Origin: a virus
Reading direction: 5' to 3' (one strand)
IMG/VR virus record: IMGVR_UViG_3300009181_000066
Span: 1-64,000 of that record
Length of the DNA stretch: 64,000 nucleotides
In this document: piece by piece, positions 1-64,000 of the stretch
Numbering within the stretch: the first letter of the stretch is position 1
Layout of the letters: the number at the start of each line of letters is the position of its first letter
Program-made: the position numbers and the translations under genes
The notes under the pieces: model-generated
Told to the model about the DNA's origin: nothing
The model's input: the letters and a program-made list of their open reading frames with translations, nothing else
The model's database searches: none

Positions 1-591
1 AAATCCTTTTTCAATATCGGTTACACTTTCAAGTAAAAACTTATGGTGCCAAATGAAAGGAACGATAAGTGCGTTTGTACGATATAATGTGTGGTAATAT
101 CCACGATTAACCTCATCTTGTTGGGGTATATACCATATCTCATCATACTGTTCATCAAACTGATATGATTTAGATGGGTTATCACCAAATAAGATATTTT
201 CCATTGCTATTACATAGTTATTACCACATTTGTAGGCGATAATCTTTTTATGTTCACCTGATTTTTTAAATGAATCAATTTGATGATTATGAATTTGAGC
301 ACCCATAACAACTAACATATCCATTTCCAAATACTTATCCTCAAAATAACTAACATCAATATCATTTAGATAAGATGGTTTAGTTGAGAAATCAGCCTTT
401 AATGTATTCAATAAATGAATTTCATAATTCTTTTCGGAATTTTTTAACATATGAATCATCATCAAAACGTTTTGTTTGATCCCGTTTGTCCATATGGATT
501 CTTTGTTATCTTTTAATCCTAAAGTGATTCCGATTTTAATTTTTTCGGTGTTAAACCCTTTTTTTGTTTTTCCTGTTGTTTTTTTAGCCAT
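1..591 (-). CDS. DUF2827 glycosyltransferase-like protein (3' end outside window)
   Basis: I translated this by hand from an ATG at 591-589; it stays open for 197 codons to the window edge, so the C-terminus is missing. After a Lys-rich start it reads KIGITLGLKDNKESIWTNGI, then CGNNYVIAMENILFG, QYDEIWYIPQ and ALIVPFIWHHKFL. This series of motifs is what I know from the DUF2827 family, which has a GT-B-like glycosyltransferase fold. No substrate can be deduced. The start codon overlaps the stop of the upstream J-domain gene by 8 nt, so the two are probably translationally coupled. With the GT60-type gene near 62,200 it suggests that the phage modifies glycans on its own virion or on the host surface. 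Family call fairly sure; function inferred. Confidence 0.75.
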   Translation of the reverse strand, partial: MAKKTTGKTKKGFNTEKIKIGITLGLKDNKESIWTNGIKQNVLMMIHMLKNSEKNYEIHLLNTLKADFSTKPSYLNDIDVSYFEDKYLEMDMLVVMGAQIHNHQIDSFKKSGEHKKIIAYKCGNNYVIAMENILFGDNPSKSYQFDEQYDEIWYIPQQDEVNRGYYHTLYRTNALIVPFIWHHKFLLESVTDIEKGF

Positions 592-1159
592 GTTTTTTAA
601 CAAATAATTCAATTAATTTATTTTTTTCTTCTTCAGTTTTTGCCATATAGTATATCCATATAAAAGAAGCCTCAATACTTTTTAATTCATTTTTTTTCAT
701 TTCAATTAATACTGTTAAAGTATCTTTATCATTAATATCTATGTCTATGTCTATATTTAATTCAATACATATTATAAATAGTTCAAATAAATTGTAATCA
801 TCTGAAGCTATTGTTGCTTTCATATAAAGATTTATTAAATCTTCAGAATTTGTTTTATCTGGGTGGGTTTTTTTAACTATTTCCCTATATAATTTTTTTA
901 CTTTATTTTTAACTGATTTATCTACCGAGTCAGGTTCAATTTTTGGTTTTTTTGGTAGATTAACTTCTTCTTCCTTTTTTTCCGTTTTTGGTTCAGGATC
1001 GTTGTTAATACCAAGTTCGGATCTTAATTTTTGTGTTTTTTCTAAAAATTCAGGTCTATTCTCTGAGATAACTTCTTTTTTAAATTCATCATCTAATAGT
1101 AAAAAATTATACTCCTGTATTAACTTTTTAATTTCTAATCTTTTAAGTTTATCCTCCAT
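584..1159 (-). CDS. J-domain (DnaJ-like) protein
   Basis: A 191-aa protein starting at the ATG at 1159; a TTG one codon upstream is possible but less likely. The N-terminal half is charged and helical, followed by a Lys/Glu/Pro linker (about residues 52-80). The C-terminal part has the J-domain core: helix II KKLYREIVKKTHPDK, with the HPD tripeptide at residues 99-101, then helix III. J-domains stimulate the ATPase of Hsp70 (DnaK) through HPD, so this is probably a co-chaperone that recruits host DnaK, perhaps for virion assembly or replisome remodelling (inference). There is no Gly/Phe region or zinc finger, so it is not a full DnaJ. A TATTTATA box ends 4 nt upstream of the ATG. Confidence 0.75.
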   Translation of the reverse strand: MEDKLKRLEIKKLIQEYNFLLLDDEFKKEVISENRPEFLEKTQKLRSELGINNDPEPKTEKKEEEVNLPKKPKIEPDSVDKSVKNKVKKLYREIVKKTHPDKTNSEDLINLYMKATIASDDYNLFELFIICIELNIDIDIDINDKDTLTVLIEMKKNELKSIEASFIWIYYMAKTEEEKNKLIELFVKKHG

Positions 1160-1163
1160 CAAT

Positions 1164-1171
1164 TATAAATA
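1164..1171 (-). promoter_or_regulatory. TATTTATA late-promoter-like box
   Basis: An exact TATTTATA in the direction of the J-domain gene, 4 nt before its ATG. It faces a second box for the plus-strand gene at 1200. Confidence 0.5.
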
Positions 1172-1186
1172 TTAAACTTTAAGAGA

Positions 1187-1194
1187 TATTTATA
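1187..1194 (+). promoter_or_regulatory. TATTTATA late-promoter-like box
   Basis: An exact TATTTATA, 5 nt before the ATG at 1200 and 14 nt before an in-frame ATG at 1209. Together with the opposing box at 1164-1171 it forms a short divergent control region. Confidence 0.5.
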
Positions 1195-1199
1195 AGTAA

Positions 1200-1400
1200 A
1201 TGGTTAATATGAAAATTTTTAAACACATAATACATTTATTACCTGTCGTAGGTCTTGGTATTGCTGGTTGCCTTTACCCTACTTGGATAAGAGATGGATA
1301 CTTAGAGGATTGGTATCCAAGAATCGGAGCGTTCGTAGCAATTTATGGAGGTTTCGTCGGATCATTAATTTGGTATTTACAAAACAAAAAATATTTTTGA
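1200..1400 (+). CDS. small membrane protein, two predicted TM helices
   Basis: 66 aa, or 63 aa if translation begins at the in-frame ATG at 1209. Two hydrophobic segments are visible: roughly residues 10-27 (HLLPVVGLGIAGCLYP) and 43-60 (IGAFVAIYGGFVGSLIWYL), separated by a charged loop containing RDGYLEDWYPR. The stop codon shares its last base with the next ATG (TGATG at 1398-1402), which suggests coupled expression with the second membrane protein. I do not recognise the family. A holin or other envelope-active role is possible for such a pair but nothing in the sequence proves it. Confidence 0.6.
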   Translation: MVNMKIFKHIIHLLPVVGLGIAGCLYPTWIRDGYLEDWYPRIGAFVAIYGGFVGSLIWYLQNKKYF

Positions 1401-1783
1401 TGGAATATATTGGATTTATATTATTTATATTGGCTGGTATGAGTGAAGGTGTTATGGATACCTTACAATTCCATTATAGTAATTCTATTTTTTATAGTTT
1501 AAAAAATAAATTATTTTGGAACCCCCAAATTTCTTGGCAAAATAAATATAAAAATGGAGACCCGACAGATGGCGCAAAATTTCCTTTATCAACAAATTTA
1601 CTTGTTGGTTTAACAGATGCTTGGCATTTATTTAAACTTTTAAGAACGTTTTTTATATTTGCTGGAATATTTTTTATGTTTATGTCTTGTCAAACTCCAT
1701 TCCATTGTTTAATGGATGTTATGATAGCAAGAATAATATTTGGAGTGTCGTTTAGTTTATCATACGATTATTTATTTAAATAA
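1400..1783 (+). CDS. membrane protein with conserved-looking His/Trp motifs
   Basis: 127 aa. I chose the ATG at 1400, which overlaps the stop of the preceding gene by one base, rather than an upstream ATG at 1268 that would run inside that gene. The N-terminus is hydrophobic (YIGFILFILAGM). A soluble stretch follows with DTLQFHYSNSIF, LFWNPQISWQNKYK and GLTDAWHLFKLL, then a hydrophobic segment (FFIFAGIFFMFMSC) and a weaker C-terminal one. The His, Trp and Asp residues look like a functional core, but I cannot name the family. It is co-transcribed with the 66-aa membrane protein. Confidence 0.6.
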   Translation: MEYIGFILFILAGMSEGVMDTLQFHYSNSIFYSLKNKLFWNPQISWQNKYKNGDPTDGAKFPLSTNLLVGLTDAWHLFKLLRTFFIFAGIFFMFMSCQTPFHCLMDVMIARIIFGVSFSLSYDYLFK

Positions 1784-1788
1784 TAACT

Positions 1789-2142
1789 ATGGAATTTTTT
1801 ATTACAAAGGACTCATTACTACCGGTTTTAAAAATGGACGTTGTAAAAGACGGGAGATCTGACATGCCAAAAAACTTCTATGAAAGTTTGGTTAACTCAA
1901 AAGTCAAATTCTCAATGAAAAGTGAGGAAAACGGAATACAAAAAATCTTCATGGAAGATGCTATTTTTGCTAGAAAAACAAAATCAAATCCCGACTCCAA
2001 CAACGAATACTATGTTATTTATAAATGGAAAAACAGGGACACAAAAACCAAAGGTAGATACGTAGGTGAATTTTTAATAACATTAGAAAGTGGAGAGTTA
2101 ATTTCACCAATTAGAGAAAATCTTTATATCAATATCATTTGA
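1789..2142 (+). CDS. small beta-sandwich protein resembling the BppU N-terminal domain
   Basis: 117 aa, starting 5 nt after the previous stop. The pattern (VNSKVKFSMKSEENGI, then IYKWKNRDTKTKGRYVGEF, then a P-x-NLYINI ending) matches the immunoglobulin-like domain at the N-terminus of siphophage baseplate upper proteins (BppU). There the Y-W...DT.T.G.Y.GEF strand pair is characteristic. Here the domain stands alone, so a structural or decoration role is the most reasonable guess. A TATTTATT variant of the late box lies at 1769-1776, inside the end of the preceding gene. The assignment is by pattern only. Confidence 0.45.
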   Translation: MEFFITKDSLLPVLKMDVVKDGRSDMPKNFYESLVNSKVKFSMKSEENGIQKIFMEDAIFARKTKSNPDSNNEYYVIYKWKNRDTKTKGRYVGEFLITLESGELISPIRENLYINII

Positions 2143-2167
2143 CAAGGGTAAATTTTACCACTATATT
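2139..2167 (+). promoter_or_regulatory. early-type promoter of DNA polymerase with a palindrome in the spacer
   Basis: TTGACA (2139-2144), a 17-nt spacer, then TATATT (2162-2167). This fits a sigma70 promoter. It also fits the Bacteroidota pattern TTG-N20-TAnnTTTG with one mismatch (TATATTTA). A perfect inverted repeat, GGTAAA-T-TTTACC (2147-2159), sits between the two elements and could be an operator. Confidence 0.55.
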
Positions 2168-2230
2168 TAAGAACGAAGGTAAATGTTACGATTAAGTAAC
2201 AGCAAATACACCAAACTTAAATTAATAATT

Positions 2231-5059
2231 ATGGTTCCACAAGAAGAGATTGAACGCTTTCTACTAGGCGAAGACGAAGAAAAATATATCGTAGCAATAG
2301 AATACGATTACAAATCAGATAAAATATTTAAAGTAATCCAAGATCCAATCAAAGGAAAACTCCTTAGAATGGATACATTTATACCTTTTGCTTGGGTTGG
2401 CGATCTAAAAAACAAAAACTTTTATAAAGGAAGTAAGGAACTTCAAAAAAAGGCAATGTCTGAAAACGGCATCCTTATTGAGAAATTGGAGGATCACGGA
2501 GATGAAAGATTAAAAACAGGATTAACCTTTATGGTTAAAACCACCAAATCATATTCAAACCTTGTTAACTTTTTTAAAGGAGGTGGTCTTGATCCTTGGG
2601 GTAGAGACAACTCGGATGTTATATCCATTTTATCTCCAGTTGAACAATATTTAATTCAAAAAAACAAACGACTTTTTAAAGGTTTTGAAGAATACGATGA
2701 GATCCATAGATTTGTATTTGATATTGAGACCACAGGTTTGGATCCCAAGACAAGTAAAATATTCCTTATTGGAATGAAAGACAATCGTGGTTTTATCAAA
2801 CTTTTATCTGCTCAAAATGAGCAAGAGGAAAAGAAAATGATTGTTGAGTTTTTTGAAACAATAGACCAATTAAAACCCTCACTTATTGGTGGTTATAACT
2901 CGGCATTCTTTGACTTCCCATTTATATTAAAAAGGGCCGAAATATTAAAACTTAATATTAAAAAAATTGCAAAAACTTTAAATCCCGATTATTCATTAAA
3001 ACAAAAAGAAGGTATTCTAAAGTTAGCAAATGAAATGGAACCCTACACACAAACTCAAATGTGGGGATATAACATTGTGGATATTGCACATGCAGTTCGT
3101 AGAGCACAAGCAATTAACTCCGATATTAAAAGTTGGTCATTGAAGTATATTACCAAATTCATTGAAGCAGAAAAAGAAAACCGTGTATATGTAGAAGGAG
3201 ATAAGATCGGTAAAATTTATTTTGACAATGATGACTATTGGATGAATATAGAGAATGGTAACTACAAAAGAGTTGGAATTGATTCAAAAGTTGATGAAAT
3301 CTGTCAAAGAAGATCCGATATATATGATAAAACAACAGGATCTAAAATTATAGAGGGGTACTTGGACGATGACCTTTATGAAACTATGGTTGTTGATGAA
3401 CAGTTCAACCAAGCAAACTTTCTTCTTTCAAAACTTGTCCCTACAACATATGAAAGGCTTTCAACAATGGGTACTGCAACACTATGGAAAATGATTATGT
3501 GTTCATGGTCTTATAAACATAAACTATCAATACCTAGAAAGTTAGAAAAGAGAAAATTCACAGGAGGACTTTCAAGACTTCTTCAAGTTGGATATTCAAG
3601 AAACGTATTAAAACTTGACTACTCTTCTCTTTATCCGTCAATTCAGTTGGTTCACGACGTGTTTCCTCAATGTGATGTGATGGGTGCAATGAAAAGTATG
3701 TTAAAGTATTTCCGTGATACTCGTATCAAATACAAAAATTTGGCGGGACAATACAAAAAATCAGACCCAAAACTTGCCGTATCATACGATAGAAAACAAT
3801 TACCTATTAAGATCTTTATTAACGCATTTTTTGGTTCCCTTTCTGCCCCTCACGTATTTCCTTGGGGTGATATTGATATGGGTGAACAAATTACTTGTAC
3901 AGGAAGACAATATCTTCGTCAGATGATTATGTTTTTTATGAAAAGAGGTTATATTCCGTTGGTGCTTGATACTGATGGTGTGAACTTTGAAACTCCATCT
4001 GACAGGAATGAATATACTTACGTAGGTAAAGGACTTAATGGTCTTGTAGAAGAAGGTAAAGTATATGTCGGTGAAGAGGCTGATGTTGCCGAATACAATG
4101 ACTTATTTATGAGAAATGAAATGGGTCTTGACATTGATGGTGTATGGCCAGCAACAATTAATGTGGCTCGTAAAAACTACGCACTTTTAACAGATAAAGG
4201 TAAAGTAAAACTTACGGGTAATACCATCAAATCTAAAAAACTTCAAACATATGTTGCTGAATTTTTGGATATTGGTTTAAGAATGTTACTTGATGGTAAG
4301 GGTGCAGAGTTTTTAGATTTTTATTATGAGTATGTTGATAAGATCTTTAGTAAAAAAATTCCACTTGCAAAAATTGCAAACAAAGCTCGTGTTAAACAAT
4401 CGGTAGAAGATTATAAAGTTCACGTTACAAAAAGGACAAAATCAGGTAATTTAATGTCCCGACAGGCACATATGGAACTTTTGTTAAAAGAAAATAAAAC
4501 CGCAGGTCTTGGTGATACAATTTATTATGTAAATAATGGAACCAAAAAATCACATGGGGATGTTCAAAAGAAAAAAGATGAAATAATACTTAATTGTTAT
4601 TTGGTTGACGATAAAGAGTTTGAAATTAATCCTGATATGGTTGGTGAATACAACGTACCTCGTACTATGGCGGCATTTAACAAAAGAATTGAACCATTAC
4701 TAGTAGTTTTTAAAGAAGAAATCAGATATGATATATTAATTGAAGACCCTAAAGATAGACCCTTTTTCACAAAAGGTCAGGCGGAACTTACAAGGGGATT
4801 CCCTTACAAAGAAAAAGATCAGGACGGATTAGATGAGTTATTAACTATATCAGACACTGAAATTGTTTTTTGGAAAAATGTTAATATTGACCCATATTAT
4901 ATGTATATTGACAACACGATTGAATTAGTTAATCACGAATATGTGGAAAAAAATAAAACTTTAATGCAAAATGTTAACACCTCTAATTATAGGTTATCAG
5001 ACGACGATGCGTATGAATTTGATACCGATGGGGATTTAATGTCCTTGGCGTTAGATTAA
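2231..5059 (+). CDS. 43: family B DNA polymerase, T4 gp43-like
   Basis: 942 aa from the ATG at 2231; an in-frame ATG at 2183 would add 16 residues. T4 gp43 is 898 aa. The 3'-5' exonuclease domain is present: Exo I FVFDIETTG (D164, E166) and Exo II GGYNSAFFDFP. Polymerase motif A is LDYSSLYPS (D463), motif B is K527-IFINAFFG and motif C is DTDG (D580, D582). All catalytic acids are intact, so this should be an active, proofreading replicative polymerase. An early-type promoter lies just upstream. The stop codon overlaps the stop of the convergent neck-like gene. The downstream start fits the AT-rich, Shine-Dalgarno-poor style of the genome, but the upstream one is not excluded. Confidence 0.95.
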   Translation: MVPQEEIERFLLGEDEEKYIVAIEYDYKSDKIFKVIQDPIKGKLLRMDTFIPFAWVGDLKNKNFYKGSKELQKKAMSENGILIEKLEDHGDERLKTGLTFMVKTTKSYSNLVNFFKGGGLDPWGRDNSDVISILSPVEQYLIQKNKRLFKGFEEYDEIHRFVFDIETTGLDPKTSKIFLIGMKDNRGFIKLLSAQNEQEEKKMIVEFFETIDQLKPSLIGGYNSAFFDFPFILKRAEILKLNIKKIAKTLNPDYSLKQKEGILKLANEMEPYTQTQMWGYNIVDIAHAVRRAQAINSDIKSWSLKYITKFIEAEKENRVYVEGDKIGKIYFDNDDYWMNIENGNYKRVGIDSKVDEICQRRSDIYDKTTGSKIIEGYLDDDLYETMVVDEQFNQANFLLSKLVPTTYERLSTMGTATLWKMIMCSWSYKHKLSIPRKLEKRKFTGGLSRLLQVGYSRNVLKLDYSSLYPSIQLVHDVFPQCDVMGAMKSMLKYFRDTRIKYKNLAGQYKKSDPKLAVSYDRKQLPIKIFINAFFGSLSAPHVFPWGDIDMGEQITCTGRQYLRQMIMFFMKRGYIPLVLDTDGVNFETPSDRNEYTYVGKGLNGLVEEGKVYVGEEADVAEYNDLFMRNEMGLDIDGVWPATINVARKNYALLTDKGKVKLTGNTIKSKKLQTYVAEFLDIGLRMLLDGKGAEFLDFYYEYVDKIFSKKIPLAKIANKARVKQSVEDYKVHVTKRTKSGNLMSRQAHMELLLKENKTAGLGDTIYYVNNGTKKSHGDVQKKKDEIILNCYLVDDKEFEINPDMVGEYNVPRTMAAFNKRIEPLLVVFKEEIRYDILIEDPKDRPFFTKGQAELTRGFPYKEKDQDGLDELLTISDTEIVFWKNVNIDPYYMYIDNTIELVNHEYVEKNKTLMQNVNTSNYRLSDDDAYEFDTDGDLMSLALD

Positions 5060-6177
5060 ATAGGTGTGAAAGGACTATTAAATGGTCTAAACTTCAACAG
5101 TTTATTTAGATTTTCTGCTTGTAGTCCTTTCATTTCCATTAACTTATCAGGTCTCAACCTTTCAAGACGCAATTTTAATTCTTCCCAAAGAATTGCCTTT
5201 TCGTCTTTTGATTCAGTAAATAATGATTGGTAATCCATAGTTAATTCAGAATCTGGTGTTTTTAAATTACCACTATACTTTCCTCTAACTCTACCAAGAG
5301 CCTCTTTACAATATGCTACAAACCATCTTCTGACCCAAGTTTGTGCGGGGCTATTTAATTCGTCCCACCTCATCTCATCAATTGGAACATCAGAAGGTAA
5401 TCTAACTATATCAGGGTTTTGAGCCAAACAAGTATCACGATCATCAGTTTCATAATACCAATACCAAACCCTATACTGATGGAATTTAATCATACCAAAG
5501 TCAAATCTACCACCAGGAACATTCATTAAATGTACTGCTTTTTTTCCTTCAGGAAGTGCAGTTACTCTATACGTAAGATCTCCCGTTATGATTCTTCTTT
5601 TAATATTGATGTCTTGCATTCTTAAAAGAATGTCAAATGCTGGTGTGATAAAATAGTTTCCTGTTGTTCCCATTTGTGAAAAACCGGCACCACCACCAAG
5701 ACCAATACCCCCAAATCCACCAAATCCACCCATAAACGGATCAAAGTATGCGGCATCTAATTCAGGACGAGAAAACCATAAAAGTTCATTTATTTCTCTT
5801 CCTGCGGGTATTTCATATATTTGTTGTCCGGGCACCAAATCAATATAATCCTTTTTTAAAACAGAATCTCCACCCGCCTGCAGTCCCACAATTTTAGAAT
5901 AAGCATATGTGTATTGGGTTTCCCAATCCATACTTCTTGTGGTAAATGCCCTTGTTAATGATTGTTCATCCAAATTTAATCCATTAAGTGACACCCATTG
6001 TGATTCTATTAACCAATCTTGTACGTATTGTGCATAATCTCCAATTGATAACTCAAGCATAGAGTCCATCATTTCATCCTCAAGTTCAACTGAACGAAGT
6101 GGTGCACCCAAAAGGTGTTTTACTCTTTTATAGAGTTTTGATCTTTCAGGTTCTGTAATTATTGATGTTGTTGGCAT
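5056..6177 (-). CDS. putative neck / head-tail connector protein (gp13-like)
   Basis: 373 aa. The N-terminus (YKRVKHLLGAPLRSVELED followed by a helix with SIGDYAQYVQDW) resembles head-tail adaptor and neck proteins of myophages. A beta region follows with DLVPGQQIYEIPAGREINEL. Residues near 149-168 form a Gly/Phe-rich flexible insert (GGFGGFGGIGLGGGAG). The C-terminal half is rich in Trp and Tyr and ends in helices. In T4 gene 13 sits beside 14 and 15. Here gp14- and gp15-like genes lie just across the helicase/SOD genes on the other strand, so gp13 fits by context. A late-type box lies 12 nt before the start. The call rests on pattern plus synteny. Confidence 0.45.
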   Translation of the reverse strand: MPTTSIITEPERSKLYKRVKHLLGAPLRSVELEDEMMDSMLELSIGDYAQYVQDWLIESQWVSLNGLNLDEQSLTRAFTTRSMDWETQYTYAYSKIVGLQAGGDSVLKKDYIDLVPGQQIYEIPAGREINELLWFSRPELDAAYFDPFMGGFGGFGGIGLGGGAGFSQMGTTGNYFITPAFDILLRMQDINIKRRIITGDLTYRVTALPEGKKAVHLMNVPGGRFDFGMIKFHQYRVWYWYYETDDRDTCLAQNPDIVRLPSDVPIDEMRWDELNSPAQTWVRRWFVAYCKEALGRVRGKYSGNLKTPDSELTMDYQSLFTESKDEKAILWEELKLRLERLRPDKLMEMKGLQAENLNKLLKFRPFNSPFTPI

Positions 6178-6189
6178 AAGATTTTTATA

Positions 6190-6197
6190 TATAAATA
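6190..6197 (-). promoter_or_regulatory. TATTTATA late-promoter-like box
   Basis: An exact TATTTATA in gene orientation, 12 nt upstream of the neck-like gene and inside the 40-nt gap after the superoxide dismutase gene. Confidence 0.55.
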
Positions 6198-6217
6198 TCT
6201 TTTAAAATGTAAATAGT

Positions 6218-6937
6218 TTAGTTTGTCTTCTTTTTTGTTTGTCCCTCCAAACATTCATTAACAAATTCCCAATTTACAACCTTCCAAAAGTTATTCACAT
6301 ACTTGTCTCTTTCATTCTTATATTTTAAATAATAAGCATGTTCCCATAAATCTAACCCTAAAAGAGGAAACCCACCATTTGTTTCTGTATCCATAAGGGG
6401 GTTATCTTGGTTGGGGGTTGTCATAATTTTTAGTCTGCCGTTTTTTGTTAAAACAAGCCATACCCAACCAGATCCAAAATTACTTTTTGCGGATTCTTCA
6501 AACTTTTCTTTAAATTTATCAAATGAACCAAAAGATGACTCAATTTTTTTAAGTATTGACCCTGAAATTGTTTGTTTTTTAGGTGAAAGCATTCTCCAAA
6601 AAAGAGCGTGATTAAACGCACCCCCACCATTATTTTTTACCTTTTTATTATATTTTGAAATTCTTTTTATAATATCTTCAAGTTCAACATCGTCCCCTTT
6701 TATCTTTTCAAGTTCCTTATTTAACTTTTCAACATACCCTTTATAGTGTTTTGAATAGTGGGTTTTCATTGTTTCTGAATCAACAAATCTTTCAAGTGAA
6801 TCATAACTATATGGAAGTTTTTCAACACTAATTGATTTTATTTCTGATATGATATTTTTATTTGATATTAAAGATTCACCAATAGATTCTTGGATCTTTT
6901 CAATTTTTTTTAAAAGTGGATCATAAACGGATTTCAT
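6218..6937 (-). CDS. sod: Fe/Mn superoxide dismutase, Mn-type signature
   Basis: 239 aa. All four metal ligands of the Fe/Mn family are present: H60 (in THYSKHYKGYV, which also supplies H64 and Y68), H110 (in NNGGGAFNHALFW), and D196 and H200 (in DLWEHAYYLKY). Gly-Gly before the second His and Gln177 in the NQD loop are features of Mn rather than Fe enzymes; Fe enzymes usually have Ala there. It should convert superoxide to peroxide and oxygen in the cytoplasm. The usual LPY...L start lies at residue 41, so about 35 residues of helical N-terminal extension are added; there is no signal peptide. It lies between the SNF2 helicase and a neck-like gene with its own late-type box. Such genes are uncommon in phages. 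Confidence 0.93.
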   Translation of the reverse strand: MKSVYDPLLKKIEKIQESIGESLISNKNIISEIKSISVEKLPYSYDSLERFVDSETMKTHYSKHYKGYVEKLNKELEKIKGDDVELEDIIKRISKYNKKVKNNGGGAFNHALFWRMLSPKKQTISGSILKKIESSFGSFDKFKEKFEESAKSNFGSGWVWLVLTKNGRLKIMTTPNQDNPLMDTETNGGFPLLGLDLWEHAYYLKYKNERDKYVNNFWKVVNWEFVNECLEGQTKKKTN

Positions 6938-6941
6938 AATA

Positions 6942-6949
6942 TATAAATA
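6942..6949 (-). promoter_or_regulatory. TATTTATA late-promoter-like box
   Basis: An exact TATTTATA in gene orientation, 4 nt before the superoxide dismutase ATG. Confidence 0.5.
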
Positions 6950-6962
6950 TATGAAAAGTTGA

Positions 6963-9842
6963 TTATGATCTTTGGGATATTCTATTTAGGATTTCTTCTA
7001 ATGTGTCTCCCATATCATCATCTATTTGATCACCCATAACAGTATTTATGATTTTTTTCTTTCTATTTAAAATATCATATATTGCACCTTCAATTGTGTT
7101 TTCAAATAATGGGTAATAAACAAGGACATTATTTTTTTGTCCATATCTATAAGCTCTATCTTCCGCTTGTGCGTGTTCAGCAGGAACAAATGATAAGTCA
7201 TTCATAATAACAACCTCTGCCGATGTTAATGTTAACCCAACTCCCGCCGCTTTTAAATTTCCAATAAAAACATTAATTTTATCGTTTTCTTGAAACTGAT
7301 CAACAGCAAATTGTCTTTGTACTTTTGAACAACTACCATCCAAATAAACAGATGATTTTCCAAAATGATTATGAAGTAGTTGTAATGTTTCGGTAAAGTT
7401 TGTAAATATGATTACTTTTTTTCCTTGTTCAATAATATTTTCAGCAATTTCAATTGTATTATTTATTTTTTCATCTGCAATTACCTTTCTTACTTTCATT
7501 AGTTTTGAAAACTGAACGGTAAGCGATGATGATTCCTCACTTTTATTTTCATACCAATTAAAATACTCACCCATAAGGTCTTCGTATTCTTTTGATTTTA
7601 ATCTTAAATAAATTGGGGTAATAATTTTATCAGGTAGATCTAACACGTCTTCTTTTAATCTCCTAAGAATTTGTTTTGAAGTTCTTTCTCTTAACTCATC
7701 AAGATTTGATGCTCCTTGAACGTTCCAAACTTTTCTTTTTCCCGCATTAAATTGATAACCTTGACAATATCTAATGGCATATGCCATCCAGTTAGCGGCA
7801 ACGGGGCTTTCAATAATATTTAAAATATTATAATAATTAATTGGTCTTGATGTCATTGGAGTTCCCGTCAATAACCAAACCCTTTCAATTTTTTTAACAA
7901 ATGTATTTATGATTTTTGTTCTTTGAGCTTGAGGATTTGAGATCATATGTGCTTCATCAAGTATAACAAGATCAAAATTAGAAGTAGAAATTAAAGAATT
8001 GTCCTTATCTTTAATATCATAAAAGTTTTTTAATATATCGTAATTAATAATGGTAAATTCTTCGTCTGTTGAAAACTTTTTTCCTTCACATATATAAACA
8101 CTTTTATCTGAATAGTTTTGTATTTCTCTTTGCCAGTTAATTTTAAGTGACGCTGGACATATAATTAAAATCTTTTTTGCTCCTGTTTCTAATGCTGCTA
8201 TAATTGTGGATGTGGTGTTATGTGTTACAATACAATGTTCTGTAACATATAATTTATCAGGAGCGTCAACTGAAATACAAACACTTTCTTCAAAACCAAC
8301 TTTTTCAATATTTTTAATATATCTACCTGTTGGGTATTTTTTTGGTTCAATGTATTTATTAGTCTTTCTTTTTAATCTAAACGGATTCATACCCTTCGGT
8401 AATTTAATATTAACTCTATATGCTAATTTACCTTTCTTTTTTTCTCCGTTGTGGGTGTATGTTGGAACACGCGATTTAACTCTAGCCACCCCACCCAAAG
8501 TTTGCACAATCTCAACTACATCATCACATAGTTCTTTTGAAATAGTTGAAAATTCTGTTCCTAAAAAAGTTCCAGACCCATTATACATACAATGTCCGTC
8601 AGTATCCATCAATCCTTGTAGTATTGATAATCTATTTTCTATTGACGAATATTTGTATATTTCAGGAATAAATTTGTTATGGGATCGGGCTTCGTTAAGA
8701 TTGAGCTCGTTTAATATATCCCTACCAATAAATTTATTCCCTTTTCTTTTATTTCCAATTTTTTTATTTTCATTTAAATTAAAATCATTAAATAATTCAT
8801 CATAATCGTCGCGATGAACTGTAAAAACACAAGATGATTTAGTTATATGTCCATCTCCCAAAATCAGACCTAAAAAATATGGGTTAATCGGAAGAATATC
8901 GTTTCGTTTAAATTGTATAGGGTCAACAATTGGTATTTGCCATTTATTATTTCCGTTTGGTGATTTATAATAAGTTTCAATTTCGTATTCCTTATCTTTA
9001 TTATAGTCAATACCTTTAACTTTAATTTTACCCCCCTCATACATTTGTTTTGTTGATAAAACTAAAGATTTTTTTCGTCTTTCGTTTTTTCTATTTTTAC
9101 CATAATTGGGTGATGAAACTGACCACAAATGTTCATCACCGGCCAAAATAGAAAATCCGTCATTAAATGTAATTTTATATGTTTCCTTTACTCCCTGTGG
9201 GTACACACCAATAACGTTATACGATTTGCCGTCACTACCAATAACGTTATCTCCTACTTTTAAATCCCCAATTTTTTTTCTACCATTTGGGGTAAATACC
9301 TTATTATTCTTAGGTTCGCACTTACCGAGTCCCATATCGTCTGCCAAAATGAATCTTTTAGATCCTGCAAGTTTTTCTATTGCTTCTTTTTGATGTGAAA
9401 GTGGAGGTCTATGATTATATTTTGAATAATCAATATTAACTTTTTCTGTTGTGTGGGTTTTTATAATTGCCGTTTTTGGAAGCCAAAAATCATAAAGAGT
9501 TTGACCACTAAACATCTTACCCCAAATATGATAGGACTTATCTTTTTCAACCAAAAGTTTTTCAACATAAATTTCTTTTGGTTCCGTAGGTAGAAGCTTT
9601 TCCTCCATCAATTTTTTTGAAAAATAAGAATCAACTTCAACCCATTTTTTTGCAACTTTTGGTATTACGTTTTCGTAGTTAATTATGTATTCTGCTTGAG
9701 ATCTTGTTATGACATAATTTTTATTTGTCAAACCTTTCTTTTTGATATTCAAAATATAATTGTTGGAACCTTCATAAGTTTCCAATATATTTTTTGCCCT
9801 AATTTCGGGTAATACACTTAAAGAATCTGAATCTTTATTCAC
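6963..9842 (-). CDS. SNF2-family DNA helicase/translocase interrupted by an intein
   Basis: 959 codons from a GTG at 9842. Once residues 175-542 (the intein) are removed, a 591-aa SF2/SNF2 protein remains. Visible motifs are HQKEAIEKL (Q-motif region), the P-loop ADDMGLGK|T (K174, then T after splicing), LIICPASLKINWQREI (Ia), DEAH at 629-632 (II), LLTGTPMTSRP (III), KVIIFTNFTETLQLL (IV), AAGVGLTLTSAEVVIMNDLS (V) and AEDRAYRYGQ (VI). The compact layout recalls SMARCAL1-type annealing helicases. In T4 the SF2 enzyme UvsW handles fork regression and recombination, and this protein may play that part (inference). Activity should depend on splicing, because the intein splits the ATP-binding loop. 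An early-type promoter lies immediately upstream. Confidence 0.92.
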   Translation of the reverse strand: MNKDSDSLSVLPEIRAKNILETYEGSNNYILNIKKKGLTNKNYVITRSQAEYIINYENVIPKVAKKWVEVDSYFSKKLMEEKLLPTEPKEIYVEKLLVEKDKSYHIWGKMFSGQTLYDFWLPKTAIIKTHTTEKVNIDYSKYNHRPPLSHQKEAIEKLAGSKRFILADDMGLGKCEPKNNKVFTPNGRKKIGDLKVGDNVIGSDGKSYNVIGVYPQGVKETYKITFNDGFSILAGDEHLWSVSSPNYGKNRKNERRKKSLVLSTKQMYEGGKIKVKGIDYNKDKEYEIETYYKSPNGNNKWQIPIVDPIQFKRNDILPINPYFLGLILGDGHITKSSCVFTVHRDDYDELFNDFNLNENKKIGNKRKGNKFIGRDILNELNLNEARSHNKFIPEIYKYSSIENRLSILQGLMDTDGHCMYNGSGTFLGTEFSTISKELCDDVVEIVQTLGGVARVKSRVPTYTHNGEKKKGKLAYRVNIKLPKGMNPFRLKRKTNKYIEPKKYPTGRYIKNIEKVGFEESVCISVDAPDKLYVTEHCIVTHNTTSTIIAALETGAKKILIICPASLKINWQREIQNYSDKSVYICEGKKFSTDEEFTIINYDILKNFYDIKDKDNSLISTSNFDLVILDEAHMISNPQAQRTKIINTFVKKIERVWLLTGTPMTSRPINYYNILNIIESPVAANWMAYAIRYCQGYQFNAGKRKVWNVQGASNLDELRERTSKQILRRLKEDVLDLPDKIITPIYLRLKSKEYEDLMGEYFNWYENKSEESSSLTVQFSKLMKVRKVIADEKINNTIEIAENIIEQGKKVIIFTNFTETLQLLHNHFGKSSVYLDGSCSKVQRQFAVDQFQENDKINVFIGNLKAAGVGLTLTSAEVVIMNDLSFVPAEHAQAEDRAYRYGQKNNVLVYYPLFENTIEGAIYDILNRKKKIINTVMGDQIDDDMGDTLEEILNRISQRS
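8217..9320 (-). mobile_element. intein with LAGLIDADG homing endonuclease, in the SNF2 P-loop
   Basis: 368 aa, in frame between Lys174 and Thr of the helicase GKT motif. Splicing residues: Cys1 at the N-terminus, block A-like KIGDLKVGDNVIGSDG, a block B-like AGDEHLW with His, block F-like KLYVTEHCIVTHN, terminal His-Asn, and Thr as the +1 nucleophile. The endonuclease has two LAGLIDADG-type motifs, LGLILGDGH (about residues 324-332 of the precursor) and LQGLMDTDG (about 408-416), each with its Asp. It therefore looks splicing-competent and probably homing-competent. Inteins commonly settle in conserved nucleotide-binding loops, which fits. One oddity is Gly where many inteins have the block B Thr. 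Confidence 0.93.
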
Positions 9843-9856
9843 AATATTTTTTTTAT

Positions 9857-9885
9857 AATATAGTAAAATTTAATTAAAAAATCAA
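9857..9885 (-). promoter_or_regulatory. early-type promoter of the SNF2 helicase
   Basis: Read on the minus strand: TTGATT (9885-9880), a 17-nt spacer, then TATATT (9862-9857). Transcription would start close to 9850, just upstream of the GTG at 9842. It resembles the elements before DNA polymerase and gp32. Confidence 0.45.
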
Positions 9886-9891
9886 TTATGA

Positions 9892-9899
9892 TATTTATA
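9892..9899 (+). promoter_or_regulatory. TATTTATA late-promoter-like box
   Basis: An exact TATTTATA, 4 nt upstream of the ATG at 9904. It heads the neck/tail-terminator operon and is divergent from the helicase promoter. Confidence 0.5.
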
Positions 9900-9903
9900 T
9901 TAT

Positions 9904-10419
9904 ATGACACAAAATAGAGTACCAATAACAAGATTAAATAAGTTTTTTTCCGAAACTGATTACGACTTAGAAATTAATATGGGGCGGGAATGGTTGGATT
10001 CAGATATGAATTTTACCTTAGTCCTTTATAGAATTGATAGGCAGCGCACCGACTCTGACGATGTATATGGTGAAACGTCAAGTGATTCTATACAATTTTT
10101 ACCTCCTGTTGAATTTAAAGGATACGTTCAAATTGAGGCTCCAACCAATGTTGATTACGGATCATCAAGATTATCACAAACAGAACCTGGTAACTTAAAA
10201 GTTGGGGTTTATCAAAAACAACTTGAAGAGTTGGGTATTGATATTAATTATGGTGATTATATCGGATACTATGAGACCGAAACAAGAGTTCGTTATTATA
10301 GTGTTGTTGATGATGGTCGTGTACTTAGTGATAATAAACACACATACGGAGGGTACAAACCATTTTATCGTTCAATTAACGCTGCCCCTGTTACAGATAA
10401 TGAATTTAGAGGAATTTAA
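9904..10419 (+). CDS. putative neck protein (gp14-like)
   Basis: 171 aa. The order of elements resembles T4 gp14: an acidic N-terminus, a stretch with DDVYGE and SDSIQF, a beta segment FKGYVQIEA, then YGDYIGYYETETRVRYYSVV near the C-terminus (gp14 has a comparable GDLIYFP...FEI strand pair). It is shorter than T4 gp14 (256 aa). It is followed after 2 nt by a gp15-like gene and then by the sheath gene, which matches the T4 order 14-15-18-19. It would form part of the collar that closes the filled head and receives the tail. The assignment is by weak similarity plus order. Confidence 0.45.
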   Translation: MTQNRVPITRLNKFFSETDYDLEINMGREWLDSDMNFTLVLYRIDRQRTDSDDVYGETSSDSIQFLPPVEFKGYVQIEAPTNVDYGSSRLSQTEPGNLKVGVYQKQLEELGIDINYGDYIGYYETETRVRYYSVVDDGRVLSDNKHTYGGYKPFYRSINAAPVTDNEFRGI

Positions 10420-10421
10420 TA

Positions 10422-11462
10422 ATGGCACTTCCAAAAAAAGAAAAAAAATATTTACCACTTACACCAGTCAAAACTCTTTTAGAAAGAAGAGAAGAAATGG
10501 TTGATGAAATAATGGACGGAGGAACTTACCTACCAAAAGGGGTTTTACATGCAGATTTAGATAAGGGGATGCTTGATTTTGTTAAGGATTCTCTTAAAAC
10601 GGTTGTTGAAGGAAAAGTTGTACCAAATATTGAAAGAATAATTACAAACCAAAATTGGTCTCAATTTGTTACCTCTTGGAACTTTCAGGATTTAGATAAA
10701 AACGTTTCATTACCATTTATCACTACCGTTAGAATGCCTGAAGTAAAATACGGAACAAACCCATCAACAAAATATAACATTCCTGATAGAAAAGAATTTT
10801 TATACGCGACAGTTCCAACTTGGGACGGACAAAGAAAGGGGGTTGATGTTTATAAAATACCTCAACCAGTTCCTGTAGATATTACCTACAATGTTAAATT
10901 TTTTGCAAATAGAATGAGAGAGATCAATGAGTTCAATAAAATTGTAATGCAAAAATTTACATCAAGACAAGCATATACACAAATAAAAGGAAACTATATT
11001 CCAATTATTTTAGAAGATGTTTCAGATGAATCGGCAAAAGATCTTGAAAAAAGAAAGTATTATATTTCAAATTATAAGTTTTTAATGCAAGGTATTTTAA
11101 TTGATGAAGAGGAATTTCAAGTATCTCCAGCAGTGACAAGACAAGTATCTATGTTTGAAGTTGATTTTAAAACAAAGGCGAGATATGCAAAAGGAGAACC
11201 CGCAAGACCTAACTTTTTTGATTTAAATATTAATTTTATTTCAGGAGTTACACAATTAAGTGAAGTATTTAGATATACTGCAGATTTAAAAGTCAATTCA
11301 ACTGACAATGTTGATTCATATTCTGTTTATATAAATAACAATTATGTTGGTGATAATATTTCTCCTATTCAAGTAACTGATCACGATCTTGTAAGATTTG
11401 AAGTTGTTAAAATAGATAATTCAAAAGAGTCATTAATTAATACAACCGCATATCTTCAGTAG
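10422..11462 (+). CDS. proximal tail sheath stabilizer / tail terminator (gp15-like)
   Basis: 346 aa (T4 gp15 is 272 aa). The central part reads PQPVPVDITYNVKFFANR, then INEFNKIVMQKF, then a segment with GNYIPIILEDVSDES and YKFLMQGILIDEE. This parallels the T4 gp15 order of P-x-P-x-x-(I/M)-x-Y-x-(L/V) strand, helix, and a strand with a nearby (I/L)-(D/E)-rich turn. Gp15 forms the hexameric ring that caps the tail tube and sheath and joins the neck. It follows the gp14-like gene by 2 nt. The C-terminus carries an extra domain of about 80 residues (VDSYSVYINNNYV) absent from T4. It abuts a small convergent gene with no gap. Confidence 0.55.
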   Translation: MALPKKEKKYLPLTPVKTLLERREEMVDEIMDGGTYLPKGVLHADLDKGMLDFVKDSLKTVVEGKVVPNIERIITNQNWSQFVTSWNFQDLDKNVSLPFITTVRMPEVKYGTNPSTKYNIPDRKEFLYATVPTWDGQRKGVDVYKIPQPVPVDITYNVKFFANRMREINEFNKIVMQKFTSRQAYTQIKGNYIPIILEDVSDESAKDLEKRKYYISNYKFLMQGILIDEEEFQVSPAVTRQVSMFEVDFKTKARYAKGEPARPNFFDLNINFISGVTQLSEVFRYTADLKVNSTDNVDSYSVYINNNYVGDNISPIQVTDHDLVRFEVVKIDNSKESLINTTAYLQ

Positions 11463-11612
11463 TTATTCTCCGTAGATGTCGGTTGTTTCTCTGCAATATT
11501 CTTTAATTAAAGTCTCTAAAAACTTATAAATTTTTAATCCTTTTTTATCACAATACTTTTTAAGCTGATTATGGCTTTCTTCTGAAATCTTTATGTTTTT
11601 AATTTTTTTCAT
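11463..11612 (-). CDS. small ribbon-helix-helix-like protein
   Basis: 49 aa, found by hand. The ATG is at 11612-11610 and the TAA at 11465-11463. The pattern of a Lys-rich start, strand-like IKNIKISEESHNQLKKYC and helix KIYKFLETLIKEYC fits an Arc/MetJ-type ribbon-helix-helix DNA-binding fold. A transcriptional regulator is therefore the best guess. It lies antisense to the structural operon, ends exactly where the gp15-like gene ends, and diverges from the sheath gene. TTATTTATC lies just upstream of its start. Confidence 0.55.
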   Translation of the reverse strand: MKKIKNIKISEESHNQLKKYCDKKGLKIYKFLETLIKEYCRETTDIYGE

Positions 11613-11710
11613 ATTAGATAAATAATTTAAAGGTGAGAAAAAAGGCAGAATTTTTTCATACTACCCATAAAATATATTATTATAACCCCGATTTTTACAT
11701 TTTTTCAAAG

Positions 11711-11718
11711 TATTTATA
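11711..11718 (+). promoter_or_regulatory. TATTTATA late-promoter-like box of the sheath gene
   Basis: An exact TATTTATA, 32 nt before the sheath ATG. This is one of the longest spacings in the window and leaves room for a leader of roughly 25 nt. Confidence 0.55.
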
Positions 11719-11750
11719 GTTAAAATAAAACTTAAAAGAACTTTTAAAAA

Positions 11751-14700
11751 ATGGCATCAAGTAACAAAGTATTCGTTTCACCTGGAGTATACACTTCAGA
11801 GAGAGATTTAACATTTGTGGCACAAAGTGTAGGGGTTACAACATTAGGTATTGTTGGAGAAACTCTACAAGGACCGGCTTTCGAACCAATATTCATCAGA
11901 AACTTTGATGAATTCCAAGTTTATTTCGGGGGTACAAGTCCTGAGAAATTTGTTAACACTCAAATTCCAAAATATGAAGCAGCGTACATCGCTAAATCAT
12001 ATTTATCACAATCAAACCAACTTTTCGTAACAAGAGTATTAGGACTATCAGGTTATGATGCGGGTCCATCTTGGTCTATTACCACTATCGGTAATATAAA
12101 CCCATCAACATTAGGTGCTACCGGTAATACTGGTCCTGTTTATGTAAACTTTACAGGTACAACAGGTAACAGTGGAAATGTAGTTATCACTTCAGTACCA
12201 GCAGCATTAAGTTCTGTATTTTATTCAACATACTCTACAGATACTAATGGTTCATCAACCATTGATTTAGATTTTAGAAAGTCGATTGTTGATCAAATTA
12301 ATTTATATTCCACATCGTCCTCAACTTCGGCAACTACTTCGTATTTTTGGGGTTCAGTTAGTGGAGGAACTTTATCAGATATTACAGGAGATTCTTTAAA
12401 TACTGTTACTACTTTGTCAAATGTTTTAAGTGTTGATAATGTTAATTTAACAAATGCAGATTTGTCATCATACAAAAATGATGCATGGTACTACTCATTA
12501 TTTAACTACGCATCGGGAGATTATAGTGGTTTTGGTTTTGGAGCATCTTTATCATCAATATCAGCAATAACGGCATCTGTTTATTCAGGTTCAATGGCCG
12601 TTTATTTAACAAATTATTCAGGAACTGCATATTCTGATTATGATAACTTAGTAGTTGCAACCCTTAGATCAAGAGGTCTTTCCGAATATAATAGTCAGCA
12701 AAAAGGACCTAATTATGAAGTAACAGGAAAAACAGATGTTACATTAATAACCACAGGGTCATATTCTGCAGTTTCAGAAAATCCACTTTCAACGTTTGTT
12801 GTTTCTGGGGTTTCTTCAGATGGAGACACATTTAATTTTGAAACAAGTTTGCAATCAACTGATGTAAATTCAATCTCAAACGTTTTTGGTAGATCAAACT
12901 TTGGTAAAGATAAAGAAGAAGTTCCATTATTTGTTGAGGAGGTTTATTACACATTATTACTTAATGGATACAGAAATGGTAAAATTAGAGGTATTAACGG
13001 ATCTTTAGTTTCTACTTTAGGTGCTAGATCATTAGAAACTGATTCAATTGGTTTTTATCTTGAGCAATACCAAACACCTGAAACTCCTTACATTGTTTCT
13101 GAACTTAGAGGTAATAAAACTTACAAATTATTTAAGTTTAGATTAATTTCTGATGGTAATGCAGCAAACAGATTAGTTAAACTTTCTATTGGTAACGTAT
13201 CATTTGCTAACGGAACATTTGATTTATTTATAAGAGATTACTTTGATACAGATAGAAATGTTGTAGTACTTGAAAGTTTTACAAATTGTTCAATGGATCC
13301 AACATTAAACAATTATGTAGCAAACAAAGTTGGTACAGCAAATGGTGAATTTGCACTTAAATCTAAATTTATAATGTTAGAAATGAGTGAGGAAGCACCA
13401 TCAGATGCACTTCCTTGTGGTTTTGAAGGTTACATTTCAAGAGAATACGATACTGCAACACCTCCGTTTGTAAATTATAAAACAAAATATTTGAAAGCGG
13501 GTGATGTTATTTATAACCCACCATTCGGATCATCTTCAGGTGGAGATAATACAGTTATTTCAAGTGGAGAAAATCCAAGATTTGCATACTTAGGTATTTC
13601 AAATATCACGGGTTATGATTCAGATTTCTTCCAATATAAAGGTAAACAACTTCCGGCAAATTTAGGAACTGACACTGTAGGTATTGATTGGGGTTATATA
13701 ACTAAAGGTTTCCACTTTGATAGTGGGGCAACTGTTGTAACAATCACATCAGGACCGACATCAGGACAATCAGCGTACGAAGTAGGTGTTACATCATTTA
13801 GATCTGAACCTTCAGAAAATGATGACGCATACTACAAACTTAACACTCGTAAATTTACATTACTATCTTACGGAGGGTTTGATGGTTGGGATATCTATAG
13901 AGAATATAGAACTAACGATGACAGATTTATCTTAGGTGCTAGTGGTTATAAGTTTGGTGCGGAAGCGTCAATTACTTATCCTACTGCAACAGGATGGGGA
14001 GCATTTAAACAAATCTCAGGACCTAACCAAGAAGTGTGGGGTAATACTGATTACTACGCATACCTTTGGGGACAAAAAACATTGGCTAACCCTGAAGCGG
14101 TTAACATCAATGTATTTGTTACTCCTGGTATTGACTATGTAAACAACTCAAACTTAGTTGAGGAAGCGGTTACAATGATAGAAACAGACAGAGCTGATTC
14201 AATCTACATCTGTACTACACCTGACTTTGATTTATTCTCACCAACCCTTGATCCGGTAGATACTAACACTATCTATCCTCAAGAGGCGGTAGATAATTTA
14301 GAATCGACAGGTTTAGATTCTAACTACACTGCAACTTACTACCCTTGGGTACTTACAAGAGATAGTGTAAATAATACTCAAATCTACTTACCAGCAACGG
14401 CTGAAGTTACAAGAAACTTAGCGTTAACTGACAACATCGCATTTCCTTGGTTCGCATCAGCGGGTTACACAAGAGGTATTGTGAATTCAATTAAAGCACG
14501 TAAAACTTTAACTCAAGAAGATAGAGATACTCTTTACAAAGGAAGAATCAATCCAATTGCAACTTTTAACGATGTGGGTACAGTAATTTGGGGTAACAAA
14601 ACTCTTCAAGTTAGACAATCGGCACTTGATAGAATCAATGTTAGAAGATTGTTGTTACAAGCTCGTAAATTGATTTCAGCAGTTGCAGTTAGATTATTGT

Positions 14701-14939
14701 TTGAACAAAACGACAATAAAGTAAGACAAGATTTCTTGGATTCAGTTAACCCAATCTTAGATTCAATCAGAAGAGATAGAGGTTTAATTGATTTCCGTGT
14801 GACAGTTTCAAACACACCTGAGGATCTTGACTCAAACACTCTTACAGGTAAAATATTCTTGAAACCTACAAGAGCACTTGAATTTATCGACATCGAGTTC
14901 ATCATTACTCCAACAGGGGCATCGTTTGATAACATCTAA
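11751..14939 (+). CDS. 18: contractile tail sheath protein (gp18-like)
   Basis: 1,062 aa, against 659 in T4. The N-terminus is typical: FVSPGVYTSERDLTFVAQS, then GIVGETLQGPAF and FDEFQVYFGG, then AAYIAKSYLSQSNQLFVTRV. The conserved C-terminal sheath domain includes AFPWFASAGYTRGIV, VRRLLLQARKLISAVAVR, LFEQND, IRRDRGLIDFRV and GKIFLKPTRALEFIDIEF. The extra 400 or so residues are Ser/Thr/Gly-rich domains inserted after the N-terminal part, so they probably face outward on the sheath surface. It would form the contractile outer tube. It is monocistronic, with its own late-type box and a strong hairpin after the stop. Confidence 0.93.
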   Translation: MASSNKVFVSPGVYTSERDLTFVAQSVGVTTLGIVGETLQGPAFEPIFIRNFDEFQVYFGGTSPEKFVNTQIPKYEAAYIAKSYLSQSNQLFVTRVLGLSGYDAGPSWSITTIGNINPSTLGATGNTGPVYVNFTGTTGNSGNVVITSVPAALSSVFYSTYSTDTNGSSTIDLDFRKSIVDQINLYSTSSSTSATTSYFWGSVSGGTLSDITGDSLNTVTTLSNVLSVDNVNLTNADLSSYKNDAWYYSLFNYASGDYSGFGFGASLSSISAITASVYSGSMAVYLTNYSGTAYSDYDNLVVATLRSRGLSEYNSQQKGPNYEVTGKTDVTLITTGSYSAVSENPLSTFVVSGVSSDGDTFNFETSLQSTDVNSISNVFGRSNFGKDKEEVPLFVEEVYYTLLLNGYRNGKIRGINGSLVSTLGARSLETDSIGFYLEQYQTPETPYIVSELRGNKTYKLFKFRLISDGNAANRLVKLSIGNVSFANGTFDLFIRDYFDTDRNVVVLESFTNCSMDPTLNNYVANKVGTANGEFALKSKFIMLEMSEEAPSDALPCGFEGYISREYDTATPPFVNYKTKYLKAGDVIYNPPFGSSSGGDNTVISSGENPRFAYLGISNITGYDSDFFQYKGKQLPANLGTDTVGIDWGYITKGFHFDSGATVVTITSGPTSGQSAYEVGVTSFRSEPSENDDAYYKLNTRKFTLLSYGGFDGWDIYREYRTNDDRFILGASGYKFGAEASITYPTATGWGAFKQISGPNQEVWGNTDYYAYLWGQKTLANPEAVNINVFVTPGIDYVNNSNLVEEAVTMIETDRADSIYICTTPDFDLFSPTLDPVDTNTIYPQEAVDNLESTGLDSNYTATYYPWVLTRDSVNNTQIYLPATAEVTRNLALTDNIAFPWFASAGYTRGIVNSIKARKTLTQEDRDTLYKGRINPIATFNDVGTVIWGNKTLQVRQSALDRINVRRLLLQARKLISAVAVRLLFEQNDNKVRQDFLDSVNPILDSIRRDRGLIDFRVTVSNTPEDLDSNTLTGKIFLKPTRALEFIDIEFIITPTGASFDNI

Positions 14940-14949
14940 TAATAAAAAT

Positions 14950-14973
14950 GTGGGGGTAGGAAACTACTCCCAC
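14950..14973 (+). terminator. 10-bp hairpin with GAAA tetraloop after the sheath gene
   Basis: GTGGGGGTAG-GAAA-CTACTCCCAC: ten pairs with a single G-U wobble and a GNRA loop. There is no pure U-tract; the next bases are TTATATTTATA, which contain the next late-type box. It may terminate transcription or protect the 3' end of the abundant sheath mRNA. Confidence 0.6.
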
Positions 14974-14976
14974 TTA

Positions 14977-14984
14977 TATTTATA
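14977..14984 (+). promoter_or_regulatory. TATTTATA late-promoter-like box
   Basis: An exact TATTTATA, 11 nt before the ATG at 14996 and 3 nt after the sheath hairpin. Confidence 0.5.
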
Positions 14985-14995
14985 AAAAAAAAGTT

Positions 14996-15133
14996 ATGAA
15001 AATTACAAAAAAATTAATTAAAGAATCTTTGGGTTATAAAAATGAGGGTAAAAAATCATACTCTGAAAAAAAACAAAACATTATTATAACTGAAAAACAA
15101 CTTGAAAAACTTTTAGAATATTACAAAAAATGA
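14996..15133 (+). CDS. 45-aa basic helical peptide, coupled to the HAD gene
   Basis: Found by hand: ATG at 14996, TGA at 15131-15133, overlapping the next ATG by 4 nt (ATGA). It begins MKITKKLIKESLG and ends ITEKQLEKLLEYYKK, so it is mostly Lys, Glu and Leu in two likely amphipathic helices. A late-type box lies 11 nt upstream. The N-terminus resembles that of the following HAD protein and contains I-K-E, which fits the (L/I)-x-E cleavage rule of T4 prohead protease. It could be an internal head peptide or an assembly factor; neither can be shown here. Confidence 0.55.
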   Translation: MKITKKLIKESLGYKNEGKKSYSEKKQNIIITEKQLEKLLEYYKK

Positions 15134-16002
15134 TTATGAACTTAAAAAGACTAATTAGAAACGAAGTATTCAAGATTGTTAAAGAAGGTATTTCTGAAGA
15201 AGGAGTTCCTGATTTAAAATATTATGCTTTTGACTGGGACGACAATATTTTATTTATGCCGACAACTATTATTGTTTTAGACGATAATGATGATGAGGTA
15301 AAAATGAGTACAGAAGATTTTGCTGAATATAGAGGTCAAATCGGTAATGAAAATTTTGAATATAAAGGTAAAACTATTGTTGGTTACGCAAATAATCCTT
15401 ATCGTAATTTTACAGTAGAGGGTGATAAAAACTTTTTAACTGATTGTATGTTAGCAAAAACAGGTCCGTCTTGGGGAGATTTTGTGGAATGTATAAATGG
15501 TGGGTCCGTATTTGCAATAATTACAGCAAGAGGACATTCCCCTGAAGTAATGAAAGAAGCAACATATAACCTTATTATTAGTAACCATCAAGGAATTGAT
15601 TCAAAAAGATGTGTAGAGAACTTAAAAAGATATATATCATTAATTATGGATCAAGATGCCAGTGGACTTTCAGATAAAGAAGTTATAGACGATTATTTAG
15701 AACTTTGTTATTTTGCACCTGTTACAAATCCTGGTTTCGGAGGTGGTTCAGCATCAAATCCCGAAGAAGGGAAAATAATTGCTTTAAGACATTTCATTTC
15801 ATACTGTAAAGAACTTTCAAATGAGATTGGGGTAAAAGGATTATTTAAAAATGATATGTTAAATAAAGAACCAAAAATTGGGTTTTCAGACGATGACCCA
15901 AGAAACATAGAAAAGATATCAGGGTTTTTAGAAAAAGAATATCCAGAAAAACCAGTAGATATATATTTAACTAAAGGGGGAGAAAAAAGAAAAGTTAATT
16001 AA
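15130..16002 (+). CDS. HAD-superfamily phosphatase-like protein
   Basis: 290 aa. HAD motif I is YYAFDWDDNIL (nucleophile D35, D37), motif II is AIITARGHS (T132), and motif III/IV is GFSDDDPRNIE (D254-D256). All catalytic residues for Mg-dependent phosphoryl transfer are therefore present. The substrate is unknown; a nucleotide or a polynucleotide 3' phosphate is plausible in a phage. A cap-like insert lies between motifs I and II (about residues 45-125). The first 20 residues (MIMNLKRLIRNEVFKIVKEG) form a separate basic helix outside the HAD core. It is translated in a 4-nt overlap with the 45-aa peptide, amid tail genes, which is an odd place for a metabolic enzyme. Confidence 0.8.
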   Translation: MIMNLKRLIRNEVFKIVKEGISEEGVPDLKYYAFDWDDNILFMPTTIIVLDDNDDEVKMSTEDFAEYRGQIGNENFEYKGKTIVGYANNPYRNFTVEGDKNFLTDCMLAKTGPSWGDFVECINGGSVFAIITARGHSPEVMKEATYNLIISNHQGIDSKRCVENLKRYISLIMDQDASGLSDKEVIDDYLELCYFAPVTNPGFGGGSASNPEEGKIIALRHFISYCKELSNEIGVKGLFKNDMLNKEPKIGFSDDDPRNIEKISGFLEKEYPEKPVDIYLTKGGEKRKVN

Positions 16003-16074
16003 TATAATTATTTACTAGTTAATACATAATTCTTAAAAAGTAGAAAGTAAATAGAAAAAAATTAAACGAACTAA

Positions 16075-16082
16075 TATTTATA
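16075..16082 (+). promoter_or_regulatory. TATTTATA late-promoter-like box of the tail tube gene
   Basis: An exact TATTTATA, 31 nt before the tube ATG, spaced as for the sheath gene. Here it runs on into TATAAATA, so both orientations are present. Confidence 0.55.
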
Positions 16083-16113
16083 AATAAAATAAAATTTTTT
16101 AAAACAAATAGAC

Positions 16114-16602
16114 ATGGCTGACTTATTAATGAAAATGCCTTTACAGTACGAACCTAAAAGACAAAACAGGTTTATACTTTCTTTCCCAAATTCACTTGGG
16201 ATTAACTCTTGGTATGTTGAATCAACTACTAGACCTAAAATTAAAATCGCTGAAGTTCCAATTCCATTTTTAAATACTGAAACTTATGTTGCTGGCAAAT
16301 TCAATTGGGAGTCAATGGATGTTACTTTTCGTGATCCAATCGGACCTTCTGCTTCACAAGCACTTATGGAATGGGTTCGTTTACATGCTGAATCTGTTAC
16401 AGGTCGTATGGGTTATGCTGCCGGATACAAAAAAGACATCACACTTGAAATGTTAGACCCAACAGGTGTTGCGGTTGAAAAGTGGTTACTTATTGGTACA
16501 TTTTTAACAGGTGTTGATTTTGACTCTTTAAGTTATGATTCGGATAAGTTAGTTACCGTTAAGGCAACACTTAGACCTGATAGATGTATTTTGGTATATT
16601 GA
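16114..16602 (+). CDS. 19: tail tube protein (gp19-like)
   Basis: 162 aa, essentially the length of T4 gp19 (163 aa). Typical elements are QNRFILSFP near the start, TTRPKIKIAEVPIPFLN, WESMDVTFRDPIGPSASQ, the helix ALMEWVRLH, and DITLEMLDPTGVAVEKW, followed by a C-terminal strand with VKATLRPDRC. It forms hexameric rings stacked into the inner tail tube. It has its own late-type box with a 31-nt spacing and is closed by a rho-independent terminator. High-level late expression is therefore expected. Confidence 0.93.
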   Translation: MADLLMKMPLQYEPKRQNRFILSFPNSLGINSWYVESTTRPKIKIAEVPIPFLNTETYVAGKFNWESMDVTFRDPIGPSASQALMEWVRLHAESVTGRMGYAAGYKKDITLEMLDPTGVAVEKWLLIGTFLTGVDFDSLSYDSDKLVTVKATLRPDRCILVY

Positions 16603-16638
16603 TTTTTTGTTTGTAAAATAAAATTAAATATTCAAGAG

Positions 16639-16665
16639 AATCCTACAGAAATGTGGGATTTTTTT
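16639..16665 (+). terminator. rho-independent terminator after the tail tube gene
   Basis: AATCCTAC-AGAAAT-GTGGGATT (8 pairs with one wobble), running into a T-tract to about 16665. It lies 36 nt after the tube stop. Confidence 0.8.
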
Positions 16666-16707
16666 ATTTACATACCTTTTAAATAAATTATTTTTAAAAT
16701 AAAAACT

Positions 16708-17460
16708 ATGAGCGACGCAGCAATTTATGGACAAGAAATGTTTTCATTACCACACGACGTGGTTTCATTACCATCAAAAGGTAAGTTTTATACACAAAAA
16801 AAAGAATCAATAAAGGTTGGGTATCTAACCGCCGAAGATGAAAATATATTATTATCTCCAAACCAAACAAAAGACGGACTGATAAATACACTTTTAAGAA
16901 ATAAAATTTATGAACCCGGATTTGACATAAACCAATTAATTGATGTTGATGTTCAAGCGATTCTTATCTTTTTAAGAAACACTTCTTTTGGGTCTGATTA
17001 TATCTTTAAAATTAAAGATCCTGCAACAAATAGAGATTTTGAACAAACAATTCTTTTAGATGAGTTAAACTATATTAAACCTGAATTGGAACCAAGTGAA
17101 GACGGGTTATTTACAATTAACTTACCAAAAAGTGGATCTGTTGTTAAATGTAGGATTTTAAATTTAGGTGACCAAAAAGAGTTAGACAAATTAAGAGAAT
17201 CATATCCACCAAATATGACAGTACCTGTAGTTACAAAAAGATTGGAGAAACAAATTATAGAATTAGATGGGGATAGGGATAGAGAAAAAATTGTAAGATT
17301 TGTGTATCAAATGCCGATTGCAGATTCAAAACACATAAGAAATACCATGTCAAAATGCGAACCTAAATTGGATTTAGAAAGAACTATTATAGCCCCGTCA
17401 GGAGAAAAAGTAACTATTGATGTTGCTTTTGGGGCTGAATTTTTTCGTCCTTTCTTCTAA
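16708..17460 (+). CDS. 26: baseplate hub / tail assembly protein (gp26-like)
   Basis: 250 aa. VVSLPSKGKFY near the start, followed by VGYLTAEDENILLSP, is characteristic of the T4 gp26-type baseplate family (T4 gp26 is 208 aa). The C-terminal half carries charged helices with KELDKLRESYPPN and GDRDREKIVRFVYQ, then ends in FGAEFFRPFF. It lies between the tube gene and the tape measure, where tail assembly chaperones are found in many tailed phages. A second ORF in the +1 frame overlaps its last 41 nt and encodes a gp51-like protein. The TTTTTTC at 17440-17446 would allow a +1 slip joining the two. Confidence 0.7.
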   Translation: MSDAAIYGQEMFSLPHDVVSLPSKGKFYTQKKESIKVGYLTAEDENILLSPNQTKDGLINTLLRNKIYEPGFDINQLIDVDVQAILIFLRNTSFGSDYIFKIKDPATNRDFEQTILLDELNYIKPELEPSEDGLFTINLPKSGSVVKCRILNLGDQKELDKLRESYPPNMTVPVVTKRLEKQIIELDGDRDREKIVRFVYQMPIADSKHIRNTMSKCEPKLDLERTIIAPSGEKVTIDVAFGAEFFRPFF

Positions 17461-17593
17461 TTACAAAAAAAATCTATTAGACGAAATTTATTATTTATCA
17501 AAATATGCAAATTTTTCATATTTTGATATCTTACGTATACCGACCTATGAGAGAAAATATTTCGTTAACAAACTAATAGAAGAAAATTCTTAA
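17420..17593 (+). CDS. 51: gp51-like tail assembly protein, +1 frame overlap with the gp26-like gene
   Basis: 57 aa if translated from the ATG at 17420, found by hand. The informative part lies after the upstream stop: KNLLDEIYYLSKYANFSYFD, then ILRIPTYERKYFVNKLIEE. The P-T-Y-E-R-K-(Y/F)-F-x-x-K-L signature is what I know from short gp51-type baseplate hub assembly proteins and tail chaperones. The 41-nt overlap and the hydrophobic, unconvincing start (MLLLGLNFFVL) make a +1 frameshift product of the upstream gene a real alternative to free initiation. It ends 38 nt before the tape measure gene. Confidence 0.6.
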   Translation: MLLLGLNFFVLSSNYKKNLLDEIYYLSKYANFSYFDILRIPTYERKYFVNKLIEENS

Positions 17594-17608
17594 AACTAAA
17601 AAACAATC

Positions 17609-17616
17609 TATTTATT
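17609..17616 (+). promoter_or_regulatory. TATTTATT variant late box
   Basis: TATTTATT, one base off the consensus, 15 nt before the tape measure ATG. Confidence 0.35.
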
Positions 17617-17631
17617 ATAAAATAGAAAATT

Positions 17632-19587
17632 ATGTTATTATTTGCTGATGAAACTCCTGAAGCGGGATATGCCGGTTCCGGAACAGAAAATTTTGGTTAT
17701 GAAAAATATCTTGAAGGGTTTAAAAATGCCGTAAAATCATCATTAGATATTGGTTATTTCCAATCATTTTTTACTGAATTAGAAGATCAGGCAGTTAAAA
17801 CAAGTAGGTCACTTGCATCTAATATTGCGGGGTATTCACAATCATTAGAAAAATCTATGATGAATGTTTATAAACAAACTGTTAAAATCGGAGGTTCAAC
17901 AAAAGATGTTATTGATTATGCCGAAGCCTTTGCTACACAAACAGGAAAGGTTCCTGCAATACAGGATGAGGTAATAGTAAACGCTATTAAAATTTCTAAA
18001 GAATTCGGAATATCAACAAAGGAAGTCGCTCAAATGGCGGGAGAGTTTAATAAAATTGGATTATCTCAATTAGCGGCAGTTAAAATGATTAGAACTATTG
18101 GGGAATCTGCAAGAAAATATGGAGTTAACGCTGGACAACTCACTAAAGTAGTTCAAGAAAACGTGAAAAAGTCATCGGCATATACATTTAAAGATGGTGT
18201 TGAAGGACTAACAAAGATGGCTGCAAAGGCTCAAAGTTTGGGTGTTGGTATAGAATCTGCTTTTAAATTATATGATGACTTTATGAATCCTGATAATGCA
18301 ATTGAATTTGCTAGTGAAATGCAAATGTTAGGTGGAGAATTTGCCGCTCAATTTGGGGACCCATTTTCAAATATGGGTGCTAGTGTTGAAGAATTAAGAG
18401 AAAAACTTACAAAATCTGCGTCATCTTTTGCCGAACTTGACGAAAATGGTGAATTTAAAATTTCTAGAGAAGGACAGAAAGCGTTAAGAATACTTGCTGA
18501 AAAAACGGGTGAAAGTGTGGAAGATTTAGCTAGTATCGCAACACAATCTGCTAAAAAAATGGATGCGCTTGGGAAAACTAAATGGGCTGGTAATATTAGT
18601 GAAGAAGATAAGGAGTTTGTTGCATCATTATCGACAATGGGTAAGGAAGGTAAATATGAAGTTAAACTTCCTGGTACTGATAATTGGGTTAAAACATCAG
18701 AAATAACTTCAAAACAAATTGAAGAACTTAAAAAAAAGACTCAAGAAGGAGAAACGCCGTTACCTGATGGTAGTCAAAATGCGTTTAATGAAAGGTTTTT
18801 AAGTTCCGCCGAAAGACAAAATAATACATTAATACAAATTAGAGATGCTTTGATTTTAAAGGCTACGCCTGAACAAGGGGCTGCCGCGGTTAAGGCATTA
18901 ACAACTTTAAGTGAAACCACAAGTGAAGTAATAACAAAGTTAACTAATATTTTACCGGTAAATGAAGTATTAACACTTTTAAAAAAGGTTAATGAACAAA
19001 CAAAAAGTTATGTGGATGATCCTGCAGGTCTGAAGGGGGATATAAAAGTTATAGTAGATGACTTGAAAGATGTTCTTAATGACAGAGATGATGTTATTGA
19101 CATAGAAGATGGATTTTTTCCTGGATCAGGTAGTGCGCCAAAAATTATGTCTGAAGGTAAAATATATAAAGGTATAGTTGGAGATCAAGTTGCGGTTGGT
19201 CCAAATCTTGATAACGCATTTGAAATGTCAAAAGAACAATTTAATACTATGAAAGTTTTAGCCGATACTTTTGGTGTTAGTGTGGAGGATTTAAAAGACC
19301 CATTTAAAATGATTGGTGCGGTAAATAAATCAAATCCAACACTACAAAGTACTTTAGGTGAAAAACCAACAAGACTTTCTGAAGTAATGACAAATAACAC
19401 CACGAATACTAATATTAACACTACAAATACACAAAATTTATCAGGAGGATTCACTATAACCATAGATGCATCAAAAGTACCAAATTCATTAGACTCAACA
19501 ATGTTGAAAAATGAAATGATGAAAGTTATGTATCAATTAAGTGATGAAATGAAAAAACAAGGAGTTTTAAATTTTAAACTTAAATAA
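17632..19587 (+). CDS. 29: tail tape measure protein (gp29-like)
   Basis: 651 aa, against 590 in T4 gp29. It is mainly alpha-helical with long Ala/Lys/Glu stretches. Characteristic tape-measure segments are VKIGGSTKDVIDYAEAFA, ISKEFGISTKEVAQMAGEF and GVEGLTKMAAKAQSLGVGIE. The middle repeats short helices, and the C-terminus is Asn/Thr-rich before a final helix (LKNEMMKVMYQLSDEMKKQ). It should set tail length inside the tube and sit in the hub. Its place directly after the gp26/gp51-like pair supports this. Gp29 sequences diverge widely, so the call rests on composition, motifs and context. Confidence 0.75.
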   Translation: MLLFADETPEAGYAGSGTENFGYEKYLEGFKNAVKSSLDIGYFQSFFTELEDQAVKTSRSLASNIAGYSQSLEKSMMNVYKQTVKIGGSTKDVIDYAEAFATQTGKVPAIQDEVIVNAIKISKEFGISTKEVAQMAGEFNKIGLSQLAAVKMIRTIGESARKYGVNAGQLTKVVQENVKKSSAYTFKDGVEGLTKMAAKAQSLGVGIESAFKLYDDFMNPDNAIEFASEMQMLGGEFAAQFGDPFSNMGASVEELREKLTKSASSFAELDENGEFKISREGQKALRILAEKTGESVEDLASIATQSAKKMDALGKTKWAGNISEEDKEFVASLSTMGKEGKYEVKLPGTDNWVKTSEITSKQIEELKKKTQEGETPLPDGSQNAFNERFLSSAERQNNTLIQIRDALILKATPEQGAAAVKALTTLSETTSEVITKLTNILPVNEVLTLLKKVNEQTKSYVDDPAGLKGDIKVIVDDLKDVLNDRDDVIDIEDGFFPGSGSAPKIMSEGKIYKGIVGDQVAVGPNLDNAFEMSKEQFNTMKVLADTFGVSVEDLKDPFKMIGAVNKSNPTLQSTLGEKPTRLSEVMTNNTTNTNINTTNTQNLSGGFTITIDASKVPNSLDSTMLKNEMMKVMYQLSDEMKKQGVLNFKLK

Positions 19588-19602
19588 AAATACCATTCAA
19601 CC

Positions 19603-19610
19603 TATTTATA
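19603..19610 (+). promoter_or_regulatory. TATTTATA late-promoter-like box
   Basis: An exact TATTTATA, 17 nt before the ATG of the 2,018-aa baseplate gene. Confidence 0.5.
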
Positions 19611-19627
19611 TAAAAAATATAAATTGA

Positions 19628-22600
19628 ATGGAAAGCCCATTATCATTTGACTCTTCTGAGAATTTTAGAAAAAAGTTATTGGTTAGAAACTTAAAACCAT
19701 ATAACGTAAATCAATCGTTTACATCGACCGACATACCTGGCATTAGTGATATTACACTAATTGATTATTCGGTTATTGATTCACCGTCTATTGACGTTAT
19801 TAGTCAAACCCAAGAAGAAATTCTTTATAATAAAAACCAATATGGTCCAACTAACGGTGATGAGGTTTATGGGAATATCGTAAACATTAATTTAAATTTA
19901 AACACCCAAACAAATCAGGGCGTGTATGATTTTTCAAAATCTATAGGATCTAAATTAGAACTTCAAGGGGAAAACCAAGAAACATTACTTTATGTGAATA
20001 ACTTATATGGCCCACAAAACCAAACAAGTTATGGGGATACCGTAAATATTAATCAAAATTTTCAAACTAATACGAATATTGGTGAATATGATATAACAGA
20101 TACTATTGGTAGTAGGTTAGAACTAGCAGGAAATCAACAGGAGGTGATATTATATACCAATAACTTATATGGTCCTCAAGGAACTAATAGTTATGGTAAT
20201 ACGGTTGATATAAATCAAAACTTACAATCAACATCAAACGTAGGTGAATACGATGTGTCGGACTCTATTGGATCTAAATTAGAAACTATTGGAAATTTCC
20301 AAGAAGTCATACTTTATACTAATAACACATATGGACCTGCAAATAGTACGAGTTATGGTGATACTGTTAATATAAACCAAAATTCACAGTCTACATCTAA
20401 TAATGGTGAGTACGGACCTATTATTTGGTCATTACAAAGAAGTACTGAACAATCAAGAAATATATTTTATGTATTAAATGAATATGGTCCTGATGGTTCA
20501 AATGGTTATGGAGATCAAATAAATGGTATATTAGATTCTAACTTACAAACCTCATCCAATCAAGGGGAGTACGGACCTTTAACGTTGACCGTTACAAAAA
20601 CTGCGGATCAGTCAAGAAATGATATGTACGTTGTTAATGAGTTTGGACCTGAAGATGATAATGGTTATGGTAATCAAATTAATGCTACCATATATACTGA
20701 TTTAATATCAAATTCTAATCAGGGCGAATACGGTCCATTAACTATGACCGTAACAAAAACAAACGATCAGATTAGAAATGAATTGTATGTTGCAAATGAA
20801 TATGGTCCTGAAAGTGATAATGGGTACGGAAATGAAATTAACACAATAATTAATTCAAATTTACAAACCACCTCAAATCAAGGGCAATATGATTACGCTT
20901 TGTCTCCACCATCTTTATCTTCACAACAGTCACAAAATGAAGCATATGGTGATAATAAGTATGTAAATGGTGATGGTAATTATGAAGAAGTAACAATAAC
21001 GGATGTTACTAGTCTAATAGAAAGAACATTTTTACCTTACGCAGATAGTAACACCACATTTATATTTGTTCCTTCTCAGTATGCACCTTATGATATTTTA
21101 CTTCAAAATGATCCACAAGGAAGTGATGGTACACTTGCTAATGATTCAAGTTTGGCTCAATTAGGTGCTGAAAAATTACAAACAGAATTTAAAGCAAGAG
21201 TTGCGTTAGAACTATTACAACAAACATTAAGTAGAGTTAATGCCTTTAATACGTCAATTAATACTGATACTGGAAACATATCAGCAAAACCAAATACCGA
21301 TCCTTTTAATGCTATCGGTATAATTTCAGGAAATATTCCATTATTGGCAAGAGACTATTCAGTTACAAGTCCCGATTTATTATTAGGTCAGGGAATTAAT
21401 TTTGCTGCAAAACTTGCGGGTCTTTATTCCCCTTATTCTTATATACCTGGAGAATATTTTGATTATCCTAAAAAACGTCTTGTCAATCAGTTATTGGAAA
21501 ATCCAATAGCGGCTGTTGTGGGATCGGCATTAGGGACAATAAATAAAATAACCAGTTTAAATATTGAAAGTGGGTCTGAATTATTTTTAGCAAACACTTC
21601 TAACGCAACTAGTGATCTTTTATTTCAGCAATTATCATATAACTCATATAGACCTGATTATAGACTAAACTCATTAAGAGACCCAAATCTTTTGGCGCCA
21701 AAACCATCTTTTTATGTTGGGGATAGAAAAACTTTCTTAAAGAGTATAACACCTATAGATCAACAGCCATTAAATAGATATGGTGATAACACAGAAGCTG
21801 CGGTTTTTGGACACGGAGGATTAGGTGCTGACTATGAGACATATAAGGGTCAAAGTGTTGGTGAGAGATTCTTCTTTGGTTTAACAACTAGAGGTTACTA
21901 TGACGGGGCAAATAATCCTAATGGTACTGACACTGGAACCATTTTTGGAGGGTTTACTTGGGGATCTTCAAATAGTGGAACTATTAATAAAAAAATTGGG
22001 TACAATAACGAAGTATTTGGTGAAACAGATCAAGGTCCGGCATTTAATCTTGGATTACAAAGTACATTAGCTGGGGATTTTAATAGTTTTAGACCAGATT
22101 CAATATTAGATGTTACAAATCAATTAGTACTGAAAGGTGAACAGGCTAAAGGTATATTTAAACAAAGACACGTAGGAAATGCTATAAGTCAAGTTAGTAA
22201 AGTTTTTAACGATGGAAATATAGAATTAACAAAAGGTTCTAGAGTTATTAGATATACAACACCAAATTCGGTGGGGTCAACGGATCAAAATGGAGTGGTT
22301 GGGTATGAGTATTGTCGAGTTTTTACAAAAGACAATCCTTACTACCTTTATAGTGATCTACAAAAAACAGATGGTAATATACGTAAATTTCAAAACTCAG
22401 TATTAAGTAATACTTACAACTTGAATATTGCACCAATGAAGGGTAATGATTCAACAAGTTTAGATGAAACAAACAAAAGAGTTAAAAAATATATGTTTTC
22501 TTTAGAAAACCTTGCTTGGCGTTCATCTAATAGACCTGGTTTTACCGTAGAAGATTTACCGGCATGTGAAATAGGTCCTAATGGTGGAAGGATAATGTGG

Positions 22601-25600
22601 TTCCCACCGTACGACTTAAAATTTGATGAAAGTGTTAAAACTCAATGGACTGACCATACTTTTTTAGGTAGGACTGAACCTGTCTACACCTATAGTAACA
22701 CATCTAGATCGGGAAGTTTAAGTTGGAAAATTTTGGTAGATCATCCATCTACTTTAAATCTTATTGTGAATAAAGAGTTAGCAAAAACATCACCGGAATC
22801 TAAATTAACAAAAATTGTAGATTCATTTTTTGCGGGATGTTTAAAATATGACATTTATGAATTGTTAAAAAAATATGCACAGTTTTCAATTAGTGATGTT
22901 TATGATGTGATATTAAGTACAAAAAATACCGACACGTTTAATCAAGCAATATCTGAACTACCACCAACAAACACTACTCAAACGTCATCATCCTCTGTCG
23001 GAGGTGGGGGCACCACAAAAGATTTTGGGGAGTATATTAATAAAGTTGCACTATATTTTGAAGATAGTGTCCCTGGTGGTGAAGACAATACTGAGTATAA
23101 TACATTATATAATACATATTTAAATGTAATTGATGGTGATTATCCTTTTAAGGCGAAAAACATTATTGTGAATTACGACAATGAAAATTACCAAGACGAT
23201 ACTACTGCCGATAAGGGAGATGTTGATTTTTTTGTTAACTATATTGATGCCACTAAAAACGGTATTAGTGATTTTAAAAGTTTTATAGTTTCTAACTATG
23301 ACAAATTTAATGAATTAAAAATAAACATTAAGGAGTTTTTAAGTCAAGGAAATAGTGAATTAACTTTAGAACTTACAGGAGGTGCATCTGCAACGGGTAG
23401 TAAATCAGCAAATAAGACATTAGGTAAAAGAAGAGTTGAGTCTATTAAGAAATGGTTAGAAACGGATGTTGATTTAAAAAAATATATTAACGATAAAAAG
23501 ATATTAAAAATAGTAGATAAAAGTGCAGGGGATGCTATAACTTTAAATGTTAGTGAAAAAAATTACAATAAAATCGATTGTGACAAACAATTTAAAGGTA
23601 ATAATGCAAACGAACAAACAGGAATATATTCAGTAAATGCTATGGCTTGTAGAACTGTTCAAGTGACCAATATTGTAATAAAAGAAATTGAAAAACCTAA
23701 CAGTAATTCAACAAACACTACTCAAACAGATACGTCAAGTGTTGCTCCTTCACCTAATGCTGCTGAAGAAAACGCACCTGTAACTCAAACTCCAACGGCA
23801 ACAAACGGACAACCACAGTCAAGTAGTAGCACTAGTAGACCTCAACCTAGACAAGATATAGTTAAAAGGTTGTTACGAAAATTGCTTACAGAATCGGATT
23901 ATTTTGAAATGATTAAGGAAAACGAACCTATGATCTACGATGGCATAAAACAAAAAATAAGACATTTTGATCCTGCATTTCACTCCATTACTCCTGAAGG
24001 GTTAAACTCAAGGTTAACGTTTTTACAACAATGTATGAGACCTGGAGATACTATACCTGCAGTTCAAAAAAACAATAATCAAACGACACTAGTTTATGGA
24101 GATGCATTTAACACCGCGTTTGGTGCACCACCTGTTTGTGTATTAAGAATTGGGGACTTTTTCCATACCAAAGTAATAATAGATAGTTTAACTCTAAAAT
24201 ATGATGAAGTTCCATTTGATTTAAATCCTGAGGGAATTGGAGTTCAACCAATGATTGCTGATGTTTCATTAAATTTTAATTTTATTGGTGGACAAGGATT
24301 AAAACAACCAATAGAACAATTACAAAACGCACTTTCTTTTAACTATTATGCAAATACTGAAGTTTATGATGAAAGGGCTGAAGAAACAGAACCTGTAGAT
24401 AAAAAATTAACAGCAGAATTAATTGACATCGCACAAGATTCTTTAGGTATACTTACTGATTTAACAAGACCTGACGAAAATAATGGGCAAACAACTATTG
24501 GTGCAATATTAACACAAGTGGTTGACCCAACGGGTAATACAATCACTGGTGATATAGAATATAAAACAGTGTTTAATGAATTAGTTGGAAATGTTGAACA
24601 ATATTTTAACTCCACTTTTGACGCTTTGAAAAAGGTTAATGAGGACTTTTTATATGGTGGAATAGTTTTATCTAGTGCCGATGTGAAATATAGAGAAGGG
24701 GAAATAATAACTACCGGATCAACAAATGGTAGGATCTTTGGGTATCCTGTTGGTATACAACAAAAGGTTGATGATTTATTTACAAAGACAAAAGAAGATG
24801 TTGATAATGATAAATGCCCATTACTATATGGTGTATTTGATCAAAACTTTAAAAATGCTGATATAAGAGATGTTAAGAAGAAAATAAAAGAAATGATTGA
24901 TAATAGAAAGGATGGTTATACTTTAAATATTAAAAAATCATATGAACAATCATTAAATTCTGAATTAAAATTAGTTAATTTAATTGATAAACTTAATTTT
25001 GTTTCAGGGGCAAGAGACGGTTATAAAAATAAAAAAAATACACCAATTATATATGAACTATCAGGACAAACTACGGGGGTTGTTGATGGATCATATGCAA
25101 ATACTTTTGACGAATATAAAGGTGATTATGCAAAAATTGCAAATGATATACAAACTTTTTATGATGGTATGTTTGTGATAATTCCACCTGATGGTGTAAC
25201 AGCATATAATGAAGATTATACTTTTGATCTTTATTTAAACATTCAAGATGAGAACTATTTACCTAGTGAAAATAGATTTTTTATGATATTTGGTAAAGAA
25301 ATCGTAGATGACCCAACAAAAATAAGCGGAGAACTTTATGACGCTGTCACTTCATCTGATGACAGAGCCAAATGGCTTGACTATTTTTATTATGTTATTA
25401 TAGGTACAAGTAGTTTAGAACTCATAGGATTACCATCAATTCAAGCAAGGTATATTGAATCGAAAAATACAGTTAATCAATTTTTTGGGATTGTTGAGAA
25501 TAGTGATTTCTACAAAAAAGTAAAAACTAATTATCAATCTGACTTGAAAAATAAAGAAAGAAAAGTATCATATAAAAAACAGGAACCATTAAACCAAACA

Positions 25601-25684
25601 GATGGTAATAAACTTTTGAAATTATGGCAAAGTACATCAATACCTGATGATGAGTTCAATTTCAAAAAAGAATTTAGAGGGTAA
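19628..25684 (+). CDS. giant baseplate protein with N-terminal tandem repeats and an OmpA-like domain
   Basis: 2,018 aa. Residues about 65-440 are eight imperfect repeats of some 53-55 aa around a YGP...GYG(D/N) core. Around residues 960-1060 is a segment with GRIMWFPPYDLKFDE, FLGRTEPVYTYSNTSRSGSL and WKILVDHPST, which looks like a conserved phage baseplate domain. Residues about 1137-1350 resemble the OmpA C-terminal fold: ALYFEDSVP, then ELTLELTGGASATGSKSANK, then RRVESIKKWL. A Ser/Thr/Pro/Gln linker follows, then a C-terminal region with VCVLRIGDFFHTKVIID that resembles baseplate hub proteins. It lies between the tape measure and a LysM-like gene, so it belongs in the hub or wedge. The exact T4 counterpart is unclear. 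Confidence 0.6.
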   Translation: MESPLSFDSSENFRKKLLVRNLKPYNVNQSFTSTDIPGISDITLIDYSVIDSPSIDVISQTQEEILYNKNQYGPTNGDEVYGNIVNINLNLNTQTNQGVYDFSKSIGSKLELQGENQETLLYVNNLYGPQNQTSYGDTVNINQNFQTNTNIGEYDITDTIGSRLELAGNQQEVILYTNNLYGPQGTNSYGNTVDINQNLQSTSNVGEYDVSDSIGSKLETIGNFQEVILYTNNTYGPANSTSYGDTVNINQNSQSTSNNGEYGPIIWSLQRSTEQSRNIFYVLNEYGPDGSNGYGDQINGILDSNLQTSSNQGEYGPLTLTVTKTADQSRNDMYVVNEFGPEDDNGYGNQINATIYTDLISNSNQGEYGPLTMTVTKTNDQIRNELYVANEYGPESDNGYGNEINTIINSNLQTTSNQGQYDYALSPPSLSSQQSQNEAYGDNKYVNGDGNYEEVTITDVTSLIERTFLPYADSNTTFIFVPSQYAPYDILLQNDPQGSDGTLANDSSLAQLGAEKLQTEFKARVALELLQQTLSRVNAFNTSINTDTGNISAKPNTDPFNAIGIISGNIPLLARDYSVTSPDLLLGQGINFAAKLAGLYSPYSYIPGEYFDYPKKRLVNQLLENPIAAVVGSALGTINKITSLNIESGSELFLANTSNATSDLLFQQLSYNSYRPDYRLNSLRDPNLLAPKPSFYVGDRKTFLKSITPIDQQPLNRYGDNTEAAVFGHGGLGADYETYKGQSVGERFFFGLTTRGYYDGANNPNGTDTGTIFGGFTWGSSNSGTINKKIGYNNEVFGETDQGPAFNLGLQSTLAGDFNSFRPDSILDVTNQLVLKGEQAKGIFKQRHVGNAISQVSKVFNDGNIELTKGSRVIRYTTPNSVGSTDQNGVVGYEYCRVFTKDNPYYLYSDLQKTDGNIRKFQNSVLSNTYNLNIAPMKGNDSTSLDETNKRVKKYMFSLENLAWRSSNRPGFTVEDLPACEIGPNGGRIMWFPPYDLKFDESVKTQWTDHTFLGRTEPVYTYSNTSRSGSLSWKILVDHPSTLNLIVNKELAKTSPESKLTKIVDSFFAGCLKYDIYELLKKYAQFSISDVYDVILSTKNTDTFNQAISELPPTNTTQTSSSSVGGGGTTKDFGEYINKVALYFEDSVPGGEDNTEYNTLYNTYLNVIDGDYPFKAKNIIVNYDNENYQDDTTADKGDVDFFVNYIDATKNGISDFKSFIVSNYDKFNELKINIKEFLSQGNSELTLELTGGASATGSKSANKTLGKRRVESIKKWLETDVDLKKYINDKKILKIVDKSAGDAITLNVSEKNYNKIDCDKQFKGNNANEQTGIYSVNAMACRTVQVTNIVIKEIEKPNSNSTNTTQTDTSSVAPSPNAAEENAPVTQTPTATNGQPQSSSSTSRPQPRQDIVKRLLRKLLTESDYFEMIKENEPMIYDGIKQKIRHFDPAFHSITPEGLNSRLTFLQQCMRPGDTIPAVQKNNNQTTLVYGDAFNTAFGAPPVCVLRIGDFFHTKVIIDSLTLKYDEVPFDLNPEGIGVQPMIADVSLNFNFIGGQGLKQPIEQLQNALSFNYYANTEVYDERAEETEPVDKKLTAELIDIAQDSLGILTDLTRPDENNGQTTIGAILTQVVDPTGNTITGDIEYKTVFNELVGNVEQYFNSTFDALKKVNEDFLYGGIVLSSADVKYREGEIITTGSTNGRIFGYPVGIQQKVDDLFTKTKEDVDNDKCPLLYGVFDQNFKNADIRDVKKKIKEMIDNRKDGYTLNIKKSYEQSLNSELKLVNLIDKLNFVSGARDGYKNKKNTPIIYELSGQTTGVVDGSYANTFDEYKGDYAKIANDIQTFYDGMFVIIPPDGVTAYNEDYTFDLYLNIQDENYLPSENRFFMIFGKEIVDDPTKISGELYDAVTSSDDRAKWLDYFYYVIIGTSSLELIGLPSIQARYIESKNTVNQFFGIVENSDFYKKVKTNYQSDLKNKERKVSYKKQEPLNQTDGNKLLKLWQSTSIPDDEFNFKKEFRG
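19820..20950 (+). repeat. eight imperfect in-frame repeats of about 160 bp
   Basis: Each coding unit contains (L/I)-Y-x-x-N-x-(Y/F)-G-P, then S/G-YG(D/N), a run of N-I-N-x-N, and S-N-x-GEY. Units begin near 19820, 19985, 20147, 20307, 20461, 20620, 20779 and 20938; the last is degenerate. Units 2-4 are closest to each other, as are 5-7, so the array seems to have grown in two steps. Confidence 0.8.
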
Positions 25685-25689
25685 TAACT

Positions 25690-26007
25690 ATGCAGTATTA
25701 TAATAGATATTCTAATTTTTTAATTAACGGAGAACAAACAGTGGTACCTTATGTAAATGTACCACCAAAACCGACAGACCAAAGATATATTTATAGGTTA
25801 AACCAAAGTAGATTAGATAAGATTAGTTTTGAAAAATATGGGTCACCCGTTTTTGGATGGCTTATTCTGCAAGCTAACCCAAAGTTTGGAGGTTTGGAAA
25901 GTAATATTCCTGACGGTACTGTTTTAACAATACCGTTCCCATTAATTAGTTCATTACAAGACTACAAAACGGCCTTAGATACACATATATTTTATTATGG
26001 CAGGTAG
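25690..26007 (+). CDS. LysM-like baseplate protein (gp53-like)
   Basis: 105 aa. After a Pro-rich N-terminus, RLDKISFEKYGSPVFGWLIL, then ANPKFGG and IPDGTVLTIPFPL, match the LysM-type pattern (yG...W..i...N....p..i..G..L.IP). T4 gp53, a baseplate wedge protein, and tail protein X of P2-like phages share this fold. It probably helps the baseplate hold together or touch peptidoglycan. It lies 5 nt after one giant baseplate gene, and its 3' end overlaps the next one by 11 nt, so the three are translated as a unit. Confidence 0.6.
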   Translation: MQYYNRYSNFLINGEQTVVPYVNVPPKPTDQRYIYRLNQSRLDKISFEKYGSPVFGWLILQANPKFGGLESNIPDGTVLTIPFPLISSLQDYKTALDTHIFYYGR

Positions 26008-29000
26008 AGTACAAACAAAAAATGTTTATGTAGATACGGAATATGATAATATTATTGTCATAGATCCAAATATTGTGCAAAATGAAGATGGTTCTCCCGT
26101 AGAAAGATTAGTTCAGCATGAAGATTTAGTTTATTATGCTAATTTAGAAACAAAAATAGTACCTAGAACTAAATTGGCGGTTGGTGAAACTTTAGATATA
26201 GTAAACACCACAGTCGCTAGTTTTATTGGTGGAGACGAAAATGAAAATTTAAATTTTTTAAAACCAAAAAATAAAAAGGGTACGTTTGATACCAGCTGGT
26301 CTGATCAATTAACGGGACAAGGTTCAAGAGGTGGTGCGGGTTATAATCAAACAACCGAACAAGTAAGTGAAGTAACTGACAGTAATGGTAAAACAAAAAA
26401 TGTATTTAATAGAAACATCACAAATTATCAAGATGTTCAAACACTCGGTATTAAGTCAATAAGTGTTACTATAACAGCTGCCGGTGTTCCACAAGTAGAT
26501 ATGACACTTGTTGATGTACAAGGAAGAACCCTTTTTGAACAAGGAGAGAATTCTTTATACTCAATATTCTTTAATTTACCATATCCAGCGTTTTATCTTA
26601 CACTAAAAGGATACTATGGGAAGGCATTAAGATATCAATTGGCGTTAATATCTTTTAATGCTAAACTAGATCCTAAAAGCGGAAATTTTGATATTAGTTT
26701 AAAACTAATGGGAAGACCGGGTGCGTTGTTATTTGATACACTTTTTGGGTATGGAAAAAACCTACCAAAAATGTATAAAAAAGAGTACACTGTTGGAGGT
26801 AATACTTCAAATTCTAACCAAATAGGTATTGGATCGCAGAATCAAAAAAAAGTATCCACAACATTAGGTAGACAACTGTTAGAAGAAACGTATGCAAATT
26901 ATGAATCTAAAGGGTTGATACCACCAAATTTCCCAAGATTATCAATTGAGGATTTCATGTATAGGATTCAAAGTTTTGTAAAATGGTTACAAGAAGACAC
27001 TAAAAAAAAAGGGGATTTTCAAATTTTAACTGAAGTCTATAAATTTAGAAAAGATTTAGAAAATCTTAAAAAAGAAGTATTTGATAATTCAATAAATGAT
27101 TATTTAGATTTAAATAATGTTTTTGTAATCAATGGAGAATATTATTACCCGTACAAGCCTGAAATTAATAAAACAGTAAGGGATGCTCACAGAAAATATA
27201 TAAAAAATATAACAACATTATTGGGTTCATCAAGTAAAGAATCTCCGTTATTAACGGATATGTATGAATTTAATACTACTTTTGGTAAAGGTGGGTCGTA
27301 TACGATAAATAGTGTTAAAACTCCTTCAGATTTGGCATCTCCACTTGTTTCAAAATTAAAGTATGAAAATATTGTAAAAGAAAGAGATTTAACGACAGAA
27401 CCCTTTACTGAAAAAGAATATGAAGATACGTTCTTTGCTAGAACTGGTAAAACAAAAATGCAAGACCCTCAGGGGTATAGTAAATTTGTTGCAAATTTGG
27501 CAGCTACATCGGTTGTATTAACTTATGAGTTAGATGTTAATTTAGTAAAAAAACCATCTAAAACAACATTTTTTGTATTTGGAATTAAGGATAATAATCA
27601 ACAAAATTTAGTTGTATCTCCTCCAGGATTTTTACAAATTATAAGTGACACTGAAAATGAGCTTAAAACTCGTGAACAAGATATTGAAATTAAATTAAGT
27701 GAAGTTTTAGCACAAAAAATAGGTGCGTCAGATAAAGGAATTGGATTTATACCAACAATAAGGAATGTTTTTGCCGTTTTATTTGCTGGTATTGATTCAT
27801 TTTATAAATTAATGGATGATACCCATAGAAAGGCGTGGGAAAAAAGGGAAGATAGGGCAAGAATTGATGCTATTTTAGATAAAACAAAACCATCCGTAGA
27901 GAGAAATGATAATGATACAAATCAAATCGTTTATCCTTGGCCACAATATTATGTTCAAAAAAATGAAGATGGTAGAAATTTATATGAGATACAATATCCT
28001 GGAGATCCTCAATTTGTGAATCAAACAAAAGGAAACAATTTTACAATTTGGCCTGAAGTAGAGTTTACTGAACAATATTTGGCGGCGGCATCCTCCAAAT
28101 TATCTAATGTTGATAATAGTGTTTATACTGATCCCACAAAAGTTACAAAAAAATCACAATTAAATTCTATATACAAAACAAATAACCCCTATTTTAATAC
28201 TAACAGGTCAAACCTTTTATTTGAGATATTAGAAAGATCTTATGTTAATGCTTATTATGGTAAATTTAATTATAAAAATTATAAAAATTATCATATAGAT
28301 ACGTTAATTGCTGATCTTGAGGGAGAAAACATAATTGATTCAATTATTAATATTTTACCACTTATTGATTTGTTTAAAAATTACAATTTTACTTATATTA
28401 CCCTTAAAGATTATTTAAAAACAAATTTCATTAGACAGTGGTGGTATTATGAAAATAATCTATTTTCAACACCGGATTTATCAACAAGTTTAGTGACTGA
28501 AAATCAAAATAGTTTATTTAGTTTAGATTATTTAACTAAACAACAAGTAACCACTACTTCGGATTTACAAATAAAATTCCAAGATTATTTAAAAGATTCG
28601 GCGTCAAATGAAGAATCATTTTTAGATACATATCCATTTACAAATGGTGGTTGGATTTTTTCTAACATGGCAGATGGGATAAAGGTGGGTGGTACTGAGT
28701 CATTTAGAGAAACTACTAAAATTTTTAAAATTGAAGAAAGTTTAAAAAAGGTTGCAAGACTTGATACTAATTATGACGGACAAGACGTTAATATGTTTGT
28801 TAATAATAGAATTTTTGATAATAGTTTTGTTTCTTTGTCAGTTACTAATAGTTCAGGACAAGAAATTCCTGTTAACACTCGCGAAACACTAAAACAATTT
28901 TTTGAACAAAGAACTAATGACCCAAATTTATTTGTGTTTACTGAAACCGCAATTGATTATGGTAATGAATATATCGGACAAGTTAAAACAAAATTACAAA

Positions 29001-32000
29001 CAACATCACTTTTAAATACCCCATATTTTGTAAATTCAATTATGCGTGGTGTTGAATTAGAAAAAACAAAAGGGGAAACACCATATGCTGCTCTTGGGTA
29101 TTTGTATTTAAATTCACTTCCTTTAATTACCACAAGAGAAAAATTAAAAACAGTTGATGGAGGAATACAAAGTGATTTGGATTATTTAGCGGCGTCATTT
29201 AATAAATTATCAGCAATCCACCAAGTACCATACGCTTGGGTTTTAAAATATGGTGCGATTTGGCATCGTTATAAAAAATGGGTTGAAACAGGTAATGACA
29301 TATTAGATGATAATTATGTGTGGAAGGATTTTGACGCGGCAGCAGCTTGGGATCCATTAGGTAATTCTAAATCAAAAACATATACCTTTACTAACTACAT
29401 GGGGGGAACATCTAATGTTACTTTACAACAAGAAACGCAAGGGATTCCACTTGGAATACCAAGTGTTATTAAAACATATGATGTTGGGTTTTATCCAAAA
29501 GTTTGTAATGATGTATATTACTTTTTTTCTAAAAAAGATTTGTATTCGGAGTATACTGGACAAGATTTATTTGTACCTGGAAATGACAGGGTGAATAGGG
29601 GAATATCTAATAGTTATACAATAGAACCAGCTATAAATAATGCATATGAGCAAACAATAGTTAACAGTATTTATGTTTATTATGAAATAAAAAATGATAC
29701 AAATTTACCATTTTATAATGAAAATTCAGATATTTTCTTTCCTTCTTCGGGATTTGATGATATTAATCAATCAATTTTTGAGTGTTTTGATGAAAATGGT
29801 GTTGAAAAAACACCATTAAAAGATAATCCAGCATTTTATAACGGAACAGTAAAAAGTCTATGGAACTCTCCTCATTATGGGTATTATGATAATAGTAAAA
29901 TAAAAAAACCACATCCTTGGGAGTATATTAAAAAAATTAAAACATCAAAAACAGAACAAAGTTCTTTTGATTTATTAAATAACAATGAAGAATATAGTAC
30001 AATTGAGGAGATATTTGGTATTTTTAATAAAGAAACTTTAGATCTTTTTGAAAAAAGATTTTTATTATTTATTGATCCATATGCGACTGAAAAAACATTC
30101 TTTTTAGAAGATGAGATTTTTTCAGGGACATTAGAAACACCACCAAAACTAAAAAATGGTGATGAAAAAAGTTTATATTCACAAATGAAAAATTTGTTTG
30201 TGGTACCTGAAAATTTTTCACAAATGGAAAATTTTACGGCAAGAGTTAAAGAATTTTTAGATTTTGACGTTATACTTAGAATCGGAAATCCTGGAAATTT
30301 TGATAGACAAATTTTTAGCGAATTTACAAATTCACCAAAATATCTTCCAACAAACGATCAAGTTAAATATAAGTATAGTCCATATTCAGGAAACTTACCT
30401 CCACAAGTCACGGTAACACAATCAAAGGCGAGTTATCCTGAAGAATGGAAAACATTGCAATTATATGTAGGATTTTCAACAATAAGTGAATTAAGTTATA
30501 ATGGTACGTCCTCAATCATTACCGACTTCTTTAAAGAAATGGACATTGAATTTACAGTGGATAATATTAAAAGATTTTCACAATTAATAAAATTGTATGT
30601 TACAAATAAAATAAAAGATCCGACATTAGATAAAACTAAATTTATAAATTTAATTATTGGTTTTTTAGACGAAAAAGAAGTTTATCAACAAAACCTAATT
30701 GATGAGACGTTTATGTTTTTAAGAGGAAACTTAAAAGAAATAACATCAAATCAAACAGCAATACAATCGCCTGTTAATGGTAATGTTATAAAATTAGAAA
30801 CGTACTCAACACTTAAAACATTAAATGATAAATGGATTGCAGGTAGCGAGCTTCAAGATAAAACAATATTTGAAGACTTTTTATTTTACGATAGGGCGAA
30901 TAGTGATATTGGAAATAGTTATACAATTGACGTAACACAATTAAGTAGTGTATTAGAAAATAGCGATAATATGTCAATGATGAACGTGGTTAGTTCAATC
31001 TTGGATAAAAATCATTTTTTATTTTTTGCAATGCCTGCGTACATTAATTTTTATAATTTACAAAAGGCGGTAAGAGAAGATCAAGACATACCTTATGAGA
31101 TACCAAACTCAATGTTTGGTACATACTTAAATGTTGATTACATTAATTCAAAACCTAAATTTCTTTGTATGTATATTGGAAATACATCGGAACATTTAGC
31201 CAATGACTCAGAATTTAATAAATTTGGTGATGATGTTTTGGATTTGAGAAAAACAACAAATACCATAAGGAAAACAACTGAAAATATAGATAAGGAAAAA
31301 GAAAATTTAGTTTGTGCATTTAATGTTGATTTTGGTATTAAAAATCAAAATATGTTTAGTGATTTATCATTAGATATGGCGGAAAAACAAAATACCGCCG
31401 AGTCAATTAAATTAGAAGCCGAACTTGCAAATTCCGCATCCGCAAATAAAGTGGCTCAACAATCTACATCTTTATATAGTATCTATAGAACAAGGTCATA
31501 CAGCTGCGGAGTAACAAGTATGGGTAATGCGATGATACAACCAACAATGTATTTTAATCTAAGACACGTACCTCTTTTTAGAGGAGCATATTTTATTAAT
31601 GAGGTTAAACATAATATAGACGCACAGTCATTTAAAACAGAATTTAAAGGGGTTAGAGTACCAATTTATACTTTACCAAAACCCGATAGTTTTGTTGCAT
31701 CAATAAATAAAAATTTATTAGAAAGAGTTAAAAGTGATGTGATTAAAGAAGGTATATCAAAATGGGAATTAAGCACTGGTTACACAAAAAATCCTAATTT
31801 GACGGTTAATAATACACCATTAATGGATACATTGGCCGCTTGTAAAAGTAATGTTGCTAGCGAATATCAATTAATACCTTTTGTTGATTCTGAAACTACT
31901 AGAACAACCGATAGTGTATTAAAAGATAGGTTAAATTCTTTGATTAATATTGATAACCTCAGTAATAAACTTTTAAAAACTTATTTATTTGGCATTACTA

Positions 32001-32452
32001 ATGTATGTATTTCAAATAGAGTCGATGGTGAGGTTATATTCTCATTTAATCATAACTTATTCTCATTCCAAACATCAAGTCTTTATGGAGGAAATATTGC
32101 TGAAACCTATATTGCAAAACAAAGTTGCGCTAAAGTTAACAACTATTCAACACCAATCATTGCATTTGATAATGACGATCAGTCTATTAATATGGCAATT
32201 TCTTTATTAGGTGGTTTAATGGCTATAGTTCCTGAAATTGCAAACAAGACATCATTTAGCGATAATAAAGATAAATATTCAGAGGCTCTTGCTAGATTAT
32301 ACATAGAAACATTTGAAAATGTTATGGTAAACCCCGATGCTAATAAAGTGTACGATGGGTTACAAAGTAAATTAGATAGTGGTTTATTAGCTGAGACGGC
32401 ATTTAAAAATTATGTTGACATTTTTAAAGAAGCATATAGTTATTTTTTTTAA
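25997..32452 (+). CDS. giant baseplate protein, hub-like C-terminal region
   Basis: 2,151 aa, the largest protein here. The N-terminal 260 residues have a conserved look (IKSISVTITAAGVPQVDMTL, then LPYPAFYLTLKGYYGK, then FDISLKLMGRPGALLFDTL). The centre is Asn/Tyr/Lys-rich without recognisable domains. Near the C-terminus, MYFNLRHVPLFRGAYFINEV then HNIDAQSFKTEFKGVRVP recalls gp27/gpD-type hub proteins, where a strand of the form F-x-I-x-x-V-x-H-x-I-x-x-x-x-F-x-T-x-F is common. It may therefore combine hub and wedge functions. It overlaps the LysM-like gene by 11 nt. No signal peptide or enzyme motif was found. Confidence 0.5.
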   Translation: MAGRVQTKNVYVDTEYDNIIVIDPNIVQNEDGSPVERLVQHEDLVYYANLETKIVPRTKLAVGETLDIVNTTVASFIGGDENENLNFLKPKNKKGTFDTSWSDQLTGQGSRGGAGYNQTTEQVSEVTDSNGKTKNVFNRNITNYQDVQTLGIKSISVTITAAGVPQVDMTLVDVQGRTLFEQGENSLYSIFFNLPYPAFYLTLKGYYGKALRYQLALISFNAKLDPKSGNFDISLKLMGRPGALLFDTLFGYGKNLPKMYKKEYTVGGNTSNSNQIGIGSQNQKKVSTTLGRQLLEETYANYESKGLIPPNFPRLSIEDFMYRIQSFVKWLQEDTKKKGDFQILTEVYKFRKDLENLKKEVFDNSINDYLDLNNVFVINGEYYYPYKPEINKTVRDAHRKYIKNITTLLGSSSKESPLLTDMYEFNTTFGKGGSYTINSVKTPSDLASPLVSKLKYENIVKERDLTTEPFTEKEYEDTFFARTGKTKMQDPQGYSKFVANLAATSVVLTYELDVNLVKKPSKTTFFVFGIKDNNQQNLVVSPPGFLQIISDTENELKTREQDIEIKLSEVLAQKIGASDKGIGFIPTIRNVFAVLFAGIDSFYKLMDDTHRKAWEKREDRARIDAILDKTKPSVERNDNDTNQIVYPWPQYYVQKNEDGRNLYEIQYPGDPQFVNQTKGNNFTIWPEVEFTEQYLAAASSKLSNVDNSVYTDPTKVTKKSQLNSIYKTNNPYFNTNRSNLLFEILERSYVNAYYGKFNYKNYKNYHIDTLIADLEGENIIDSIINILPLIDLFKNYNFTYITLKDYLKTNFIRQWWYYENNLFSTPDLSTSLVTENQNSLFSLDYLTKQQVTTTSDLQIKFQDYLKDSASNEESFLDTYPFTNGGWIFSNMADGIKVGGTESFRETTKIFKIEESLKKVARLDTNYDGQDVNMFVNNRIFDNSFVSLSVTNSSGQEIPVNTRETLKQFFEQRTNDPNLFVFTETAIDYGNEYIGQVKTKLQTTSLLNTPYFVNSIMRGVELEKTKGETPYAALGYLYLNSLPLITTREKLKTVDGGIQSDLDYLAASFNKLSAIHQVPYAWVLKYGAIWHRYKKWVETGNDILDDNYVWKDFDAAAAWDPLGNSKSKTYTFTNYMGGTSNVTLQQETQGIPLGIPSVIKTYDVGFYPKVCNDVYYFFSKKDLYSEYTGQDLFVPGNDRVNRGISNSYTIEPAINNAYEQTIVNSIYVYYEIKNDTNLPFYNENSDIFFPSSGFDDINQSIFECFDENGVEKTPLKDNPAFYNGTVKSLWNSPHYGYYDNSKIKKPHPWEYIKKIKTSKTEQSSFDLLNNNEEYSTIEEIFGIFNKETLDLFEKRFLLFIDPYATEKTFFLEDEIFSGTLETPPKLKNGDEKSLYSQMKNLFVVPENFSQMENFTARVKEFLDFDVILRIGNPGNFDRQIFSEFTNSPKYLPTNDQVKYKYSPYSGNLPPQVTVTQSKASYPEEWKTLQLYVGFSTISELSYNGTSSIITDFFKEMDIEFTVDNIKRFSQLIKLYVTNKIKDPTLDKTKFINLIIGFLDEKEVYQQNLIDETFMFLRGNLKEITSNQTAIQSPVNGNVIKLETYSTLKTLNDKWIAGSELQDKTIFEDFLFYDRANSDIGNSYTIDVTQLSSVLENSDNMSMMNVVSSILDKNHFLFFAMPAYINFYNLQKAVREDQDIPYEIPNSMFGTYLNVDYINSKPKFLCMYIGNTSEHLANDSEFNKFGDDVLDLRKTTNTIRKTTENIDKEKENLVCAFNVDFGIKNQNMFSDLSLDMAEKQNTAESIKLEAELANSASANKVAQQSTSLYSIYRTRSYSCGVTSMGNAMIQPTMYFNLRHVPLFRGAYFINEVKHNIDAQSFKTEFKGVRVPIYTLPKPDSFVASINKNLLERVKSDVIKEGISKWELSTGYTKNPNLTVNNTPLMDTLAACKSNVASEYQLIPFVDSETTRTTDSVLKDRLNSLINIDNLSNKLLKTYLFGITNVCISNRVDGEVIFSFNHNLFSFQTSSLYGGNIAETYIAKQSCAKVNNYSTPIIAFDNDDQSINMAISLLGGLMAIVPEIANKTSFSDNKDKYSEALARLYIETFENVMVNPDANKVYDGLQSKLDSGLLAETAFKNYVDIFKEAYSYFF

Positions 32453-32469
32453 TTATTGAATGAACGATA

Positions 32470-32477
32470 TATTTATA
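32470..32477 (+). promoter_or_regulatory. TATTTATA late-promoter-like box
   Basis: An exact TATTTATA, 13 nt before the ATG at 32491. Confidence 0.5.
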
Positions 32478-32490
32478 TATAAAAGAAATT

Positions 32491-32715
32491 ATGGATATGA
32501 AAAATTTATTAGATAATTATTTGAAAAAAGATACACGTATTTCAGAAAAACAAATTGAAAATGGGTATAAAGAAGTGTGCGATCTTGATACAGGTGATTG
32601 CTACACAGTAAGAATGAAAGATGGTCTTATTGAAAGAGTTGATAACACCAAAAATGTTAATAGAACATTAAGAGTTGAAACACCTACGGGAGTTAAAACA
32701 TTATTAAACGGATAA
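32491..32715 (+). CDS. small hypothetical protein
   Basis: 74 aa. A helical, charged N-terminus (MKNLLDNYLKKDTRISEKQI) is followed by a beta-rich part with CDLDTGDCYTVRMKDGLIER. The two Cys residues, five apart, could pair or bind metal. I recognise no family. It starts a two-gene unit with its own late-type box, 10 nt before the Pro/Ala-repeat protein, and the unit ends at a strong terminator. A virion or head-maturation role is possible from context only. Confidence 0.6.
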   Translation: MDMKNLLDNYLKKDTRISEKQIENGYKEVCDLDTGDCYTVRMKDGLIERVDNTKNVNRTLRVETPTGVKTLLNG

Positions 32716-32725
32716 AAATAAAGAT

Positions 32726-33415
32726 ATGTCTATAGATAAAAAAATATTAGAAGAATTAAAAAGGTTTAATCAAATTAACACTTATGTTCTTAAAGAACAG
32801 GCAGAAGATGTACCACCTCCACCTGACGCGGCGGGAGGGTTACCTACTGATTTGCCTCCACCACCGGCAGATGCTGCAGGTGATATTCCTCCACCACCGG
32901 CAGATGCGGCTGCAGGGGCACCACCGGCAGATGCTGCGGCAACTGAGGTTCCTGAACCTGTTGATGTTGAAAACGATCCGGATGTTGACGTTGTTGACGA
33001 TAAAAAAGAAGATGAGGGTGAAGGTGATACTGAAGAATTAGATATTACTGATTTGGTAACCACACAACAAGAAATTAGAGATAAACAAGACGAGTTTATG
33101 GATAATATCTTTTCTAAATTAGACGATTTACAAGGTAAATTGGAAGCAATGGATGGTATACTTCAAAAAATAGATGGTTTAGAATCTAAGATTGAAAAAA
33201 TGAGACCAAAAACTCCTGAAGAAAAATTGGAACTTAGAAGTTTAGATTCTGGTCCATTCAAACAAAAATTAAGTGATTTTTTTGATGAGAAAAAAAGTGA
33301 AATGGAAGAAACAGGAAAAAATGAATATGTTTTAACATCAGATGAAGTTGAGAATTTTTCACCATCAGAAATCAAAAAAACATTTAATGTTTACGACGAC
33401 GAAGAAGAGTTATAA
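32726..33415 (+). CDS. acidic Pro/Ala-repeat protein with a coiled coil
   Basis: 229 aa in four parts. The basic helix MSIDKKILEELKRFNQINTY ends in VLKEQ. A low-complexity stretch (about residues 28-75) has repeated PPP(P)ADAA units. A very acidic stretch follows, and then a probable coiled coil (QQEIRDKQDEFMDNIFSKLD through GLESKIEKM, about residues 110-155) with a charged tail ending DDEEEL. I recognise no family. The composition and the N-terminal L-K-E would suit an internal scaffold-like or head protein, but the tail context equally allows an assembly factor. It precedes the strongest terminator in the window. Confidence 0.6.
   Translation: MSIDKKILEELKRFNQINTYVLKEQAEDVPPPPDAAGGLPTDLPPPPADAAGDIPPPPADAAAGAPPADAAATEVPEPVDVENDPDVDVVDDKKEDEGEGDTEELDITDLVTTQQEIRDKQDEFMDNIFSKLDDLQGKLEAMDGILQKIDGLESKIEKMRPKTPEEKLELRSLDSGPFKQKLSDFFDEKKSEMEETGKNEYVLTSDEVENFSPSEIKKTFNVYDDEEEL
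32810..32945 (+). repeat. GC-rich coding repeat (PPPADAA units)
   Basis: The core CCACCGGCAGATGC recurs three times (near 32861, 32896 and 32931), with a diverged earlier copy. This is a local GC-rich island in an AT-rich genome, consistent with slippage-type expansion. Confidence 0.75.
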
Positions 33416-33436
33416 TTATTTTTTAAATAATAAATT

Positions 33437-33461
33437 AAGGGGTTTTTTAACCCCTTTTTTT
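33437..33461 (+). terminator. rho-independent terminator ending the tail block
   Basis: AAGGGGTT-TTTT-AACCCCTT followed by a T-run: eight perfect pairs. It separates the late structural block from the replication block. Confidence 0.9.
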
Positions 33462-33472
33462 GTTTTATGAAT

Positions 33473-33500
33473 TTGACATTTTAAGAAAATTACTTATAAT
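33473..33500 (+). promoter_or_regulatory. early-type promoter of gene 32
   Basis: TTGACA (33473-33478), a 16-nt spacer, then TATAAT (33495-33500): both sigma70 hexamers are exact. Read as a Bacteroidota promoter it is TTG-N19-TATAATTG, close to TAnnTTTG. It starts 12 nt after the terminator. There is no late-type box here. Confidence 0.65.
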
Positions 33501-33538
33501 TGTATAAAGATAAAAGAGTAATAATTAAAAATTAATTT

Positions 33539-34393
33539 ATGGCAAATTCAGTATTAGATTCAGTACTTGCGCAGTACGAAAAGAATTCAAATCCTACGGG
33601 AAACTCAACACCAAGAATGTCTGAACAAGACAGATTAAAAAGGTATTTCACAACCCTTTTAGGTAAAAACGAAAAATCAGGACAAAAAAGAGTTAGAATC
33701 CTACCAACTAAAGACGGATCATCACCATTTGTTGAAGTATGGTATCACGAAGTTTTGGTTGATGGTAAATGGCAAAAACTTTATGATCCGGGAAAAAACG
33801 ACGGAGAAAGATCACCACTTAATGAAGTTTATGAAGAACTTATGTCAACAGGTAAAGATAGTGATAAAAAGTTGGCGTCTGAATACCGATCAAGATTGTT
33901 TTATATTGTGAAACTTGTTGATCGTGACAACGAACAAGATGGTCCTAAGTTTTGGCGTTTTAAACACAACTATAAGCAAGAAGGTATCTTGGATAAGATC
34001 CTACCTATTTGGAAAGCTAAAGGAAATGTAACAGACGCTGAAAATGGTAGAGACCTTATCATTGAATTATCAAAGGCAAAAACACCACAAGGTAAAGAGT
34101 ACACAGTTGTTCAAACTATTATGTATGACGATCCTGCACCTCTACACACTGACAATGGTCAAATGAAAGAGTGGGTGGGTGATGAAACAACATGGAATGA
34201 TGTTTACGCTAAAAAACCTGTAGAATATTTAGAGGCAATTGCAAGTGGGCAGACACCAATTTGGAACTCTGAACTTAAAAAGTATGTTTATGGTGAAAAT
34301 GCTGAAATTTCTTTAGGTGGATCTAAAACTGAAGAATTGGTAATTGTTGACCCACAGGCTAACGACGAGGCAGACGAGGAACTTCCTTTCTAA
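33539..34393 (+). CDS. 32: single-stranded DNA-binding protein (gp32-like), cysteine-free
   Basis: 284 aa (T4 gp32 is 301 aa). A basic N-terminal arm is followed by the OB-fold core with KRVRILPTKDGSSPFVEVWY and LFYIVKLVDRDNEQDGPKFW, which leads into RFKHNYKQEG. The acidic C-terminus ends DEADEELPF. It should coat ssDNA and organise the replisome and UvsX recombination. There is no Cys at all, so the structural zinc site of T4 gp32 (Cys77, Cys87, Cys90 and a His) is gone. The final residues resemble the D-D-(I/L)-P-F tip of bacterial SSB rather than T4 gp32. It is preceded by an early-type promoter and followed by its own terminator. Confidence 0.88.
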   Translation: MANSVLDSVLAQYEKNSNPTGNSTPRMSEQDRLKRYFTTLLGKNEKSGQKRVRILPTKDGSSPFVEVWYHEVLVDGKWQKLYDPGKNDGERSPLNEVYEELMSTGKDSDKKLASEYRSRLFYIVKLVDRDNEQDGPKFWRFKHNYKQEGILDKILPIWKAKGNVTDAENGRDLIIELSKAKTPQGKEYTVVQTIMYDDPAPLHTDNGQMKEWVGDETTWNDVYAKKPVEYLEAIASGQTPIWNSELKKYVYGENAEISLGGSKTEELVIVDPQANDEADEELPF

Positions 34394-34403
34394 AAAAAAC
34401 ATT

Positions 34404-34434
34404 TGGGCATTGAGTTGATTAATGCCCATTTTTT
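34404..34434 (+). terminator. rho-independent terminator after gene 32
   Basis: TGGGCATT-GAGTTGATT-AATGCCCA plus a T-run: eight perfect pairs, 10 nt after the gp32 stop. It would let gp32 be made in excess of the genes downstream. Confidence 0.88.
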
Positions 34435-34457
34435 ATTTAATTTTTTAAAAAAACAAT

Positions 34458-34754
34458 ATGAATAAAATATCAGAAAAAATGTATGAAGCATTGATCTTAA
34501 AATATAGATCAGAAATGGCGGAAGCCGAAGCAACACTTCTTGTTTATTTTAACAACCCTGTGGGTATTGGAGAACACCCACAACATTTGGAAGAAATGGA
34601 TAAAATGGTTGAAAAAATGACAACAGCTAAAGATAAACTTGATATGCTTGAAACAGTATATAGGTATAACCTTAAAAAGGATAGTGAGTTTTTGGTTACC
34701 GAAGATATGTTGAAAATAATTAACGAACAAAACAGAGAAGAAAATGGCAATTAA
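34458..34754 (+). CDS. small helical protein upstream of uvsX
   Basis: 98 aa, almost entirely helical and Met/Glu/Lys-rich (YEALILKYRSEMAEAEATLL, then HLEEMDKMVEKMTTAKDKLD). I see no clear match to T4 UvsY. Its position, between gp32 and uvsX and overlapping uvsX by 11 nt, makes a recombination mediator or loading factor the natural guess (context only). Confidence 0.6.
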   Translation: MNKISEKMYEALILKYRSEMAEAEATLLVYFNNPVGIGEHPQHLEEMDKMVEKMTTAKDKLDMLETVYRYNLKKDSEFLVTEDMLKIINEQNREENGN

Positions 34755-35751
34755 GAAGAGTGACTTCGGTTCATTAAAAAAGAAATTCTCCACATCGGCA
34801 AAATATAAACCACAAAGATTTTTTGATCTTGGTGAACCATTTTTGGATGCGGTTGGTCTTCCGGGCCCTGCGATGGGACATATAAATATGTTTCTTGGAC
34901 ATTCAGATACGGGTAAGACAACGGCACTTGTAAAAACGGCAGTTGATGCGCAAAAGAAAGGTATTCTACCTGTGTTTATTATTACAGAACAAAAATGGAG
35001 TTTTGACCATGCCAAACTTATGGGTTTTGAATGTGAAGAAGTTGTTGATACAGAAACTGGTGAATTAGAGTGGGATGGTTTTTACATCTTTAATAATAAC
35101 TTTGATTACATTGAACAAATTACAGATTACATTAATGAATTATTAGATGCTCAAGAGAAAGGTGATTTAGATTATTCATTATGTATTATGTGGGATTCTG
35201 TTGGATCTGTACCTTGTAAAATGACTTATGAAGGTAAAGGTGGAAAACAACACAATGCTAGTGTTTTAGCGGACAAAATTGGTATGGGAATCAACCAAAG
35301 AATATCGGGATCACGTAAATCTGATTCTAAATTTGAAAACACCCTGATCATTGTTAATCAGCCTTGGGTGGAATTACCTGACAATCCTTTTGGACAACCA
35401 AAGATTAAGGCAAAAGGTGGTGAAGCAATTTGGTTAAACTCATCATTGGTATTTTTATTTGGAAATCAAAAAGGTGCTGGCACAACTAAGATTACCGCAA
35501 CAAAAGACAAACGAACAGTTAAGTTTGCATCAAGAACAAAAGTGTCTGTAATGAAAAATCACATTAACGGACTTGGGTTTGAAGATGGTAAGATCATTGT
35601 AACACCACACGGGTTTTTGCCGGGTAAAGAAGCTGCTGAAGAAAAGGTATCAATTGAACAATACAAAAAAGATTATGCCGAATATTGGAAAGAAATTATT
35701 GGAGTTGACGGTGACTTTGATTTGAAAGCGGAAAAAGAAGAAGTTGAGTAG
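34744..35751 (+). CDS. uvsX: UvsX / RecA-like recombinase
   Basis: 335 aa (T4 UvsX is 393 aa). The Walker A is GHSDTGKTT (residues 52-60), the Walker B region is SLCIMWDSVGSVP, and the L2/motif region is NTLIIVNQPWVELP, followed by a Gly-rich turn (KAKGGEAIW). The leading segment RFFDLGEPFLDAVGLPGPA is typical of UvsX. It would form filaments on ssDNA coated by gp32 and drive strand exchange and recombination-dependent replication. It is translated with an 11-nt overlap from the small helical protein and followed by the FEN nuclease gene. Confidence 0.93.
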   Translation: MAIKKSDFGSLKKKFSTSAKYKPQRFFDLGEPFLDAVGLPGPAMGHINMFLGHSDTGKTTALVKTAVDAQKKGILPVFIITEQKWSFDHAKLMGFECEEVVDTETGELEWDGFYIFNNNFDYIEQITDYINELLDAQEKGDLDYSLCIMWDSVGSVPCKMTYEGKGGKQHNASVLADKIGMGINQRISGSRKSDSKFENTLIIVNQPWVELPDNPFGQPKIKAKGGEAIWLNSSLVFLFGNQKGAGTTKITATKDKRTVKFASRTKVSVMKNHINGLGFEDGKIIVTPHGFLPGKEAAEEKVSIEQYKKDYAEYWKEIIGVDGDFDLKAEKEEVE

Positions 35752-35772
35752 AAACCTTATAACAAACAATTA

Positions 35773-36783
35773 ATGACTAAAACTTTATTAGTCGATGGGA
35801 ACAATTTATTAAAAATTGGATTTCACGGAGTTAAAGATTATTTTAATGGAACGGAGCATGTGGGTGGCATTTGGCACTTTTTAAATACCATCCGCAAGTT
35901 TTTAGAAGAAACCAATTATAATAAGGTTGTGGTCTTTTGGGATGGAGAATTATCAACCGCACAAAGAAGAGTCCTGTACCCAAAATACAAACTTAACAGA
36001 AAAGGGGTAACTGAAGATTTTAAAGAAGAATCATTTGGTAAACAAAAACAACGGGTTAAACAATATTTGGAAGAAATGTTTGTTAGACAAGTTGAGTTTG
36101 AAAATTCAGAAGCTGACGACCTAATCGCATATTATTGCAAAATTTCAAAAAACGAACACAAAACAATTTTTAGTGGTGATAGAGACCTTACACAACTTAT
36201 TTCTGAAGATGTGACCATCTATTCGCCAAATACAAAAAAGTACTATAAGAACGGAGATAAGATCAAATTAAAAGAAATTGAAATACCCCATTATAATGTA
36301 AAGACCTATAAAATAATAGCCGGTGATATGTCGGATAATATTGATGGTATATATTATTTGGGTGAGAAAACAATAGTTAAATTATTTCCTGAGATACTTG
36401 AAAAAGAAATATCTTTTGACGATATTTTAAAAAAGGGTGAAGAACTATTAAAAGAACAAAAAGATAATGTAGCCTTGAAAAATCTTCTTACTGGTAAAAC
36501 TAAAGAAGGAATATTTGGAGAAGAATTCTTTGTCATTAACAAAAAAATCGTAGATTTGTCCGAACCACTAATTAGTGACGAGGGAAAAGAATTGGTTGAA
36601 CTATATTACTCTGAGTCATTGGATCCTGACGGAAGAGGGTATAAGAATCTGATTAAAATGATGATGGAGGATGGATTTTTTAAATATCTACCTAAAAGTG
36701 ATGATCAGTGGGTTTATTTTTTAAGACCATTTTTAAAGTTAACAAGAAAAGAAAAATCAAAATTTAAAAACAAAAAAGTATGA
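35773..36783 (+). CDS. rnh: 5'-3' exonuclease / RNase H of FEN family (T4 Rnh-like)
   Basis: 336 aa (T4 RNase H is 305 aa). The PIN/FEN active-site acids are all visible: LLVDGNNLL (D8), VVVFWDGE, NSEADDLIAYY, IFSGDRDLTQL and IIAGDMSDNIDGI. An H3TH DNA-binding part should follow with YYLGEKTIVKLFPEIL. It should remove RNA primers and flaps on the lagging strand. It lies 21 nt after uvsX and shares a 4-nt ATGA overlap with the next gene. Confidence 0.88.
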   Translation: MTKTLLVDGNNLLKIGFHGVKDYFNGTEHVGGIWHFLNTIRKFLEETNYNKVVVFWDGELSTAQRRVLYPKYKLNRKGVTEDFKEESFGKQKQRVKQYLEEMFVRQVEFENSEADDLIAYYCKISKNEHKTIFSGDRDLTQLISEDVTIYSPNTKKYYKNGDKIKLKEIEIPHYNVKTYKIIAGDMSDNIDGIYYLGEKTIVKLFPEILEKEISFDDILKKGEELLKEQKDNVALKNLLTGKTKEGIFGEEFFVINKKIVDLSEPLISDEGKELVELYYSESLDPDGRGYKNLIKMMMEDGFFKYLPKSDDQWVYFLRPFLKLTRKEKSKFKNKKV

Positions 36784-37232
36784 AAGAACAAAATGACGTA
36801 ACAAAGGTTGAATTTTTGATCACATTAAATGATAATTTTGTGGTACAAAGATTTTTCAATGTTAAAGGGTATAACCCAAACGTTAAAAATAGTGTTGATC
36901 TTTATGATTTGATGTGTGAGATATCAAATGACGTAAAAAGGATATTAAGAAACAAAACGGTAGATTACATGCTGGATAATCAATATGTAATTGAGTCAGA
37001 CCCTACGGTTCTTGAAACCTCAAATACTGATGGTCCAGAGCTATTTAACATTTATTTAAAGGCCGAAAATGAGACAATTTATCATAGAGTGATAGACGCC
37101 AAGTTATACCCACCAAAGATAAGATACACTCTGGATACCCGCCCAATCCTAAAAACGGTACTTAAAACCCTTACTGACATTTTGTCAGAGAAAAAAATTA
37201 ACACAAAATATCTTGAATATACACTAGCTTAA
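36780..37232 (+). CDS. conserved-looking hypothetical protein in the replication operon
   Basis: 150 aa, mixed alpha/beta, with VEFLITLNDNFVVQRFFNVK, the helix LMCEISNDVKRILRNKTVDY, and a Pro-rich turn DAKLYPPKIRYTLDTRPILK. I recognise no family. The ATGA overlap with the FEN nuclease gene and the helicase gene 38 nt downstream point to a replication-linked role, perhaps an accessory or loader. A TATTTATT variant box (37235-37242) follows its stop. Confidence 0.6.
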   Translation: MKEQNDVTKVEFLITLNDNFVVQRFFNVKGYNPNVKNSVDLYDLMCEISNDVKRILRNKTVDYMLDNQYVIESDPTVLETSNTDGPELFNIYLKAENETIYHRVIDAKLYPPKIRYTLDTRPILKTVLKTLTDILSEKKINTKYLEYTLA

Positions 37233-37269
37233 GATATTTATTAAAAACAGGAAACAAACTTAAAACTAT

Positions 37270-38649
37270 ATGTCAGACAAGAAAAATTTCGGTTATTTAG
37301 GGAACACATTTCAGATCCAATTACTTAACAATATTATACTTTACAAAGATTTCTCAAACACAATTATTGATGTAATTGATCCTCACTATTTTGATAACCA
37401 ATACTTTCGTCTGATTTGTCAAATGATTAAAGAGTATTACACAAAGTACGAACACACACCTACTTTTGATACTTTAGAACAACTTGCAAAATCTGAAATA
37501 ACATCTCCTATGGCACAAAAAAGTGTCTTGGATATGGTAGAACAAATTAAATCATCTTCTGAAGATGGATATGAGTTTGTTCAAGAAAAATCATTAAAAT
37601 TTTGTAAACAACAAGAACTTCAAAAAGTAATGGGTAAGGCTCAAAAAATCATTGATAAAGGTGATTTTGAAAGTTATGACAGGTTAGAAGAAATGGTAAG
37701 AGGCGCACTTCAAGTTGGGGAAGTGGATAAAGGGACTAACGATGTGTTTTACGATTTAGACGAAGTATTAAATGAAGATTATAGACACCCAATTCCAATT
37801 GGTGTTGCAGGAATTGATAACTTATTAAAAGGTGGTTTGGCAAAAGGGGAGATAGGAGTAATATTAGCACCAACAGGGGTTGGAAAAAGTACGTTTACGA
37901 CAAAGATTGCAAACCACGCATTTAATTTAGGTTACAATGTTTTACAGATTTTCTTTGAAGACAACCCAAAAATTATTCAAAGAAAACATTTTACTTTATG
38001 GACAGGAATTGCACCTGACGATTTATCAGACCATAAAGATGAGGTAATGGAAACGGTTAAACAAATTCAAAAACAAAGAAAAAACAAATTAATTTTGAAA
38101 AAATTACCGTCTGATACCGTAACAATGAATCAAATAAAAAATCAGGTAAGAAAAATGATTGCGGATGGGACAAGAATTGATATGATTATTTTGGATTATA
38201 TTGATTGTGTCGTTCCTGACAAAATGCTTGGAGATGAATGGAAGAGTGAGGGATCTGTTATGAGATCATTTGAAGCTTTATGTCACGAATTAGACATTGC
38301 TGGTTGGACTGCAACACAAGGAAATAGAAACTCTATTTCTTCTGAGGTTGTCACAACTGATCAGATGGGTGGATCCATTAAAAAAGCACAAGTAGGTCAC
38401 GTTATTATTACTGTCGCGAAATCATTACAACAAAAAGAAATGAATTTAGCAACTATTGCGATTACAAAATCAAGAATTGGAAAAGATGGTATTATCTTTG
38501 AAAATTGTAAATTTGACAACGGAATGTTAGAAATTGACACGGAACAAAGTGTTACATTTTTAGGGCATGAAGAGCAAAAAGAAGAAAAAAATCGTAATAG
38601 AATCAAAGAACTTCTTGAACAAAGAAGACAAAGAGAAAATCAAGTTTAA
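37270..38649 (+). CDS. 41: replicative DnaB-type helicase (gp41-like)
   Basis: 459 aa (T4 gp41 is 475 aa). The N-terminal helical domain (about 1-150) is followed by the RecA-like motor: APTGVGKST (residues 200-208), MIILDYIDCVVPDK as Walker B, GWTATQGNRNSISSE as the H3/sensor region, and the Arg-containing AITKSRIGKDG near the C-terminus. It should unwind the fork 5'-3' as a hexamer. The last 25 residues are a highly charged helix (EEKNRNRIKELLEQRRQREN), probably for partner contacts. No primase gene is visible in the window. Confidence 0.92.
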   Translation: MSDKKNFGYLGNTFQIQLLNNIILYKDFSNTIIDVIDPHYFDNQYFRLICQMIKEYYTKYEHTPTFDTLEQLAKSEITSPMAQKSVLDMVEQIKSSSEDGYEFVQEKSLKFCKQQELQKVMGKAQKIIDKGDFESYDRLEEMVRGALQVGEVDKGTNDVFYDLDEVLNEDYRHPIPIGVAGIDNLLKGGLAKGEIGVILAPTGVGKSTFTTKIANHAFNLGYNVLQIFFEDNPKIIQRKHFTLWTGIAPDDLSDHKDEVMETVKQIQKQRKNKLILKKLPSDTVTMNQIKNQVRKMIADGTRIDMIILDYIDCVVPDKMLGDEWKSEGSVMRSFEALCHELDIAGWTATQGNRNSISSEVVTTDQMGGSIKKAQVGHVIITVAKSLQQKEMNLATIAITKSRIGKDGIIFENCKFDNGMLEIDTEQSVTFLGHEEQKEEKNRNRIKELLEQRRQRENQV

Positions 38650-38676
38650 CAAATAAATTTAATAAATTAATACAAA

Positions 38677-39633
38677 ATGGATATTTCGCAAAAAATATTA
38701 AAGGAAAATCCCGCAAGGTTTGTTATATTTCCCATTGAACATAATGACATATGGGAATTTTATAAACAACATCAAGCGGCGTTTTGGACAGCAGAGGAAG
38801 TTGACTTAACAAATGATATTAGAGATTGGGAAACGCTTACTGATAATGAAAAATATTTTATTAAAAATGTTTTATCATTTTTTGCAGCGTCAGACGGGAT
38901 TGTTAATGAAAATTTAGCAGAAAATTTCTACAGAGAAGTCCAATATCCTGAAGCAAAATTCTTTTATGGATTTCAGTTGATGATGGAAAATATACATTCA
39001 CTAATGTATTCATTATTAATTGATACTTATATCTCAAACGCACAAGAAAAAGATGAATGTTTTAATGCCATTGATAGATTACCCGCTGTTCAGAAAAAAG
39101 CTAAATGGGCATTAGATTGGATTGAAAACGCATCTTTTCAAGAAAGATTAATAGCCTTTGCTGCGGTTGAAGGTATATTTTTTTCAGGTTCATTCTGTTC
39201 AATATTTTGGTTAAAATCAAGAGGTATAATGCAAGGTTTATGTAACGCCAATTCATTGATATTTAAAGATGAAAATTTACATTGTGATTTTGCGATTCAT
39301 TTATTAAATAATCATTGTGAAAACAAACCATCAGAAAAAAGAATTAAAGAAATTTTATTATCCGCTCTTGAAATTGAAAAAGAATTTATTACCGAATCTT
39401 TACCTATTTCTTTAATTGGTATGAATTCTAATTTAATGAAACAGTATTTGGAATTTGTGGTTGATGGGTTATTGGTAAAAATGGGATGTAGTAAAGAGTT
39501 CAATGTTGAACAACCATTTAAATTTATGGAACAAATTGCTGTTGAAACCAAAGGAAACTTTTTTGAATCTAGAACTATGGAATATCAAAAAGCAAAATTA
39601 AACGAAACTATTACATTCACTGAAGATTTTTAA
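38677..39633 (+). CDS. nrdB: class Ia ribonucleotide reductase small subunit
   Basis: 318 aa. The di-iron ligands are D73 ([13 protein letters not shown]), E104 and H107 ([10 protein letters not shown]), E165 (VEGIFF), and E199 and H202 (DENLHCDFA). The radical tyrosine is Y111, four residues after H107. The [13 protein letters not shown] stretch is like that of eukaryotic and many bacterial R2 proteins. It supplies the radical for NrdA, encoded 11 nt downstream, and so raises dNTP levels for an AT-rich genome. The C-terminus (TITFTEDF) fits the NrdA-binding tail. Confidence 0.95.
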
Positions 39634-39644
39634 AATTATATATT

Positions 39645-42068
39645 ATGTCATTAAAAATAATAAAAAGAGGAGGGGACTCAGCATCATTTAACCCCCAAAA
39701 AATTTATAATAGAGTTAAACGAGCTTCAAAAAGTTTAAATGTTAACTCTGATGAAATCTTTATAAAGGTTATCACATCGGTTCCGACTGAGGGTGAAATT
39801 ACAACAAAAGATTTAGATAAGTTAATTTATGAAATTGCCGCGGCTTACACTGGTAGTCATCATGATTACTCTCGTTTAGCGTCATCTGTTGCCATTTCTT
39901 CATATCATAAAGAGACAAATGCAAGTTTTTCACAAACTATGAAACTTCTATATGACGATGGTGTCATACATGAAAAATTAATTGAGACTATTCAAAATTA
40001 TAGTGAAGAAATAATAGATAATATTATTGAACACGAAAAAGATTATAATTTTGATTATTTTGCTTGGAGATCTTTACAAGAAATGTATCTATTAAAAAGA
40101 CCAAATGGTAAAGTAGTTGAAAGACCCCAACACATGTATATGAGAGTAGCTCTATGGGTAACTAATAGTTTTTCAGAGGCTGTTGAATATTATAAATCGT
40201 TATCTAACCAACTTATATCAAAAGCGACTCCTATCATGATAAATTCTGGAACCAAAGTTCCTCAATTAGCTTCTTGTGTGTTGCATTATAATAATTCAGA
40301 TACTAGACAAGGACTATTAGATACGTTAAATGATATTTCAACATTCTCATCTGATGCAGCAGGCATTGGATTATCAATGTCTAATATTCGTAGTAAAGAA
40401 AGTAGAATAACAACATCTGGTGGTTTTGCTGGGGGGCTGTTAAAATACTTAAAAATTGTAAACGAATCTTTAAGATTTTTTAATCAACAAGGTAGAAGAC
40501 CTGGAAGTGCTGCTATTTATTTAGAACCATGGCATAAAGATATTTTTGATCTATTAGATATAAAAAAGAATACAGGTGCCGAAGAACTTAGGGCTAGAGA
40601 TTTATTTACTGCACTTTGGATTCCTGATAATTTTATGAAGGCGGTAAAAAATAATGGTGATTGGCACTTGTTTTGTCCTAATGATATTATTAAATCCGGT
40701 ATAAAACCATTACAAGAATGTTATGGTGATGAGTATGAAGAAAACTTTAATAAGGCGGTTTCAATGGGTATCGGTAAAAAAGTTAAAGCTCAAGATGTGT
40801 GGTCTAAAATTATTGAATCACAAGTTGAAACAGGTGTTCCTTATTTGTGCGCCAAGGATAGTGCGAATAAAAAAACCAATCATCAAAATATTGGAACAAT
40901 TAAACAATCAAATTTATGTGCGGAAATTTTTCAAACGACTGACGAGGATACGACTGCAATCTGCACTTTATCATCGATTGTGTTAAAAAACTTTATTCAA
41001 AACGGAAAATTCAATCACGAATTATTATTTAATGAAGTACGTAAAGTCGTTAGATCTTTAAATAAAGTTATTGACATTAATAATTATTCAACTAAAAAAG
41101 GATTGAAAGGTGGATTAGAGCAAAGAGCAATTGCGATAGGAACACAAGGTTTGGCTGATGTATTCTATTTGATGGATTATATCTTTACATCAGAAGACGC
41201 GCGTAAGTTAAATAAAGATATCTTTGAAACTATCTATTATGCTGCGATCTATGAAAGTAACCAACTTTGTATGAATGGTAATTATGTACCTTATAGTTTA
41301 TTTAAAGGTTCGCCTATGTCACAAGGAGTATTTCAATTTGATATGTGGGGATTAGACGAGTCAAAACTTTCAGGAATGTGGGATTGGACTAAATTGAAGA
41401 AGAGCGTTTCTGATTATGGTGTTTGTAATTCATTATTTACTGCACAAATGCCTGTAGCTAGCTCTGCTAAAATAACAGGTTCATATGAAATGACTGAACC
41501 TGCTCATTCGGCTATTTTTAATAGGAGAGTTGTTGGTGGTGAAATTATGATTGTAAACAAGTATTTAATTAATGACTTTGAAAAATTGGGCATTTGGTCC
41601 GAAGATCTAAAAAACGATATTATTTTAAATGAAGGGTCAATTCAAAATATCAACCTAAATAATTATTTGGATACTGAAGATAAAAATTATAATAAAAAAG
41701 TTAAGAGGATTGAACATTTAATACAAAAGTATAAAACAATATGGGAAATCTCACAAAGAGAATTAATTGATATGGCTGACGATCGTGCCCCATTCATAGA
41801 CCAATCTCAATCAATGAATATTTATATGGCTAATCCAACATTGTCCAAAATTACGTCATCACATTTCTATTCATGGGAAAAAGGTTTAAAAACTTTATGT
41901 TATTATGTTAGAACTAAAGCTATATCAACAGGGGCTAAACATTTGGCGGTTGACATTTCTAAGATTGAAAAACCAAAATATGAAAAACCTACTGTTAATA
42001 TAAACGAAATTAATTTACCAAAAAAACCATTAGATAGTCCATTTGAATGTTTTGGATGTTCATCGTAA
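39645..42068 (+). CDS. nrdA: class Ia ribonucleotide reductase large subunit
   Basis: 807 aa. An ATP-cone occupies about residues 1-90 (IIKRGGDSASFNPQKIYNRV). The active-site cysteines sit in LASCVLHYN, SNLCAEIFQTT and TAICTLSSIVL. The C-terminal shuttle pair is ECFGCSS. The barrel segment AGIGLSMSNIRS and the NRRVVGGE loop are also present. It should reduce ribonucleoside diphosphates together with NrdB; the ATP-cone suggests allosteric control of overall activity. No thioredoxin or glutaredoxin is encoded nearby, so a host reductant is needed. It ends the replication block, followed by a strong terminator. Confidence 0.95.
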   Translation: MSLKIIKRGGDSASFNPQKIYNRVKRASKSLNVNSDEIFIKVITSVPTEGEITTKDLDKLIYEIAAAYTGSHHDYSRLASSVAISSYHKETNASFSQTMKLLYDDGVIHEKLIETIQNYSEEIIDNIIEHEKDYNFDYFAWRSLQEMYLLKRPNGKVVERPQHMYMRVALWVTNSFSEAVEYYKSLSNQLISKATPIMINSGTKVPQLASCVLHYNNSDTRQGLLDTLNDISTFSSDAAGIGLSMSNIRSKESRITTSGGFAGGLLKYLKIVNESLRFFNQQGRRPGSAAIYLEPWHKDIFDLLDIKKNTGAEELRARDLFTALWIPDNFMKAVKNNGDWHLFCPNDIIKSGIKPLQECYGDEYEENFNKAVSMGIGKKVKAQDVWSKIIESQVETGVPYLCAKDSANKKTNHQNIGTIKQSNLCAEIFQTTDEDTTAICTLSSIVLKNFIQNGKFNHELLFNEVRKVVRSLNKVIDINNYSTKKGLKGGLEQRAIAIGTQGLADVFYLMDYIFTSEDARKLNKDIFETIYYAAIYESNQLCMNGNYVPYSLFKGSPMSQGVFQFDMWGLDESKLSGMWDWTKLKKSVSDYGVCNSLFTAQMPVASSAKITGSYEMTEPAHSAIFNRRVVGGEIMIVNKYLINDFEKLGIWSEDLKNDIILNEGSIQNINLNNYLDTEDKNYNKKVKRIEHLIQKYKTIWEISQRELIDMADDRAPFIDQSQSMNIYMANPTLSKITSSHFYSWEKGLKTLCYYVRTKAISTGAKHLAVDISKIEKPKYEKPTVNINEINLPKKPLDSPFECFGCSS

Positions 42069-42084
42069 AATTAAAACCTTAAAG

Positions 42085-42112
42085 AATCCTTACAAAAGTA
42101 AGGATTTTTTTT
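42085..42112 (+). terminator. rho-independent terminator after nrdA
   Basis: AATCCTTAC-AAAA-GTAAGGATT with a run of T: nine perfect pairs. It separates the replication/nucleotide block from the second structural block. Confidence 0.92.
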
Positions 42113-42137
42113 ATTTATATAAAATATCATAAGAATA

Positions 42138-42145
42138 TATTTATG
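42138..42145 (+). promoter_or_regulatory. TATTTATG variant late box
   Basis: TATTTATG, one base off the consensus and embedded in ATATATTTATG, 4 nt before the gp25 ATG. Confidence 0.4.
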
Positions 42146-42149
42146 TTAT

Positions 42150-42614
42150 ATGGCAGATGGAACGACATATGGTATTGTATTCCCATTTAGAGATAGTACA
42201 AAGGGTACCTATTTTAAATTATCAGAATTAACTTCAGAAGAAATTAGAAGTAATCTTCTTCATTTAATTTTAACAAGAAAAGGTAGTAGGTATTATTTAC
42301 CCGATTTTGGTACAAGAATATATGAGTTTATTTTTGAACCATTAGATGGACAAACATTTGAGTCTATAAGATCTGAAATTGAAGAACAAGTGGAGAAATA
42401 TATACCAAACGTAACAATAAATAATATTACAGTTGAGGCGTACACAGATAGTGAAGATGCGGCAGGGTCGCTAAATACGGATTTGTTAAACACATTTGAT
42501 ATATATAAAATACCAGGTTTAGCGGTTCAAGAGTATACAGCAAAATTAAAAATTGACTACACTGATGATAGTAATGGGTTTGGGGCAAATCAATTTATAA
42601 TAATAAACATTTAA
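42150..42614 (+). CDS. 25: baseplate wedge protein gp25
   Basis: 154 aa (T4 gp25 is 132 aa). The family core is clear: EEIRSNLLHLILTRKGSRYY, then PDFGTRIYEFIFEPLDGQTF, then IRSEIEEQVEKYIPNVTI. Gp25 joins the gp6 wedge to the inner tail and starts sheath polymerisation. It is 3 nt upstream of gp6, the same order as in many contractile systems. An acidic insert (about 98-115) is extra. Confidence 0.92.
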   Translation: MADGTTYGIVFPFRDSTKGTYFKLSELTSEEIRSNLLHLILTRKGSRYYLPDFGTRIYEFIFEPLDGQTFESIRSEIEEQVEKYIPNVTINNITVEAYTDSEDAAGSLNTDLLNTFDIYKIPGLAVQEYTAKLKIDYTDDSNGFGANQFIIINI

Positions 42615-42617
42615 AAA

Positions 42618-44453
42618 ATGGCAAAAAAAATATCATATACTGAAAGGGAATTTGTTGGATTAAGACAAGATTTAATTAATTTTACTCAGCAGTACTATCC
42701 AGAATTAGTACAAAATTTTAACGATGCTTCAATATTTTCGGTATTGATGGATTTAAATGCCGCCATTGGGGATAACCTACATTATCATATAGATAGAAGC
42801 ATCCAAGAAACGGTATTACAATATGCTCAGCAAAGATCTTCAATATATAATATAGCAAGAACGTATGGTTTAAAAATACCGGGTTATAGACCTTCGGTAA
42901 CTATTTTAAATCTTTCTATTACTGTTCCGGTATATAATGATTCGGATGATACAAGATATTTGGGGGTGTTAAGAGCTGGATCTCAGTTTTTCGGTGCAGG
43001 GACTGTATTTGAAAACCTTTATGATATTGATTTTTCTTCTGAATATAGTGCGTTAGGGTTTCAAAATAGAACAAAAATACCCCTTAAAAATTCATCCAAT
43101 ACTACATATGCATATACCATAACGAAACAAGAAGTGGTAGTAAATGGGACTACAAAAATATTTAAAAAACCAATAAACCCTGCAGATGTAGTTCCGTTTT
43201 ACAATGTATTTTTACCGGAAAGAAATGTTTTAAGTGTTACGTCAATAATACAAAAAGATGGGACTAATTACTCAACAGTTCCGAATTATGGTGAGTTTAT
43301 TACGTCAACGAACAAATGGTATGAGGTGGATGCTTTAGCGCAGGATACTATATTTATTGAAGATCCGACAAAACCTATTGATTCTACGGGAGTAAAAACA
43401 GGTAGGTATATAAAAACGGACACACGTTTTATTACTGAATATACGCCGGAAGGGTTTTTAAAAGTGCAATTTGGTGGAGGAACAACTACACCAAATGAGC
43501 AATTAAAAGAGTTTACTAAAGTTGGTATCCCATTAAGTGTACAAAATTTTCAAAATAACATTGGACTTGGATTAACCGTAAACCCAAATACTACTATTTT
43601 TATACAATATAGAGTTGGCGGTGGATTAGCGTCTAATGTTGGTGTTGGGGCAATAAACCAAGTTGGTACTATTGATTTTTCTGTAAATGGTCCGTCTAAC
43701 ACTGAAAATCAAAAAGTAATACAATCATTATCTGTCACAAATGTTACCGCAGCAATTGGTGGGTCAAATCCGCCGACCGTTGAAGAAGTACGTAATATGG
43801 TATCATTTAACTTTGCGGCACAAAAAAGAGCGGTCACTTTAAATGATTATAAATCAATTATAGATACGATGCCTGGTAAATTTGGTGCTCCATCTAAAGT
43901 TGCGATATCTGAAAAGGATAATAAAATTGCAGTTAAAGTTTTATCATTAGACACAAATAAAAAATTAACACAAACCGTTTCTAATAATTTAATTAGTAAT
44001 ATTGCGATATACCTCTCAAATTATAGAATGATAAATGATTATGTATCGGTTGAGGTGGCAAAAGTCATTGACTTGGAATTTGAATTTTCTGTTGTATTGG
44101 AGGGTGGGGTAAATCAAGGACAAGTAATAACTCAAATAATAAATTCTGTTTCAGATTATATGCAACCTAACAATAGAGAAATGGGACAGAACCTAAATGT
44201 TTCTGACATCAGACGATTAGTTCAGGATGTTTCCGGGGTATTGACACTTGCAAATTTAAACATATATAATAAAGTCGGTGGTCAGTACTCGTCATCAGAA
44301 ACATCCCAAAGATACATTGATCCTGAAACAAAACAAATAGAAATCATAGACGAGACAATATTTGCGGAACCCGATCAAATTTATCAAATAAGGTTTGATA
44401 ATGTTGATATTAAAGTAAGGGTTAAAAATCTAAATACTGTAGACTTCTCCTAA
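42618..44453 (+). CDS. 6: baseplate wedge protein gp6 (baseplate J-like)
   Basis: 611 aa (T4 gp6 is 660 aa). The N-terminal helical region with YPELVQNFNDASIFSVLMDL and AAIGDNLHYHIDRSIQE is typical, as is AARTYG-like NIARTYGLKIPGYRPSV. The baseplate-J part follows, with TVEEVRNMVSFNFAAQKRAV and LNDYKSIIDTMPGKFGAPSK, then a C-terminal dimerisation part (NVSDIRRLVQDVSGV). It forms the iris-like ring around the hub. It follows gp25 by 3 nt and precedes the 1,659-aa protein. Confidence 0.92.
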   Translation: MAKKISYTEREFVGLRQDLINFTQQYYPELVQNFNDASIFSVLMDLNAAIGDNLHYHIDRSIQETVLQYAQQRSSIYNIARTYGLKIPGYRPSVTILNLSITVPVYNDSDDTRYLGVLRAGSQFFGAGTVFENLYDIDFSSEYSALGFQNRTKIPLKNSSNTTYAYTITKQEVVVNGTTKIFKKPINPADVVPFYNVFLPERNVLSVTSIIQKDGTNYSTVPNYGEFITSTNKWYEVDALAQDTIFIEDPTKPIDSTGVKTGRYIKTDTRFITEYTPEGFLKVQFGGGTTTPNEQLKEFTKVGIPLSVQNFQNNIGLGLTVNPNTTIFIQYRVGGGLASNVGVGAINQVGTIDFSVNGPSNTENQKVIQSLSVTNVTAAIGGSNPPTVEEVRNMVSFNFAAQKRAVTLNDYKSIIDTMPGKFGAPSKVAISEKDNKIAVKVLSLDTNKKLTQTVSNNLISNIAIYLSNYRMINDYVSVEVAKVIDLEFEFSVVLEGGVNQGQVITQIINSVSDYMQPNNREMGQNLNVSDIRRLVQDVSGVLTLANLNIYNKVGGQYSSSETSQRYIDPETKQIEIIDETIFAEPDQIYQIRFDNVDIKVRVKNLNTVDFS

Positions 44454-44504
44454 CTATCTTTATTTTGGATTAATATTATTTATCTTTAAAAATAGGATCA
44501 TAAC

Positions 44505-44512
44505 TATTTATT
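44505..44512 (+). promoter_or_regulatory. TATTTATT variant late box
   Basis: TATTTATT preceded by AAC, 12 nt before the ATG at 44525. Confidence 0.4.
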
Positions 44513-44524
44513 TTAAAAGATTTA

Positions 44525-47500
44525 ATGAGCAAAAGTTATAGGCTTAGAACCAAACCGGGAATAGACCAAAATATTAGAATAAACATAAATCAAGATTTTG
44601 ATTTTCTTGAAATTTTGTCTTTAAAATTAAGGCAAGAAGACGTTTACACAAGATTTTGTGCGGATTATGGGGTTGTTGCCGGTAGAGTTGTGGCTAATGG
44701 AGGTTTTGGTATACCTAATGCGAACGTATCTATCTTTGTGCCTTTAAGTGATATTGATGAAAATGATCCCGTAATATCCACTTTATATCCTTATAAATTT
44801 TTAGATCAAAAAAACGAAGATGGTTATAGATATAATCTTCTTCCTTATGTTAGTGAATATAACGGACACACACCAACAGGGACATTTCCATCAAGAGAAG
44901 ATGTTTTAACACGTAAGGAGGTTTTAGAATTATACGAAAAATATTATAAATACACCGTTAAAACAAATGATAGTGGTGATTTTATGATTGTTGGTGTACC
45001 ATTAGGGAATCAAAAAATTGTAATAGATTTAGACCTTTCAAATATGGGTTGTTTTTCTTTAAGACCTGCAGATTTAGTTAGAATGGGTAGAGGCGTATCC
45101 GAACAATTTGACGGGCAAAGATTTAAATCCTCTTCTGATTTAGGATCATTACCACAACTTTTTAACACTGCAAAAGATATTGACGTGACTTCATTTTGGG
45201 GTGAAGAAGATATTTGTACTGTTGGAATTACAAGGGTGGATTTTGATCTAAGAGACTACAATATTGATATTAAACCTCAGGCAACATTTATGGGGTCAAT
45301 CTTTTCAACTTCGGATGAGGATTATTTAAAAACTAATTGTAAACCTAAAAAAGATTCCGGTAATTTATGTGATTTAGTTGCAGGTCCTGGTAGGATTTTA
45401 GCGATTAGACAAACTAAAGATTATGATATTGATGGGAGACCCGTTTTAGAGCAATACAATTTAGAAAACGGAGGGAATGTAATTGACGAAAATGGGGCGT
45501 GGTTAGTAGAAGTACCAATGAACCTTGATTACGTGGTGACAAATGAATTTGGAGATCAAGTTTTATCAAATGATCCGTCCGTTGGAATACCAACAAAAGG
45601 AAAATATAGATTTAGAATACAATACCAAAATGAAGATGGTTTAAATAATGATATATTAAGGGCTGATTATTTAGTACCTAATGTAAAAGAATGGGGATGG
45701 ACTGGAATTAATCCTCCTGTTGGATCTACAGAACAATTAAAATCCTATGCGTTTAGTTTAGATTGGAATGATTATGGGGACACTACGACCGCTAATGGTA
45801 TACAAATGATAAATGAGGCGATAAAGTGTGAAGATAGGTTTTATGAGTTTAATTATAATAAAGTTTATACTATTGCAAATTTCTTTGATAGATGGAAATG
45901 GGGGTATAATAGAAGTAGACATTTAGGGATTAAAGAGATCACCGACAGAAGTTGTTCAACCACAAATAATCGTTTTCCGGTAAATGATGGGGTTAGGGAC
46001 TTTGATTTTAATTTTTTCCTTTTTAATTTAATGGTTACCATTTTTACACCTGTATTTTTGGTATTAGTGCCGGTTTTACACGTACTTGCTAAACTTTGGC
46101 CGGTAGTTAAATTTGCAATTGCGATTGCTCTACCTATATATATTGGTATTGTTGTTTTGAGTTGGGGCCTTTCCGCCGGGGCATCAGCACTCACTCCGTG
46201 GGTTGCTGCAGTATATTTACTTGTGGCAGCATTAACAGGAGCATTTCTAACATGGTATATCATTAAAGTTGCTCCATTTTTTCTTAAATTTAATTTTAAA
46301 GGACTCACATTACCTATGATATCTTATCCCGATTGCGAGGCGTGTGCTTGTGAAATCCCTGATTTGGGGATGGATGAGGTAGAAACTACAGGATTTGGTG
46401 GTAGTGGTACTAATCTAGGAATTAAAATTGGTAAATATGAAATAAATTCTAGAACAAGTGGAAGTATTTTATCAGACACAAATTCTAATTTATTTTGGGA
46501 TGGGATACCCAATACTAATTTATGTAATATAGATGATAGTGATAATCAAGTATTAGAAGGAGGTTATCCTACTTATTTTTGTTATATTGATCCGGATAGT
46601 TATGGTGGAAGTACTAATAAACAAAATAATAAATATCAAGCAGATAGTTATGGTATACGTTATGGGATTGCGGGTTATCCGACACCTCCAGAGATTGGTA
46701 TGCCTGTCGTCACTAAATTTTCTAACAAAAAATATATTCCAAATACGGACATCACTTATTCTCAGTCATTAAATTTAGCCAATTTAAGAGTTAGATATTT
46801 TGATAGTAGTGCACCGAATAGGATTAAAACAACAATAAATGCAACTAATCCACCTGTTTTTGATAATGTTTTAATATTGATGGTGGATCCTAATACGTAC
46901 TCAACAATACCTGCAGGAACACTATTAAGTTTTACTAATCCAAATTCAGTTATAGACACTAACCTTACAGGGGCAACAAATGAAAATCAGTTTGGGTCTA
47001 ATGCGGTGACAGGAACGTCATTTACCTCACTTACCTCAACCAATATAACATATATTGATCCTGTAACTTTAAACCCTCAGAGTGTTAACGTTTTTATATC
47101 AGGAAATACTACAGAAAAAGAGTACAAGTTTAAAACAGGTATTGAATATTTTCAAGTGGTCACTGGTATGACAATGTATGATGCAGATTTAATCACTTCA
47201 GGGATTAAAATAAGTACTAACCCTGACCCTGCAACTCATTACGACACTACGTCACTTTTAAGAAAATATATATTAAATAAATTACAGAATATAACATATG
47301 AAGATAATTCTAATGTGGGTGATAGTGGAGATATAAGGACAGAATTAATTAACCCATTAACTGTAAATGGGGATAGTTGGCAAAACCAAGAACTGATTTT
47401 TTTGGTTAGGGGTGTTGACCCTTTTAGTGATAAACAAAACATTGAGTATGATTTGTCATTGATTTTTGGTTATGGACTTGGATCGGGACCTAAAGTAAGT

Positions 47501-49504
47501 GGGGAATATTATCTTAATATTCCGATACAATCTAATTCAGGTTCGGGAACTTGGTATAATGATAAAAAAACACCTGAACCGCACAATTTACCTTATAGTA
47601 CGTCGAAGTTGTATCATAGACCATTTAATTTTCAAGTTGATGGTACACAATTTAGTTCAGTAACTTCAACATCTATTAGATATTATTCTTCATTAGATAA
47701 GTCAATACCCGCAGGATATGCACCTAATGGGGGTAATAATATTGGATTCTACACGAATGGGGGTATAATAAATGATAACGGTAACTCAAACCAAAAAATA
47801 AGATTCTATTCTTCATCATATCAGGGAATAGTTGAGGGAGGGGCTTTGATGGCTAGTACCCAACCAACACCAACAACAATTAATGCTCTTAGTAATTATA
47901 ATGGTAGAATATATAGTCCGGCGTATCATATAACTACTGGGTCGTTAAGCTTTACAATACCTTCAGGTGCAAACCCTAAATTAGTTTTAAGATCAGATAG
48001 GTTACCAACATCTGATAAAACGCAATCATATGGGTCTATGTCTATGTTATTACATCAAAATGATAATTTTGCAATATATACTTATAATGAAGGTGCGGGG
48101 ATGTCATCATTTGCCATGCAACTTACGGATACATCTAATAACGCAAAAGATTTTGGAGGAGATGTTTCTGGACAAACAAGTAGCGTACTTTCAACATTTG
48201 ATTGTGAGGGTATGGTTCCGTTAAAATGTTATAGAAGTGTTCCGGCAACCAATAGTTTTGTGGTTGATCCTTTATGTGGAGATAACCAAGACCCTACTAG
48301 AGTAAAATCTGGTTGTTATTTGTTTATACAAAAACCATATATTAAAGGAATACTTAAAGATTATGAAAATTTTGCAGAATGGAAGGCTAGGTTTAGAATG
48401 ATGTATGGTGCATGTCAAGGAGTATTTTCACACGTTTTTCAAAACAACTGGATTAATGGGTCATTATATATGTTCTCATTTAAAAAACAAACAATTTTCT
48501 CAAAAAGTGGTGAACCTAAAAAATATAAATATTGTGGCACATATGAAAGTGGTTATAGACCAGGACAGGGACCTATTTTTTATACTTCAGGAAGTACAAA
48601 CTCATTCTTTTATCGTTCAACACCTTATAATGGCACAGAGTTTGTCGGTCAAAAACCTTTAGAGTCGTCATATTTAAATTCTCAACCCGTACCTGTTGAT
48701 TTTGGAGGAACTAATGATGAAAATATATTGTTCCCAACCACTATTATGGATTTAGGACCTAGAGATGAGTTTACAAAAGAAATATGTTTTAACCCTCAAT
48801 TTGAAGGATATTTAGTAGATACTGTAAGATCTACCTCATATAATGATACGTCTGATCTTTTACAGCTATTTATTGTTTCTCGTTTAATAAATACCAACTT
48901 TTTAAGTCAAATTGTTGGTTATGGTGATGCATCTATAAATAGATTATTTTCTAGAACTGAAGATAGAATGGATGGTGATGTGGTACAAATGTTTAGTATT
49001 AATTCTGAGTATGGTGTGAATGGTTTCAGTGAAGATGAATATGATGGTGTTGGTGATATTTATATTGCAACAACAGGTCCGGCGACTATGGGTGTTTTCT
49101 TTTCATCAACAACAGCAAATAGACAATTATTATCACCTGGAAAAACAAGTTATACGACGTTTGGTTATCCTAAAACACAAGTTGTTCCTATGTATAAATG
49201 GGAAAGTAAAACTCAAAATACTATTTTTGGTAGTGATAAAAATGATTGGTATACACAAGGTCCTTTTTATAAACAACCATACCAATCTATGGATTTTACG
49301 CAAACAGATTATTTTAAACCAGGAAATGGAGAAAAATTAGGATACATTTATAGTAGAGATTCTTTATTGAATATTACCACAGGATGGCCAAATGGTCAAA
49401 ATACGAGATATGTGGTTGGTGCTCCTTATCATTTTTATTTTGGATTAAAAAAAGGACAAAGTGCGGTAAATAGGTACATAACTAAATATATTTTTAATCA
49501 GTAG
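44525..49504 (+). CDS. very large baseplate/tail protein with hydrophobic, membrane-like segments
   Basis: 1,659 aa. It stands in the position of T4 gp7 (after gp6) but I cannot prove homology. Residues about 50-75 (GRVVANGGFGIPNANVSIFV) resemble a carboxypeptidase-regulatory-like beta domain, resumed by DSGDFMIVGVPLGNQKIVID. Residues about 491-592 contain three long hydrophobic segments: FLFNLMVTIFTPVFLVLV, FAIAIALPIYIGIVVLSW and AAVYLLVAALTGAFLTWYII. They are directly followed by a Cys cluster (DCEACACEIPD). The rest is Ser/Thr/Asn/Gly-rich beta structure. Membrane-like helices are unexpected in a wedge protein, so it may insert into the host envelope on injection, or those helices may pack inside the virion. 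Confidence 0.55.
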   Translation: MSKSYRLRTKPGIDQNIRININQDFDFLEILSLKLRQEDVYTRFCADYGVVAGRVVANGGFGIPNANVSIFVPLSDIDENDPVISTLYPYKFLDQKNEDGYRYNLLPYVSEYNGHTPTGTFPSREDVLTRKEVLELYEKYYKYTVKTNDSGDFMIVGVPLGNQKIVIDLDLSNMGCFSLRPADLVRMGRGVSEQFDGQRFKSSSDLGSLPQLFNTAKDIDVTSFWGEEDICTVGITRVDFDLRDYNIDIKPQATFMGSIFSTSDEDYLKTNCKPKKDSGNLCDLVAGPGRILAIRQTKDYDIDGRPVLEQYNLENGGNVIDENGAWLVEVPMNLDYVVTNEFGDQVLSNDPSVGIPTKGKYRFRIQYQNEDGLNNDILRADYLVPNVKEWGWTGINPPVGSTEQLKSYAFSLDWNDYGDTTTANGIQMINEAIKCEDRFYEFNYNKVYTIANFFDRWKWGYNRSRHLGIKEITDRSCSTTNNRFPVNDGVRDFDFNFFLFNLMVTIFTPVFLVLVPVLHVLAKLWPVVKFAIAIALPIYIGIVVLSWGLSAGASALTPWVAAVYLLVAALTGAFLTWYIIKVAPFFLKFNFKGLTLPMISYPDCEACACEIPDLGMDEVETTGFGGSGTNLGIKIGKYEINSRTSGSILSDTNSNLFWDGIPNTNLCNIDDSDNQVLEGGYPTYFCYIDPDSYGGSTNKQNNKYQADSYGIRYGIAGYPTPPEIGMPVVTKFSNKKYIPNTDITYSQSLNLANLRVRYFDSSAPNRIKTTINATNPPVFDNVLILMVDPNTYSTIPAGTLLSFTNPNSVIDTNLTGATNENQFGSNAVTGTSFTSLTSTNITYIDPVTLNPQSVNVFISGNTTEKEYKFKTGIEYFQVVTGMTMYDADLITSGIKISTNPDPATHYDTTSLLRKYILNKLQNITYEDNSNVGDSGDIRTELINPLTVNGDSWQNQELIFLVRGVDPFSDKQNIEYDLSLIFGYGLGSGPKVSGEYYLNIPIQSNSGSGTWYNDKKTPEPHNLPYSTSKLYHRPFNFQVDGTQFSSVTSTSIRYYSSLDKSIPAGYAPNGGNNIGFYTNGGIINDNGNSNQKIRFYSSSYQGIVEGGALMASTQPTPTTINALSNYNGRIYSPAYHITTGSLSFTIPSGANPKLVLRSDRLPTSDKTQSYGSMSMLLHQNDNFAIYTYNEGAGMSSFAMQLTDTSNNAKDFGGDVSGQTSSVLSTFDCEGMVPLKCYRSVPATNSFVVDPLCGDNQDPTRVKSGCYLFIQKPYIKGILKDYENFAEWKARFRMMYGACQGVFSHVFQNNWINGSLYMFSFKKQTIFSKSGEPKKYKYCGTYESGYRPGQGPIFYTSGSTNSFFYRSTPYNGTEFVGQKPLESSYLNSQPVPVDFGGTNDENILFPTTIMDLGPRDEFTKEICFNPQFEGYLVDTVRSTSYNDTSDLLQLFIVSRLINTNFLSQIVGYGDASINRLFSRTEDRMDGDVVQMFSINSEYGVNGFSEDEYDGVGDIYIATTGPATMGVFFSSTTANRQLLSPGKTSYTTFGYPKTQVVPMYKWESKTQNTIFGSDKNDWYTQGPFYKQPYQSMDFTQTDYFKPGNGEKLGYIYSRDSLLNITTGWPNGQNTRYVVGAPYHFYFGLKKGQSAVNRYITKYIFNQ

Positions 49505-49506
49505 TA

Positions 49507-51222
49507 ATGAGTCAAGAAAGTGAAATAAGAATTGTTTTAGGATCAAAAAGAAATGCTGTCACATCAAATAAAGATGTGCAAATTCAAGTACCTTTATTTG
49601 GTGATAGAAATTCATATACTGAAAATGATAGAAATATTCTTATAAATTTACAAGAAAGATTTAATGAAGAAAGACAAAAAAGTGATACTTTTAGACTATC
49701 AGGTAAAATTATAAACATATTTGATAATACGTTAAGTGGAAAAACTGATTACGTCCCGTTTAAAAATAACTTGTATTATTTAAACCCTGAAGAATCTATA
49801 ACAACAAATGTTTGGAAAGGTTATCCACAGTATAGTGAGTTTACTTTTGGTAGAACAGAAGGGATTCAAGGTCATATACCATTTGTGGCAAAAAGTGCAA
49901 ACACATATAATTGGACTGTTTACGCGTCGTACGCGTATTCTAGTAGTACTGCTCAAACAATGTCATATACAGATGAAATTAGAGGAGTGACTATAAATAA
50001 TTTTTTATGCTCTGATGGTATTCCTTTTGTGATGAAAAAAGGTAAATACAATGGTAAAAATGTAGTATATGTTTATTGTGGTGCTAATCATAATTTAAAT
50101 GAGGGTGAATGGGTTGAGTTGTCAACACCTATAAATGGTAAAAAAGTATTTAAAGTACTTGGGTTAGGTGACGGATCTTATGAGTCTGAAGAAAAAGTTT
50201 TTTACTTTTTTAATTTAAAGTTTTTAAATACTGAAGTGTTTGATGGAAAAAATGGGACACTTAAAAGAGTGATTAATATACAAAATAGTGGGGAAACAAA
50301 ATCTAGATATTATGTTAGATTACATAAAATTTTAACAAACGTTAACGATGTAAACATTAAAAAAATTGCATTTGAAAACAACCCATTCGGAGTAAAAAAG
50401 AAATTAGAATATTCGGGATTAACCCCAAATCAGATACAAAGAGTTTCAATCAAAGAGGATTCTCAATCCTTTTCTTTTAGTTTTGATAAAGATATACATA
50501 TTAATACATTAGTTGACAATAATGGAAAACCAGTTACTGAACTATTTGTGACCGTATTAAACAAAGGTTATATGGGTTGGTTCAATAATCCTGGCATTCA
50601 TCAAACGGCAATTGACATTGGGTGGGGATTTAATTTTTTAAAAAATAGTATAGATAATTGGTGGAACAGAACATCGGTGGTTAATAAAGATAATAGTATT
50701 TTAAATGGTAATTACCAGTATAATGGTGAAACTTTTTATTATAATAAAGATTTAAAAATAGGTAATGTTATTAAAGGCGATTTTTGTGAATATAACGATA
50801 TTGAACAAAAAGAATATGTAATATCAAAACTATATCATAAATATTCGTTTAATCGACAGTTATTTTTAGATAATTCAACAAGGGCATTACCTGCGGGATA
50901 TTGTTACATACCTCATCATTCTATACCGGTAAGAGTTTTTAGTGATTATATAGAAAGTTTTTCACAAGGTAATTCTTCTGGGTTACCTATTGTCGGATTA
51001 CCAAATTATGCGTGGTATTCAGAATATGAAAATAATTGGTTTTGGAGAGATATATATGATTATGGTTTTGTGGATCCTGAAAACAGAGGACTTGATATAC
51101 CATTTACCAATGGTGCTCATTACCCGTTTAAATTAATAACTTTTTTACAAACACCAATAAAACGAACAACATACGTTGAAACCACACAAATAAACGGAGC
51201 TATTTTTGACAATTGTGAGTAG
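49507..51222 (+). CDS. putative baseplate/tail structural protein
   Basis: 571 aa, starting 2 nt after the previous stop. The N-terminus (EIRIVLGSKRNAVTSNKDVQ) leads into beta-rich sequence with many Tyr, Asn and Gly. A Trp-rich region follows (MGWFNNPGIHQ, GWGFNFLKNSIDNWWNRTS). The C-terminal part (AGYCYIPHHSIPVRVFSDYI, then AWYSEYENNWFWRDIYDYGF) has the look of a conserved baseplate domain. I recognise no family. Its place in an unbroken run of tail genes supports a wedge or peripheral baseplate role. Confidence 0.5.
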   Translation: MSQESEIRIVLGSKRNAVTSNKDVQIQVPLFGDRNSYTENDRNILINLQERFNEERQKSDTFRLSGKIINIFDNTLSGKTDYVPFKNNLYYLNPEESITTNVWKGYPQYSEFTFGRTEGIQGHIPFVAKSANTYNWTVYASYAYSSSTAQTMSYTDEIRGVTINNFLCSDGIPFVMKKGKYNGKNVVYVYCGANHNLNEGEWVELSTPINGKKVFKVLGLGDGSYESEEKVFYFFNLKFLNTEVFDGKNGTLKRVINIQNSGETKSRYYVRLHKILTNVNDVNIKKIAFENNPFGVKKKLEYSGLTPNQIQRVSIKEDSQSFSFSFDKDIHINTLVDNNGKPVTELFVTVLNKGYMGWFNNPGIHQTAIDIGWGFNFLKNSIDNWWNRTSVVNKDNSILNGNYQYNGETFYYNKDLKIGNVIKGDFCEYNDIEQKEYVISKLYHKYSFNRQLFLDNSTRALPAGYCYIPHHSIPVRVFSDYIESFSQGNSSGLPIVGLPNYAWYSEYENNWFWRDIYDYGFVDPENRGLDIPFTNGAHYPFKLITFLQTPIKRTTYVETTQINGAIFDNCE

Positions 51223-52051
51223 TAATTATTATAGATATAAAATTGACATAATACCGACCGATGGGTATATTGATATACCTGTGCAAATAACATTTGATAA
51301 TTTAGGTAGGGATGATGGATTAAAACAATATGAAGAAAATGTAATAGAGGAAGTTATCAATCCCATTTCTGATTTTGAAACCACAAGTTTTGCACATGCT
51401 ACGTGGGGATCGGCAAACGAAACGAGTATAAATTATGAGTTTTATTTTTATAATGGAGGTGACCCATCAACAGTTACCGCAACAACGGATAGTTCAAGTT
51501 GGGTTGTGGATTATGAGGCTGCGGATTTTACAGATTCTGAAATATATTATTTTGCGAATTCTTTTAAAGGTAGTTTTTTTAAACTTGATTTCTATGATAC
51601 AAAGGACACGGCAAATCAAAAAATATTTTTTAGTGTTATCTTACCAACACAACAAGGTGTGATGGAGGATGGATTTATAGGGCCAACAGTAAACCAAACA
51701 CCTGTAAAGGTTAAAAGACCAAAATACATTTTAGATTATGTGGGTGCCGATAAAGAGGGGTTTTTTATTTATTGGTTAAAAAATCAATCATATGTTGACC
51801 AAACGGAATATTATGTTAGTGCAAAATTTTTTAATGCAAAAACAGGACAATTTGTTAGGTTGATGAATAAGTCACAAGGTAATATATTGGAAAAATTTAA
51901 TTTTAACAAATCAAGGTTATTTTATTATAAGTGTATTTTAGATTACAATACCTATGAATATAAATTTTATAAAGAAAATAATTTAGGAGGACTAACAAGA
52001 GTAGGTACAACGTTAAGTCCGATAAAGTGGTATGAATATGTTAACCCGTAA
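51215..52051 (+). CDS. putative tail structural protein
   Basis: 278 aa from the GTG at 51215, which overlaps the previous stop by 8 nt (GTGAGTAG). A TTG at 51206 would add three residues; there is no nearby ATG. It is beta-rich, with YYRYKIDIIPTDGYIDIPVQ at the start, an insert with SWVVDYEAADFTDSEIYYFA, and a C-terminal part with KRPKYILDYVGADKEGFFIY. I recognise no family. The stop shares a base with the next ATG (TAATG), so it is translated in a chain with its neighbours. A baseplate or fibre-attachment role is likely from context. Confidence 0.5.
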   Translation: MSSNYYRYKIDIIPTDGYIDIPVQITFDNLGRDDGLKQYEENVIEEVINPISDFETTSFAHATWGSANETSINYEFYFYNGGDPSTVTATTDSSSWVVDYEAADFTDSEIYYFANSFKGSFFKLDFYDTKDTANQKIFFSVILPTQQGVMEDGFIGPTVNQTPVKVKRPKYILDYVGADKEGFFIYWLKNQSYVDQTEYYVSAKFFNAKTGQFVRLMNKSQGNILEKFNFNKSRLFYYKCILDYNTYEYKFYKENNLGGLTRVGTTLSPIKWYEYVNP

Positions 52052-53181
52052 TGGATGCAATAAAATATTCCATAGTTATATCTCCTGAAAATGTCTCGGA
52101 AGATATAAGATTTTACCCATATAGTGGTTCCTACTATACTGAGTCTTGCGGAATCCCGACAGAAGAAAATAAAACTTACAATTTTGGGTTATATTCTGAT
52201 TTTACAAGTGTTTTAAGTGGAGGTACTAATGGTACGTCATTATTAACTGGGTTAACTGTTCCTATACTTTTTACACAATCTATTAATGATTTAGGTTATT
52301 ATTCAGAATTTGATGGATTTATTTTACAAAAAAATGTTGTAACTAATTTTTTATACTCTGGAGATGTTACAAACATTTATGAAGTTACTTTATACAATAC
52401 ATCCGGAAGTCAATATATGTCATTTTTAAAGTTATCTTCATATCAAGTAGATTGGGGAGATGGATCTCAACCGGATAATTTAACGTTTACAAATCAGACT
52501 GCGACCCATTTATACCCTAATGTACCGTCAGGGTATACAATTAGCTTAAAACAAACAAATCCCTGGGGAACCACTACCATAAGTAAAAAAATATCATTAC
52601 CAAACACCGGTGTAACTGTTAATAATTTAAATGGTGAGATATTTTTTACTCCACAAGGGGGTAGTTGGTCCGGAATCCCATTAAGTTATGAATATATCTA
52701 TAGTGGTGATTCGGGTTATGAAATGTCACAATACGTTAGTGAAGAATATACAACAGTACCGTTTGTTATATCTGGATATACCACTTCCAAATTGTCAGAT
52801 TTAAGAAGATATGGGCCGAACCCATACACCATAGGGTATATTCAGTATATTAAAGGAAGACCATTAGGTCAAGTAACTGAAATGACACCTGATTATACCG
52901 CATATACTATAAATGATGTCAATTATTATGATTTAACAGATGGTAGAACATTTTATATTGCCGAATCATCGGGAATAACATATAACGATTTTACATTTTC
53001 AGCGCTTACTAAAGATGAATATTTATTAGATTTTGTTATGGCTCCTGAAATACAGTCTGGGGTTTATATTGAAAGAGGAAAGTATTCGGGATTTGAACCG
53101 CTACAAAGATTAGGTGAGGTTGATAATTTTGGTGATCTTAAAAGGTATGGTTATGGATATTTTAAAATTAATACCACATAA
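52051..53181 (+). CDS. tail protein with a PKD-like domain
   Basis: 376 aa. Around residues 125-185, LSSYQVDWGDGSQPDNLTF is followed by TATHLYPNVPSGYTISL, which is the PKD signature (V-x-W-x-DG...H-x-Y). PKD domains are Ig-like spacers common in surface proteins and phage tails. The first 100 residues resemble no family I know. The C-terminal part has KLSDLRRYGPNPYTIGYIQY and ends with FGDLKRYGYGYFKIN, perhaps a contact region. It overlaps the upstream stop by one base. Confidence 0.6.
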   Translation: MDAIKYSIVISPENVSEDIRFYPYSGSYYTESCGIPTEENKTYNFGLYSDFTSVLSGGTNGTSLLTGLTVPILFTQSINDLGYYSEFDGFILQKNVVTNFLYSGDVTNIYEVTLYNTSGSQYMSFLKLSSYQVDWGDGSQPDNLTFTNQTATHLYPNVPSGYTISLKQTNPWGTTTISKKISLPNTGVTVNNLNGEIFFTPQGGSWSGIPLSYEYIYSGDSGYEMSQYVSEEYTTVPFVISGYTTSKLSDLRRYGPNPYTIGYIQYIKGRPLGQVTEMTPDYTAYTINDVNYYDLTDGRTFYIAESSGITYNDFTFSALTKDEYLLDFVMAPEIQSGVYIERGKYSGFEPLQRLGEVDNFGDLKRYGYGYFKINTT

Positions 53182-53196
53182 AAAATATAGATAAAC

Positions 53197-53204
53197 TATT
53201 TATA
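53197..53204 (+). promoter_or_regulatory. TATTTATA late-promoter-like box
   Basis: An exact TATTTATA, 10 nt before the ATG at 53215. It shares its downstream flank (AAATAAAA) with the box before 61116. Confidence 0.6.
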
Positions 53205-53214
53205 AAATAAAATT

Positions 53215-54123
53215 ATGGCATTAGGAACTTACGGAATAAATAGACCTGCTGACGTATCACCTGAGGATGTTGAAATACTTTTACATTACACAGCTTCAAG
53301 GGATGTTACAAACAACTTTGTTTTAAAAAAATTAAACGCTTCAAATATTTTAACACCGTATTTTCATAATGGTGAAACCGGAGGTAATGCAAATGTTGAA
53401 ATTTTAGGCGGTCTTTATAATTTAAAATTACCAGCATCTGAATTCACTAGTTTAGGGATTTATACTCTATATATAAGACCTGCCGAAATAAGAACTACAA
53501 TATTGGATTGTGGGGTGTTATCATCAATACCGAATGTTAAAGGAATTGTTATAGACATAAATCAAGTACCCTCTCAATATAGAAATAAGTTTGTAAATCA
53601 AGGACTTGTTGGTTTTAGAGTTGAATATTTAAATTCTGATGGAACAAAAATCCCTAATTTTTATAGAATTGTAACATCATCTTTCTTTTGTGAACCTGTA
53701 GTTTCTAATCAAACAAACACATCACAAAAAGCGATTAGATATAGATACGTGAATGGAAGTACCGATTTAATATTTTGTACATTATCACCTTCTTCTTCAC
53801 CTACAAATAAACCTGATGTGATACCTTTTATTGGCCAACCAAATCAGAGTATTATTGTGACTAATACTTTTTTTAACCCAATAACTATAGATATTCAGAT
53901 GGCTGAACACGATATTGATACTTTAGCAATTGCCCTTTATGGTAATCAAACTAAAAGTGTTGATGATGGTATCTACACTCTTTATGATAGTGCTGGTAAT
54001 ATCTATAAACAATATAACTTGTTTGAAATTAGAGATAACTTTAATGAGTTATTATATGAAGTTAGACAAGACAGAGGAACTAATATAGACTTCAGTAAAA
54101 ACTTCACAAACATTATTAGTTAA
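53215..54123 (+). CDS. putative tail structural protein
   Basis: 302 aa. It starts MALGTYGINRPADVSPEDVE and continues with HYTASRDVTNNFVLKKLN, then an alternation of beta strands with TLYIRPAEIRTTILDCGVLS and VKGIVIDINQVPSQYRNKFV. The C-terminal helix region LFEIRDNFNELLYEVRQDRG looks like an attachment element. I recognise no family. It heads a transcription unit with its own late-type box, and its stop overlaps the next ATG by one base (TAATG). Confidence 0.5.
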   Translation: MALGTYGINRPADVSPEDVEILLHYTASRDVTNNFVLKKLNASNILTPYFHNGETGGNANVEILGGLYNLKLPASEFTSLGIYTLYIRPAEIRTTILDCGVLSSIPNVKGIVIDINQVPSQYRNKFVNQGLVGFRVEYLNSDGTKIPNFYRIVTSSFFCEPVVSNQTNTSQKAIRYRYVNGSTDLIFCTLSPSSSPTNKPDVIPFIGQPNQSIIVTNTFFNPITIDIQMAEHDIDTLAIALYGNQTKSVDDGIYTLYDSAGNIYKQYNLFEIRDNFNELLYEVRQDRGTNIDFSKNFTNIIS

Positions 54124-57095
54124 TGGCAAAGAAAAAATATTTTTATCCACCTGTACCACCCTCAGGATCTCAGACATTTTCTAACGAATTAGTCGGGTTA
54201 CAACTCGTGCAAGGAGGTGGACTTACTATGGGTAATTTTGAATTTACAAGTGCTATATTTGAAAAAAGTGATAGGAAGTTTGATACGGGGGTTTTTTCTC
54301 AACCATACAATCTATCAAATTTAAACATTGCTAGTATTGAACAAAGTAAGTTATTAGTTCAAAAAAATTTCCAAGTATATCCTAATTTTGATATTTCACA
54401 AATAACTAGTTTTTCATTATATGGGTCTTTACAAAAAAGATTAGAAACGTCAATAACTAAAGTTATTAATTATTTTCCTGCATCTATTTTGGTTAGAAAA
54501 AATATAGGAACAGGGTATAGTGCGTTAACGGCAAATAATATTCAATATAGTAATATTGACAATGAAACCACATTTACAATAAACGTTAAATATTTAACAA
54601 ACCCATTTGATATTGATTATACTGTAAACGCATCTCAAAACATACGATTTAGTCCAATTAAATTAAGTGAATATAGGGATTTAACATCTAATTATAAAAA
54701 ATATGCATTATACGTTGAAAGTCCTAACAATCAAGAGTATAAAATTATTTATTTTGAACCGTCGGCGACATTTAGTGAGGGGAATTTAACATTTATTGTT
54801 GAAGGGAATCCATTTTCAGGACAAACGGCATTTACTGAAACATTAATTATAAAACCAAATAATGAAAATACTGAAAAAATTTTTAATGAAAGTTTTGATG
54901 AGGTAGAGGATTTTATTTTAAATAGACAGGTGTTTCCTAAATACACCGCAACGTTTCAATATCCTGATTATGATGTTGACGGAACATATTCATTAAATGT
55001 AAAAAGTGTGACTTGGCCGTTAGGGGATGAATGGAATTTAGATATACAGTCAGTGTCATTTGAGAATTATTTAACGGAAATACAAAACATTGCGGTACTA
55101 CTTGATAGGTATAAAACCAATCTAATATCTAGGTTTTTAACTACCGGGTCTTTAAAAGATTTTGACACTCCTGAACAAAAAATGGAAAAGGTGTTACAAA
55201 TTTATGGTAGAAGTTTTGATGAGACCAAAAAATTTATAGATTCATTGGCTTATATGAATTCTGTTAATTATATTGTAGGTAATGATATACCCTCACAATT
55301 ATTAATAAATTTAGCACAAACAATCGGATTTAATAGTAACGTTTCACCAATTACGAATGATCAGTTTTTAGGTACCGTGTTTTCAACGGAAAATACTTCT
55401 GATTATGAAGGGATGTCAAAACCTATGACACCTACTGAGTTAAACTACCAGTTTTATAGGAATTTAATATTAAATGCCGCTTATCTATTTAAATCTAAAG
55501 GTACCCGAAGATCAATTGAATTTATATTAAGAATGGTTGGAGCCCCCGACGCATTAATTGAATTTAATGAAAATATTTATTTGGCCGATGGTACTATAAA
55601 TTTTGATGATTTTAAAGATCAATATATTTGTATATCGGGAAGTACGTTATTAGTTGAAAATACAGTATTAGATCCTACGGTGACTTTTAGTATACAGGGG
55701 ACAATGTATACCGGTTTTACGGTTTCAAATACTGTTCAGACAGTGACCGCAACCTTTGATGATTTTCCGATATATGAAAGTGGATACCCAAAAACGGTTA
55801 AAGATAAACCGGATTACTTTTTCCAAAAAGGTGCTGGATGGTTTGAACAAACACCTGAGCATACGTCAGAAGAAGTTATTGATAATGAAAATTCAGTATT
55901 TAGTGGAAATACCGTTTCTTTGGTTACTAAATTTAAACCTTTTACGTATGGTCAAGATTGGCTTGATAGATTTAGAAAGTTTCCATTTATGACAAACGTT
56001 GGTTACAATTTAGTTAGAACGGTGGATAACACAAAATCTTGGCCAACTAACCAAGTGGGTCTTAGAAAAAACGGTTCAGTAACTGCTCCAACATATTATA
56101 GAATTGAAGATGATAGATTAGCGATTAATGTTAAAAACATTGATCTTTATTTAAATATGGGTCAGGGAATTACTTATGACGTTTGGGAACAATCCGTATT
56201 GTATAACTACCCAATACCAAGTACAGGGTTAACTGCTCCATATCCGAGTCCTGGTGATACTGATTGGACTGTCATAAACCCTAAACCCGATCAAAAAACG
56301 TTTTTTGAATTTGCTCAAACATTTTATAATAATTTAATTAACGTTAGAAACAGACAATACATAAGTGACGGTAAAACAGGAGGGTATCCTGCATTACAAT
56401 CAATTTTTTGGAAGTACATTCAAAGTGAACAAGCTATGAATATACCATCAAATAAATTTACTTATCAAAAAATGATTGATTTTACATTAGCACTTGGTGA
56501 TTATTGGGTGAGACTTGTAGAACAATTTGTTCCTGCCACTACTATTTGGAATACGGGTCAAAAAATGGATAATAGTGTTTTCCATAGACAAAAGTTTGTT
56601 TGGAGAAGACAAAGGGGGTGTAGTTTTGTCCCTGTTAATTGTATTCCTTGTACGTTTAATGGTCAACCATTTGGTTATGATTGTATTGATCAAACGTTAA
56701 TCTGTAGTTTAGATATTGGACAGAATTATGGAGCCACTACGTTAAGTGAAGCGTTAAATAATTTGATTAGTGAACAAGGATATATTCAAAATCAGTGTGA
56801 CTTAAACGGAATGAAAAGTTATTGGTATATTGATGTAAGACTTGATGATGTAACTCTAATTCAAGAACAATTTTATACTGGTTATGGGAGTGTGGACTAT
56901 CCAACACAGTCAACTATTTTTAATTCAATAAACGAAAAACTTGAAGGTTTATATGTTTATGGGTTAAACTATTATTTTGCGGGTAGCTCATTAGTCATTA
57001 GTAATAGTAGTTGTTACGATGATTTTACAAATAAAAAACTGTATTTAAATATTGGGATTATGATTGATATAAACTGTAATAATGACGGAGAATAA
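54123..57095 (+). CDS. large baseplate protein with a tail-protein-I-like segment
   Basis: 990 aa. Around residues 345-480 there are helices with LQIYGRSFDETKKFIDSLAY, SQLLINLAQTIGFNS, and then the conserved-looking YLFKSKGTRRSIEFILRMVG ending in APDALIEFNE. This resembles the segment in P2 gpI-type tail proteins, where a K-G-T-x-x-(S/A)-(I/L) helix precedes a G-(A/V)-P turn. Such proteins link wedge and fibres. A second large beta-rich part follows. The C-terminus has a Cys-rich patch (GCSFVPVNCIPCTFNG) that could be disulphide- or metal-stabilised. One-base overlaps link it to both neighbours. Confidence 0.55.
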   Translation: MAKKKYFYPPVPPSGSQTFSNELVGLQLVQGGGLTMGNFEFTSAIFEKSDRKFDTGVFSQPYNLSNLNIASIEQSKLLVQKNFQVYPNFDISQITSFSLYGSLQKRLETSITKVINYFPASILVRKNIGTGYSALTANNIQYSNIDNETTFTINVKYLTNPFDIDYTVNASQNIRFSPIKLSEYRDLTSNYKKYALYVESPNNQEYKIIYFEPSATFSEGNLTFIVEGNPFSGQTAFTETLIIKPNNENTEKIFNESFDEVEDFILNRQVFPKYTATFQYPDYDVDGTYSLNVKSVTWPLGDEWNLDIQSVSFENYLTEIQNIAVLLDRYKTNLISRFLTTGSLKDFDTPEQKMEKVLQIYGRSFDETKKFIDSLAYMNSVNYIVGNDIPSQLLINLAQTIGFNSNVSPITNDQFLGTVFSTENTSDYEGMSKPMTPTELNYQFYRNLILNAAYLFKSKGTRRSIEFILRMVGAPDALIEFNENIYLADGTINFDDFKDQYICISGSTLLVENTVLDPTVTFSIQGTMYTGFTVSNTVQTVTATFDDFPIYESGYPKTVKDKPDYFFQKGAGWFEQTPEHTSEEVIDNENSVFSGNTVSLVTKFKPFTYGQDWLDRFRKFPFMTNVGYNLVRTVDNTKSWPTNQVGLRKNGSVTAPTYYRIEDDRLAINVKNIDLYLNMGQGITYDVWEQSVLYNYPIPSTGLTAPYPSPGDTDWTVINPKPDQKTFFEFAQTFYNNLINVRNRQYISDGKTGGYPALQSIFWKYIQSEQAMNIPSNKFTYQKMIDFTLALGDYWVRLVEQFVPATTIWNTGQKMDNSVFHRQKFVWRRQRGCSFVPVNCIPCTFNGQPFGYDCIDQTLICSLDIGQNYGATTLSEALNNLISEQGYIQNQCDLNGMKSYWYIDVRLDDVTLIQEQFYTGYGSVDYPTQSTIFNSINEKLEGLYVYGLNYYFAGSSLVISNSSCYDDFTNKKLYLNIGIMIDINCNNDGE

Positions 57096-59785
57096 TGGCT
57101 TGTGTTTCAGGTTTAACAAATGGGGTATTTAGTTACGTTGATTGCTGTGGGATATTACAGACCGGAGTATCTTTAGGTCAAAGCATATGTTTAGACGAAG
57201 CATTTACTGGTACTTCATTTGGTGTTTATATTGCTTCAGGACAAACTTGTACTCAAAACTGTAACCAGGGTACGTTAAGTTATAGTTTTCAAGTTACGGG
57301 TGTTTGTGATACATCTTACGGGCAGATAATATTTACACCTTCTGGTGGTATACCTCCATATACGATAGATCCTGTAACACCTACCGGAACTACATTAACT
57401 GCACAAACAAGTAGTGGGGATATCACCTTTACTGGTTTAACAGGTGGGACTTATGTATTCCGTCTAAATGATTCACAAGGGTTACAAAACAATGAATTAT
57501 ATATTAATACAATAATATCAAATTGTTTTGAAGCTAACGTATATGGGGTTTCAGGATCAACTTGTGGTTTAAGTAATGGATATATTAACATAACCGCAAC
57601 GACAAGCGCGTCTCCATATACTATTATTGTTTATAAAGACGGAGGTGTATTTAATGTATCAACAGAAGCGACATTACCTGTAACATATTCTAATTTACCT
57701 TCAGGAATTTATTATGCAACGGTTTTTGACTATGGGTCAGTGACGGCAAATACTGAAAATTTTGTAATAGATGAAAGTGTTGGGGTTGATTTTGGTTTTT
57801 GGAAAGTTAACACATCGACTTGTGTTATTGATAAAGGTAAACTTGCGGTAACGGGTTTAACAGGTACTGGTCCGTATACTTTTTTATGGAGTAATAATGA
57901 AACAACCCAATTAGTTACGGGTCTTACACAAGGTACATATAGTGTTACTGTGACGGATGCGTTAGGATGTTCAACCACAAAGTCTGAACTTATTGGAACT
58001 GCAGATCCTATAGGTCTTGGGTTTTTGACTGCAGTTAATCCGTCTTGTTTCTCAAATGATGGGTCTTTAACTTTTACAATAACAGGAGGTACGGTTCCTT
58101 TTTATTATTCTGCTTCTACCTATGAAGTGGGGTATACATTATCTGATACGTTTACAATATCTAATTTGGCGGGTGGGGCGTACCAAGTATTGGTAAGAGA
58201 TGCTAATTTTTGTGAAGTTATTTTAAATGGTACCATAAATACCGTTAATGGTTTTAATGTTGTTGAAATTGCAACTACACAATCATCTTGTAATCAGTCT
58301 AGTGGGAAGATTGGAGTAACTATAGAAGGTGCGAACAATTTTTATACGTACGCAATTTCAGGATTAACCACAAATTACACCAATGGAATAACCACTCAAA
58401 GTCAAACACATAACTTTACTAATTTATCAAACGACACTTATTTATTAGTTATATCAGGATCGGGTACAAATTGTAGTTATAGTGAATTTGTTACAATCGC
58501 TTCAGTTGATAAGTTTCAAGTAAATTATACTGCAACAACCGCAAGTTGTGGGTTAAATAACGGGGTTATTAGTGTTGAGGTAGGGACTGGTTATACGGGA
58601 GTATTAGATTATGTTTTAAGTGACGGACAATCAATTATAGATACGCCATCTACCGCTTACACATTTAGTAATTTAGTTGAGGGTCAATATACGTTAAGTG
58701 TTACCGATAATGAAAACTGTACGGTATCTAAAGATTTTGAAATAACAACAACAGGGGAATTAGCCTTTATGGTTAATGCTGTTGATTGTACTGGGGTAAA
58801 TGATGGGTCGGCAAGTGTTTTAATAAATAAAGGGGAACCTACATTTGCATATGAATGGTCCGACAATGTGCCAGGAAACCCAACAGGGTCTACGGTTACG
58901 GGTTTATCGGGGGGTACATATTCGGTAATAGTTACGGATAGTAGTGGGTGTAGTAATAAACAAATATTTGATATATTGTGTGGAAATAGTAATATTGTTT
59001 CTTATCAAATTGTCAATCTTTGTGTTAATGAGTTTAATACCCAATCAGGAAATAAAAGAGGTTTTTCTGAAATGTTAAATGAAGGGTTTTTAGATTTAAC
59101 AAATGAATACACAAATTGTATTTTAAGTTCCGCAACATTTAATTGTAATATAGACATTAATGGAACCGCTTATACCCAATCTTTTTACACAACGAATGAA
59201 TTTAGCGATGTCCCTAGTGATGCTTTATGGCAAAGTACTATTGAAGGTATATTATCATCAATAACTGAAATAGGTTCTTACAATGTTAATTTACTTAATA
59301 ACACATTACAAATTAATTCTAATTGTGATGGGGATAGTGATCCTCTTGGGGGTAAACCAATTACCATTGAATTAGAGATTGATTATACATTAAACTGTGA
59401 GTCTTCAGGGGATACAATGTGTTTTAATTTTTCAAGTAGTACTTATGTATCAAATGTTACAGCATCGCCGGAAGGTATAAATAATAATAGACCATACTAT
59501 ACATTTCCAAGAGGTGGAATTACTTGTTATGTGTATTGGGATGATGTATCTAATGTTTGGGTATTTTCTAAAACTTTAGGTGGAGATATAAATAATAGTT
59601 TTTCGACACTTGATAATTTTTATAATCCAAATCCGGTAAGTAATATGACATATACATGGCAAGACGGACCTGAAAGTGGAACATTTAAAATGAACACATC
59701 TACAAGTGGAATGTGTCCATATAAACAATTCCAAAACCTGACAAATTTTGAATTTATGACAGGTGTACCATATGAATTTCAATAA
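57095..59785 (+). CDS. tail adhesin with seven SprB-type repeats
   Basis: 896 aa. The Cys-rich N-terminal 60 residues (SYVDCCGILQTG) are followed by seven Ig-like units of roughly 70-85 aa, to about residue 625. The third is closest to the SprB repeat consensus: GPYTFLWSNNETTQLVTGLT then QGTYSVTVTDALGC. The seventh has YSVIVTDSSGCSNK. Most units start with a Cys and end in D-x-x-x-C. SprB repeats are known from flavobacterial cell-surface gliding adhesins. The C-terminal 150 residues (GGITCYVYWDDVSNVWVFSK then TLGG) form a separate domain also found in the gene at 63476. It is probably a receptor-binding or decoration fibre that borrowed a host surface fold. Confidence 0.75.
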   Translation: MACVSGLTNGVFSYVDCCGILQTGVSLGQSICLDEAFTGTSFGVYIASGQTCTQNCNQGTLSYSFQVTGVCDTSYGQIIFTPSGGIPPYTIDPVTPTGTTLTAQTSSGDITFTGLTGGTYVFRLNDSQGLQNNELYINTIISNCFEANVYGVSGSTCGLSNGYINITATTSASPYTIIVYKDGGVFNVSTEATLPVTYSNLPSGIYYATVFDYGSVTANTENFVIDESVGVDFGFWKVNTSTCVIDKGKLAVTGLTGTGPYTFLWSNNETTQLVTGLTQGTYSVTVTDALGCSTTKSELIGTADPIGLGFLTAVNPSCFSNDGSLTFTITGGTVPFYYSASTYEVGYTLSDTFTISNLAGGAYQVLVRDANFCEVILNGTINTVNGFNVVEIATTQSSCNQSSGKIGVTIEGANNFYTYAISGLTTNYTNGITTQSQTHNFTNLSNDTYLLVISGSGTNCSYSEFVTIASVDKFQVNYTATTASCGLNNGVISVEVGTGYTGVLDYVLSDGQSIIDTPSTAYTFSNLVEGQYTLSVTDNENCTVSKDFEITTTGELAFMVNAVDCTGVNDGSASVLINKGEPTFAYEWSDNVPGNPTGSTVTGLSGGTYSVIVTDSSGCSNKQIFDILCGNSNIVSYQIVNLCVNEFNTQSGNKRGFSEMLNEGFLDLTNEYTNCILSSATFNCNIDINGTAYTQSFYTTNEFSDVPSDALWQSTIEGILSSITEIGSYNVNLLNNTLQINSNCDGDSDPLGGKPITIELEIDYTLNCESSGDTMCFNFSSSTYVSNVTASPEGINNNRPYYTFPRGGITCYVYWDDVSNVWVFSKTLGGDINNSFSTLDNFYNPNPVSNMTYTWQDGPESGTFKMNTSTSGMCPYKQFQNLTNFEFMTGVPYEFQ

Positions 59786-59804
59786 ACTTAATTAAATAAA
59801 AAAC

Positions 59805-60500
59805 ATGGCAACTTTAACATCAATATCTTTAGTAACCCCATCAGCTATTACGGAAACTTCACAAATTCACGTTGTAATTACGGGGGACACGACTCAAGGT
59901 AATCCTGATGGGTCTTCATATAAAGCAAATCTTTCAGATTTAAGAACGGTTTTTTTAGATACATTTATAACAGGGTTTACCTACAATAACGCTAACACAC
60001 TAACAATTGCAAGAAATCAAGGGCAACCTAATTTGACTGCAACAATCAACACGATGACTGGTCTAACAATAAATGGGGCATTGTCTGCTACTACGATTTA
60101 TTTAAGTGGTCAACCTGTTTCAACAACAACTTGGGTTACAAGAACAGATGTGAGTTCTCAAATATATAATATTCCTTCCGTAAATTATGGAATAATAAAT
60201 AGATACACATTAAATGTGTATTCTGAATATGTATTACCTGCAACATGTGAAATAGGTGATGTTATAGAAATTATTGAGGATAAAGCAGGAAGTTCTAAAA
60301 CCAGAGTTAGAGCAAATACAGGTCAAACAATTAGGGTGAGTAGTTATGGAACGACAGGGACTGCGGGATATTTTGATACCGTAAATACTGACAATGTTGC
60401 AATAAAGCTTGTTTGTATTACTGCAAATTCTAAATGGGCGGTAGTTTCATATTTTTCCGATTTTAATAATGGGTCTGGATCAGTACCAACAATAGTGTAA
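59805..60500 (+). CDS. short tail fibre, N-terminal attachment domain shared with 61116
   Basis: 231 aa. The N-terminus (TSQIHVVITGDTTQGNPDGS then SYKANLSDLR) matches that of the 326-aa protein at 61116, so it is probably a common anchor to the baseplate. A beta-helix-like repetitive part follows (ATINTMTGLTINGALSATTI). The C-terminal domain (YTLNVYSEYVLPATCEIGDV, then KWAVVSYFSD) resembles heads of small phage fibres. It has no hydrophobic signal. The next gene begins on the base after its stop. Confidence 0.65.
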   Translation: MATLTSISLVTPSAITETSQIHVVITGDTTQGNPDGSSYKANLSDLRTVFLDTFITGFTYNNANTLTIARNQGQPNLTATINTMTGLTINGALSATTIYLSGQPVSTTTWVTRTDVSSQIYNIPSVNYGIINRYTLNVYSEYVLPATCEIGDVIEIIEDKAGSSKTRVRANTGQTIRVSSYGTTGTAGYFDTVNTDNVAIKLVCITANSKWAVVSYFSDFNNGSGSVPTIV

Positions 60501-60794
60501 ATGGCTAGTGTTTTAAACATATCAAACATATCAGGAGGCACACCACCTTATAGTTTTTATGTTTGTGATGAAAACGGAAACAACTGTTCTTTATTAGGAA
60601 CTACCGCAAGTGCATATACATTAAATGCCTTTTATTCAACTGCAAACACATTACTAATAAAAGTGATAGATAGTAACTCTTGTCAATTTTTCACTTTAAT
60701 TTCTTGTCCTATTGATAGTTGTATAATTTTAACTGAAGACTTAGATAAAATCACGACAGAAGATGGGGACTTCATTGTATTTTGTGATTTTTAA
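60501..60794 (+). CDS. one-domain SprB-like protein
   Basis: 97 aa. It is a single Ig-like unit: ISNISGGTPPYSFYVCDENG, then a strand with TLLIKVIDSNSCQFFTLISC, and a short acidic tail (TEDLDKITTEDGDF). It has the G-G-x-P-P-Y-x-F and V-x-D-x-x-x-C elements of the repeats in the 896-aa adhesin. It is clearly related to the next gene. It may be a detachable tip or decoration that sits on a neighbouring fibre. Confidence 0.6.
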   Translation: MASVLNISNISGGTPPYSFYVCDENGNNCSLLGTTASAYTLNAFYSTANTLLIKVIDSNSCQFFTLISCPIDSCIILTEDLDKITTEDGDFIVFCDF

Positions 60795-60802
60795 TATTTA
60801 TT
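60795..60802 (+). promoter_or_regulatory. TATTTATT variant late box
   Basis: TATTTATT immediately after the previous stop and only 3 nt before the ATG at 60806. Confidence 0.3.
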
Positions 60803-60805
60803 GTT

Positions 60806-61093
60806 ATGATAGTACAAATCACAGGATCTACGAGCGGACAATCACCATTTGATGTTTTTTTGTGTGATTCAACAAACACCTCCTGTTTTTATGTTTCAGG
60901 GATTACATATCTAACACCCGTTGTTGTTTTTGATACAAATAACTATTTTCCAAATGAAAACGTTCTATATTTAAAAGTTATTGACTCTCTCGGTTGTACA
61001 TTTATTGAAAAGTTAGATTGTGGGGAAGGAAAAATGTACCAAGACGGAATATATGTCAAATTTATGGACGGAGTTGGTTATTATTTCCAATAA
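60806..61093 (+). CDS. one-domain SprB-like protein, paralogue of 60501
   Basis: 95 aa. It aligns along its length with the preceding protein: SGQSPFDVFLCDSTNTSC corresponds to GTPPYSFYVCDENGNNC, and VLYLKVIDSLGCTFIEKLDC to TLLIKVIDSNSCQFFTLISC. The C-terminal 25 residues differ (MYQDGIYVKFMDGVGYYFQ). It looks like a tandem duplication that has diverged, probably at the receptor-facing or fibre-contact tail. Confidence 0.6.
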   Translation: MIVQITGSTSGQSPFDVFLCDSTNTSCFYVSGITYLTPVVVFDTNNYFPNENVLYLKVIDSLGCTFIEKLDCGEGKMYQDGIYVKFMDGVGYYFQ

Positions 61094-61097
61094 GGAA

Positions 61098-61105
61098 TAT
61101 TTATA
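61098..61105 (+). promoter_or_regulatory. TATTTATA late-promoter-like box
   Basis: An exact TATTTATA, 10 nt before the ATG at 61116, with the same AAATAAAA flank as the box at 53197. Confidence 0.6.
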
Positions 61106-61115
61106 AAATAAAACT

Positions 61116-62096
61116 ATGCCAACTTATCAGTTTCTTACGGATAGATCATTAGCTCAATCTACGGCAATAACGCCGACAACTATTATACATATTGTAACCA
61201 CTGCGGATACAACCCAAAGTGTTTATGGGTCATCATATAAGGCAACAATACAACAAGTTTCAGATGCTATCTTAACAGGGTCTACGAACATATATAATTC
61301 AGATGGTACTTTAACAGGGAATAGAAATGTTAATTTTACAGGAAGTAGATTACAATTTTCAGGAACAAATAGTAGTACAACTATAGGTTTAACATTAAGG
61401 GCTAGTTCTGGTTCTGGAAACCGTTTTGCTAAATTAAGTGCAGTAAATGGGTCACTACAAAATAACATAGATGTGACCATTGCGGGTACATCAATTAACT
61501 CTTCGGATACTGGATATACAAACTCAGTCAGTACAGATTCGGTAGGTGTTAATATTACCGCTTCTGATTATACAGGGTACACAAATACAATAGATCTCAA
61601 TTCGGGTGGAATAATGATTAATTCAGAATATTATTTACCGCCTACGGATGGAACTACAGGGCAAATTATGACAACAGATGGTAGCGGAACTACTAGTTGG
61701 CAAAGTATGTATGGGTATCAATACTATAGTGCGGTAACCATTACAAGTGCTCAAACACTCTCAATTGGGTCATCACCTGTTGAAATCTTACCAGCACCTG
61801 GTGCTAACAAATATTATGATTTTAAAGTATTTTTTGAATACATATTTAATACTACCTCATATGTCAGTACAGGTAAAATGGAATTACACGATAGTACTGC
61901 AAAACGAGTGTCAAATCGATTTGATTTTAATGGTCAATTATCCAATAATATATTGATTAGTGATATGAACGCGGCGAGTGAATTGATGCCAATCAATAGT
62001 AAACTTGAGTTTACAACATCTGATGGGACTAACCCAACACTTGGTGATAGTTCATTTAAAGTAAAAATATATTATAATATTATTGATTTTGGTTAA
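61116..62096 (+). CDS. tail fibre protein, N-terminal domain shared with 59805
   Basis: 326 aa. The N-terminus (TTIIHIVTTADTTQSVYGS then SYKATIQQVSD) is paralogous to that of the 231-aa fibre. The centre is a Ser/Thr/Asn/Gly-rich repetitive stalk, followed by DGTTGQIMTTDGSGTTSWQS, a motif common just before the head domain of phage fibres. The C-terminal 110 residues (YYDFKVFFEYIFNTTSYVST and following strands) form a compact beta domain, likely the receptor-binding head. It is transcribed from its own late-type box. Confidence 0.7.
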   Translation: MPTYQFLTDRSLAQSTAITPTTIIHIVTTADTTQSVYGSSYKATIQQVSDAILTGSTNIYNSDGTLTGNRNVNFTGSRLQFSGTNSSTTIGLTLRASSGSGNRFAKLSAVNGSLQNNIDVTIAGTSINSSDTGYTNSVSTDSVGVNITASDYTGYTNTIDLNSGGIMINSEYYLPPTDGTTGQIMTTDGSGTTSWQSMYGYQYYSAVTITSAQTLSIGSSPVEILPAPGANKYYDFKVFFEYIFNTTSYVSTGKMELHDSTAKRVSNRFDFNGQLSNNILISDMNAASELMPINSKLEFTTSDGTNPTLGDSSFKVKIYYNIIDFG

Positions 62097-62185
62097 TATA
62101 TATATTTTTTAAATACGTAATAAGAACGATTGTTGATATTCAAATTTAACCCTTTTATTTATTTATTTTCATTATTTCATAATAT

Positions 62186-63430
62186 ATGAATATGAAAATA
62201 TTTATTCAAATTGCGTCATATAGAGATCCTGAATTAATACATACAATTAAATCTTGTTTAGAAAACGCCAAAAATCCGCAAAATTTAATTTTTGGTATTG
62301 CAAGACAATATCACAAAGATGATAAATTTGATGATCTTTCTGAATATGAAAATGACGAAAGGTTTAGAATATTAAATATCCCATACCAAGAGTCAAAAGG
62401 AGTATGTTGGGCAAGAAACCAAGTCCAACAACTGTATAAAGATGAAGAGTACACCCTTCAAATTGACTCTCATATGAGATTTGAAAAAGATTGGGACGAC
62501 ACTCTTATTGAAATGTTAAAACAACTACAAGAGTTAGGGATTCCGAAACCTTTATTAACGGGGTATGTGTCGTCTTATAATCCAAAAAATGATCCACAAG
62601 AAAGAGTAAGGGTGCCTTGGAGGATGGTATTTGATAAATTTATTCCTGAAGGTGCCATCTTTTTTTTACCTGAAACAATACCAAATTGGCAAGATTTAGA
62701 ATTACCCGTCCCGGCTAGATTTTATTCTGCCCATTTTTGTTTCACGTTAGGTGAGTTTTCAAAAGAAGTGCAACACAATCCTGATTTTTATTTTCACGGT
62801 GAGGAAATATCCATTACTGTAAGGGCATTTACAAACGGTTATGATTTATTTCATCCCCATAAAGTTATTATTTGGCATGAATATACAAGAGAAGGTAGGA
62901 CAAAACAATGGGATGATGATAAAGAATGGTACAAGAAAAATGAAAGTTCACATCTTTTAAATAAAAAACTTTTTGGAATGGATGGGTTGGATCAAGAAGG
63001 TCATGATGGGAAATACGGTCTTGGTAATGTTAGATCTTTAAGAGATTATGAAGAATATGCCGGGATTTTATTTTCTAAAAGATCCGTTCAAAACCACACA
63101 CTACAAAAAAATTACCCACCAAATCCAAATTATTCAACTGAAACAGAATTTTTAGAATCTTTTACTAATATTTTCGACTATGAAATAAAATTAAATAAAG
63201 AAGATTTTAAAGAATCTGACTATGATTTTTGGGCGGTTATTTTCCATAATAATGATGGTGAAGAGGTTTTTAGAAAAGATGCTGACACAACCGAAATACA
63301 AATATTATTAAATATGGATCATTTAAAAATAAGAAGATCGTTTTTATCATATCAAAAACCAAAAAGTTGGACTGTGTGGTCACATAGTATTTCTAAAGGG
63401 TGGGATAAAGAAATAAAAGGAATAATATAA
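62186..63430 (+). CDS. GT60-type (GlcNAc) glycosyltransferase
   Basis: 414 aa; an in-frame ATG at 62192 is a possible alternative start. The order of motifs is that of the GT60 family (Pfam 'GlcNAc'): IFIQIASYRDPELIHTIKSC, then FGIARQ, GVCWARNQVQ, and LQIDSHMRFEKDWDDTLIEM with D94-S-H96 as the metal-binding DxH/DxD. FYSAHFCFTLGEF then FYFHGEEISITVRAFTNGYD and KVIIWHEY follow. These enzymes add GlcNAc to hydroxyproline or other hydroxyl groups in eukaryotes and occur in bacterial surface loci. In a tail-fibre cluster it may glycosylate fibres or alter host glycans. There is no signal peptide, so it should act in the cytoplasm. The last 100 residues are a separate beta-rich tail. Confidence 0.82.
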   Translation: MNMKIFIQIASYRDPELIHTIKSCLENAKNPQNLIFGIARQYHKDDKFDDLSEYENDERFRILNIPYQESKGVCWARNQVQQLYKDEEYTLQIDSHMRFEKDWDDTLIEMLKQLQELGIPKPLLTGYVSSYNPKNDPQERVRVPWRMVFDKFIPEGAIFFLPETIPNWQDLELPVPARFYSAHFCFTLGEFSKEVQHNPDFYFHGEEISITVRAFTNGYDLFHPHKVIIWHEYTREGRTKQWDDDKEWYKKNESSHLLNKKLFGMDGLDQEGHDGKYGLGNVRSLRDYEEYAGILFSKRSVQNHTLQKNYPPNPNYSTETEFLESFTNIFDYEIKLNKEDFKESDYDFWAVIFHNNDGEEVFRKDADTTEIQILLNMDHLKIRRSFLSYQKPKSWTVWSHSISKGWDKEIKGII

Positions 63431-63449
63431 CATAAAATAAACATTTGAT

Positions 63450-63457
63450 TATTTATA
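63450..63457 (+). promoter_or_regulatory. TATTTATA late-promoter-like box
   Basis: An exact TATTTATA, 18 nt before the ATG at 63476. Confidence 0.5.
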
Positions 63458-63475
63458 TAAAAACAAAAAAAGTTA

Positions 63476-64000
63476 ATGGCTACAGTCTATCTTGAACGTT
63501 GTTGCGATAATACTATAAACTATGAGGTAAATGGTTGGACGGGATCCACATCATTGGGTAATGTATTTTCAATTACTGGAGATACCGGTATTATAAATGG
63601 TTGTTATACAATTGTTTCATCATTAGTTGCTCCTGTTGTTACTTTCGATGGTATTGAAACATCCGTTGTTGATTGTAACGACCCATTATGTATTGATTGT
63701 TGTGATACTGAATTATGTTTTAATGTAAATTTAATATCATATTCCGGGTATAATGGAACATATGAATTAACGGGTAATTATAATGGAAATTATTATTGGA
63801 CTGGAGGTACAAGTCCCGGATATTTATTTTTTGATAATATAAAATGGTGTTTAAGTTCATCTTTGGGGGGTACTTGCGATTTTTATGGATCAAACCCAAC
63901 AAGTTCATTATGTCCCGATCTTGATGAAAGTTTATTAACTATTGGTGTATGTGTACCAACACCGACACCTGTTGATCCTTGTTATGGGTTAGATTTTGAT
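63476..64000 (+). CDS. Cys-rich tail protein, 3' end outside window
   Basis: 175 codons read by hand from the ATG at 63476, still open at the window edge. It begins MATVYLERCCDNTINYEVNG and has further Cys pairs (DCNDPLCIDCCDTELCFNV). A domain follows with GNYNGNYYWTGGTSPGYLFF, then DNIKWCLSSSLGGTCDF. This second part corresponds to the C-terminal domain of the 896-aa adhesin (G-x-x-N-(N/G)-x-x-Y-Y then W-x-x-S-x-x-L-G-G). The last visible residues (PTPTPVDPCYG) look like a linker into another domain. Probably another adhesin or fibre; a late-type box precedes it. Confidence 0.65.
   Translation, partial: MATVYLERCCDNTINYEVNGWTGSTSLGNVFSITGDTGIINGCYTIVSSLVAPVVTFDGIETSVVDCNDPLCIDCCDTELCFNVNLISYSGYNGTYELTGNYNGNYYWTGGTSPGYLFFDNIKWCLSSSLGGTCDFYGSNPTSSLCPDLDESLLTIGVCVPTPTPVDPCYGLDFD

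Follow-up and report, generated by a model that had tools for sequence, protein, structure and literature searches.

A phage tail-cluster protein with seven SprB-type repeats and an exchangeable C-terminal tip

The S1 gene and its surroundings

The window, the whole stretch of 64,000 nucleotides that was analysed, is part of a 70,275-base IMG/VR virus record and encodes a contractile-tail phage, with a tail sheath, gp25- and gp6-like baseplate wedge proteins, a UvsX-like recombinase, a DnaB helicase and a ribonucleotide reductase. The gene considered here, S1, is an open reading frame whose ATG start overlaps the stop of the preceding gene. A sequence-only reading of the window had located it in a phage tail cluster, which is correct, and had described seven Ig-like units bounded by cysteines, which we find at residues 71-144, 157-243, 243-318, 318-399, 399-485, 485-565 and 565-629; across 58 complete relatives, conservation of the cysteines that delimit them is 95-100%. 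Outside that description, S1 also has an N-terminal segment (residues 1-66), a non-repeat domain (630-768), which we call the collar, and a variable tip. The features, with repeat units delimited by profile matches, are:

11751-14939, tail sheath
42150-44453, baseplate wedge homologues
54123..57095, plus strand, 990-aa protein directly upstream of S1, with overlapping start and stop; matched in 74 of 74 related loci
57095..59785, plus strand, S1, 896 aa, probable tail adhesin with SprB repeats (open reading frame, Pfam SprB match, IMG/VR relatives)
57095..57292, plus strand, N-terminal segment of S1 (residues 1-66), cysteine-rich (C3, C17, C18, C32, C52, C56)
57305..57526, plus strand, SprB-type unit 1 (residues 71-144), 17.8 bits with the cellular SprB-unit profile
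57563..57823, plus strand, SprB-type unit 2 (157-243), cellular profile 18.7 bits
57800..58018, plus strand, SprB-type unit 3 (236-308), cellular profile 56.8 bits
58025..58264, plus strand, SprB-type unit 4 (311-390), cellular profile 50.1 bits, Pfam SprB alone 28.5 bits
58268..58525, plus strand, SprB-type unit 5 (392-477), cellular profile 20.6 bits, Pfam 21.2 bits
58526..58765, plus strand, SprB-type unit 6 (478-557), cellular profile 47.8 bits
58766..58981, plus strand, SprB-type unit 7 (558-629), cellular profile 57.3 bits, Pfam 23.2 bits
58982..59398, plus strand, conserved non-repeat collar, 139 aa (630-768), alpha-beta fold in the AF2 model
59377..59785, plus strand, exchangeable tip (residues ~761-896), from comparison with near-identical phages
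59805..60500, plus strand, 231-aa short-fibre-like protein, absent from the related locus L010 and within the segment swapped together with the S1 tip
60501..60794, plus strand, 97-aa protein, weakly matching a single SprB-like Ig unit (E about 0.001 with phage and cellular unit profiles)
60806..61093, plus strand, 95-aa protein like its 97-aa neighbour, with a very weak match to a single SprB-like unit
61116..62096, plus strand, 326-aa fibre-like protein whose N-terminus is kept and C-terminus swapped in comparison with L010

The neighbourhood is conserved on the upstream side, where the genes for the 302-, 376- and 990-aa proteins are matched in all 74 related loci; the downstream genes come and go, the 231-aa protein being matched in 44 of the 74.

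Several small proteins of this region, 73-101 aa in length (at 60501-60794 and 60806-61093, at 8579-8800 of L008 and in a small ORF of L032), resemble single, very divergent SprB-type units; the 97-aa protein has no Pfam match. The peptides with which they end (YKQFQ...FEF..G.PY.FQ and ILTED..ITTEDG.FIVF) are also seen at the C-termini of S1 proteins from other phages, as is MSGYTFEINQP, as if short terminal peptides had been exchanged between genes. The adhesin cluster further includes a glycosyltransferase (phrog_24687, 62186-63430), whose closest phage relatives, at 42-43%, are from Xanthomonas and Stenotrophomonas jumbo phages. At positions 63476-65071 of the record, the tail cluster encodes a 531-aa protein in which Pro and Thr alternate in long repeats (PTPTPT...), of the kind that serve as linkers in the tips of S1 relatives. 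Beyond the window, at 65365-66990 of the record (L008 8865-10490), lies a second protein with SprB repeats (541 aa), matched over two stretches with 44.9 bits. Such two-repeat proteins recur in related phages, and in a 291-kb relative a protein of about 820 aa is a third candidate. SprB repeats are present in every one of the 16 related records examined.

At its N-terminus, the cysteines of residues 1-66 are 95-98% conserved in the 58 relatives, and this segment is a candidate virion anchor. The AlphaFold model of S1 is a chain of beta-sandwich domains (pLDDT 71, about 70-90 across most of the array). The collar, modelled by AF2 with a pLDDT of 82.7 and a pTM of 0.73, matches no known family, and PDB structures match it only weakly, with a best E of 0.03; the four highest-ranking are phage tail or baseplate chains. 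When profiles were compared with hhalign, the collar matched, co-terminally, the final ~110 residues of the 990-aa protein; the probability was 54% (pairwise E 1e-4), compared with 0.4-1% for control profiles. The C-terminus of the 990-aa protein may thus be a paralogous attachment domain, and the resemblance hints that the two proteins belong to one assembly.

Relationship to the SprB repeat family

In Pfam searches, S1 matched the SprB family (PF13573) with 53.3 bits (E 2e-14), well above the curated cut-off of 28 bits, and this was the sole family to exceed its own cut-off. Generic families all stayed below theirs (K319L-like PKD 18.3, Y_Y_Y 15.7 and Ig_J 11.5 bits), as the sequence-only reading would have it in assigning the repeats to SprB rather than to generic phage Ig folds. 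PF13573 was also matched in all 24 aligned members of the S1 family (E <= 0.01). It models just 37 residues, the first half of an SprB unit, and we therefore built a profile of full-length units from 145 cellular SprB units of Bacteroidota genomes (L051, L060-L073). This profile matched all seven units of S1, with 17.8 to 57.3 bits, and scored 228.7 bits in total, compared to at most 6.7 in 500 shuffles; its units were gathered using the phage-unit profile, so that it is not fully independent, whereas Pfam is. A comparison of the phage-unit and cellular-unit profiles by hhalign gave a probability of 99.6%. The third unit was fairly singled out earlier as nearly matching the SprB consensus, being one of the two best by the full-length profile (56.8 bits), yet unit 7 equals it (57.3 bits), and with units scored singly PF13573 favours unit 4 (28.5 bits) over unit 3 (18.8 bits).

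S1 and the family have in common the unit length, the GGTxPYxYxWS and VTDxxGC motifs and a cysteine pair, which occupies homologous positions and is present in 97/100% of phage units 3-7 and 86/88% of the 145 cellular units. Where present, the pair probably forms a disulphide. S1 differs from the cellular PF13573 proteins in being phage-encoded and in having exactly seven, mutually divergent, units. By these comparisons, we regard its repeats as true members of the SprB family.

That they are generic phage Ig-like domains merely resembling SprB is very improbable. Foldseek searches with the array do yield many Ig/FN3 arrays, as this explanation would have it, but the best structural matches in the PDB are to GhpA, from a Bacteroidota bacterium, and we reject it on the evidence of the Pfam result, the full-unit profile and the conserved cysteine pair. 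GhpA is the grappling-hook protein of Aureispira (9flp, 9flw, 9fly), which aligns at 14-18% identity; unlike S1, it is a bacterial protein of several thousand residues and not a phage adsorption protein. The nearest viral structure match, A0A6J5LD72 of an uncultured Caudovirales phage (33% identity over 730 columns), is an S1-like protein. Its UniProt name, 'SprB repeat', is an automatic label, and tip exchange is not described for it within the literature we could search. The presence of the SprB domain in phages is thus not new. In the open-access literature, the terms 'SprB repeat' and 'phage' occur together in one paper, which concerns polymorphic toxins.

S1 has the repeat type in common with SprB, RemA and RemZ, which serve Flavobacterium johnsoniae as gliding and T9SS adhesins. 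As a protein, S1 is nevertheless not an SprB-type gliding adhesin, because it is phage-encoded and has no T9SS sorting domain: a Pfam search found no C-terminal domain of the Por_Secre_tail type in S1 at E<=1, and one relative had a weak match to a T9SS sorting domain (E 9e-4). It is also much shorter than SprB, and nothing in the analysis links it to gliding. The repeats themselves are widespread in T9SS-secreted Bacteroidota proteins other than SprB (PMC7073777). We sampled 198 genomes from the phylum to which the Flavobacteriaceae MAG L051 belongs and saw them in 50, whereas 14 control genomes had none. A search for prophage or host copies in bacterial genomes returned just one distant cellular SprB-repeat protein, from a Flavobacteriaceae MAG. 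Among GenBank phage records, SprB repeats were seen only in uncultured phages, and they are absent from two isolated relatives by baseplate, Flavobacterium phage immuto and Microcystis phage Mel-JY01, so that SprB stalks are not a general trait of flavophages.

A fixed array and an exchangeable tip

Relatives of S1 in IMG/VR align across residues 1-768, mostly at roughly 46-95% identity, with one distant group at 36%. The sequence-only reading had asked for repeat numbers to be compared among related phages, and we find no variation: all 58 complete relatives have seven units of near-constant lengths, with 87 residues in unit 2 and 82 in unit 4 throughout. Further, in 22,908 of 23,142 comparisons a unit is most similar to the one that occupies the same position in the other phage. 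Judged by this constancy of number and lengths and by the orthology by position, the array is an old, fixed structure which does not gain and lose repeats.

Past residue 768, the same 58 proteins continue for 2 to 474 aa, and 18 of them have essentially no tip. One tip (L117) carries a Fib_succ_major domain (66.7 bits); others contain long linkers of Pro and Thr, and several unrelated domains that match no family. Searches of related loci for relatives of the window's tip domain found allelic copies only.

L010 is 96-100% identical to the window over most of their common DNA, the stalk included, and so is L009 across S1 and the region that follows it. Aligned to L010, the window is fully identical within the collar up to base 59,376, and identity drops sharply from 59,377 on. 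The two tips are only 57% identical in amino acid sequence, the last 21 residues of the window's tip have no counterpart in L010, and the L009 tip is the same as that of L010. The fibre-like gene downstream shows a second replacement: the C-terminal part of 61116-62096 has 52-54% DNA identity to L010 between flanks of about 98%, and the corresponding ORF (L010 13243-14391) has only the first ~43 aa in common with the 326-aa protein. Identity to L010 is also reduced (79-91%) at 47500-48750, inside a 1659-aa tail-cluster protein. Exchange is further evident between other relatives, where the stalks are 95% identical and the tips differ (L016/L125), the stalks are 97% and the tips 61% identical (L035/L038), or, conversely, the stalks are 68% and the tips 92% identical (L016/L017). 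Two more contigs share the window's stalk at full identity and stop at residues 674 and 751, the latter no more than about 30 bases from the breakpoint, which is what assembly breaks at a locally variable site would produce.

We considered a diversity-generating retroelement as the driver of this variation and rejected it: recombination is the likely source, since none of 22 related records, most of them probably incomplete, contained a reverse transcriptase (RVT_1). S1 thereby resembles modular phage tail fibres, in which a conserved shaft carries a tip that is swapped between close relatives; it is encoded in the tail gene cluster and has a conserved shaft with a recombining C-terminal tip, and it differs from them in that the shaft is made of SprB-type repeats followed by a 139-aa collar of no known family.

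Variation of the tip would also be explained if S1 were a capsid or neck decoration fibre, similar to Hoc or to whiskers, whose Ig array provides weak, non-specific adhesion. Phage Ig-like domains are frequent on capsids and necks, and the PDB matches of the S1 profile include decoration and neck-whisker proteins. We nevertheless consider this unlikely, because S1 lies downstream of the baseplate wedge genes and overlaps the preceding gene of the tail cluster, in a conserved order, and because allelic replacement of the tip is typical of receptor-binding proteins.

Host and probable role of S1

The host probably belongs to the Bacteroidota, and within these to the Flavobacteriia, as the repeats had already been taken to indicate. 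The phylum is supported by the ribonucleotide reductase NrdA, which is nearest to those of Cellulophaga and Tenacibaculum phages (39-42%), and by the lack of Shine-Dalgarno use, a motif of this kind preceding 3 of 33 genes (9%) against a background of 7.4%. Bacteroidota are expected to make little use of such sites. The wedge protein is matched about equally well by proteins of Flavobacterium phage immuto, of Microcystis phage Mel-JY01 and of an uncultured huge phage, and the Microcystis label weakens the case, so that the class of the host, like its exact identity, is something we infer.

Taken together, the findings make it fairly probable that S1, in a T4-like lineage of Bacteroidota phages, serves as a tail-associated adhesin that binds the receptor and has a fixed SprB stalk, a collar and an exchangeable tip. 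The earlier proposals of a tail adhesin and of a domain adopted as a modular stalk hold up in this form, the latter as a stalk plus an exchangeable tip. S1 would presumably be part of the virion, and its seven repeats would make up a rod whose length is fixed, at about 25-30 nm for a unit size of about 4 nm, and which the conserved collar would cap. The C-terminal tip, which is exchanged near the junction of collar and tip, probably by recombination, would recognize the host surface together with the neighboring short fibre-like proteins, likewise swapped. The rod would then be a spacer and not the determinant of specificity, and the phage would have reused a domain that its host group employs for long cell-surface proteins. 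The exchange of tips suggests that the choice of receptor resides in them; yet the tip is not the sole receptor-binding part, given the relatives that essentially lack one, and in these the repeats, the collar or separate small proteins must bind.

The repeats had also been read as a sign that the phage mimics, binds or uses the gliding apparatus of its host. This idea is a legitimate one, because gliding proteins of flavobacteria have been put forward as receptors for phages (PMC7345892; PMC13288928). It would have the S1 repeats engage SprB-like filaments or gliding adhesins, by homotypic docking or mimicry, with the gliding machinery as receptor, and it draws on the repeats being true SprB homologues and on the existence of tipless relatives. 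We hold it to be quite improbable, for it is the tip that varies between near-identical phages while the array stays constant, and SprB repeats are a general surface module of Bacteroidota. In addition, RemZ, the best match of the S1 profile among PDB sequences (28.5 bits), is almost equalled by the Ig domain of a phage decoration protein (27.4 bits). Slightly less probable again is an extension by which the repeats dock on SprB-type filaments of the host and the virion is carried along the cell to its injection site by gliding or T9SS adhesins as they move. Nothing in the S1 sequence supports a gliding role over that of a spacer, and the findings suggest a fixed stalk with a changeable recognition tip rather than gliding mimicry.

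S1 would thus be a case in which a phage lineage makes the shaft of its adhesin from a surface-protein module of its probable host phylum. The label 'SprB repeat' should accordingly not be taken as evidence of gliding, but the repeat type, together with missing Shine-Dalgarno sites, can help to assign hosts to such phages. Finally, phages that are near-identical across many kilobases and differ mainly in the tips of their adhesins constitute a natural experiment, which makes the host specificity of uncultured Bacteroidota phages testable.
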